From: Ignavibacteria bacterium
GTDB lineage: Bacteria; Bacteroidota; Ignavibacteria; UBA10030
Assembly: GCA_016873755.1 (NCBI GenBank)
Contig: VGWB01000016.1
Span: forward strand, 1 to 33,166
Direction of reading: 5' to 3'
Length of the DNA stretch: 33,166 nt
Shown here: piece after piece, positions 1 through 33,166 of the stretch
How positions within the stretch are numbered: the stretch's first letter is position 1
Layout: each line of letters starts with the position of its first letter
Notes under the pieces: generated by a model
Seen by the model: the letters and a program-made list of their open reading frames with translations, nothing else
The model's database searches: none
What the model was told of the DNA's origin: nothing
Program-made: the position numbers and the translations under genes

Positions 1-1436
1 TAGATGTGGATATCACTCTGTTTTGAGAGGGAGAAGGATGCCCGTCTCCGTTCGTGATCTCCCACCCCTACGATCCGTGCAAGCACAGATTTGTCCTCAC
101 GTTCTTCGTATGCGCTCACGTCCTTCGGAGCAAATCCCTCACTCACGGCGTTCAGCGATATGCCCCAATGCTCAGGATCGAACGGCGGTGCTGCGTTCCA
201 GTCACGATAGGAATGTGATCCATCGGTAACGAAGTAGACAATGTAGCTTCCCTTGTCGAGATGGAGCACTGTGTTGACCATCCGGTTCTTCCGATCTCCG
301 CCCGCGTGCTCGGTTTCTCGGTACTCCATCGTCCAGATCTTCTTCCTGTTCTTCGCGTCGACGATCCATCCGTAGTCAAACATGTCGCCATCGCGCCCCT
401 CACCGAGAGCGTACACGCGCACGTCGGCTGGCTTGTGCAGCGTGAAGGCTTTTGATTGATATTCATCGTCTCTCAGACGTGTGAGATCGACGATCAAGTG
501 CTGATCGTGGACGCCCTCGTAGTCGAACGTTTTGACGAATCTCTTCATGGACTCATCCTTGACACGGATGGTGATCCCCCAAAACGCCGGATCGTACGGT
601 GGAGGCGCATTCCAGTCTCTGTAGGAATGAGAATCGTCGGTCACGAAGCATGCGGCGTATGTCCCGGCGGGAAGTGAAATCGTCTCAGCGACAACCCGGT
701 TCTTTTGCGCACCGCCCGCGTGCCGAGAGTTCCAATGGGTCATCTGCCAGACTTGTTTTCCGGTCTTGGTATCGATGATCCATCCGTAATCGTACGTCCC
801 ATCTTCGTTGGCCTCACCCAGTGCATAGAGGGTGAGATCCATCGGTCTTTCGAGAACAAAGCCCTGACGCACATAATCGTTATCCCAGAGACTGCTCAAC
901 GATACCAAAGCGCTCTTCCGCAGTTGTTCATGCCATTGATCAACACCTTCGTTCCCGACGCGTTGACCGGTTCCATAGATGGTCAAGCTCAGATCGCGGT
1001 GCTCGCGCCGACTCCGGCCGGGGTGAAAAATCCTGTCTCCCAGGAAGTCCAGGAGGTCACCAAAACTCTGCACTTTCTCCGACCATTCCGGAAAGGCGGA
1101 GAAATACACCTCGTACTCGCCCCTCGGGAGAACGACCCGGTCGTCATACTCCGCGAGGCCTCGGCTGTATCGGCGCTGGCTGGCGTTGCGTAATTTCCAG
1201 ACGACTTCGCGGGTCTGCTTGTTGAGAATCCACGCTGCCGTGTACAGCTCGCGCGCCTGGTCACTTGAACTGATGGCATGGATCGAGATCTCTCGCTCCT
1301 TGTCGAGCAGAAAGCCGTCTATTCTGATGTCATACGACGCAACGTTCTGGATGTCGGCCAGGACATTCTCCTGTGCGGCGGCCGGGCGAAAAGCGCCCAG
1401 AGCGAGAATTGACAGGGCAATCAAGGACAGCTTCAT
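1..1436 (-). CDS. Secreted tandem-repeat protein, 3' end beyond the left edge
   Basis: This frame is open on the minus strand from an ATG at 1436 to the window edge (478 codons, no stop), so the C-terminus is missing. GGAGG lies 6 bases upstream of the ATG and fixes the start. Residues 1-22 are a classic signal peptide (hydrophobic core, then PAAAQ). The mature part is built from repeats. Residues about 190-290 and 329-427 are clearly homologous: each has a G-F/F-x-L opening, YALGE, DYGWI-(I/V)-D, a W-x-M strand, HAGG with KNR, FVTD-x-SHSYRDWNA-x-PP and a closing WGI. A diverged copy lies at about 40-118 and a fourth begins at about 464. The repeats look like beta-sandwich modules, but I do not recognise a named family and assign no activity. 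The role is probably extracytoplasmic structure or binding. The neighbouring minus-strand gene is also an envelope protein. The rightward frames over this stretch are shadows. Confidence 0.82.
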   Translation of the reverse strand, partial: MKLSLIALSILALGAFRPAAAQENVLADIQNVASYDIRIDGFLLDKEREISIHAISSSDQARELYTAAWILNKQTREVVWKLRNASQRRYSRGLAEYDDRVVLPRGEYEVYFSAFPEWSEKVQSFGDLLDFLGDRIFHPGRSRREHRDLSLTIYGTGQRVGNEGVDQWHEQLRKSALVSLSSLWDNDYVRQGFVLERPMDLTLYALGEANEDGTYDYGWIIDTKTGKQVWQMTHWNSRHAGGAQKNRVVAETISLPAGTYAACFVTDDSHSYRDWNAPPPYDPAFWGITIRVKDESMKRFVKTFDYEGVHDQHLIVDLTRLRDDEYQSKAFTLHKPADVRVYALGEGRDGDMFDYGWIVDAKNRKKIWTMEYRETEHAGGDRKNRMVNTVLHLDKGSYIVYFVTDGSHSYRDWNAAPPFDPEHWGISLNAVSEGFAPKDVSAYEEREDKSVLARIVGVGDHERRRASFSLSKQSDIHI

Positions 1437-1663
1437 GGAACACCTCCGTATCAACCTCTCAGGCGGGAAAAGGGAATGGTTCTGGTAGTTCTACGGGGTA
1501 GAGAGGCTCTTTGTTACCGGGGGCGGTCTGTCGGCGGCCTGGTACGGAACCGAAGCATCGGGCTAACCGCCGGAATGGCAGGCTAGAGGGGAGTTTTCCC
1601 GACATAAGACATCCAGATCTCGCTGAATTACTGGCAAAATGGCGGGCCCCCAAATCTAAGCTC
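1437..1663. other. Intergenic gap between two leftward genes
   Basis: These 227 bases separate the stop of the outer-membrane barrel gene from the start of the repeat protein. Apart from the ribosome binding site of the leftward gene at its edge (CCTCC at 1442-1446 on the plus strand) I see only short GC-rich palindromes, no clear promoter and no T-run terminator. Confidence 0.4.
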
Positions 1664-2396
1664 TCAGAATCGAATGGCAATGCCGACTTGAATGCTGAGC
1701 AGATCTGTCGTCGATTTCTTGATGTCGTAAACCACGCGCCCGGCCTCTCGTCGGATGGATCCTTCCTTCAGATACTCTGCCTGTGCCCCGGCGAGGTAAC
1801 GGACTCTCAGGTCGATCAAGGCCTCCTGAAATCCAGTGTCAAAATCCTCCTCTGATCTTCGAAACACTACCACCTGAACTCCCCCCCCCGCCTCCGTAGC
1901 TGAAAGCAAAATCGTCAAGGTTGGTCGAGCTGGCAATCTCTTCGCCGTCTCCCCCCTCGTTCTCAATACTGGTTTTCGTGAAGAGGTAGTTGCCTCCCAC
2001 CGCCCCTTCGAGGTATGGGCGCAGCAAGCCGGTGTTCGGCTGCAAACGCAGGATCAAATGTCCGGTCACGAAGTTGTTTTGCGTTTCGACATCTACGGTC
2101 ACATCGGGAACTGTCGTGCTGAAGGGCTCTCGCCGGTGCTCGGTACCGTAGTTCATGAAGCCGAACTCGATGCCGAGAAGGTACGCGTAGGTTCTGGGCG
2201 CGAGGCCCACGAACGCAGCTCCTCCAATGCCGGCACGGTCTACATTTTCCTTGAATTCCCCCTGTGGAACGCCGATGAAGAGGTTTCCACCAGCCAGGAA
2301 GGACTGGCTCAAAGCAGTCTCCGTGCTTGCTATCATTGCCAGGAAGAGAGAGAACACGAACACCGTGCTCGCGGTGGTACAACAGATGAGCCTCAT
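1664..2396 (-). pseudogene. Outer-membrane beta-barrel protein, frame broken at a G9 run
   Basis: The N-terminal part starts at ATG 2396 with a strong signal peptide (residues 1-31, ending ETALSQ). It continues with alternating hydrophobic and polar strands typical of small 8-stranded OMP barrels (FLAGGNLFIGVP, GAAFVGLAP, FVTGHLILRLQPNTGLLRPYLEGAVGG split over several strands). At 1881-1889 a run of nine G on the coding strand shifts the frame. Removing one G joins SYGGGGG to VQVVVFRRSEEDF and runs on to a terminal strand ending in IAIRF and a stop at 1664, the usual C-terminal Phe of an OMP. The repaired protein would be about 243 residues. Without the repair the product ends in an unrelated tail at 1839. 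The cause could be a real mutation, a slippage-controlled switch or a homopolymer sequencing error. The family is inferred from architecture only. Upstream in-frame residues to about 2603 are not signal-like, so I prefer 2396. Confidence 0.72.
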
Positions 2397-2587
2397 GCCA
2401 ATTTGCCGCAATGGTTGAACAGGAAATCGGACGAAACGAGCTTCGAGTTGCTGAATCCCCAAGCCAATTAAGAGATTTTTTGAATGAAATGCAGGTGTCC
2501 CACCGCTGATGATGCAATGCGAGTCCGGAACGGGCGGAAAGAGAGCGTTTGCTGGGGATTTCGTCGCTGAAACGGCACCAATTTCGC

Positions 2588-2616
2588 TTGACATTCCCTG
2601 CAAAAAGTTTTATACT
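2588..2616 (+). promoter_or_regulatory. Sigma-70-type promoter, TTGACA-17-TATACT
   Basis: TTGACA is at 2588-2593 and TATACT at 2611-2616 with an exact 17-base spacer; transcription would start near 2623. It reads toward the TonB receptor module, whose start is 466 bases from the likely +1. The same box pair occurs upstream of the IclR gene at 26003-26031. Confidence 0.65.
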
Positions 2617-2834
2617 CATGCAGATAAAACCGGGTTTCGGTAATAAAACCCTCATTCCCTCAACAGCTCCATGCCGTTACAGCTTTCTTGCGCATCCAAG
2701 TGTCGAGAAGGCTCAAATCCGAATGCTGCAGTGTAGCGCTGGTTCGAACAACGACTGAGTGATAAGCGGGGTCTCAGGCCGCCGGCAATACTCAAGTTTC
2801 GACCACCATCACCGATTAGCCGCAACTCTTGTAG

Positions 2835-2844
2835 AAAGGAGGTG
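2835..2844 (+). other. Orphan Shine-Dalgarno-like AAAGGAGGTG
   Basis: This is a full anti-16S match, but no well-spaced start follows. GTG at 2842 overlaps it and opens a 24-codon frame that stops inside the inverted repeat at 2909; TTG at 2845 is too close. It may be chance, a leader-peptide signal or a remnant of a gene disrupted by the element downstream. Confidence 0.3.
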
Positions 2845-2881
2845 TTGGGACAGACAAAGTGCTACAGCGTGCTCGCGTTTC

Positions 2882-3025
2882 TCTCTAGAAGCTCGGTCGA
2901 AAAGTATTGCCACTAAGACACAAAGGCACAAAGTTCTTCAAAATGAAATCAAAACGAGAATTTTTCTTTGTGTCTTGGTGTCTTCGTGGCAAGTTTTGGG
3001 TTTTCGTCCGGGTCTCTAGAAGCTC
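2882..3025. repeat. 13-base direct repeats around the solo inverted-repeat element
   Basis: TCTCTAGAAGCTC occurs exactly at 2882-2894 and 3013-3025, on either side of the inverted repeat at 2909-2990. It could be a target-site duplication, or outer ends of a larger element, because the left flank and the reverse complement of the right flank also share a GAAAA stretch before GCCAC. Confidence 0.5.
2909..2990. repeat. Solo inverted-repeat element related to the GxxExxY-gene ends
   Basis: The left arm is 2909-2933 (begins GCCACTAAGACACAAAGGCA) and the right arm 2966-2990 (ends GTCTTCGTGGC). The arms are 25 bases, imperfectly complementary, with a 32-base AT-rich middle. The left arm matches 21 of 25 bases of the left end of the GxxExxY insert (9857-9881). 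It looks like a miniature, gene-less version of the same element. Confidence 0.75.
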
Positions 3026-3088
3026 TTCTGTTTTCGCCTGTCATTTTCTTAATCCACAGACATACTTTTCTATCCTAGGAGCAACATC

Positions 3089-6070
3089 ATGAGATACTCT
3101 TGGTGCACAGTTCTCCTGATTCTGACCTTGATAATCTGCCCGGGGTTGGTGTTTGCGGGGAACGGCAAGATCACCGGGGTTGCGAAAGACGCCTCGAGCG
3201 GTGAGCCCGTAGTTGGGGCCAATGTTATCATCGAGGGGACATTGATGGGTGCGGCAGCGGATGAGAACGGCGTCTACCTTATCTTGGCTGTTCCTCCCGG
3301 AACGTACAACGTTGTGGCCTCGGCCGTTGGGTATGCTCGCTCGGTGATACGCGGTGTGCGGGTGGGGTCAGATCAGACCGTTACTCTTGACATTGCTATG
3401 CAGGCCGAAGCCGTAGGCATGCAGGAGGTAGTAGTCGAAGCCGAGCGGAGGCTTGTTGACAACACCCTCACCTCAACGCGGACCGTGGTTGCCAGCAACG
3501 AACTGAACAATAATCTTCCTGTCCTTTCGGTTCAAGAGCTCCTGAACACGACCGCGAGCATTTTCCGGGGGCGGATACGTGGTAGCCAGCTACAGGAGAC
3601 AAGAACGATTCTGGACGGAGTCGACGTCACCGACCAGTTTGGAAATACCGACTATGTTGGGACGGGAGATATCAGTCCCGCACAGCGATATAACCGCGTG
3701 ACGAAGCCGTATGAAGCGAAGGGAAGGGTGGTCGACCTCAACAGTTCCGGCTTGTCGGAGCTCAATGTCGTTGCGGGTGCCGCAAATGCTGAGTATGTTG
3801 CAGCGTCTGCAGGTCTCTACAGCGCAAGCTTACGAGAAGGAAGAGGAGATTGGACCGGCCGGGTATTTGTCCGAGCGGGCGGTGGAGACTTCAAGCGATT
3901 CATGAAGGGACCCGGATATTTTGGTCCCGAGTTCTACCCCGCTACGGATACAGCAAAGTATTTCACAAACAAGCGAACGCTTGCGGCAGCGAACAACGTG
4001 AAAGCAACCCGTTACATCTGGACGCCGGGTAAGTATGAGATAGGTGAAAAGCCAACAATCGATGCGGAGGTTGCGCTGGGCGGATCGGTCGTCGAGGACT
4101 TTGGCCTCTTCTTTACGGGAAGGCTTTTCGACACGCATGGGTTCATGCCCAACGAATTCTCGCGTGAAGCAAATCTTACGCTGAAGGCCAACTATGATTT
4201 CACGAAGAGCATGAAGCTTGTCTTCACCGGCGTGCTTCTGGATCGGGGGCAGCTCTTTGGCTGGAAAAACCGACAATACAGTGATGCCTCGCGGTATTTT
4301 CTTGAGGGCGTGCCTGTGAACGACGGATACTCTGGCGTAGCGAGCGCGAAGTTCACCCATTTTCTCTCGCCCGAAACCTTCTACGAGGTTCAAGTGAGCC
4401 ACATCAAGAAATCTGGCCGAATAGGGTTCCTCGACACCTTCACTGACAAGAATGGTGATGGAATCCCCGATACCTATGATCAGACGAAAGGCTCAGCAGA
4501 TTTCCTCGTTCTCGGATTCGATACGGCCAAGGTCAATCGCTACATAGGAAGGGTCGGGTCGGGACGCTTCTTCAACAACAACAATGATGATACACAAGGG
4601 ATCGATCCAACGATTACCAACATCGTCGGCAACGGTCAGGTGCTGGCAAATCCGACCTACTATTATGAGAACCTTCAGACAAGCGTAACAACGCTGAAGG
4701 CAGATTTCACAAGTCAGGTCACGCTCAACCATCAGTTGCGTGCAGGAGCGCAGGTTCGGCTCCACAGCGTAAACCAGGACCGCCGCTCGACGGTTATCTC
4801 TCCAACAGACGTCGATCCGGCAGTTGGCGTGCTGCTTGAACAGTACGACAGGAAACCGAAGGAAGTTGGAGCATATGTTCAAGACAGAATCGAATTTGCC
4901 GGCCTTATTGTCAACGTAGGTGCAAGACTAGACGGTATCGACTTCGATGCCGCCGAGTTTGTGAACTTCTTCACGCCCTACGTTAATCCCGCGACAGGGT
5001 CATTCAGCACCGGCCCGCGTGGGGGATTCATGACATATCGAGGCGACAAAGTGAAGATGAAGTGGTTCTTCTCACCGCGCATCGGTGTCAGTCATCCAAT
5101 CACGGAGAATGCCACGATGTATTTCTCGTTCTCCCGATCGAGCCAGCCATTGCCGTTCTCCCAGATCTACACGGGCTACAGCAATGTCAACAACCCGTCG
5201 CTTCCGAACCAGATGCGCGTAAATCAAGATCCCTACAAGTCCACAAACTATGAATTCGGGGCAACATGGGAATTCCTCCCGCGCGTCTCCCTGAATGCCA
5301 ACGCATATTTTCGGGAAGTTGAGAATTTCCAGCGATATGCCTACACGCTTTCGGGGCTGAGCGGGCAAGCTGTAACGACATACAACGTTGCGTTCAATTC
5401 CGGCTATGCGGACGCGCGAGGTGTTGAGGTGACACTTAACTTGGGTCAGTACTCCTTCGAAGATCTCGTGAAAGCGACGGGGCGTGTGAACTATGCCTGG
5501 AGTGTTATTAAAGCGCCCGCAGGGGGTCCGGCACCGAACAAGACGTCGTTCTCTAGAACCACAGCGGATAGTGTATTTACCCAACTTCCCTTCAGTGACG
5601 CAAAGAACTTCAAACAGTATCTTATTAACGTAGGTGGTGGAGGTTCTGCGCTCGGAGCCGGCTTCGACCGCACGCATCGGTTAGGATACGCCCTTTCGTT
5701 GGAGTTCCCGTATCAGGTTCTTCTCAATGTTGTCGGGACCTACGCAAGCGGCTTCTTGTATACAAATCCAACCGTGGATAACCGAACTGCGCGTCAGCTC
5801 GAGACTGCTCCGGCCAACAGCGTGCTTGATGTGCGACTCGAGAAGGCCTTTGTCTTCAGTGGCAAGCGTATAGGCGTCTTCATGGACGTGAAGAATGTCT
5901 TCAACAAGCAGAACATTCTGGCGTATGCGACGTTCACTGGTGTAAGCCAGCTGAAGTTCCATAATACTGGCGACCCCACTGGGGAATACAGCAGGGCGAT
6001 TCTCGAGGAAGGTACAAGCGTCTATGACATGCCTCGGCAAGTCTATGTTGGAGCGTACTTTGAGTTCTAG
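3089..6070 (+). CDS. TonB-dependent outer-membrane receptor with carboxypeptidase-regulatory-like domain
   Basis: This 993-residue protein is an outer-membrane gated channel of the TonB-dependent type. Residues 1-24 are a signal peptide (cleavage near VFAG). Residues about 26-108 form the CarboxypepD_reg-like beta-sandwich (KITGVAKDASSGEPVVGANV, GTLMGAAADENGVY, VPPGTYNVVASAVGY). A plug-like domain follows at about 125-250 with the typical TILDGVDVTD segment. The remaining residues are long alternating barrel strands, and the chain ends VYVGAYFEF with the C-terminal Phe of outer-membrane barrels. AGGAG 8 bases upstream supports the ATG. No SusD gene follows. Instead a secreted protein and a PorV-like protein come next, so this is not a standard SusCD pair, and the substrate is unknown. 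A strong promoter lies 466 bases upstream of the start. Confidence 0.9.
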   Translation: MRYSWCTVLLILTLIICPGLVFAGNGKITGVAKDASSGEPVVGANVIIEGTLMGAAADENGVYLILAVPPGTYNVVASAVGYARSVIRGVRVGSDQTVTLDIAMQAEAVGMQEVVVEAERRLVDNTLTSTRTVVASNELNNNLPVLSVQELLNTTASIFRGRIRGSQLQETRTILDGVDVTDQFGNTDYVGTGDISPAQRYNRVTKPYEAKGRVVDLNSSGLSELNVVAGAANAEYVAASAGLYSASLREGRGDWTGRVFVRAGGGDFKRFMKGPGYFGPEFYPATDTAKYFTNKRTLAAANNVKATRYIWTPGKYEIGEKPTIDAEVALGGSVVEDFGLFFTGRLFDTHGFMPNEFSREANLTLKANYDFTKSMKLVFTGVLLDRGQLFGWKNRQYSDASRYFLEGVPVNDGYSGVASAKFTHFLSPETFYEVQVSHIKKSGRIGFLDTFTDKNGDGIPDTYDQTKGSADFLVLGFDTAKVNRYIGRVGSGRFFNNNNDDTQGIDPTITNIVGNGQVLANPTYYYENLQTSVTTLKADFTSQVTLNHQLRAGAQVRLHSVNQDRRSTVISPTDVDPAVGVLLEQYDRKPKEVGAYVQDRIEFAGLIVNVGARLDGIDFDAAEFVNFFTPYVNPATGSFSTGPRGGFMTYRGDKVKMKWFFSPRIGVSHPITENATMYFSFSRSSQPLPFSQIYTGYSNVNNPSLPNQMRVNQDPYKSTNYEFGATWEFLPRVSLNANAYFREVENFQRYAYTLSGLSGQAVTTYNVAFNSGYADARGVEVTLNLGQYSFEDLVKATGRVNYAWSVIKAPAGGPAPNKTSFSRTTADSVFTQLPFSDAKNFKQYLINVGGGGSALGAGFDRTHRLGYALSLEFPYQVLLNVVGTYASGFLYTNPTVDNRTARQLETAPANSVLDVRLEKAFVFSGKRIGVFMDVKNVFNKQNILAYATFTGVSQLKFHNTGDPTGEYSRAILEEGTSVYDMPRQVYVGAYFEF

Positions 6071-6107
6071 CTAGCAAAGTGTCAGCCAAATCTAAGGAGA
6101 TTATATC

Positions 6108-8669
6108 ATGGTTTACAGAAAGCTAACTCAAGCGCTTGTCGCTTTTGGTCTGATGCTCTTGCTTGCCTCGGCAACGTATGGTCAGACTGAAACGCGGCAA
6201 GGCTCTTCACCTGCCAGCAGCGGCGTTTTCGCGGCGGGTGATTACTGGGATGGATTCACACCGGATAACCTCACCCCCTATACGGCAAACCGATGGTGGC
6301 GTGAGACAGCCGGTGCTGACGCGCTCAATAATCACACCTTCGTGCATATGGGGAACCAGGACCGCCTCTGGAACGTGCCAACCACGATGTGGCCCGGTGG
6401 CTGGAACTATAGTCAGTACTGGTCGCACAATATGCGGATCGTGGAGTTCAATCCTGATCCAAATTTCTTTCCCACATCGCCCCACAGCAGTGCCAACAAA
6501 GCTAATTACTCCTTCGGCACTTTTGGTTCGAAGCTGGCTGGGGTCAACGATCCAAGCAGAAACTACGTGCGCTTGACGAAATGGGTTGATGAAAACAAGC
6601 GTACGCAGGTCATCTATGAAGCAGGCTTTCCGACGACCCTCGGAATAGATGTGAAAATCGTTGCTCGCCAGTTCACGTGCAACTGGTCGAATCTCAATGA
6701 TTTCATAATCATGGAGGTTACGCTTACCAACAAAGGCACCCTTGATGTCAACAAGGATGGCGTGCCGGAAAAAACCGGTAACAAGATCAATGCGCTATGC
6801 TTGGGATGGCAAGGTACGCCGAGTATCAGTCACTACTTTACAACTACGGGAGGTCGCGGAAACGATTTCAACGTGGGGCGCAATACCGGTTACGTCGGTG
6901 ATCCCGATCCTGATGGCGCTCCCTGGGATATGGTTGTATCGTTTCCGGGGGTTGACCCGACCCGCGTGAAGCCAGACCGAACAGTTGATGCCGGCAGGAG
7001 CAACATGGGTGTCAACGGTGCGCAGGTGCTGAAATCATACACCGACGTGTGGACGTTCAACTCGTTCCTCGCAGTAAAGCAGGGAACGGCGAGCCCCAGC
7101 AACGCTGACAAAACAACCATCTTTGGCACGCACCCGATCGGTACCGGTGCGCAAAGAGGATGGTATCATACAGTTATGCAGGGGAACGGCATTGGTGGCT
7201 TTGGGGCTGACGCTCCTCCGACTTCAAGCACTCCTGAAGGGCTGCACAAGATCTATACGGGAGCGTGGTATCAGAACGGGGGGAAGGACAATAACGCTGC
7301 AAACCAGAATTTCAACCCCAACCCGAACTTCTTCGCAAGCGGCACAGCAGGCAATCCTCTGACGTTCGTGCCGAAAACCACAGGTGCTACACGTCCAAAC
7401 GGTGACAAGAAGCTGTATTCTGAGGAAGTTGGCGTGGCTGCATTCAGCCAGGGTCCCTGGGAAGATGGTAAGGCCGATGCAACTACGAACTATCCAACCG
7501 GGTATGGGAAATGGACAAAGGGCTTTGTGTTCGAGCACACCTATGGCGGTGACATCATGAATGCGGTGGGACCGTTCTCGCTCGGTGTAGACGAGTCCAT
7601 CACCGTTGTATGGGTCCAGGGTGGTGGGTACAGGCTGGAAGGCGTTCAGCGCGCTCTGTACACGGCTCGGTGGGCATACCAGAATGCGTGGGGCGCTGCG
7701 CCGGGTGGTTACAACGAGGCTGTTCTGCCGATACCGCCTCCTGCGCCGGTAATCTCTGTAAGTGGTGCACCCTCGGGGAAAACGCTGATTCGGTGGGATG
7801 GACGTGCCGAGACCGATCCACTTTTCAAGGGTTACAAGATCTGGCGCGCACAGCCATTTCCGAAGTTCAAAATGATTGACGGCGGAATGCGCGGGATGGA
7901 TCGGTACCAGGAGCAAATGGATCTCGGGGAAACCAAAGCAGCGTTTTTGAAACCCGTGAATCCGAAATTTGACGCGTTCTCTGAAGTCCAGACTCTTATG
8001 CAGGCAGATTCGTATGGCCCTTACCGGCTTGTGAAGGTGATACCCCAAGCACAACTGTCCCAATATGCAAGTGCGAGCGGTGCGTTCAAGTACGCCTATG
8101 AGGACAAGGATGATGACGTGCTTCAGGGCTTCACGTACTTTTACTATATCTCTGCCTACAAAGAAGGGACTTTCACTGGGCCTGGCGGCACAACAACGAC
8201 GAGGTTAGAATCCCACAAGGTCAACGTCAATGGTCGCAGTGGACTGTGGATGGGCACGTATCCATTCGCCAACAGTCCACTGAATGCCTTCCTCCCAAAG
8301 GATCTTGCTTCTCAGAGACTCCTCGGTGCAGCCTTCGTGCTTGCGCCTGACGTGCCCAAGGCGTCGGATATTGCCTCGGGGGCAGTGAAGATCTTTGTGA
8401 AGCCCAATCCCTACAAACGAACCGCCCTCTTTGACGTTGGGCTTGAACACAAGGTGGCGTTCAACAACATTCCGGATAATTCCAAGATCACGATTTTGGA
8501 TGTAGCTGGGCAAATCGTCTTCCAGCAGACCATTCAGAATCCGACGAATGGAACGTTCTTCTGGGATCTCTTCTCGAAGGACGGCATGGAGGTTGCCAAC
8601 GGACTGTACATCTACATTGTTGAGTATCCGGGTGGCATGGAACGCAACTATCTGGCAATCATGAGATAG
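6108..8669 (+). CDS. Large secreted protein with Fn3-like region and C-terminal FlgD-like/T9SS-type sorting domain
   Basis: The 853-residue protein has a signal peptide (residues 1-26, LLLASATYGQ) and an AAGGAGA ribosome binding site. Residues about 30-530 are rich in aromatic residues, Gly and Asn, with no family I recognise. A Pro-rich hinge (PIPPPAP) near 545 leads into a fibronectin-III-like stretch (TLIRWDG, KGYKIWRAQ). The last 90 residues (KPNPYKRTALFDV, ITILDVAGQIV, FFWDLFSKDGMEVANGLYIYIVE) match the FlgD-Ig-like/type IX secretion C-terminal domain used to pass and anchor proteins at the cell surface in this phylum. It sits 37 bases behind the TonB receptor and 13 bases before the PorV-like gene, so the three are probably co-transcribed and act together at the surface. 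Enzymatic activity cannot be inferred. Confidence 0.83.
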   Translation: MVYRKLTQALVAFGLMLLLASATYGQTETRQGSSPASSGVFAAGDYWDGFTPDNLTPYTANRWWRETAGADALNNHTFVHMGNQDRLWNVPTTMWPGGWNYSQYWSHNMRIVEFNPDPNFFPTSPHSSANKANYSFGTFGSKLAGVNDPSRNYVRLTKWVDENKRTQVIYEAGFPTTLGIDVKIVARQFTCNWSNLNDFIIMEVTLTNKGTLDVNKDGVPEKTGNKINALCLGWQGTPSISHYFTTTGGRGNDFNVGRNTGYVGDPDPDGAPWDMVVSFPGVDPTRVKPDRTVDAGRSNMGVNGAQVLKSYTDVWTFNSFLAVKQGTASPSNADKTTIFGTHPIGTGAQRGWYHTVMQGNGIGGFGADAPPTSSTPEGLHKIYTGAWYQNGGKDNNAANQNFNPNPNFFASGTAGNPLTFVPKTTGATRPNGDKKLYSEEVGVAAFSQGPWEDGKADATTNYPTGYGKWTKGFVFEHTYGGDIMNAVGPFSLGVDESITVVWVQGGGYRLEGVQRALYTARWAYQNAWGAAPGGYNEAVLPIPPPAPVISVSGAPSGKTLIRWDGRAETDPLFKGYKIWRAQPFPKFKMIDGGMRGMDRYQEQMDLGETKAAFLKPVNPKFDAFSEVQTLMQADSYGPYRLVKVIPQAQLSQYASASGAFKYAYEDKDDDVLQGFTYFYYISAYKEGTFTGPGGTTTTRLESHKVNVNGRSGLWMGTYPFANSPLNAFLPKDLASQRLLGAAFVLAPDVPKASDIASGAVKIFVKPNPYKRTALFDVGLEHKVAFNNIPDNSKITILDVAGQIVFQQTIQNPTNGTFFWDLFSKDGMEVANGLYIYIVEYPGGMERNYLAIMR

Positions 8670-8682
8670 GAGGAAAACAACC

Positions 8683-9711
8683 ATGAAAGCGCTAAGATTT
8701 GCATTGATCGTCCTATCCATGCTTGTACTCGTCCTTGATGGTACTGCGCAAGTCCGAAAGGCCGGTCTGAATGCAGCTGCTTTTCTCAAGGTCGGAGTCG
8801 GAGCTCGCAATGTTGGATTGGGTTCCGCAAGTTCATCGATAACCGAAGATGTCAGCCAAATGTTCTGGAACCCGGCGGGCATCGCCCTCCAGAACTTCAG
8901 CCTGCAGGGAACGGTCTCGTACAACAAATGGATTGCCGACCTCAATCACAACGCGTTCGGCATATCGTACAAACTGGGGGACATCGGCACCATTGGCGTG
9001 GGCGCGATTATGTTCGGCGTCAACGGTATCACTGCTTATCGTGATGTCGCGCCGACAGCTTTGAAATCGCAACAGATCGATCAGGCGACTGCCGATACGT
9101 ATGACTACCAAGACCTCGCTCTGCAAGCGACGTTTGCCCGCGATTTTTCCGAGCAGCTGTCGCTTGGTGTGACATTTAAGTACATCAGCGAAACGCTCGA
9201 CGATCAGACAAAGAGCGCGGTAGCTGTTGACTTGGGGTCGATCTATACGATTGGTTCTCTCGGCAACTATATCTATGACTGGAAGATCTCGGCTCGGCTG
9301 AGCAATATGGGGTCGGGTATCAAATACTATGACGTTGAATCACCAATCCCGATCACATTTAGTGTGGGCACATCGTTCCTGCCTCTCAAGGATGACAAGA
9401 TCGGTGAGCTGCTCATCGCCGTCGATGCTGTCAAGCCGCAGGATAGCCCCCAGCTCTTCTATGTGGGCGGCGAGTATACGTTTGGCGGCCTGCTATCCAT
9501 CCGGGGTGGCTGGAAATTCAACTACACTGGAGCCGAGGATGAGGGGAGGAGCACGCGCGCTCCCATTAAGCAATCTATCGAGGGATTGTCGGTCGGCGGA
9601 GGGGTCCATGTTGAAATGGGTGGATACGATCTCCGTTTCGACTACGCAATGACGTCGATGGATATCCTTGATTCGGTGCACCGTGTCACGCTCACGGTAG
9701 GGTTGAAGTAA
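8683..9711 (+). CDS. PorV/PorQ-like outer-membrane protein (UPF0164 family)
   Basis: This 342-residue barrel protein begins with a signal peptide (residues 1-23, ending DGTAQ). It then carries the family hallmark AAAFLKVGVGARNVGLGSASSSITEDVSQMFWNPAGIA, split here by eye into a G-A-R-x-x-(G/A)-(L/M)-G-x-A core and a WNPAG core at residues about 63-68. The rest consists of amphipathic strands. PorV-type proteins shuttle type IX cargo from the translocon to the attachment machinery; many FCB genomes carry several paralogues beside TonB receptors. GGAGGAAAAC 5 bases before the ATG is a strong ribosome binding site. It follows the gene for a protein with a C-terminal sorting domain, consistent with a dedicated partner. 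Whether it is the general PorV or a local paralogue cannot be told here. A hairpin starts 17 bases after the stop. Confidence 0.85.
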   Translation: MKALRFALIVLSMLVLVLDGTAQVRKAGLNAAAFLKVGVGARNVGLGSASSSITEDVSQMFWNPAGIALQNFSLQGTVSYNKWIADLNHNAFGISYKLGDIGTIGVGAIMFGVNGITAYRDVAPTALKSQQIDQATADTYDYQDLALQATFARDFSEQLSLGVTFKYISETLDDQTKSAVAVDLGSIYTIGSLGNYIYDWKISARLSNMGSGIKYYDVESPIPITFSVGTSFLPLKDDKIGELLIAVDAVKPQDSPQLFYVGGEYTFGGLLSIRGGWKFNYTGAEDEGRSTRAPIKQSIEGLSVGGGVHVEMGGYDLRFDYAMTSMDILDSVHRVTLTVGLK

Positions 9712-9727
9712 ATTGAGCAGCGTCGGG

Positions 9728-9751
9728 CCGCTGCCAAGAGCACGGCAGCGG
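9728..9751 (+). repeat. Perfect 8-bp hairpin after the PorV-like gene
   Basis: CCGCTGCC at 9728-9735 pairs perfectly with GGCAGCGG at 9744-9751 around an 8-base loop, 17 bases after the stop. No T-run follows, so it may protect the 3' end of the transcript rather than terminate it. Confidence 0.55.
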
Positions 9752-9769
9752 TCGACATGATTATCAAAT

Positions 9770-9845
9770 GGGGTAATCTCCTCTTCAGGGTCTCCCCGAG
9801 GTAAGGGGGGTGCGCCCGAGTGTGATTACCCCGTTTTTGTTTTTC
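9770..9845 (+). terminator. Terminator-like stem with T-rich tail
   Basis: GGGGTAATC at 9770-9778 pairs with GATTACCCC at 9824-9832, followed at once by GTTTTTGTTTTT. The loop is long (45 bases) and GC-rich. It lies after the three-gene surface module and is the best candidate for its end. Confidence 0.6.
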
Positions 9846-9854
9846 GGCAGTTAT

Positions 9855-10311
9855 TAGCCACGAAGCCACGAAGGCACGAAGTATGAAAGAGAATTTAGAA
9901 CCATTGTCGGAAAAGGATGAAGTAATAGCGACAAAGATTGTTGATGCCGCCTACACCGTACATTCGCAACTCGGTCCTGGCTTGCTTGAGAAGATATACG
10001 AGGTGTGCTTCTGTCACGAACTGGCAAAAAGAGGGCTCAACTACAAACGTCAGGTTGACTTGCCCATTGTTTATGACGGTCTATCGTTCGACGAGGGATT
10101 ACGCTTAGATGTTCTTGTCGAGGATACGGTCATTTGTGAGTTGAAAGCTGTCGATGAAATGAATCCTGTCTGGGAAGCGCAGGTGCTTAGCCATTTGAAG
10201 TTGACGAAGAAACGGCTCGGGTTCCTGATAAATTTCAATGTCCCGGCAATCAAGAAGGGTATCCGGAGGTACATTCTCTAAAAACTTTGTGACTTCGTGA
10301 CTTTGTGGCTA
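9855..10311 (+). mobile_element. Inverted-repeat-bounded element carrying a GxxExxY gene
   Basis: The left end 9855-9881 (TAGCCACGAAGCCACGAAGG...) and right end 10285-10311 (...GACTTCGTGACTTTGTGGCTA) are imperfect 27-base inverted repeats enclosing exactly one gene. The left arm ends one base before the gene's ATG and the right arm begins three bases after its stop. GxxExxY genes with such arms are dispersed in many genomes; autonomous movement is inference, since no transposase is encoded. Confidence 0.7.
9883..10281 (+). CDS. GxxExxY protein, PDDEXK-like nuclease-fold family
   Basis: This 132-residue protein has the name-giving motif G33-LL-E36-KI-Y39 inside GPGLLEKIYE. A PDDEXK-like core follows: D76 in RLDVLVED and E86-L-K88 in CELKAVD, then LNYKRQ and the closing GFLINFN (117-119 region). 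The length is typical of the family, assigned to PDDEXK_3 in family databases. No biochemical role is established; a nuclease-like or phage/mobile-element function is usually assumed. There is no clear Shine-Dalgarno sequence, because the left inverted repeat runs to one base from the ATG. It is unrelated to its neighbours in content and is best read as cargo of the surrounding inverted-repeat element. Confidence 0.88.
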   Translation: MKENLEPLSEKDEVIATKIVDAAYTVHSQLGPGLLEKIYEVCFCHELAKRGLNYKRQVDLPIVYDGLSFDEGLRLDVLVEDTVICELKAVDEMNPVWEAQVLSHLKLTKKRLGFLINFNVPAIKKGIRRYIL

Positions 10312-10351
10312 TTTACGAGCCAAAGGAAAAACCATTCCAACTTTCACGTGG

Positions 10352-12181
10352 TTGCGGAACCTGGGTGATTTCTTCGTCGGAAGCCTAAGGAACGCAAGGC
10401 GCTTCGACAGGGAGGATTACATCCGGCAGCTCGCGGAGCAGGGGTTTACGCACGTGACGGTCAATGGGCTTGGAGTAGATCGTCCATTTGAAGCGGGTCC
10501 GCCTGGGGATGTCTACTCGTGGTTCTACGATTACAGTCCCGATCTTGACCAATTTGTATCCAGCAAGCTGATCGACGGGTTCTATCCAAAAGACTATCTC
10601 AGCGCCAATCTTCAGTTCCTGAAGTCCAATGCGGCCCTTGCCGTGAAGTACGGACTGAGACCAGGACTCCATATCAATTCCCCGCGCAGCATGCCGGAGG
10701 AATTCTGGCGCAAGTATCCCTTCCTCCGCGGTGCCCGGGTAGACCATCCTCGCGAGAGCTTCAAGCCGCGCTACACTCTGGCAATGGCACATCCAATCGT
10801 CCAGCTACACTACCGGGAACTGATTCAGAACATCATGGCTGAGGTGCCCCAGCTTGGGTTTGTCCATATCTGGACGAACGACAGCGGGGCCGGATTTGAG
10901 TTCACAACCTCTCTCTATGCGGGAAGGAACGGCGGCCCGTATCTCATTCGGGAGTGGAAGAGCGACGATGACATTGCACGGAAAGCGGCAGAGAACGTTC
11001 TGACGTACTATCGATTGCTGAAGGATGAGGCGCGAAAGGTCGATCTGAACTTCCGGGTCATTTGCGATCTCGGACCGTTCTACGCTGAACGCAAATACAT
11101 TGCTCCCGGACTCGGAGACGGGCTGGACGCGGGCGCGTTTGGGTTCTTTGAAAGGGCAGAAAGCCAGGAGGAGCGCGATCTGTTGAGCAAGACGGGGGCA
11201 CTCGTGCACAACAAGCTTGATCTAGGCGATAATAATGTTCTCGGGATTCCCTATCCACGCCTTGTCCATGATCGGCTCCAGGCAGCGATTGCCACCGGCG
11301 TAACACACGTGCTTGTCAACGTTACTCCCCGCTCACTTGCACCGTTTGACATCAACGGAGAGGTTCTGCGCTGCCTGCAGCAGGAGCCCGCGAGGAACAT
11401 GGATAGTATCCTAGGAGATGCCGCGCTCCGATGGGTTGGGAAGAAATACGCTCAGGAGCTGATCGAACTATGGAATCTTGCCGATGAGGCGGTTCGGTCG
11501 TATCCACCAGGGATCCCCTTCAGCTCTTTTGCATTTCCGTGGTTCCGCCTGTGGGTCCGTCCCTTCGTGCCGAACATTGATGCGATTGCTGAGCGGGACC
11601 GGGCCTACTATGAGAAGTTCTTGCTTGCGACATTCAACAACCCAACACGTGTTGACCTGAACAACGACATGATGTGGAACTTCCTCAGCGTAGAGGAGGC
11701 GGAAGAAGAGAAGAACGCTATCGACCGGGGTGTACTTCCCCCACTGGACAAGGCAATCGAGCGCGTCATGCATCTGTTGAAGTCCATAGAGTCATCGGCT
11801 TCCGAGGGAAAGGTCTTTCACGATCTCCATGACCGTCTGCGGGCTGCATGGTGCTACTACACCACGATGAGTAATTCGGTTGCCTGGACAGAGTCGGTGC
11901 ATGGCTACCTTGAGGCAACAAGCGACCAGGAGAAAACTACTTATCGGTCGAAATGCCGGCAAATGGTTGTCAACGAACTGGAGAACGCAAGGCGCTTGCT
12001 GAAGCTCTGGAATGAAAGCAGCGTTGACTGGATGCCGGTCTCAAAGACCGGGGAGTCGCTTCACATCTATGGGGAGAATTTCGGCGAGCATCTGGAACGC
12101 AAGATCGCATTGATGCAGCAGCACGTCGATGATGAGCCGTATATCGATCTGAGCTATATGTGGCGGATGCCGGAAGAGTGA
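10352..12181 (+). CDS. Putative TIM-barrel glycoside-hydrolase-like protein, start uncertain
   Basis: The protein has at least 609 residues, no signal peptide and no family I can name with confidence. The N-terminal half reads like a (beta/alpha)8 sugar hydrolase: LAEQGFTHVTVNG, LRPGLHINSPRS, LGFVHIWTNDSGAGFEF (about 168-184, with candidate acidic residues), NFRVICDLGPFYAE, and a terminal THVLVNVTPRS strand. The C-terminal 250 residues are helical and rich in Trp and Glu. The start is problematic: the frame is open back to a stop at 10298, but contains no ATG or GTG before 10352. TTG at 10352 is the first common start, yet the only Shine-Dalgarno-like sequence (AAAGGA, 10322-10327) is placed for ATT at 10334, which would add the residues (M)PTFTW. 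The upstream GxxExxY element ends at 10311 and may have removed the original start. The context (sugar genes downstream) supports carbohydrate metabolism. Confidence 0.62.
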   Translation: MRNLGDFFVGSLRNARRFDREDYIRQLAEQGFTHVTVNGLGVDRPFEAGPPGDVYSWFYDYSPDLDQFVSSKLIDGFYPKDYLSANLQFLKSNAALAVKYGLRPGLHINSPRSMPEEFWRKYPFLRGARVDHPRESFKPRYTLAMAHPIVQLHYRELIQNIMAEVPQLGFVHIWTNDSGAGFEFTTSLYAGRNGGPYLIREWKSDDDIARKAAENVLTYYRLLKDEARKVDLNFRVICDLGPFYAERKYIAPGLGDGLDAGAFGFFERAESQEERDLLSKTGALVHNKLDLGDNNVLGIPYPRLVHDRLQAAIATGVTHVLVNVTPRSLAPFDINGEVLRCLQQEPARNMDSILGDAALRWVGKKYAQELIELWNLADEAVRSYPPGIPFSSFAFPWFRLWVRPFVPNIDAIAERDRAYYEKFLLATFNNPTRVDLNNDMMWNFLSVEEAEEEKNAIDRGVLPPLDKAIERVMHLLKSIESSASEGKVFHDLHDRLRAAWCYYTTMSNSVAWTESVHGYLEATSDQEKTTYRSKCRQMVVNELENARRLLKLWNESSVDWMPVSKTGESLHIYGENFGEHLERKIALMQQHVDDEPYIDLSYMWRMPEE

Positions 12182-12244
12182 GTTCACGGTTCCAGGTTCC
12201 AAGGCTGAGTTTGCGGTTGTGAGTCTGAAGGTTTCTAAGCAATA

Positions 12245-13399
12245 ATGCACAGGATGAACATCCGGTATCCTGAAACCGAGATGGAAAAGAGCCGCAAGCG
12301 GCTTGAGAGCGCATACCGGTTTGAATCCCCCGATCGCGTGCCGGTGCTCCTAGGTATTGAGGCGCGCTACCTCCTGGAAGAGCGCGAGGTGACATTTGCG
12401 GAGTATTTCTCTGACCCAAAGACACAACTCATTCACCAACTTGAAAATATCAAGTGGCGGATTGAGAACATTCCCGATGACTGGTTCACCAAGCCGATCC
12501 TGAGCATTTCCCCCGATTTTCAGAACGTCACAAACGCCAGCGGCTGCGGCTGCGAGATCTACTGGCAGGAGAACGAAACGCCGCAATCGGTACAACGGCT
12601 TTCCACGATCGACGAAATGATTCACTACGAGCTGCCCGACTGGCGGTCGACGCTCTGGGCAAAAAGGTTGGATTGGTATTGGGAGATGAAGAAGTTGGTT
12701 CAGGATGTGGACGTAATGCTCAACGGTGACCATGTCCCGCTGCATGTCACCGCAGGAATCAATGCCGATAGCCCGTTCATGTCGGCCGTTGAGCTCGCCG
12801 GAGCCCACTTCTATCACTGGATGTTGGAAGCCCCGGAAGATTGCCACCGGTTTCTTGGCAAAATCACGGACCGCTACATTGAGGTTGAAACAGAATATCG
12901 GAGAATGTCCGGTAGGCCGATGAACGATGGGTTGAACTATTCTGACGATTCAGCCCAAGTGATCTCATTGGAACAGTACCGGGAGTTCTGCGTGCCGATC
13001 GGCAAGAGAATGTACGAGACATTTGGGTGTGAGCGGCACGATGGGCGGATGATGCATCTCTGCGGGAGAAACGTCCATCTCCACGAATCATTGCTGAACG
13101 ATCTTCACATCACGATGTTGACCGGGTACGGATCGGGCAATGCGCCCAAGGAGATGCTGATGCTTGCCGGGAAGGTTGTTCTCCACGGGAATGTAGATCC
13201 GATGACTCTCTATCAGGGAACCCCGTCTGAAATTGAGCAAGAGACACTGAATGTTTTGGAAACGCTGGGACCTTATGGTGGTGTCATCCTCGGGGACGGA
13301 TTCAACGTTGTTCCTGGCACCGACATTGTGAACTTGGAGATCTTGCGGAAGACAAGCCAGCGGTTTGGGGTGCCGAAACGCAAGAGCACGAGCGTGTGA
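12245..13399 (+). CDS. Uroporphyrinogen-decarboxylase-like (URO-D family) protein
   Basis: This is a 384-residue cytoplasmic protein of the URO-D fold family, which includes heme-pathway decarboxylases and cobalamin-dependent methyltransferases (MtaA/CmuA type). Visible features are the N-terminal RFESPDRVPVL, DDSAQVISLEQYREFCVPIGKRM (about 236-258), H271-L-C273-G, which resembles the HxC start of the methyltransferase zinc site, and a C-terminal GGVILGDGFNVVPGT. The true heme enzyme starts with a conserved FLRAC-type segment that is absent, so heme synthesis is unlikely. Such diverged members are often found in sugar-use loci, where their role is unknown. It follows the putative hydrolase by 63 bases and is probably co-transcribed. 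A second ATG nine bases inside is an alternative start; neither has a strong ribosome binding site. Confidence 0.82.
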   Translation: MHRMNIRYPETEMEKSRKRLESAYRFESPDRVPVLLGIEARYLLEEREVTFAEYFSDPKTQLIHQLENIKWRIENIPDDWFTKPILSISPDFQNVTNASGCGCEIYWQENETPQSVQRLSTIDEMIHYELPDWRSTLWAKRLDWYWEMKKLVQDVDVMLNGDHVPLHVTAGINADSPFMSAVELAGAHFYHWMLEAPEDCHRFLGKITDRYIEVETEYRRMSGRPMNDGLNYSDDSAQVISLEQYREFCVPIGKRMYETFGCERHDGRMMHLCGRNVHLHESLLNDLHITMLTGYGSGNAPKEMLMLAGKVVLHGNVDPMTLYQGTPSEIEQETLNVLETLGPYGGVILGDGFNVVPGTDIVNLEILRKTSQRFGVPKRKSTSV

Positions 13400-13407
13400 G
13401 CTCATAG

Positions 13408-13556
13408 CAGGGTGTTGAAAAACCAAAAACATAGTCACACTGAGCGAAGTCGAAGTGTGCTATCTGATGCAAAGTGCGGGGTTCTGAGCCATAGGCTCAT
13501 GCTCCTGCGGCGCAGACTTCGCTCACCCTGACTTTGATTACTATTTATCAACAACT
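13408..13556. repeat. MITE-like nested inverted-repeat element
   Basis: The outer ends GGTGTTGAAAAA (13411-13422) and TTTATCAACAACTT (13543-13556) are imperfect inverted repeats. The inner arms GTCACACTGAGCGAAGT (13434-13450) and ACTTCGCTCACCCTGAC (13515-13531) pair at 14 of 17 bases. The left arm itself folds locally (CACACT/AGTGTG). The left edge from 13408 resembles the end of some IS elements. No open frame lies inside. It fills most of the gap between two sugar genes. Confidence 0.5.
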
Positions 13557-13592
13557 TGATAGAATGGATTTAGGGAAAGGTTGTTCACAGAG

Positions 13593-15173
13593 ATGAAGGA
13601 AACATCGCTTCAATGCGGGCACCCCCAGCTTGACGCTCTCTATCCACGCATCAAAAACTTCCTGCTCAGCGATATCACTGAGTACAACATGCTCGGTACA
13701 AAGGTGCGAGGCTATCGCACCCCAGATGCACCGAGCCTGTGGATACGCGACTTCGCCGACATGATGCGCGGCTTCAAGTACTGGGAGCACGATATGCAAA
13801 GCGAGGTCAACCACTTTGCGGAGACCCAGACCGCCAAGGGATGGATCTTTGACTACTTCACCATGACGCCGGAGAAGGTGCCATGCGAGAAGGAAAACTG
13901 GGCAAAGTATGTCCGTGTCCCCGTTGAAGCAGACGTTGAGTACCGCTTCATCAACGCCATCTATCTTGCATGGCAGGCGACAGGGGACGACAAATGGGTG
14001 AAGAGCCTTCTGCCGAATATGGAAAAAGCCCTGAGCTACATACTGACCGATGAATGGAGATGGGACAGGAAGACGAAGCTTGTGAAACGCGGCTATAGCA
14101 TTGATACGTGGGACTTCGACTACACTGCCGGCCGGCACCCCTGGCTCAACTTTCAATTGAATGAGCACACCTTCTGGGGCATCATGCATGGCGACAATTC
14201 GGGCTATTATGTGGCGTTCAATCAGATGGCGGCGTTCTACAATCACCTGGGAAACAAGAAGCGAGCGCAGCACTGGAGGAAGTTCGCCGAAGCCTTTCGC
14301 AGGCGGGCAAACAAGCTTTGTTTCAACGGGCGATTCTATACGCACCACGTCCACCTTGTTCCGGTGAAGATCGAGGGTGTTGATGAAAGCGGGCAGTTGA
14401 GCCTCAGCAATCCGATGGACATTAACCGGGGCATGCCAACGCACGATATGGCGGTGAAGATCATACAGGAGTATCAAAAGAGAGCTGAAACAACGAAGGC
14501 ATTCGCCGAGTGGTTCAGCATCGACCCGCCGATGCCGGATGGAGTCTACGGTGATCCAAAGCTGGTTGGTGGGGCGTACTGCAATGGTGGTATCATGCCG
14601 CTTGTTGGCGGGGAGCTCGCCCGCGCTGCTTTCGAACATGGCTATGAAGAATACGGTGTCAAACAGTTGCTGAAGTACGAAGAGTTGACGCGCAACAATG
14701 AGACGTATCTCTGGTATTTTCCTGATGGCCGACATGCCACCATTGAGACCAGCACAAGTCCTGACGCCTCTTCAACAGATGCTTGGGGTTCCTCTGCCAT
14801 GCTCTATGCATTGATTGAAGGATTGGCCGGAGTGGTTGACGAACACAAGCTCTTTCAGAGAATCCGTCTTTCGCCTCGCTGGCTTGCCGCCGGGTGCAAT
14901 GAGGCGAGGGTCTGTGCCGCCTACGGTGCATCGGGTGCATCTGTGGAGTATTCCTTTGCCCACGAGGACGCAAAGAACAGTCTCGAGCTTGAAGTGTGGG
15001 GAAAAGCGCAGGTGGATCTCCACCTTCTCCTTCCACGAGGTGCAAGAGCGGCAAAGGTGAAAGTTAACGGAAAGGTAGTGAGGTACAAGAACTCCCAGGT
15101 AGAGCAGAGCCGGTATGTTGATACATCCTTCAAGGTAAGCAAGAGAACGACCGTTCAAATTTCCTATCAATAG
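13593..15173 (+). CDS. Six-hairpin (alpha/alpha)6 glycosidase-like enzyme, cytoplasmic
   Basis: The 526-residue protein lacks a signal peptide. Its layout fits six-hairpin glycosidases such as GH78 alpha-L-rhamnosidases and relatives. Near residue 45-60 is APSLWIRDFADMMRGFKYWE. Helical hairpin repeats follow (VEYRFINAIYLAWQATGDDKW, WDFDYTAGRHPWL, GYYVAFNQMAAFYNHLG). TSPDASSTDAWGSSAMLYALIEGLAGV comes near 390-415, and a small C-terminal beta domain (IRLSPRW, KVKVNGKVV) of the type that follows these catalytic domains. Candidate catalytic acids are in the RDF and WDFDYT segments. The substrate is unknown; the exact GH family cannot be set from sequence by eye. I prefer ATG 13593 over TTG 13581, because the only purine-rich stretch (GGGAAAGG) abuts the TTG. 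The next gene starts 12 bases after the stop, so the two are coupled. Confidence 0.75.
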   Translation: MKETSLQCGHPQLDALYPRIKNFLLSDITEYNMLGTKVRGYRTPDAPSLWIRDFADMMRGFKYWEHDMQSEVNHFAETQTAKGWIFDYFTMTPEKVPCEKENWAKYVRVPVEADVEYRFINAIYLAWQATGDDKWVKSLLPNMEKALSYILTDEWRWDRKTKLVKRGYSIDTWDFDYTAGRHPWLNFQLNEHTFWGIMHGDNSGYYVAFNQMAAFYNHLGNKKRAQHWRKFAEAFRRRANKLCFNGRFYTHHVHLVPVKIEGVDESGQLSLSNPMDINRGMPTHDMAVKIIQEYQKRAETTKAFAEWFSIDPPMPDGVYGDPKLVGGAYCNGGIMPLVGGELARAAFEHGYEEYGVKQLLKYEELTRNNETYLWYFPDGRHATIETSTSPDASSTDAWGSSAMLYALIEGLAGVVDEHKLFQRIRLSPRWLAAGCNEARVCAAYGASGASVEYSFAHEDAKNSLELEVWGKAQVDLHLLLPRGARAAKVKVNGKVVRYKNSQVEQSRYVDTSFKVSKRTTVQISYQ

Positions 15174-15185
15174 AGACATACGCTC

Positions 15186-17468
15186 ATGAAACGTCGCGAT
15201 TTCTTTAAAGCCCCTGCCTACGGGATGCTTCTCGGAAGCGCCCTTCCACTCTCATCTACTGCCGTGAAAAAGCATCCAGCACGGCCTTCGACTGCATCAG
15301 GTCCAAATCAGCAGGAAATCGAGCAGCGGATGCACCCGGACTTTGTGACCTATTTAGCCGGTGTCCAGTATTTCTTCTTTGGCAATGGGGAGATCACCGG
15401 TGTGGTCCAATACTGTCCGAAGGATCCGCGCGGGACCTTTCTTGGGTTCAGCATCATGAATCCCGGTCTCTTCAGCCGCAAATGGAGTACGTATCTGTAT
15501 CATCCCGAGCGAGGCTTCACGAACACGCGTCTCGGTGTGACGCTTCAAGAAGACTCTACCCAGCGAGACGCAGCGAGTGGGATGTACTACGGCGTCAGGG
15601 GTTATTCCGTCACGCCGGAGAACCTGCGATCCGTTGAATGGAAGTATGTTGAGAGTGTCCCAATCGTTTCTGTGGTGTGGAGCGCGGGGGAATGTGAGGT
15701 TGAGGAGGAGTTCTTTGCGCCGAGCGAAGGGTCAATCCTCTTCCGGCGTGCGACGGTTAGGAACCGTTCAGCAAGAGGAGTGCGCGCGGAGCTAGGGCTT
15801 TCGCTCTATGCAAACTTCGGTCTCTTCGATCAGATCTTCACCGATGAGAAGGAGAAAGCAGCCTTCGCAATCGGCCTCGCAAGGTTGAAGCTCTTTTCGC
15901 TTGAGAAGAGCGTGACGGTAGCGGGCCGGTACGATGTGCGCATTGACCTCGGGCAGATAGGGCCGGGAGAATCAAAGCAGGGGACGTACGTCTATGCATT
16001 GAACAACGGCGAGCAGATCTTCAAAAAGAAAAGCGCGCCGGCGCTGTGGAAACAAACTGTAGGCTACTGGAGCAGCAAGAGCAGGCTCGAGACCGGCAAT
16101 AAGAAGGTCGATGCTCTCTGGAAGATGTCGAAGACGGGGCTTCGGTCTGTCCTTGGCAACAACGGACGCATGGATGCGGGGGTGTGGCAGTACAATATGG
16201 AGTGGGTGATCGACCATTTGCTTGCGGCGGTCGGATTCTTGCGGACCGGATTTATCGATGAGGCACGACTCCTCGTCGAGCGAAACCTCAAGACTGCAAT
16301 CGGTGCAGACGGGCGTACAATCGAATCGAGCCGCTGGTTTGGGTACGATTACACGGAGCTCAATCAGAACGGCAACCTTGTGTACAACGTGTGGGAGTAC
16401 CTGTGTTGGACAGGCGATTTTGCCCTTGTGAGAGAATATTGGGAGAAGATCAAACTCTGTGCAGAGTTCCCGCTCAAGGATGTCTTCTTCGACAAACAGG
16501 CAAGCATGGTTCGGAACAAAAGGGAATTCTGGGAGCGAAGCGACAGCTTCGGCATCGAAGATGGTTTTGAGTTAGCGTATCAATTCTGGGTTGCCATCGG
16601 TCTGGAGAAAGGGGCTGAGATTGCGCAAGCGCTGGGCGACACTGCAGCCGCCCGGAAATGGCGGCGCGTATCGGAAGAAATGAGAACAGCGATCCTCTCC
16701 CATCCACACTTCAGAATGATAGAAGATGGACATTTCATCAAGCGAAGGAAACGGAACGGGGAGTGGCAGAAATTCTGTATTCCACCCGATCGCGGCACGA
16801 TGCCGCCCGGTTCTCCATTGGCGACGGAGCAGAATCCTCTGCTGGACCCTGACACCGTTGTGCTCTTCCCGATTATCTATGGCATGATCGATCCGAAGAG
16901 CGGGCTGGCTCTCAAGACACTCGAGTGGGTTGATACGCTGTGGAGTCAGCGTTGGGAAGGAGGAGGATATCCGCGCTACAACACGACAAGTGAGCCGGAT
17001 CCCCCGGCCCCGTGGCCGCTCGCATCGGTGATGGTAGCCCGCGCGCATGCAGAGGCGGGAAACGATGACAAGGTATGGAGGGTCCTCGATTGGGTTTCGG
17101 GTCTGCCTGGCGGTCGGTCCGGCTCCTGGTTCGAGCGTTATGGTCCGAGCATCACACCGCCCGCTCCTCCAGTTGGGATCGTTGGATGGATCTGGTACGA
17201 AATCATGGCTCTCTGCGTCCATCAGATCATCGGATTGAGGCCGGAGATCCAGCGGTTGGTGATCCGGCCGCGCCTGATCAAGGGGATAGACGAGATTCAG
17301 GCGAGCCATATCGTACGGGGGACTACGGTAAACATTTCGATTCGGCGATCGAAAGAGGCAAGCATTGCTTATGTTGACGGTAAGAAGGTAGCGCTACAAA
17401 ATGGTTCGTTGGTGATGCGGTATCCAAAAAAGAAGAGACTAAACGTGGAATTGATGGTGGCGGGCTAG
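15186..17468 (+). CDS. Tat-exported six-hairpin glycosidase-like protein (first paralogue)
   Basis: This 760-residue protein begins KRRDFFK, a twin-arginine signal, followed by a hydrophobic stretch (GMLLGSALPLSS), so it is likely exported folded. Residues about 40-300 form a beta-rich N-terminal domain. From about 300 on, an (alpha/alpha)6-type domain carries WQYNMEWVID (about 333-342), LNQNGNLVYNVWEYLCWTGD, REFWERSD with the FELAYQFW helix, and YPRYNTTSEPDPPAPWP. A small beta domain closes it (RLVIRPRLIKGIDEI). The same landmarks in the same order appear in the gene at 27777, so the two are paralogues. The fold resembles bacterial glucoamylase-like enzymes and related exo-acting hydrolases, but the substrate is not clear. 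It lies 12 bases after another six-hairpin gene and is followed by a palindromic element. Confidence 0.78.
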   Translation: MKRRDFFKAPAYGMLLGSALPLSSTAVKKHPARPSTASGPNQQEIEQRMHPDFVTYLAGVQYFFFGNGEITGVVQYCPKDPRGTFLGFSIMNPGLFSRKWSTYLYHPERGFTNTRLGVTLQEDSTQRDAASGMYYGVRGYSVTPENLRSVEWKYVESVPIVSVVWSAGECEVEEEFFAPSEGSILFRRATVRNRSARGVRAELGLSLYANFGLFDQIFTDEKEKAAFAIGLARLKLFSLEKSVTVAGRYDVRIDLGQIGPGESKQGTYVYALNNGEQIFKKKSAPALWKQTVGYWSSKSRLETGNKKVDALWKMSKTGLRSVLGNNGRMDAGVWQYNMEWVIDHLLAAVGFLRTGFIDEARLLVERNLKTAIGADGRTIESSRWFGYDYTELNQNGNLVYNVWEYLCWTGDFALVREYWEKIKLCAEFPLKDVFFDKQASMVRNKREFWERSDSFGIEDGFELAYQFWVAIGLEKGAEIAQALGDTAAARKWRRVSEEMRTAILSHPHFRMIEDGHFIKRRKRNGEWQKFCIPPDRGTMPPGSPLATEQNPLLDPDTVVLFPIIYGMIDPKSGLALKTLEWVDTLWSQRWEGGGYPRYNTTSEPDPPAPWPLASVMVARAHAEAGNDDKVWRVLDWVSGLPGGRSGSWFERYGPSITPPAPPVGIVGWIWYEIMALCVHQIIGLRPEIQRLVIRPRLIKGIDEIQASHIVRGTTVNISIRRSKEASIAYVDGKKVALQNGSLVMRYPKKKRLNVELMVAG

Positions 17469-17473
17469 GTTAC

Positions 17474-17558
17474 AAGTCCGACTTCTGCCGGGGAAACCTT
17501 CCGAAGGTTCTCACAGCAGCTCTCAGACCCTCGGAAGGTTCAAGAAGAAGTCGGACTT
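17474..17558. repeat. Nested perfect palindrome between hydrolase and kinase genes
   Basis: AAGTCCGACTTCT (17474-17486) pairs perfectly with AGAAGTCGGACTT (17546-17558), and inside it AACCTTCCGA (17495-17504) pairs perfectly with TCGGAAGGTT (17531-17540). The two arm pairs are nested, giving a long stem-loop that starts 6 bases after a stop. There is no T-run. The kinase ribosome binding site (AAGGAG, 17568-17573) lies just outside. Confidence 0.75.
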
Positions 17559-17581
17559 CTGCCTCGGAAGGAGTTTCGAAC

Positions 17582-19069
17582 ATGTACAGCATCGGTTATG
17601 ATGTTGGAAGTTCATTTGTGAAGGCGGCGATCGTTGACGTTGAGCAGGGCAGCGTCATCGCGTCAGTTTCGTATCCCGAAAAGGAAATGGTTATCCATTC
17701 GCCCGTACAGGGGTGGGCAGAACAAGATCCTGCCACGTGGTGGGATGCGGTACGGAAGGTGACGAAGCTCGCGGAATCCAAAGCACCTGGATCGCTTCAG
17801 CAGGTACGGGCCATCGGGATCTCTTACCAAATGCATGGGCTTGTTCTGGTTGACCGGAACGGCACGCCGCTTCGTCCATCAATCATTTGGTGTGACAGTC
17901 GGGCAACGGAGATCGGCAGAAAAGCTTTTGCCGAGCTTGGGGAGAAAACTTGCCTGGCTGAACTCCTCAATTCACCGGGGAATTTCACCGCCTCGAAGCT
18001 GCGCTGGGTCATAGAGAACGAGCCGGCACTCTATGAGAAAGCATTCAAAGCGTTTCTTCCGGGAGACTATGTGGCCCTTAAGCTGACAGGCGATTTCAAA
18101 ACGACGGTTTCCGGCCTGTCCGAAGGAATGCTCTGGAACTTCCGCGACCACGGCCTTGCTGAACGGGTGCTGGGCCACTACGGAATCCGAAAGGATGTGC
18201 TTGCCGATATCGTTCCCACGATGGGTACACAAGGATACCTGACAGCTTCTGCGGCGCAGGAGTTATCGCTGAAGGCAGGAATCCCGGTCTCCTATCGGGC
18301 AGGTGATCAGCCGAACAACGCTTTCTCTCTGAAGGTCTTGGAACCTGGAGAGATAGCAGCCACAGCAGGGACTTCGGGTGTCGTCTATGCCGTGAGTAGT
18401 TCACTGAACTGTGACCCGCAATCGCGCATCAATGCGTTTGCCCACATCAATCATCAGCGCAACGCACCCCGGATTGGCATTCTGCTGTGCATCAATGGAA
18501 CGGGGATTTCGAACAGCTGGATTCGGAAGCTGATCGATGATGCCGCCTTGTCGTACGATGAAATGAATCGGCACGCCTCAACAGTTCCGGTCGGCTCGCG
18601 TGGAGTAATAGTCCTCCCCTTCGGAAATGGGGCAGAAAGGATGCTGGGAGATCGGGACGTCGGAGCGGCGGCCCTTCAGTTGAACTTCAACGTGCACGGC
18701 AAGCAGGAGTTGCTTCGCGCAGTCCAGGAAGGGGTGGCATTTGCCTTCAAGTACGGGCTCGACATTATGCAGTCGATGGAGATCAAGCCGCAAGTGCTCC
18801 GGGCCGGGGCAGCAAACATGTTTCTAAGCCCGGTCTTCTGCTCAACGCTCGCTTCTGTAACCGGGATCTCTATAGAGCTCTACAACACGGACGGCGCACA
18901 GGGTGCGGCCCGGGCAGCGGCAGTCGGCGCAGGATTAGTCCCGTCCCTCGCTGATGGCTTCAAGGGGATCGAGCACATCAAGACCGTTGAGCCCGAGCGA
19001 GATCAAGCCGATTATCTTGAGGCGTACAAAGCGTGGCTTGGCGCGTTGAAGGCAGCGCTCGGTCAATAG
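17582..19069 (+). CDS. FGGY-family carbohydrate kinase, xylulokinase-like
   Basis: The 495-residue cytoplasmic enzyme phosphorylates a sugar or sugar alcohol with ATP. It begins YSIGYDVGSSFVKAAIVD, the phosphate-1 loop of the ASKHA fold. Residues about 80-105 read ISYQMHGLVLVD and PSIIWCDSRA, which are typical of xylulokinases (QMHG sugar-binding segment). GDQPNNAF and TAGTSGVVYAV (about 258-268) form the adenosine/phosphate-2 region, and RAGAANMFLSPVF with the C-terminal helix complete the ATPase core. Length is normal. XylB-like is the closest reading, but the FGGY family also contains L-fuculose, rhamnulose and ribulose kinases, so the substrate stays open. AAGGAG 8 bases upstream fixes the ATG. 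It sits between exported hydrolases and transporters, as expected for the step that traps imported sugar. Confidence 0.86.
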   Translation: MYSIGYDVGSSFVKAAIVDVEQGSVIASVSYPEKEMVIHSPVQGWAEQDPATWWDAVRKVTKLAESKAPGSLQQVRAIGISYQMHGLVLVDRNGTPLRPSIIWCDSRATEIGRKAFAELGEKTCLAELLNSPGNFTASKLRWVIENEPALYEKAFKAFLPGDYVALKLTGDFKTTVSGLSEGMLWNFRDHGLAERVLGHYGIRKDVLADIVPTMGTQGYLTASAAQELSLKAGIPVSYRAGDQPNNAFSLKVLEPGEIAATAGTSGVVYAVSSSLNCDPQSRINAFAHINHQRNAPRIGILLCINGTGISNSWIRKLIDDAALSYDEMNRHASTVPVGSRGVIVLPFGNGAERMLGDRDVGAAALQLNFNVHGKQELLRAVQEGVAFAFKYGLDIMQSMEIKPQVLRAGAANMFLSPVFCSTLASVTGISIELYNTDGAQGAARAAAVGAGLVPSLADGFKGIEHIKTVEPERDQADYLEAYKAWLGALKAALGQ

Positions 19070-19077
19070 GCCATGAC

Positions 19078-19141
19078 GTAGGTCGGCTCGCCTGAGCCGA
19101 CTGACCGGGCAACGATGGACGGGACCGGCGTCCCGTCCTAC
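19078..19141. repeat. Double-hairpin palindromic element between kinase and ATPase genes
   Basis: Hairpin one is GTCGGCTC/GAGCCGAC (19082-19089 with 19094-19101, loop 4). Hairpin two is GGACGGGAC/GTCCCGTCC (19117-19125 with 19130-19138, loop 4). Both stems are perfect. The edges GTAGG and CCTAC are also complementary. It looks like a REP-type repeat and has no T-run. Confidence 0.65.
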
Positions 19142-19145
19142 AAGG

Positions 19146-20654
19146 ATGGATCGCTTGTCAACAGATATCGTTCAGTTCCAAAATATCAGCAAGCGTTTCG
19201 GCGGAACCGTGGCACTTGACGATGTTAGCTTCTTTGCCCGGGACGGAGAAATCCACGCTGTCATGGGGGAAAACGGCGCCGGCAAGTCGACTCTGATGAG
19301 AATTCTTTCCGGAGTCCTGCAAATGGATTCGGGCACGTTGCTTCTCAATGGTAAGGAGAAACTCTTTCGATCTCCGGTCGACGCGCAGCGGGAGGGGATC
19401 AGCACTGTCTATCAGGAGCCGTACCTCGTTCCCCACATGAGCGTTGCAGAGAATGTGTTCCTGGGGCATGAACGAACGAAGCGGTTAGGAGTTGTCGACT
19501 TCGCGTACCTGAATGCCCACACTGAAAGAATCCTCGGAACGCTGGACCTCAAAGTATCGCCGACGGAGCTGCTCCTTAATCTGAGTCCGGCGGAAGTACA
19601 GCTTGTCCAAATTGCACGGGCGATCGCATTCTCAACGAGGATCCTCGTCCTTGATGAGCCCACTTCCTCCCTTACCGAACACGAGACGAAGATTCTGTTC
19701 GAGCTACTGAAGAAGCTCAATGCAAATGGTTTGACAATCATGTATGTCTCTCATCGCCTCAAAGAGATCTTTGAGCTCTGTCATCGGGCGACGGTATTGC
19801 GGGATGGAAAATATGTCGGCACCGTCGATGTTGAAAGGACGAACGAGAAAGAGATGATCAGCATGATGGTGGGGCGGGAGATCACGGAGCTCGGCGTAGC
19901 GGCCCGGCCTGCGCGTGCCGATACGCGCCTGGAGGTGAGGGGACTGTCGGTTTCACAAGCGCCTGTGCACGTAAAAGATGTGTCCATTGCTGTCCGAAGC
20001 GGGGAGATCGTCGCGCTGGCCGGCCTCGTTGGCTCCGGTCGGAGCGAGGTTGCCAAAGCCATCTTTGGCATCAACCGGATGGATACCGGTAAGGTGTGCA
20101 TCGACGGGAAAGAGGTGATCATCAATAGCCCGAGAGATGCGATTCGATATGGCATGGCCTTCGTGCCTGAAGATCGCAAGGGGGAGGGGCTTATCTCAAC
20201 GCAATCAATTAAATACAATATCTCCCTCACGGGCCTGAGACTGCTTTCGAAGTTCGGGTTCATCCGCGGCGCGTCTGAAAGGAGTCTTGCCCGCGCAAGC
20301 TCGAAACAGCTCGAGATCAAGTCTTCATCCGAAGACGCAGAGGTCTTCACATTGAGTGGCGGGAATCAACAGAAGGTTGTTCTGGCAAAATGGCTCTGGC
20401 TGAAGCCGCTGATTCTGGTATTGGACGAGCCGACCCGCGGGATCGATGTGGGTGCCAAGGCGGAAATTCATGGTCTGATCTTTGAGCTTGCAAAGACCGG
20501 AGTAGCGGTCCTTCTTGTTTCTTCCGAGCTTCCGGAGATCCTGAAGCTGGCGGATCGGATCTATGTTATGAGAGATGGGCAAATCGTCGGTCAGCTGAGC
20601 CGCCACGAGGCAAGTCAGGAAGCAATTATGCGCCTGGCGGCGATAGGAAACTAG
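19146..20654 (+). CDS. Sugar ABC transporter ATPase with two nucleotide-binding domains (RbsA/MglA/XylG type)
   Basis: This 502-residue protein has the double-domain layout of carbohydrate-uptake-2 family ATPases. Domain one has Walker A GENGAGKST (41-49), signature LSPAEVQL (146-153), Walker B ILVLDEPT (166-173) and switch H203. Domain two has the degenerate Walker A LVGSGRSE (294-301, no Lys, as usual for this class), signature LSGGNQQK (403-410) and LILVLDEPTRGID (422-434). All key residues are present, so it should be an active ATPase. No permease or binding-protein gene is next to it; the following genes are sodium symporters instead. Partners may lie elsewhere, or the gene may be a leftover of a lost ABC operon. 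The ATG follows a hairpin directly; TTG at 19155, 8 bases after AAGGA, is a plausible alternative start. Confidence 0.88.
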   Translation: MDRLSTDIVQFQNISKRFGGTVALDDVSFFARDGEIHAVMGENGAGKSTLMRILSGVLQMDSGTLLLNGKEKLFRSPVDAQREGISTVYQEPYLVPHMSVAENVFLGHERTKRLGVVDFAYLNAHTERILGTLDLKVSPTELLLNLSPAEVQLVQIARAIAFSTRILVLDEPTSSLTEHETKILFELLKKLNANGLTIMYVSHRLKEIFELCHRATVLRDGKYVGTVDVERTNEKEMISMMVGREITELGVAARPARADTRLEVRGLSVSQAPVHVKDVSIAVRSGEIVALAGLVGSGRSEVAKAIFGINRMDTGKVCIDGKEVIINSPRDAIRYGMAFVPEDRKGEGLISTQSIKYNISLTGLRLLSKFGFIRGASERSLARASSKQLEIKSSSEDAEVFTLSGGNQQKVVLAKWLWLKPLILVLDEPTRGIDVGAKAEIHGLIFELAKTGVAVLLVSSELPEILKLADRIYVMRDGQIVGQLSRHEASQEAIMRLAAIGN

Positions 20655-20700
20655 CGCGGGAAAAATCCCGGAACGCTACGAAACTTCAGACAGGAGAGGA

Positions 20701-22632
20701 ATGAAATCGGTCAACATATTCGATCACATTGTCGTTGGAGCATATTTTCTCTTTATGCTCGGCATCGGTCTGTATTTCATGCGGTTCAACAAAGGAGCCA
20801 GGGAGTATTTCGCCGGGGGGAACATGATCCCGTGGTGGGCGTCAGGCATGACGCTGTACATGGCGAATTTCACCGCATGGACCTTCTCGGGGGCAGCCGG
20901 ATTTACGTACAGTACCGGGCCGTTCATGCTGATCTGGTTCTCCATCGGCTCTGTTGCGTACTTCATCGGGTCCTTTCTCACGGCGAAGCGCTGGCGAAGA
21001 ACCCGGTCCATTTCTCCTGTGGAGTACACCCACGCGCGCTACAACACCACGACGCAGCAATTCCTCAGCTGGGTCATTGCCATCAACTTTACCCTGTCGG
21101 CTGGCGTGCAGCTTGCGGCGACGTCGAAGCTGCTGTCACCCGTGATGAATCTCGATGTCAACACGATGACACTGGTTACGGGCGGCGTCATTCTCTTGTA
21201 CACATTTCTCGGAGGCGTCTGGGCTGTTTCGATCACAGATGTGGTGCAGGGAGTGATTCTCCTCGGAACAACGTTCATCGTTGCGCCGCTGAGTCTTTCA
21301 CTCGTTGGTGGCGTGAGCGGCCTCTTTGAGCAGCTTCCCCCGCTGACATTTGACCACGTGTACAATGGGGTCCACTACGACGAGCACTGGCTGATATCAA
21401 TCCTCCTGATTTCGATCATCGGATTTGCTGCGGGTTCGGGTCAACGCTTCTATTCCGTCAAAGACGAGAAATCGGCTTTGCGCGTCGGCTGGCTTGCCGC
21501 GTTGCTTGGGCTTGCCGGTCCCCTCACCTTTGGCGTCCCGCCGCTTGTTGCGAGAGTCCTCTGGCCGGACCTTTCACAGGTGGATTTCTTTGCACCCTAC
21601 CTTGGCAGCAACCCGCAGGATCTGGTCTATCTCGCGCTCTGCGTGAAGTTCCTGCCAAACGGTTTGATCGGCGTGTTCATTGCTGCAATGCTTGCGGCAA
21701 CGATGAGTACCCTCAGCTACGTGTACAACATGGTATCGTCTGTCTTTGCGCGCGATATGTATCAAGGCTTGTTCCGACCACAGACGAAGGATGAAGAGCT
21801 GCTCAAAGTCGGTCGCACGGCGTCGGTCGCCATCGGTCTGATCGTCACAACGCTGGCGCTCATTTTCATTAACAGCCAGTTTGGCATCTTCAACATGATG
21901 CAGGTGTTCTTCACGTTGTTCAACATCCCGGTGACCGTCCCGTTGTGTTTCGGCTTGATCTTCCGCAGGGTACCCAAATGGTCGGCGGTCGCAGGCATCA
22001 CGTGGGGTCTGCTGGCCGGGATTGCGGGGCGCTACGTGTTGGGGTGGGACATCGGGCCGCAGGTGTACCTCGCGTTCGCGATGACATTCGGTATCTACGC
22101 GACATCCTACTGGACAGCGAAGCTCTACACCTCCAACAAGCCGGTGCTGTTGCTCATCAGTGTCCTCATCGCAGTTGGTGCAGGCCTCCTGTTCACGCAA
22201 ACGATGGTCGGGGCTCAAACGGAGCTCTCCGTGGGAGTCGCGTGGCTCTGCGCAATCGCGTTTGGTGCGAGCCTGTATGGTTTTGCCAAGCTGTTCACCA
22301 CAGACAACGAAGATGACATGCGCGTTCTCGCAGAGTTCTTCAAGAAGCTTGATACACCGGTGGATGTGAACAAGGAAGTGTTCGGTGCAGGGAAGATGCA
22401 GATTTCTGCCTTCCCACTCGTCGGCGGTACCATGATGGTCATGGGTGTGCTGATGAGCCTGGTCTTTCTAACCGGACTGCGGCGGGAGGAGGCAATCATT
22501 GTTGGGATATTCGTTTCGTTCATGATTCTCTTAGGTGCAACCTTGTGGTACCTCGGGAAGAGGTCTGAGATACGGGGGCCGGTGCCTGAAGCCGCAGACG
22601 CCGATGATAGAATTCACAACCCCAAACAGTGA
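20701..22632 (+). CDS. Sodium:solute symporter (SSS family), first of a tandem pair
   Basis: The 643-residue integral membrane protein belongs to the SSS/SLC5 family, which couples sodium to uptake of sugars, organic acids and other solutes. It starts with a membrane segment (IVVGAYFLFMLGIGLYFM), then the family block REYFAGGNMIPWWASGMTLYMANFTAW, read here as two adjacent helices. The segment SISPVEYTHARYN and a helix with LSAGVQLAATSKLL follow, and the region around SYVYNMVSSVFARDMYQ (about 340-355) is also typical. The core plus an extended C-terminus (about 520-643: EFFKKLDTPVDV, KEVFGAGKMQIS, two more helices) makes it longer than a minimal SSS protein. AGGAGAGGA directly before the ATG gives a strong ribosome binding site. 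Sugar or sugar-acid uptake is inferred from the locus. Confidence 0.88.
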   Translation: MKSVNIFDHIVVGAYFLFMLGIGLYFMRFNKGAREYFAGGNMIPWWASGMTLYMANFTAWTFSGAAGFTYSTGPFMLIWFSIGSVAYFIGSFLTAKRWRRTRSISPVEYTHARYNTTTQQFLSWVIAINFTLSAGVQLAATSKLLSPVMNLDVNTMTLVTGGVILLYTFLGGVWAVSITDVVQGVILLGTTFIVAPLSLSLVGGVSGLFEQLPPLTFDHVYNGVHYDEHWLISILLISIIGFAAGSGQRFYSVKDEKSALRVGWLAALLGLAGPLTFGVPPLVARVLWPDLSQVDFFAPYLGSNPQDLVYLALCVKFLPNGLIGVFIAAMLAATMSTLSYVYNMVSSVFARDMYQGLFRPQTKDEELLKVGRTASVAIGLIVTTLALIFINSQFGIFNMMQVFFTLFNIPVTVPLCFGLIFRRVPKWSAVAGITWGLLAGIAGRYVLGWDIGPQVYLAFAMTFGIYATSYWTAKLYTSNKPVLLLISVLIAVGAGLLFTQTMVGAQTELSVGVAWLCAIAFGASLYGFAKLFTTDNEDDMRVLAEFFKKLDTPVDVNKEVFGAGKMQISAFPLVGGTMMVMGVLMSLVFLTGLRREEAIIVGIFVSFMILLGATLWYLGKRSEIRGPVPEAADADDRIHNPKQ

Positions 22633-22671
22633 TCTGATCCATTGCGCTCGGATCCGGGAGGAGAACATCGG

Positions 22672-24600
22672 ATGAAAGAGGTCAACATCTACGACTACCT
22701 CGTTGTTATCGGATACTTCGTGTTCATGTTGGGCATTGGTCTGTATTTCATGAAGATCAACAAGAGCGGAAAGGAGTATTTCGCCGGAGGCAGCATGATC
22801 CCGTGGTGGGTGTCCGGCATGACATTATACATGGCGAATTTCAGCGCCTGGACGTTTACGGGAGCTGCAGGGTTTGCCTACGCGACGGGATGGTTTGCCA
22901 TACTCTACTTCGGGACGTGGTCGATTGCCTATTATGCGGGGTCGCAGCTTACCGCAGCACGGTGGCGCCGGACGCGCTCAATTTCCCCGGTGGAATACAC
23001 CTACACGCGATTCAACTTCACAACCCAGCAGTTCCTTAGTCTCGTCATAGCCACCAACTTCACACTGTCGGCGGGAGTGCAACTGGCTGCGACCTGCAAG
23101 CTGCTTGCGCCGGTGATGGGCCTGGATATTACTATGGTAACCGTGGTGACCGGCATCGTCATTCTTCTCTATACATTCATGGGCGGATTATGGGCAGTCT
23201 CAATCACGGACGTTGTTCAGGGTGTGATTCTGCTCAGCATCACCTTCATTGTGATGCCGCTGGCCCTGGGATTGGTCGGCGGACCAATCAATCTGGTCAA
23301 CGCTCTGCCGCCGCTCTCGTTCGACCACATGTACAACGGGGTACGCTACACCGAGCATTGGCTTGTTTCCATCTTCATCATTATGAGTCTTGGTACGGCC
23401 GCAGGGGCGGCCCAGCGGTTCTACAGCGTCAAAGATGAAAAGGACGCCAAGCGTGTAGGTAAGCTGGCGGGTGGATTGTTTCTCACCGTTCCGTTGGTGT
23501 TTGGTGTGCCTCCTCTTGTTGCCAAAGTTGTCTGGCCGGATCTGTCGCAGGTCGATTTCTTCAAGCCCTACATCGGCAGCAATCCTCAGGACCTGGTGTT
23601 CATCGGTCTTTGTTTGAAGCTTCTGCCGAACGGACTTGTCGGTGTCTTCCTTGCCGCGATGCTTGCTGCTACGATGAGTGCACTCAGTTCAGTGTACAAC
23701 ATGGTTTCTTCGATCCTCTCAAGAGACATCTATCAGGGTTGGATTCGTCCTACAACGACGGACGTCGGGTTACTCACCGTGGGAAGGGTATTTTCCGTCG
23801 TGTTAGGTCTGATTGTGACATCACTAGCCGTGATATTTGTGACCAGCCAGTTCGGCATCTTCAACTGGATGCAGGCGTTCTTCACACTGCTGAACATCCC
23901 GGTTGTTGTGCCTATAGCGTGTGGGTTGCTGTTCAGGAGAATCCCCAAATGGTCTGCAATAAGTGCGATCACCTGGGGATTGATCGTGGGTGTCACTGCG
24001 CGGTTTATCCTGGGGTGGGACATCGGGCCGCAGGTCTACCTCGCGTTTGTGATGACGTTCGGGATTCTCTCCACATCCTATTGGACCGGCCAGTGGTACA
24101 AGACAAGAAAATGGCTGCTGAGTCTTGCTTCGCTAGGGGTGACGGTGGCTACCGCTTTGCTGTTCACGCGCACGATCGTCGGGAACCCGTGGGGATTGGA
24201 TGGGCAGCTTCAACATGCGCTTGCTTATCTTAGTCCCCTCATTCTTGGGGCGAGCCTCATTGGATTTGCCAGGCTCTTTGCATCGGAGACGGAGGAGCAG
24301 CGTAAGATGGTCGACGAATTCTTCAAGAAGCTCGACACGCCCGTGAATGTTCTCAAGGAAGTCTTCGGGGCAGGCAAGAGGCAAATTTCTACCTTTCCAC
24401 TGGTGGGCAGCACGACGATTATCATGGGGCTGCTAATGAGTCTGATCTTCCTGACCGATCTGCCTGAGGGAGAGGCGATCATTCTCGGCGTCATGATCAG
24501 TATCATGATTCTTTTTGGGGCAGCGATGTGGTACTTCGGAAAGAAATCTGAAATTCGCACGGCTGCTCAATACGAGCAAAAAGTACACACAGAGGAGTAA
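22672..24600 (+). CDS. Sodium:solute symporter (SSS family), second of a tandem pair
   Basis: This 642-residue protein is a paralogue of the preceding symporter over its full length: VNIYDYLVV, KEYFAGGSMIPWWVSGMTLYM, SISPVEYTYTRFN, LSAGVQLAATCKLL, VYNMVSSILSRDIYQ and the C-terminal FFKKLDTPVNVLKEVFGAGK all recur in the same order. ATG 22672 is chosen because GGGAGGAG sits 8 bases upstream; the frame also opens at TTG 22642 but without a ribosome binding site. It begins 39 bases after the first symporter, consistent with local duplication and co-transcription. The copies have diverged most in the loops after the second and ninth helices, so they may take different products of the same polysaccharide. 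The gene is followed 29 bases later by the LarA-like gene. Confidence 0.88.
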   Translation: MKEVNIYDYLVVIGYFVFMLGIGLYFMKINKSGKEYFAGGSMIPWWVSGMTLYMANFSAWTFTGAAGFAYATGWFAILYFGTWSIAYYAGSQLTAARWRRTRSISPVEYTYTRFNFTTQQFLSLVIATNFTLSAGVQLAATCKLLAPVMGLDITMVTVVTGIVILLYTFMGGLWAVSITDVVQGVILLSITFIVMPLALGLVGGPINLVNALPPLSFDHMYNGVRYTEHWLVSIFIIMSLGTAAGAAQRFYSVKDEKDAKRVGKLAGGLFLTVPLVFGVPPLVAKVVWPDLSQVDFFKPYIGSNPQDLVFIGLCLKLLPNGLVGVFLAAMLAATMSALSSVYNMVSSILSRDIYQGWIRPTTTDVGLLTVGRVFSVVLGLIVTSLAVIFVTSQFGIFNWMQAFFTLLNIPVVVPIACGLLFRRIPKWSAISAITWGLIVGVTARFILGWDIGPQVYLAFVMTFGILSTSYWTGQWYKTRKWLLSLASLGVTVATALLFTRTIVGNPWGLDGQLQHALAYLSPLILGASLIGFARLFASETEEQRKMVDEFFKKLDTPVNVLKEVFGAGKRQISTFPLVGSTTIIMGLLMSLIFLTDLPEGEAIILGVMISIMILFGAAMWYFGKKSEIRTAAQYEQKVHTEE

Positions 24601-24629
24601 GCACAATGCATCCGTTGGTGTGAGACTGT

Positions 24630-25922
24630 ATGAAGATTCATCTTGCATACGGCAAAGAGGGGCTGGACATCGAGGTGCCAGACAGGAATCTGGCGAAAGT
24701 GCTGACCCTTGATGCTGTTCCACCACTCGAGAGCCCCGCGGATGCTGTTTGGCATTCACTCGGGCAACCCATGGGTTCGCCCCCGCTCGGTGAGCTTGCC
24801 AGGCGGGCAAAGAGAGCTTGTGTCGTTGTGTGTGATGTCACGCGACCCGTGCCGAATTCGATTCTTCTTCCTCCTGTTATGCAAACGCTGGAAGATCACG
24901 GTATCCAGCGCCAAGATATTACCATTCTGATTGCGACCGGCCTCCACCGACCGAGCACAGCTGAGGAACTGGAGTTGATCCTCGGCCCCGCCCTGGCAGA
25001 ACGATACACCGTGATGCACCATCGCGCACGTGTGAAAGAAGAGCAAATATTCCTTGGCGAGACGGCGAGAAAAACACCGGTATACATTGACAAGGCATAC
25101 TGTGCGGCGGATCTGAAAATCACGATTGGATTCATCGAGCCCCATCTTATGGCAGGATTCTCGGGGGGCCGAAAAATGACGGCTATCGGATGTGCCGGGG
25201 AAGAAACCATCAAGACGCTCCACAGTCCGTTGTTTCTTGATGATCCTCGATGCTGTGAGGGCTCGATCGACGGTAATCCGCTCCACCACGAGTTGCTGGA
25301 AATCGCTGCGATGGCTGGCCACGACTTCAGCCTCGATGTCTCTATGGATGAAGCAAGGAGCATCACCGGTGTTTTTGCCGGTGAGCCGGGCGCAGCACAC
25401 GCGGCTGGAGTGCACGCTGTCCGCGGCTTTGTTCGCTCAACCGTGAAGGAGCCGGTTGATATCGTCATCAGCACGAGTGCGGGTTATCCTTTGGATCTGA
25501 CCTATTACCAATCGATCAAAGGGATGACGGTAGCGCTGCCGGTTGTCAAGAAGGGGGGAATGGTGATCCTTGCGGCCGAGTGTGCTGAGGGATTAGGAAG
25601 TGACACGTTCTCAGCGATGGCTACCCGCTTTCCGAGTGCGGATGACTTTGAGAGGTGGGTTCACAGCAATCCTGTCGAAATTGACCAGTGGCAACTTCAG
25701 GAATGTGCTAAGGCCGCGCAGCATGCTGAGATCGTTCTCATCTCCCGGGGGATGACCAGCGATCAGCTGGCGAAACTGTTTATCCACTCGGCGGAGAATG
25801 TGGGAGAGGCGCTTGAGCAAGGCTTCAGGCGATATGGGCCGAACGCTTCCGTGGCTGTAATTCCCAAGGGACCATACACGCTCGTCGAGGTTGTCCGGCC
25901 TTCCAGTGAGTCTGCAACATAG
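24630..25922 (+). CDS. LarA-family (nickel-pincer) 2-hydroxyacid racemase/epimerase homologue
   Basis: This 430-residue protein matches the lactate racemase family (formerly DUF2088). Residues known from Lactobacillus plantarum LarA are kept at a constant offset of two: H106 (ATGLHRP), H172 and K182 (EPHLMAGFSGGRK) and H198 (LHSPLF). These correspond to H108, H174, K184 (covalent attachment of the nickel-pincer cofactor) and H200. DVTRP (69-73) and YYQSIKGM are also conserved. The protein should therefore bind the cofactor. LarB, LarC and LarE, which make it, are not in the window. Members of this family act on lactate and on other 2-hydroxy acids, including sugar acids; the flanking sugar genes make an aldonate or hexonate 2-epimerase more likely than lactate racemase, but this is inference. 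No strong ribosome binding site is seen; it lies 29 bases after a symporter gene. Confidence 0.87.
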   Translation: MKIHLAYGKEGLDIEVPDRNLAKVLTLDAVPPLESPADAVWHSLGQPMGSPPLGELARRAKRACVVVCDVTRPVPNSILLPPVMQTLEDHGIQRQDITILIATGLHRPSTAEELELILGPALAERYTVMHHRARVKEEQIFLGETARKTPVYIDKAYCAADLKITIGFIEPHLMAGFSGGRKMTAIGCAGEETIKTLHSPLFLDDPRCCEGSIDGNPLHHELLEIAAMAGHDFSLDVSMDEARSITGVFAGEPGAAHAAGVHAVRGFVRSTVKEPVDIVISTSAGYPLDLTYYQSIKGMTVALPVVKKGGMVILAAECAEGLGSDTFSAMATRFPSADDFERWVHSNPVEIDQWQLQECAKAAQHAEIVLISRGMTSDQLAKLFIHSAENVGEALEQGFRRYGPNASVAVIPKGPYTLVEVVRPSSESAT

Positions 25923-26002
25923 CAATAGTGGGAATTGAGGTCTATTGGTGGAGATGGGGAGAAGAGAGGTGACGAGTTCTCACGTATTGTAACGATGTTT
26001 TC

Positions 26003-26031
26003 TTGACATATGAACGGAATACTGCTATACT
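26003..26031 (+). promoter_or_regulatory. Sigma-70-type promoter for the IclR regulator operon
   Basis: TTGACA at 26003-26008 and TATACT at 26026-26031 are separated by exactly 17 bases; transcription would start near 26038, about 42 bases before the IclR ATG. It splits the island into an upstream and a downstream transcript. Confidence 0.75.
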
Positions 26032-26042
26032 GGTTTGTGCTT

Positions 26043-26055
26043 TAGTGAAACACTA
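26043..26055 (+). promoter_or_regulatory. Possible operator, TAGTG-AAA-CACTA
   Basis: A perfect 5-bp inverted repeat with a 3-base spacer lies just downstream of the predicted +1 and 24 bases before the IclR gene. Its position would suit autorepression by the adjacent regulator. The half-sites are short, so chance cannot be excluded. Confidence 0.4.
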
Positions 26056-26079
26056 TTCAATTAGCTAAATGGTAGCGCT

Positions 26080-26853
26080 ATGGCACCGGATTACACGGTA
26101 CCCGCCATCGATCGTGCAATCAAGGTTCTGGAGCTCCTTTCCGCTTCGCCGCGTGGTATGTCACTTGCCCAGCTCGCTCTGCAAACACGAGTTCCCAAAA
26201 GCACGATGTTCCGGATTCTCCAGACGCTCCAGGAGCATTCGATCGTCGTGGAAGATGCAGAGCGGAAGCTTTTCACGCTCGGTATGAAGCTGCTTGAATG
26301 GGGACACGCAGCACTGGCGCGAATCGATCTGAAAACAATCGCGCATCCCCACTTGGTGAAACTAGCCCATGAAACGCGGGAAAGCTTCTACCTTGCTCTG
26401 CTCGATCGTGATGAGGTCATCCTTGTGGACCACGTCGACACACCGGAGATTTGGAAGATGGTTACCAGGCTCGGCTATCGGTCGCCATTCCATTGCACGG
26501 CAACGGGGCTTGTGCTCGCAGCGGATATGACGGAAGACGAAGTGCGGGGGATGATTGAGCGCCAGGGCCTCAAACGGTTCACGGCGAAGACGATGACCAC
26601 GTCCGCGCGGTTGAAGAAACGGCTCGCAGAGGTGCGCCATTTGGGTTGCGCCGTTGTCGACGGAGAGTACAAGCCCGACCTCTGCGCGATCGCTGTGCCG
26701 ATCAGGGACTACATGGGGAAAGTCGCTGCGTCACTGATGACGGCAATCCCGTCAGACCGGAGCAGCAGGGACGAGAAGCTCGTGGAGGGTTTGATTGAGG
26801 TCCTGAAGAAGGAGGCTGCGCTGATCTCGAAGCAGATCGGCTACGCCGAATGA
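26080..26853 (+). CDS. IclR-family transcriptional regulator
   Basis: The 257-residue protein has the two-domain plan of IclR regulators. Residues about 5-65 are a winged helix-turn-helix (PAIDRAIKVLELLSASPRGMSLAQLA, VPKSTMFRILQTLQEHSIVV), and residues about 80-250 the effector-binding domain (ESFYLALLDRDEVILVDHVD, FHCTATGLVLAA, CAVVDGEYKPDLCAIAVPI, the last being a family hallmark). IclR proteins commonly sense small acids or sugar-acid catabolites and control adjacent catabolic genes. Here a consensus promoter and a small palindrome lie directly upstream, so it is likely autoregulated and controls the genes that follow, perhaps the whole island. The signal is unknown; sugar acids such as 2-keto-3-deoxygluconate, known for the KdgR subgroup, would fit the context. 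Confidence 0.9.
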   Translation: MAPDYTVPAIDRAIKVLELLSASPRGMSLAQLALQTRVPKSTMFRILQTLQEHSIVVEDAERKLFTLGMKLLEWGHAALARIDLKTIAHPHLVKLAHETRESFYLALLDRDEVILVDHVDTPEIWKMVTRLGYRSPFHCTATGLVLAADMTEDEVRGMIERQGLKRFTAKTMTTSARLKKRLAEVRHLGCAVVDGEYKPDLCAIAVPIRDYMGKVAASLMTAIPSDRSSRDEKLVEGLIEVLKKEAALISKQIGYAE

Positions 26854-26952
26854 GAAGTATCGGGTGGGGTGTCGCGCGCGTCTCGCATTCGCACTCATAC
26901 CGCGCGCTACCGGTGCTGCTTTCCATACACATATACACCCGGGGTAACAGCT

Positions 26953-27774
26953 ATGCACCGACTCTCTCTCGCATTTGTAAGCGACGAAATCTCCGCAGAT
27001 TTCCGTGAAGCTGCCCGGTATGGCACACAGTGGGGTATCTCGACGTACGAACTTCGCATGCTGAAAACGGGCCGGGTGCCGGACGTGCAGGCAGATGAAC
27101 TAGAAAACATCATGGCTGCGGTCAAAGAATATGGAATCAAGATTTCAGCACTGTCTCCGGGAATCTTCAAGCATCCTCTTTCGCAACAATCGTTGCTGAA
27201 CGATGAGCTCACCGACGTCCTTCCCCGAACGATGGCAATGGCAAAGGAGTTTGAAGCTCCGCTCGTCATTGTGTTTGGCTTTCAGCGTGAACGGGACGAG
27301 CCGGCAGAGAATTTCGAAAAGGCGGTTGGATGGATGCGCCGGGCTGCAGAACTGGCCGCTCAGAACAACATCGTCCTTGCGGTTGAGAATGAGCCCGGCT
27401 TCTGGTGCGATTCGGGTGCGAACACAGCGAAGATGATCAGTGCAGTCAACTCACGCGCGCTGAGAGCCAACTGGGATCCGTGCAATGGATACGGCACGAA
27501 GGAGGTTCCTTTTCCCGACGGTTACCAGGCAATCAAGAAGTTCATTGCCAATGTCCACGTGAAAGACACAAAAGAGGGGTCGTTGGTTCAATGCGTTCCC
27601 GTCGGAGAAGGCGCTATTGACTGGAAGGGGCAACTTGAGGCCCTGATGTGTGACCGCATTGTGAATCATGTGAGCATCGAGACCCACTGCTTACCTCTCA
27701 TTGAAAAATCCCAACAGAACGTTGCCACACTCACGAGATACCTGAACGAGATCCAAAGCCGTTTGGAGGCATAA
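26953..27774 (+). CDS. Sugar phosphate isomerase/epimerase (xylose-isomerase-like TIM barrel)
   Basis: This 273-residue cytoplasmic enzyme belongs to the AP-endonuclease-2/xylose-isomerase-like superfamily. The metal-binding set of the family is visible at the ends of barrel strands: E145 (LAVENEP), D175 (ANWDPCN), H202 (NVHVKD) and E243 (VSIETH). Members isomerise or epimerise sugars, inositols or dehydrated sugar acids. ATG 26953 is used because the family start (HRLSLAFVSDEI) follows it at once; the frame opens earlier at 26869 but that stretch is Arg/Thr-rich and not family-like. It is 99 bases after the IclR gene and 2 bases before a Tat-exported hydrolase gene. Which sugar it acts on is not readable. 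Confidence 0.84.
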   Translation: MHRLSLAFVSDEISADFREAARYGTQWGISTYELRMLKTGRVPDVQADELENIMAAVKEYGIKISALSPGIFKHPLSQQSLLNDELTDVLPRTMAMAKEFEAPLVIVFGFQRERDEPAENFEKAVGWMRRAAELAAQNNIVLAVENEPGFWCDSGANTAKMISAVNSRALRANWDPCNGYGTKEVPFPDGYQAIKKFIANVHVKDTKEGSLVQCVPVGEGAIDWKGQLEALMCDRIVNHVSIETHCLPLIEKSQQNVATLTRYLNEIQSRLEA

Positions 27775-27776
27775 GC

Positions 27777-29966
27777 ATGAGCATAGAACGCCGTGATTTC
27801 CTCAAAGCAGTTGGCGCAGGGGCGCTCGCCGCAACGATCAAGCCCCCATTCACCAATGAACAAAAATCTTCTGGGGAGAACGAGCAGAAGGTTCATCATG
27901 ACTTCCGCACGAACAATCCGGGGGTGGAATACTTCTGTTTGGGCAATGGTCTTGTCCTAGCAGCGGTTCAAGTGTCGCCAAAACCAGAGGATGGTACTCA
28001 TTGTGGTATGCTTTTCATGTCGACTGAGCACTTCGCCCGCAAGATGAGCACCTACCTGTTCCATCCTGAACGGGGACTTCAGAACACGCGGTTCACGGCA
28101 GTGATCGATGGGAAAGGCTACGTCGCAGAGTACGACAAATCTAAGGTTCACTGGGAGTATCCCGACGGGATCCCCACGATCGTGATGGAATGGGAGGCCG
28201 GTAGCTGTTCCGTGCGTGAAGAACTGATGTGTCCTATCAACGACCCGGCTGTCGTGCGGTCCGTGAGTATTCACAACAAGGGCAGGACCGATGTTCAAGC
28301 CGGCGGTACAGTCCTCCTCTATCCAAATCTAATGTACTTCGATGAGTATTCCGTCGATCGCAAACGGATGACGCTTTCAGCTTCCGGCTACCAAACGATG
28401 CAGTTGTTCACCTTTGAGGAGGCCACAGCTGGTGATCGTCATCTGAACATCCGGCTTGGCGAGATACCGGCGGGCGGGACGAAATCAGCTATTATTGTCC
28501 TCACGTTAAACATGAAACGGTTGGCGGTCGAAAAGAAGGGAATGCAGCGGATGCTCGAAGAAACAAAGAGATATTGGGCCGGGCGCGCAGCGTTTGACGC
28601 TGGCAACGAGCATTTGAATCATCTCTTCGACTGCTCGAAGACGGGACTGCGGGCAGGTGTGGCCAGGTCGGGAAAGATGGATGCAAGTATCTGGCAGTAC
28701 AACTTCGAGTGGGTTAGGGACAGCAGCATGGTTGCGATCGGGTGTGCGCTCAGCGGGCACACCGATATCGCTGAAGCCCTGCTGCGGCGTATTCTCGAGC
28801 GCTCAGTGGACGACGAAGGGCGAGCAATCGACGCAAGTCGGCACCGTCCCCCCGCGACGATTGAACTGGATCAGAACGGTGAACTCATCTATACCCTGTG
28901 GACACATTGGGTATGGACCGGAAGCGACGCCGTCATCAAGGATTATTGGCCCAAGATCAAGGCTGTTGCGGACTACGTTTTGCGGCCGGAGTTTCGTGAT
29001 CCTGCCACGGGGCTTCTGAAGAACTCGCGTGAGTTTTGGGAGCGTGACCCTTCGTTTGGTGTGAGGGAAGGATATGAACTCGCTTACCAGGTCTGGAATA
29101 TTGTAGGTCTGCAGGCCGGATCAGAGATCGCGAGCCACATGAAGGATCCGGCTGCGGAGAGAAGGTGGCTTGCTGCCTCTCGCCTAATGAGAGACTCATT
29201 CCTGCACCATCCCACCCACTCATTCGTCGATGACGGCAAATTCATCAAGCGTCGTCTCACCGACGGTCAGGTTCAGAGGACGTTCGAGCCACCCAATCGG
29301 AAAGCCATGCCTCCTGGTGTGCCGTTGAATGTGGAATCGGTTTCCTATATCAACCCTGATACAGCGAGCGTGCTACCGATGATGCTCGGCGTGTTGGATC
29401 CAAGGAGCTCGGTCGCGCTGAAGACGCTGGAGTCGATGGAAGAGCTATGGAATCAGCGATGGACGACAGGGGGTTATGCCCGGTACCATGTGACGTCCGA
29501 GCCAGACTCGCCGGGTCCCTGGCCCTTTGCGACAATGTTCCTTGCGCGCGCGTATTTTGAAGCGGGCAATGACGAGAAGGTTTGGCGAGCTCTTGACTGG
29601 CTGCTGAAGGCACCGGGCGGAAAAGCTGGCGCGTGGTTTGAGTGCTATGTCGATCGGCCTGTCCCGCCCCTGCCGCCCTTGGGCATTGTGATCTGGACGT
29701 GGGCTGAAATAGTCACATTTTTTGTGCATCACCTTCTGGGAGTTCAGCCAACACCGAAGACCCTGGTGATCCGCCCTCGTCTTCTCCAGGGGCTCGATGG
29801 GATCAAAGCCAAGGTCGTTGTGCGGGGACGGGATGTCGTCCTTGATCTCAAAAGGACGACGGCAGAGGTGAGCGCAATGGTCAACAGGAAGAGGGTCGAT
29901 CTCAAGGACGGTGCCTTGATTCTTCCTCTGCCGCAAAAGAATCTGACCGTTGAGATGAACATCTGA
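27777..29966 (+). CDS. Tat-exported six-hairpin glycosidase-like protein (second paralogue)
   Basis: The 729-residue protein starts with a twin-arginine signal (ERRDFLKAVGAGALAATI). GGAGG 9 bases before the ATG overlaps the end of the preceding gene, showing tight coupling. It is a full-length paralogue of the gene at 15186: WQYNFEWVRD (about 306-315), LDQNGELIYTLWTHWVWTGSD, REFWERDPSFGVREGYELAYQVW, YARYHVTSEPDSPGPWP and the C-terminal LVIRPRLLQGLDGIK all recur in order. The first copy has WVID where this one has WVRD, a possible difference near the active site. Export in folded form suggests the enzyme acts in the periplasm on oligosaccharides. The exact family and substrate are unknown. Confidence 0.78.
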   Translation: MSIERRDFLKAVGAGALAATIKPPFTNEQKSSGENEQKVHHDFRTNNPGVEYFCLGNGLVLAAVQVSPKPEDGTHCGMLFMSTEHFARKMSTYLFHPERGLQNTRFTAVIDGKGYVAEYDKSKVHWEYPDGIPTIVMEWEAGSCSVREELMCPINDPAVVRSVSIHNKGRTDVQAGGTVLLYPNLMYFDEYSVDRKRMTLSASGYQTMQLFTFEEATAGDRHLNIRLGEIPAGGTKSAIIVLTLNMKRLAVEKKGMQRMLEETKRYWAGRAAFDAGNEHLNHLFDCSKTGLRAGVARSGKMDASIWQYNFEWVRDSSMVAIGCALSGHTDIAEALLRRILERSVDDEGRAIDASRHRPPATIELDQNGELIYTLWTHWVWTGSDAVIKDYWPKIKAVADYVLRPEFRDPATGLLKNSREFWERDPSFGVREGYELAYQVWNIVGLQAGSEIASHMKDPAAERRWLAASRLMRDSFLHHPTHSFVDDGKFIKRRLTDGQVQRTFEPPNRKAMPPGVPLNVESVSYINPDTASVLPMMLGVLDPRSSVALKTLESMEELWNQRWTTGGYARYHVTSEPDSPGPWPFATMFLARAYFEAGNDEKVWRALDWLLKAPGGKAGAWFECYVDRPVPPLPPLGIVIWTWAEIVTFFVHHLLGVQPTPKTLVIRPRLLQGLDGIKAKVVVRGRDVVLDLKRTTAEVSAMVNRKRVDLKDGALILPLPQKNLTVEMNI

Positions 29967-29987
29967 GACTTCTCTGAAGACAGGCCC

Positions 29988-31058
29988 ATGGCTATTCTTT
30001 TTGGACGTGATCACTCTCGAGAAGATCTCCAGAAGCGGGTCGGTCATCTCCTGCAAGTAGCAGGTGTTCGATTGATGACGCTGACGGAGGGAAGCGAGGC
30101 GGGCGTCCACATTGCTGATGTGCGGAGTGGATCCGGCCTGCGTTTTCAGGTCTCACTCGATCGGGGCATGGATATCTCGATGGCGGATTATAAGGGAATC
30201 CCGCTCGCCTGGCGCTCCGCAAGTGGAGATGTGCACCCGAGCTACTACGACCCGCGGGGGCTCGGATGGGCGCGGTCGTTTCCCGGAGGATTGCTAACAG
30301 GTTGCGGTCTTACCTATCTCGGTGCTCCCTGCGTTGATGAGGGTGAGGAGCTCGGTCTGCACGGCCGACTCTCAAACACTCCTGCGACAGATATCAAGAC
30401 AGGAACCCAGTGGGTTGATGATCGTTGCATCTTCACCATTGATGGAGTTATCCGGGAGAGTACCCCCTTCGGCTATGATCTTGTCCTTCGCCGGACGATA
30501 GAGATCGAGCTTGGCGAATCCACCATCACCCTTCGTGATGTCGTCAGCAACGAAGGATACCGTCGATCGCCGTTGATGATTCTCTATCATATCAATCCAG
30601 GCTGGCCGCTTGTTGATGAAGGTGCGAAGTTGCTGCTGGACGCAGCATCAACCATTCCCCGTGATGAAGAGGCAACAAAAGGATTCGACCGCGCAACTAC
30701 GATGTCGGGTCCCCTCCCTAACTTCAAAGAACAGGTTTTTTTCCACGATCTGAAAGCGGACGGGATGGCGATGGCAACAGCCCTTCTGGCAAATACGAAG
30801 CTCAAGCTTGGCCTCTTCGTGCGCTATCGCCAGACGGAGCTGCCGCGGTTCATTGAATGGAAAATGATGGGAGAGGGAGCATACGTGCTCGGTTTGGAGC
30901 CCGCCAACTGCTGGGTTCAAGGGCGTGCCAGAGAACGAGAAAGAGGGACGCTGCAGTTCCTCGATCCTGGGGAACGAAGGACCATTTCACTGCAAATCGG
31001 AATCCTCGATGGGAACGAGGCAATCGACAATTTCGCTCGAGAATATAATCTGCGATGA
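29988..31058 (+). CDS. DUF4432 family protein, aldose-1-epimerase-like
   Basis: This 356-residue protein has the galactose-mutarotase-like beta-supersandwich pattern of the DUF4432 family: FQVSLDRGMDISMADYKGIPLAW near 45-70, then FPGGLLTGCGLTYLG, the conserved LHGRLSNTPA (about 123-132), LRRTIEIELGESTITLRDVVSN and a C-terminal VLGLEPANCWVQGR. DUF4432 genes often sit in sugar-acid and uronate loci, where mutarotation or isomerisation of uronic-acid products has been suggested. No signal peptide is present, so it should act in the cytoplasm. It begins 22 bases after the exported hydrolase, and its stop overlaps the next ATG (ATGA at 31055-31058), indicating translational coupling with the dehydrogenase. 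Confidence 0.85.
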   Translation: MAILFGRDHSREDLQKRVGHLLQVAGVRLMTLTEGSEAGVHIADVRSGSGLRFQVSLDRGMDISMADYKGIPLAWRSASGDVHPSYYDPRGLGWARSFPGGLLTGCGLTYLGAPCVDEGEELGLHGRLSNTPATDIKTGTQWVDDRCIFTIDGVIRESTPFGYDLVLRRTIEIELGESTITLRDVVSNEGYRRSPLMILYHINPGWPLVDEGAKLLLDAASTIPRDEEATKGFDRATTMSGPLPNFKEQVFFHDLKADGMAMATALLANTKLKLGLFVRYRQTELPRFIEWKMMGEGAYVLGLEPANCWVQGRARERERGTLQFLDPGERRTISLQIGILDGNEAIDNFAREYNLR

Positions 31059-32068
31059 AGACAGAGAAAATCAGGATCGGACAGGCCGGTATTGCCAACC
31101 ATGGGAGAACAATTGTCAATGCAGTTCGCGATGCGGGCAATCTTCAGTTGGCCTCATGTTTTGACATCAACGAAAGCGCAAACCGGGCGGTAGCAAAGGA
31201 GTTTGATGCCCGCGCGGCCGCGAGTTACGAGGAACTTGTCCAGGATTCTTCCATCGATGCGGTCGTGCTCGTGACGCCCAACCACCTACACGCTGACCAG
31301 GTGCAGATGGCCATAGCTGCCGGCAAGCACATCTTCGTGGAAAAACCGATTACGAATACTGTGAGTGAAGCTAAACGGTCGATCGCCTTTGCTGGGAAAG
31401 CCGGCCTTACGTTAATGGTCGGTCACAACACTCGGCGGCGGAGGGTCTTTCGTCGGGCCAAGCAGCTGCTCAGCGAGCGGCGGATCGGCACCGTGGTGGG
31501 CGTTGAGGCAAATCTTTCACGCCCGGCGGGCATTCAGGCGGACTTGCCTGCGTGGAAAGCTGATCCGACGAAATGCGCGCTCCTCCCGATGATGCAACTG
31601 GGGATTCACTTTGTCGACACCGTCACGTATCTCCTCGGCCCGATTGCGCGTGTAAGTTGCTTCGCTGCCAATGTTGCGATGCCCGGTAACGTCCTTGATT
31701 CGACTTCAGCACTCCTCCAGCTAGAGTCGGGTATTCCCGTTGCCCTGAGTTCGTACTATGTTTCGGCGGATGCCTATTTTGTGAGGATCTACGGCACCGA
31801 GGGGACAATCCATTGTACGCCGCTGAAGCTGAGGCTGGAGCTCCTTCAGAATGGAGAGTTGAGGGAAGTTCAGGAAGAAGATTTCAGTTCTGAGGGTGCT
31901 GAGAGCTTTGTCCTCCAGATGCGCGAGTTTGGCGAGTGTATCCTCAGGGGAATGAAACCGGAAACCGGCGGCGACGAGGGGTTAATGGCCCTCGCCGTTA
32001 TTGAAGCAATGCTTCGATCGGTCCAGACAAACTCAGTTGTTGAACTAAGAGATATTCTCCATGACTGA
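31055..32068 (+). CDS. Gfo/Idh/MocA-family NAD(P)-dependent oxidoreductase
   Basis: The 337-residue enzyme has an N-terminal Rossmann fold (KIRIGQAGIANHGRTIVNAV, ACFD-type acidic end seen as ASCFDIN), VLVTPNHLHADQVQMAIAAGKHIFVEKPI with the conserved E96-K97-P98, and a C-terminal alpha/beta domain with MQLGIHFVDTVTYLLG. In the latter, His and Asp are the usual catalytic pair. The nucleotide loop reads GQAGIANHG, a slightly irregular version of GxGxxG. Members oxidise or reduce sugars, inositols and sugar acids. It overlaps the DUF4432 gene by 4 bases and the lyase gene by 8 bases (32061-32068), so the three are one translational unit. The substrate is unknown. Confidence 0.88.
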   Translation: MKTEKIRIGQAGIANHGRTIVNAVRDAGNLQLASCFDINESANRAVAKEFDARAAASYEELVQDSSIDAVVLVTPNHLHADQVQMAIAAGKHIFVEKPITNTVSEAKRSIAFAGKAGLTLMVGHNTRRRRVFRRAKQLLSERRIGTVVGVEANLSRPAGIQADLPAWKADPTKCALLPMMQLGIHFVDTVTYLLGPIARVSCFAANVAMPGNVLDSTSALLQLESGIPVALSSYYVSADAYFVRIYGTEGTIHCTPLKLRLELLQNGELREVQEEDFSSEGAESFVLQMREFGECILRGMKPETGGDEGLMALAVIEAMLRSVQTNSVVELRDILHD

Positions 32069-33166
32069 TCGGACGACCACTTCACGGCGCGATTTCCTGA
32101 GCCAAGCAGCGCTGACCGCTTCGCTTCTCGCTGTAAGTCCCTGGCAGCTTCTGATGCGCCCGCCAACCGCAGGTGAAGGTCTTGGATCACGACCTGGGCT
32201 CTTGTTCGATGAGTCGGATGTGGCCCGCATACGGGAGACTGCCAAGCATCCGAGGTTTGCGGCGTATTGGAACACACTGAGCAACGCCAATCTAGAGGTG
32301 GACAAGAGATTCCTCCGCGAAGAACTTCGGTTGAACAACCACGTTTCCGACTTCCTCAAGGCAAGGACAATTCTTGAGCGGACGTCGTTTGTCTACGCCA
32401 TTTCGGGAAATCCCAGCCAGCTTGAAGTCGCCAAGCTTGCCATCGACAGGATTCTGGAATACAGGAAGTGGGACTATTTCCTCGAGGGAGGAGAGCACAC
32501 GATAGGCCTGCAGCGTGCGCCCGAGGCAACGATTGCAATGGCGTTTGCCCGTGAGTGGCTTGATGGGGTGCTCAGCGATGCAACCAAGCGGGAAATTGAA
32601 ATCCAGATTGCAGAAAAGGGAGCGCCCGCGTGTTACCGTACCCTCTACGGCATGAAATATCCTGACCGTGTGCGGGGATGGGGATTTGATCCGGAGAGCG
32701 ATTACAAGTTCCGGTTCGACCTGAGCCGGTGGCCGCTTATCCTCAATTCTACAAATCTTAAAGTCATTCCTATTGCAGGCCTTGGGATCGCCGCCTGTTT
32801 ACTTCATGACAAGCATCCGCAGGCACAGCGATGGCTGGAATTGGCGTTGCAGAGCGCAAGGGCATTCGCCCCGATGTTCGGCTCGGACGGGAGTTATGAT
32901 GAGGGGGTCAGCTACTGGGGTTATACGGCGTTGCATTTGACGCTCTTTGTAGAGGTGCTCTATCGGATACTTGGCATCGACGAGCGTTCGCTGATTAACT
33001 ATCCCGGAACCGTTCGATATGGGCTGCAGATGTCAATGCCAACAACCGGGAAACGTGACGACTCCGTCAACTTCGGTGACGCAAGCACACTTGGGGATGT
33101 TTCCGTAGCGGCCTGGGCTGCCCGGAGGCATCGTGACTCGACAGCGCAGTATGTGGCGACATCCAT
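32061..33166 (+). CDS. Tat-exported heparinase II/III-type polysaccharide lyase, cut by the right edge
   Basis: An ATG overlapping the previous stop opens a frame that runs to the window end (368 codons). Residues 1-28 are a twin-arginine signal (SRRDFLSQAALTASLLAV). The mature start LLFDESDVARIRETAKHPRFAAYW is the usual opening of heparinase II/III and alginate-lyase-like (alpha/alpha)6 domains. Typical segments follow: WPLILNSTNLKVIPIAGLGIAA (about 224-245), FGSDGSYDEGVSYWGYTALHLTLFVEVL (about 273-300, with the candidate catalytic Tyr) and DDSVNFGDAS near the break. These enzymes cleave uronic-acid-containing chains by beta-elimination, which is the best clue to the island's substrate class. 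The beta-sandwich C-terminal domain would lie beyond the edge. Confidence 0.82.
   Translation, partial: MTDRTTTSRRDFLSQAALTASLLAVSPWQLLMRPPTAGEGLGSRPGLLFDESDVARIRETAKHPRFAAYWNTLSNANLEVDKRFLREELRLNNHVSDFLKARTILERTSFVYAISGNPSQLEVAKLAIDRILEYRKWDYFLEGGEHTIGLQRAPEATIAMAFAREWLDGVLSDATKREIEIQIAEKGAPACYRTLYGMKYPDRVRGWGFDPESDYKFRFDLSRWPLILNSTNLKVIPIAGLGIAACLLHDKHPQAQRWLELALQSARAFAPMFGSDGSYDEGVSYWGYTALHLTLFVEVLYRILGIDERSLINYPGTVRYGLQMSMPTTGKRDDSVNFGDASTLGDVSVAAWAARRHRDSTAQYVATS

Follow-up and report, generated by a model that had tools for sequence, protein, structure and literature searches.

What kind of unit consists of one GxxExxY gene enclosed precisely between inverted repeats, with a gene-less counterpart a few kilobases away? 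The question is raised by a 33,166-nucleotide stretch of DNA (the window), which constitutes contig C16 in a draft genome of 3.97 Mb (G000). We conclude that the gene unit at 9857-10309 is probably an old copy of a single-gene, IS-like transposable element accompanied by MITEs, here called the 'GxxExxY element', with the GxxExxY nuclease as its mobilising protein.

The gene unit is 453 bp long and has inverted terminal repeats around its gene, as insertion sequences do. Its left arm (9857-9881, plus strand) reads GCCACGAAGCCACGAAGGCACGAAG, and its right arm (10285-10309, minus strand), CTTTGTGACTTCGTGACTTTGTGGC, is an inverted copy of it; each arm comprises three 8-bp words of the form NCACNAAG. 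The 132-aa GxxExxY gene (9883-10281 including the stop codon, plus strand) fills the space between them. A single T separates the left arm from the ATG at 9883, and three A residues follow the TAA stop (10279-10281) before the right arm begins. The original prediction placed the repeat ends one base upstream of the ATG and three bases downstream of the stop, exactly where they lie (9881/9883 and 10281/10285). It also described imperfect inverted repeats of 27 bases: the imperfect repeat stands, with 21/25 positions complementary and an inverted-repeat score of 54 for the gene flanks (maximum 31 among 100 shuffles), but the length does not, the core being 25 bases. An Rfam search of the window returned no family matches, and no target duplication was found within 60 bp of the two gene copies of G000.

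The gene-less copy at 2909-2990 agrees with its earlier description, with a 32-base centre and a left arm identical at 21/25 positions to that of the gene unit. Its 25-bp arms (2909-2933, plus strand; 2966-2990, minus strand) are complementary at 22/25 positions. This miniature lies inside a larger palindrome, CTAGAAGCTCGGTCGAAAA...TTTTCGTCCGGGTCTCTAG, which makes up a 135-bp MITE at 2885-3019 whose outer-end pattern matches at 2885-2903 (plus strand) and 3001-3019 (minus strand). Exact matches of this CTAG-type outer end number nine in G000, all adjoining arms; none was found on the gene copies of that genome. Nor was a gene remnant detectable in the centre of the window miniature or in those of the other G000 miniatures.

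We therefore treat the two window copies as two members of one arm family rather than as a proven parent and its deletion product, since the gene copies lack a target duplication, the miniature lacks a gene remnant and the CTAG ends are absent from the gene copies. The original reading of the pair as a full and a miniature form is accordingly not supported in the sense of parent and deletion product: both the remnant-free centre and the different outer ends speak against derivation of the window miniature from the window gene unit. The MITE at 2885-3019 is probably a non-autonomous derivative that has kept the recognition arms. The same outer terminal segment, CTAGARRC..CGAAAA, surrounds word arms on contigs C5, C7, C32, C34, C43, C60, C113 and C211 of G000, and also in a miniature of another genome, G029 (L171, about 1478-1660). 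In the G029 intergene a CTAG-ended MITE like those of G000 has CTAG on both sides, whereas the corresponding place in G021 has a single TTAG, a difference that points to a target of 4 bp and perhaps to a second transposition system.

Across G000, the pattern CCACNAAGNCACNAAG (at most one mismatch) has 49 matches, compared with 7 for a reversed control pattern, and the matches mostly form facing pairs about 65 bp apart. This dispersal is not due to chance. The genome holds about 15 gene-less pairs and two full gene units, that of the window and a complete one on C156; with a truncated copy on C52, three GxxExxY genes or fragments are present. The expectation that the arms would recur elsewhere in the genome, both with and without a gene, was thus correct. 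In the C52 copy (422-595; L058) the gene is cut short by a further palindrome of dispersed appearance, GATGTTACGCA...TGCGTAACATC, which interrupts it.

A homologue scan with the window protein (P0001) as single query revealed relatives, mostly 60-82% identical, in more than 12 phyla. The records are labelled Pseudomonadota, Desulfobacterota, Cloacimonadota, Bacteroidota, Nitrospirota, Nitrospinota, Planctomycetota, Chloroflexota, Calditrichota, Acidobacteriota, WOR-3, Dadabacteria, Dependentiae and others, and several genomes hold three or four homologues. Because many of these are MAGs, any one case might reflect a binning error, which cannot explain the breadth of the distribution. GxxExxY occurs in 46/61 genomes from the window's family and order, its own genome among them (up to 12 copies per genome), and in 68/138 genomes of a phylum-wide sample. 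PLSDB contains 7 plasmids with the gene.

Most P0001-like copies carry NCACNAAG words directly 5′ of the ATG and inverted words directly 3′ of the stop. With gene coordinates taken from profile matches, word arms flanked 31/67 GxxExxY genes on both sides and 0/133 control ORFs of the same loci, while a significant inverted repeat was detected at 50/67 and 6/133, respectively; about a quarter of the 67 genes thus lack one. The arm type varies among lineages (NCACNAAG/CACNAAG in the window, CGCNAAG and CACNGAG elsewhere) and follows the protein clade (Mantel r 0.57, permutation maximum 0.32), a correlation that co-inheritance alone could explain. Other arrangements were also observed: at L068, L075, L183 and L216 the arms beside the gene are reversed and the gene lies between two complete miniatures or hairpins. 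In genome G035 (C43:58267-58721, C15 and C27) arm words form tandem arrays, mostly on one strand, instead of dispersed facing pairs, with a word every 55 bp and eight or more copies in the C43 array.

The arms keep company with the gene at the level of whole genomes. Among the 61 genomes of the family and order, the arm pattern CCACNAAG was present in 30/46 with GxxExxY and in 0/15 without it (p = 6e-6, relatedness ignored), and all 12 genomes of the order sample bearing the variant CCACNGAG carry the gene. In the 138 genomes of the phylum sample, at least two arm matches were found in 17/68 GxxExxY genomes and 0/70 others (p = 2e-6, again ignoring relatedness); of eight genomes with single matches, five were GxxExxY-positive.

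Evidence of mobility comes from relatives. Element ends were mapped in G061-G064, the genomes of L177, L186, L218 and L179; copies at the level of the order are too diverged in their flanks. Beyond the words, the ends in these four genomes run on as GTTACTATTCAG / CTACCTGAACAGTTAC and are followed by 8-bp direct repeats; copies with mappable ends share about 12 further terminal bases, GTWACTRTTCAG. Perfect 8-bp target duplications, at unrelated AT-rich 8-mers, flank 12/37 copies (permuted mean 0.9, maximum 4.1). The gene-bearing copy L232, for example, has AAACTTTT on both sides. Its GxxExxY gene is itself interrupted by a 124-bp miniature, and the intact paralogue L177, 98% identical, provides the exact empty site, which lies in coding sequence devoid of arm words. 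GCGAACT is duplicated around this insertion; seven of the eight duplicated bases are visible because the element end here appears to be two bases shorter than usual.

Many miniatures of G061-G064 have lost the middle of the GxxExxY gene but still have its first or its last bases between their arms, and are thus internal-deletion derivatives of the gene unit. Those of L228-L231, for instance, retain ATGGCTTTTACCCCCTTA(T/C)C beside one arm. Of 34 miniature cores, 25 matched GxxExxY coding sequence, against 2 shuffled; the figure becomes about 24/33 without the row L232_548_829, a mis-paired full or nested element to be disregarded here and in the duplication count. The facing arm pairs examined in G061 bound at most about 580 bp, and no other gene was seen between them. 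A near-identical 140-bp miniature family has been amplified in two MAGs (L237/L238 in G062 and L248-L252 in G063), which suggests either transfer of miniatures between hosts or shared ancestry.

Closer to the window, one genus of its family has a gene unit in G025 and G009 that is absent from G029, and G027 has a different miniature in the same intergene. Family members in other species are thus not fixed inserts lacking an empty site, the outcome that would have counted against the original prediction. Together, gene-derived miniatures, target duplications, the empty site and presence or absence in relatives identify the GxxExxY family as a transposable element with non-autonomous derivatives. 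As regards a dispersed mobile unit with miniatures moved in trans by an arm-adapted nuclease, the original prediction therefore has good support from relatives, where miniatures are moreover confined to genomes with GxxExxY.

The protein itself offers clues to the enzymology. P0001 scores 140.9 bits against TIGR04256 (NCBIfam; cut-off 35) and 134.5 bits against PF13366 (Pfam; cut-off 22), the only families it matches (Pfam searched up to E 0.001). Among 29 relatives, seven residues never vary (G31, G33, E36, Y39, D76, K88 and Q100) and two more, E86 and Y104, hardly do, a pattern that gives the PD-(D/E)XK signature with a QxxxY motif (D-ExK-QxxxY); no conserved cysteine column appears in the same alignment. 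An AlphaFold2 model (pLDDT 93.5) has as its best structural match 4ic1 (Z 9.6, rmsd 3.4 over 98 residues, 15% identity), the structure of SSO0001, a Cas4. It is the only match with Z of at least 8, followed at about Z 6-7.5 by restriction enzymes, Hjc resolvases and AddAB. Foldseek with the model returned no match at E <0.001, and a sequence search of the PDB found no relative. As judged from the model, the likeness to 4ic1 is one of shared fold, a Cas4-type nuclease core, and not of Cas4 membership. The conserved D and ExK on a restriction-endonuclease-like fold identify P0001 as a PD-(D/E)XK nuclease. Median dN/dS across 18 related genes from many phyla was 0.09 (33/153 pairs with unsaturated sites), indicating purifying selection on the protein while it spread.

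Because miniatures without a gene nevertheless move, the enzyme must act in trans. GxxExxY is the simplest candidate: no other gene lies between the ends where these were examined, miniatures are confined to its genomes, arms and protein co-vary, and the protein is under purifying selection. On these sequence patterns, we infer that the nuclease is most likely the mobilising enzyme and that it binds the arms. In the proposed mechanism, the inverted arms of three tandem 8-bp words plus about 12 terminal bases would constitute the element ends; several GxxExxY subunits would bind the repeated words (three in each arm), cleave the element at its ends and make a staggered 8-nt cut in the target. 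Joining might be carried out by the nuclease itself or by host replication and repair. This step is the weak point of the model, because we know of no PD-(D/E)XK nuclease that performs strand transfer on its own. Gene-less arm pairs would be non-autonomous derivatives that retain the recognition arms. A more far-reaching proposition, that this roughly 130-aa, Cas4-like PD-(D/E)XK family represents an autonomous class of mobilising enzyme, which alone (with host repair) transposes DNA bounded by word arrays, generating 8-bp duplications and MITE families across more than 12 phyla, appears to us evenly poised between true and false.

In the main rival account the unit is mobile but GxxExxY is only a passenger (a defence or addiction nuclease, say, that prevents loss), while a resident DDE-type transposase reads the ends in trans, as in ordinary MITEs. 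DDE elements typically make duplications of 8 bp and have short inverted ends, and both are found here; moreover, the CTAG-type outer ends bounded by CTAG (window miniatures, G029) look like a separate transposition system. A passenger, however, would hardly be expected to be the same gene paired with the arms across more than 12 phyla, with no other gene seen between such ends, with miniatures confined to GxxExxY genomes and with arm type following protein clade. We consider this explanation rather unlikely, though a serious contender.

Two further explanations are harder to reconcile with the evidence from relatives. Targeted, homing-like insertion, in which the nuclease cuts genomic sites and repair copies the unit into the break, would make the arms recognition sequences and not transposon ends. 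It would draw on a nuclease family often used in targeted cutting, on loci where words are repeated outside the unit or in reverse arrangement, and on the different miniatures found in the same intergene of related species. Yet the duplications fall at unrelated AT-rich 8-mers, the exact empty site falls within a coding region that lacks the words, and miniatures without flank homology have spread, which leaves this account improbable. Still less credible, indeed very improbable, is that the arms are static hairpins with terminator, RNA-processing or regulatory roles around a resident gene and that nothing moves. The arms do lie immediately beside the start and stop codons and could form RNA hairpins, and the G000 miniature centres hold no gene remnant; for the family as a whole, however, this account is contradicted by target duplications, by the exact empty site and by miniature centres derived from the gene, and the lack of Rfam matches in the window and of arms at control genes also opposes it. 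A transposable element mobilised by its own GxxExxY nuclease remains the explanation we prefer.

The GxxExxY element is apparently a very widespread, undescribed kind of mobile element. Our literature search, which left bioRxiv and most subscription papers outside its scope, found no description of it; one paper (PMC8934634) mentions GxxExxY in passing. GxxExxY is an abundant family of 'unknown function'. Were it shown to be what a transposable element carries as its one gene, this would account for the many paralogues, for the passage from phylum to phylum and for a large class of palindromes found between genes of environmental genomes. Should the nuclease move the element unaided, PD-(D/E)XK-only elements would join the short list of bacterial transposition enzymes, and the GxxExxY element would be among the smallest autonomous DNA elements. 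A GxxExxY transposase would be categorically new.

Among known systems, 23S rRNA intervening sequences and the dispersed S23/IVP genes encoding four-helix bundles (TIGR02436), which are common in the same genomes, likewise place a small gene inside inverted repeats. The S23 protein is unrelated to GxxExxY, its arm words are different, and no 8-bp duplications were detected in the 17 units tested; S23 units were therefore rejected as the same element despite their similar architecture. The window unit was in turn rejected as an S23/IVP intervening sequence, since it matched only TIGR04256 and PF13366. S23/IVP-type genes occur in 56/61 genomes, with up to 17 copies each. At S23 loci among L118-L147 (e.g., L121, L131, L136, L140 and L144), inverted arms of 6-8-nt quasi-tandem words abut start and stop; each locus has words of its own, and 18/29 showed a significant inverted repeat. 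At L131 (G037) and L136 (G052), in two families of the order, S23 units with AGGGATTAGGGG-type arms occupy the same position, which, as judged by eye from the flanking translation, seems to fall within a coding sequence resembling that of a DNA methyltransferase.

The RAYT/REP/REPIN system (PMC3116915) also combines a single-gene unit with short palindromic repeats dispersed in the same genome. Membership was rejected because PF13366 alone was matched and no Y1 (HUH) transposase gene is present in the GxxExxY unit, which differs further in its staggered 8-bp duplications. Rpn proteins (YhgA-like, Transposase_31) are PD-(D/E)XK nucleases whose family formerly bore a transposase annotation (PMC5350276, PMC10327210); they belong to another Pfam family, and the abstracts of these papers describe no flanking word arms. 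P0001 matched neither PF04754 nor PF12784 (PF13366 only, at E up to 0.001), and Rpn/Transposase_31 membership was likewise rejected. Cas4/RecB-type nucleases resemble GxxExxY in structure, through the match to 4ic1, and in the D-ExK-QxxxY motifs, but Cas4 has iron-sulphur cysteines that are absent from the 29 relatives, and GxxExxY sits in a single-gene mobile unit and not in a CRISPR locus.

A precedent for a PD-(D/E)XK nuclease used in transposition is TnsA of Tn7, which works with the DDE transposase TnsB, whereas the GxxExxY unit has no partner gene. The GxxExxY element behaves like insertion sequences with their MITEs, which share the single gene between inverted ends, the duplications of fixed length, the empty sites and the gene-less internal-deletion derivatives moved in trans. 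Unlike them, the GxxExxY unit has as its sole gene a PD-(D/E)XK nuclease instead of a DDE, HUH, serine or tyrosine enzyme, and its ends are arrays of three 8-bp words.

Follow-up and report, generated by a model that had tools for sequence, protein, structure and literature searches.

The 33,166-nucleotide stretch of Ignavibacteria DNA that we analysed (the window) carries, at positions 24630 to 25922 of the forward strand, a larA homologue assigned to the LarAIp (SAR, or group 2) type by its two LarA domains, its fold and its clade. Its 430-residue product matched both Pfam domains of the family, Lar_N with 198.8 bits (E = 7.7e-59, cut-off 23.3) and LarA_C with 101.7 bits (E = 4.9e-29, cut-off 25), and is a full-length LarA-family protein. 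Two sodium:solute symporter (SSF) genes precede it on the same strand (20701 to 22632, PF00474 152.8 bits; 22642 to 24600, PF00474 142.6 bits), the second immediately 5′ of larA and ending 29 bp before it. After a 157-bp gap on the other side comes a gene for an IclR-family regulator (26080 to 26853; IclR_C and HTH_IclR domains).

The genes farther out, all on the forward strand, are largely of sugar type. Upstream of the symporters lie an XylB-like FGGY sugar kinase gene (17582 to 19069; TIGR01312 284.1 bits, below the cut-off of 380), by model no rhamnulokinase, and a Pfam-matched sugar ABC transporter ATPase gene (19146 to 20654), whose binding protein and permease are absent from the window. 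The two genes adjoin directly across 17582 to 20654, leaving an orphan ATPase; in four related loci (L010, L052, L053, and L062) genes for a binding protein and a permease stand between them. Downstream of the regulator gene follow a xylose-isomerase-like TIM-barrel protein (26869 to 27774; PF01261 98.8 bits), kept after IclR in relatives; a TAT-signal protein of an unclassified family (c1) with weak glycosidase likeness (27777 to 29966; NCBIfam TAT signal; oligosaccharide amylase model 45.5 bits, under cut-off); a DUF4432 protein (29988 to 31058; PF14486 355.8 bits); a GFO/IDH/MocA oxidoreductase (31055 to 32068; PF01408 91.4 bits); and the start of a heparinase II/III-like protein (32061 to 33164), which is 72% identical to the product of L010:17185-19212 (PF07940) and whose 3′ end is open at the window edge.

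Other parts of the window hold several further features. The large proteins encoded at 15186 to 17468 and 27777 to 29966 are related (39% mutual identity) and recur in larA loci; neither gave a useful PDB sequence match or a Pfam family, and they possibly represent an uncharacterised glycosidase family. Both the larA locus (window 12245 to 13399) and the genome's rhaK-rhaA genes (L163:3824-4951, 9772-10821, and 17418-18494, the last two judged by eye) have UroD/MtaA-like methyltransferase homologues nearby. Three genes stand in tandem between 3089 and 9711: one product is carboxypeptidase-regulatory-like, one weakly matches a type IX secretion signal, and one is PorV-like.

In an alignment with L. 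plantarum LarA (numbering from PMC7583248), H106, H172, K182, and H198 of the window protein matched H108, H174, K184, and H200 at a constant offset of 2. Also kept were D69, R72, Y293, Q294, and K297, the equivalents of other catalytic, cofactor, and carboxylate-binding residues of LarA, and the residue set of the LarA superfamily (R72, K182, and H198 together with D69, H106, H172, and K297) is complete. The codons for D-V-T-R at 69 to 72 (24834 to 24845), in which D69 and R72 correspond to LarA D72 and R75, for the catalytic H106 (24945 to 24947), for K182, the counterpart of the lysine that tethers the nickel-pincer cofactor (25173 to 25175), and for H198, the counterpart of the nickel ligand (25221 to 25223), encode residues that are invariant in an 18-row alignment. 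The catalytic H172 and the substrate-loop residues L173-M174 (25143 to 25151) align with H173-L174-M175 of LarAIp (PMC11851776), and a predicted specificity helix contains D352-Q353-W354-Q355 (25683 to 25694), its W-Q being shared with LarAIp. All nine cofactor and catalytic residues were common to the 34 locus rows with at least 35% identity, three of which are duplicates.

The predicted structure of the protein (pLDDT 91.4, pTM 0.88) was closest to 9eia, LarAIp of Isosphaera pallida with D-lactate (Z 57.0, rmsd 1.4 Å over 422 residues), followed by other lactate racemases (Z 50 to 52), malate racemase (42 to 43), and the GntE2 structure 4nar (31.8). It shares with LarAIp (LarAH2/Sar; 9eia/9eid) the fold, the cofactor and catalytic residues, the pocket, and the clade, while differing in overall sequence (45% identity by structure), in an I where LarAIp has the V preceding the catalytic lysine, and in host lineage. 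The lactate racemases of L. plantarum (5huq) and T. thermosaccharolyticum (2yjg) have the same fold (Z 50.8 to 51.4) and the same D, R, H, H, K, H, Y, Q, and K residues, but they carry an F-F substrate loop, show 32 to 33% identity by structure, and fall outside the LarAIp clade.

The window protein is the sole Lar_N homologue of its genome, a fragmented draft of 376 contigs (96.9% complete, 2.5% contaminated). Genes for cofactor maturation were found on three other contigs, all above cut-off: larB (258 bits, C46), larC (463 bits, C120), and larE (318 bits, C8). Since all the residues, the fold, and the three maturation genes are present, use of the nickel-pincer cofactor by this predicted enzyme is well supported. 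A preliminary description of the locus had anticipated cofactor binding from the four aligned residues at constant offset, had placed the gene between sodium symporters and a regulator, and had proposed a search for larB, larC, and larE; the residues and the setting were confirmed, all three genes were found, and cofactor binding is supported. Elsewhere in the group, a LarA-like protein with 26% identity (L049:1480-2886, from genome G071) has M in place of the second catalytic histidine and N in place of the cofactor lysine and has also lost Y293; its gene adjoins a short-chain-dehydrogenase-like ORF, and it is probably not a standard racemase.

Substrate specificity in this superfamily is set by C-terminal helices and by the residue pair that follows the second catalytic histidine (PMC7583248, PMC11770544, PMC11851776), and L-M or F-M as that pair is the group 2 (Sar) signature (PMC7583248). 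The window protein has this signature, the L-M pair together with a bulky hydrophobic pocket residue (W354), and by alignment its L173-M174 and W354-Q355 reproduce the L-M/W-Q pocket of LarAIp. The corresponding reference residues are F-F in the L. plantarum and T. thermosaccharolyticum enzymes, Y-K and H-K in Mar2, and E-S and I-N in GntE2. In a tree of 42 rows that included five references (LarAIp, the two group 1 LarA proteins, Mar2, and GntE2) and omitted the duplicate rows L010, L011, and L012, the window protein grouped with LarAIp, 19 relatives from Ignavibacteriales, and eight from Acidobacteria in a clade with support of 100/98. The two group 1 lactate racemases lay outside this clade, inside a 98/97 group, and GntE2 was far off; long rows, such as Mar2 with L048, are uncertainly placed.

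Among the NCBIfam models for LarA proteins, the best match was the equivalog for nickel-dependent lactate racemase (NF033504), at 395.2 bits, below its cut-off of 460. Orthologues in relatives scored 429 (L056) and 426 (L064), and the LarA of a rhaEW/rhaK operon in genome G005 scored 460.4. Identity as a malate racemase was rejected on the W-Q, not H-K, at the specificity helix and on model scores under the cut-offs (LarAH5, 359 of 462 bits; LarAH6, 372 of 500 bits). LarAIp accepts 14 substrates, including glycerate and 2-hydroxybutyrate, with the highest kcat/KM on L-lactate and 2-hydroxybutyrate (PMC11851776). Given the pocket residues, the clade, the model scores, and the substrate range of LarAIp, the predicted substrate is most likely a short-chain hydroxyacid, with lactate favoured, rather than a sugar acid.

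The nearest named relatives of the protein come from Ignavibacteria metagenome-assembled genomes (66, 64, and 63% identity; one protein used as query, 12 loci found). We surveyed 100 related genomes, of which 31 had some LarA match and 25 reached the threshold of at least 250 bits used here to define larA genomes; those below it were G064 (209), G098 (156), G071 (116), G063, G032, and G023, and LarA was partial in G069 (split) and G031 (at a contig end). The arrangement seen in the window recurs: among the 25 larA genomes, 8 have an SSF gene that precedes larA by 0 to 85 bp, and 17 have an IclR gene directly 3′ of it. Seven of the 25, all from Ignavibacteriales, have a rhamnose gene within 50 bp of larA (span, 6 to 48 bp). 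In four of them (G002, G017, G054, and G066) this is the isomerase gene rhaI, 6 bp away, with TIGR02629 above cut-off in all four; in the other three (G005, G007, and G018) it is rhaEW, 26 to 48 bp away, and the opposite flank of larA holds a rhamnulokinase-like gene, which in G007 scored 486 of 528 bits. The LarA of these three genomes is of a different type, only 35 to 38% identical to that of the window, and G005 has a 50% relative of the window's FGGY kinase on the far side of rhaEW, at a distance of 2.4 kb from larA. The symporter-to-IclR frame that encloses larA in the window encloses RhaEW in G080 and both RhaEW and RhaI in G074. None of the nine Acidobacteria and Spirochaete loci (L013 to L021) contained a rhamnose marker gene, and the linkage is confined so far to Ignavibacteriales. 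Other genes seen beside larA, at L012:3827-8685 and in L054, L061, and L063, include those for short-chain dehydrogenase, lactonase-like, acetoacetate-decarboxylase-like, and D-2-hydroxyacid dehydrogenase proteins.

The window itself has no rhamnose gene next to larA; those of its genome are on other contigs. On C21, a gene for the isomerase RhaA (634.6 bits) adjoins that for rhamnulokinase (TIGR02627 530.3 bits, cut-off 527.95), beside an alpha-L-rhamnosidase-like protein (726 bits, missing the model cut-off of 1720), and C72 carries RhaEW (1048 bits, cut-off 567.75). The RhaI model TIGR02629 found no match in this genome, the isomerase there being of the RhaA type. Isomerase, rhamnulokinase, and RhaEW are thus all present, as in the known L-rhamnose pathways in which RhaEW converts rhamnulose-1-phosphate into L-lactate and DHAP in vitro (PMC3870299), and L-lactate is the expected product here. 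Some of those pathways are extended by L-lactate dehydrogenases, with lldD or lldEFG forming part of some rhamnose regulons (PMC3870299), whereas in the window's genome, where neither full-length LldD nor LutB was found, LarA is the linked lactate enzyme. One strict search for 16-mer palindromes common to the upstream regions of rhaEW, rhaK, and the window operon found none; shuffled sequences also gave none, the search being of low power.

The association also holds across genomes. RhaEW scored above cut-off in 16 of the 100 genomes, and every one of the 16 has larA (P = 1.5e-12). The same was seen within families (11 of 11 in f1, P = 2.8e-6; 5 of 5 in f6, P = 0.035) and at the level of hand-counted genera, where all nine with RhaEW have larA against 13 of 57 overall (P = 8e-8); these tests correct only partly for shared ancestry and use bit thresholds chosen post hoc. 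A rhamnose isomerase, counted as RhaI above 600 bits (8 genomes) or RhaA of at least 250 bits (17 genomes, partial in G069, G083, and G090), was present in 24 genomes, 20 of them with larA and four without it. With any rhamnose marker taken into account, larA accompanied it in 22 of 26 genomes, the exceptions being G030, G049, G071, and G097. Two of these appear to have an alternative rhamnose system in place of a larA orthologue: at L158 and L159 (G049 and G071), LutB/LdhH-like genes, under cut-off in G049, lie near rhamnulokinase-like genes, with a class II aldolase-like gene in L158 and, by eye, candidate shell proteins in both, presumably of the bacterial microcompartment type. The LutB/LdhH-like genes are a possible alternative outlet for L-lactate. 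In the survey as a whole, LutB (above 300 bits) was found in none of the 25 larA genomes against 10 of the 75 without larA (P = 0.06), full-length LldD in 1 of 25 (G005) against 3 of 75; exclusion of the two from larA genomes was not significant (combined P = 0.18).

Genes that may provide an outlet for D-lactate were found beside larA in several relatives. In G074, G090, and G096, larA abuts a gene fusing FAD-binding, FAD-oxidase-C, 4Fe-4S, and CCG domains, a putative enzyme of the D-2-hydroxyacid dehydrogenase type, a fusion also labelled "Dld-II"; in NCBIfam it scored 172 bits for GlcD, below cut-off. A near-full-length relative occurs in 12 of the 100 genomes, and within family f6 in 11 of 11 larA genomes against 0 of 10 others (P = 2.8e-6). 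A gene for an NAD-dependent D-2-hydroxyacid dehydrogenase lies 45 bp from larA in G006 and 15 bp in G019 and is likewise adjacent in G002 and G017. In the window's genome, a search for the FAD/Fe-S fusion gave no full-length relative, only GlcD-like candidates under cut-off. In a Spirochaete locus (L014:7333-11275), larA overlaps a GlcF-like gene that itself follows a GlcD-like gene, the gene ends overlapping or abutting, which suggests a further operon for a racemase and a D-hydroxyacid oxidase.

From these data, we consider it probable that the gene encodes a nickel-pincer 2-hydroxyacid racemase of the LarAIp type with lactate as its main substrate, turning L-lactate derived mainly from rhamnose into D-lactate for oxidation to pyruvate. 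By analogy of its residues, K182 would tether the cofactor that LarB, LarC, and LarE supply, and H198 would hold the nickel; as in LarAIp, H106 and H172 would alternate as acid and base, and the cofactor would take up a hydride from C2 of the hydroxyacid and return it to the opposite face. The genome context suggests that rhamnose isomerase, rhamnulokinase, and RhaEW, a bifunctional aldolase/lactaldehyde dehydrogenase, would convert L-rhamnose into L-lactate, the main source of lactate in vivo, that LarA would racemize the L-lactate to D-lactate, and that an FAD- or NAD-dependent D-2-hydroxyacid dehydrogenase would complete the route to pyruvate. For the order at large, we lean towards the view that L-rhamnose catabolism in Ignavibacteriales regularly includes a nickel-pincer lactate racemase, recruited more than once and replacing oxidation by LldD or LldEFG, two LarA types being found in rhamnose operons.

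A lactate racemase with no tie to rhamnose, which would balance fermentative L-lactate or allow use of external L- and D-lactate taken up through the SSF symporters, seems to us unlikely, though it accounts for several observations. The window's genome encodes an NAD-dependent L-lactate dehydrogenase (393.5 bits, above cut-off), an enzyme commoner in genomes with larA (14 of 25) than in the others (20 of 75; P = 0.014); its presence makes a racemase less than strictly necessary, and lactate may have other sources. For the same reason, the idea that larA substitutes for every L-lactate dehydrogenase failed. A symporter gene stands immediately 5′ of larA, and three larA genomes (G006, G019, and G096) yielded no rhamnose gene. 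This explanation would, however, leave aside the presence of larA in every RhaEW genome, the two LarA types within rhamnose operons, and the shared locus frame that holds rhamnose genes in G074 and G080.

The physiological substrate might instead be a different short 2-hydroxyacid, for instance glycerate or 2-hydroxybutyrate, arising within the sugar pathway of the locus itself. Both compounds are used by LarAIp and by lactate racemases akin to it, some of which act on them better than on lactate (PMC11770544, PMC11851776), and the NAD-dependent dehydrogenases adjacent to larA in four genomes are of putative specificity. We regard this substrate as improbable, since the linkage with RhaEW favours L-lactate and the kcat/KM of LarAIp is highest on L-lactate and 2-hydroxybutyrate.

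Least probable of all, and quite remote in our estimation, is C2 epimerisation of an aldonate or a uronate-derived acid, a substrate that the preliminary description had put forward and that the sugar kinase, TIM-barrel, GFO/IDH/MocA, and heparinase-like genes of the locus would suit, but that we dropped as the leading view on a hexonate-epimerase model score of 28 bits against a cut-off of 500, the absence of the E-V/S pocket signature of GntE (NPN_18) proteins (E-S in GntE2, L-M here), retention of the bulky W354, and membership in the LarAIp clade. The D-gluconate 2-epimerases of the GntE type (4nar) share the superfamily fold and the cofactor residues with the window protein, but differ in the pocket (E-S, W, and G) and in the alpha-14 region and are distant in the tree. 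The same description had read the sugar locus as pointing away from lactate and had named clustering with proven lactate racemases as evidence to the contrary. The sugar setting held and was narrowed by the relatives to L-rhamnose; the non-lactate part did not, the protein clustering with LarAIp, a proven broad-spectrum lactate racemase. A sugar locus does not entail a sugar-acid substrate, because some sugars yield lactate, as L-rhamnose does via RhaEW.

In the literature searched, a link between lactate racemase and rhamnose appears undescribed, though supplementary tables may list it, and nothing connected lactate racemase with lactaldehyde. The word "racemase" is absent from the main text of PMC3870299, and "rhamnose" from the main texts of PMC7583248 and PMC11770544. 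By sequence, the window protein is an ordinary LarA-family enzyme; the new point is its recurrent tie to L-rhamnose catabolism. That tie would explain why a lactate racemase stands inside a sugar locus, and it carries the caution that sugar-type neighbours alone do not imply a sugar-acid substrate. If it is true, it would give LarAIp-type racemases a physiological role, attaching a LarA clade to a defined lactate-producing sugar pathway and, with it, to a testable role in vivo.
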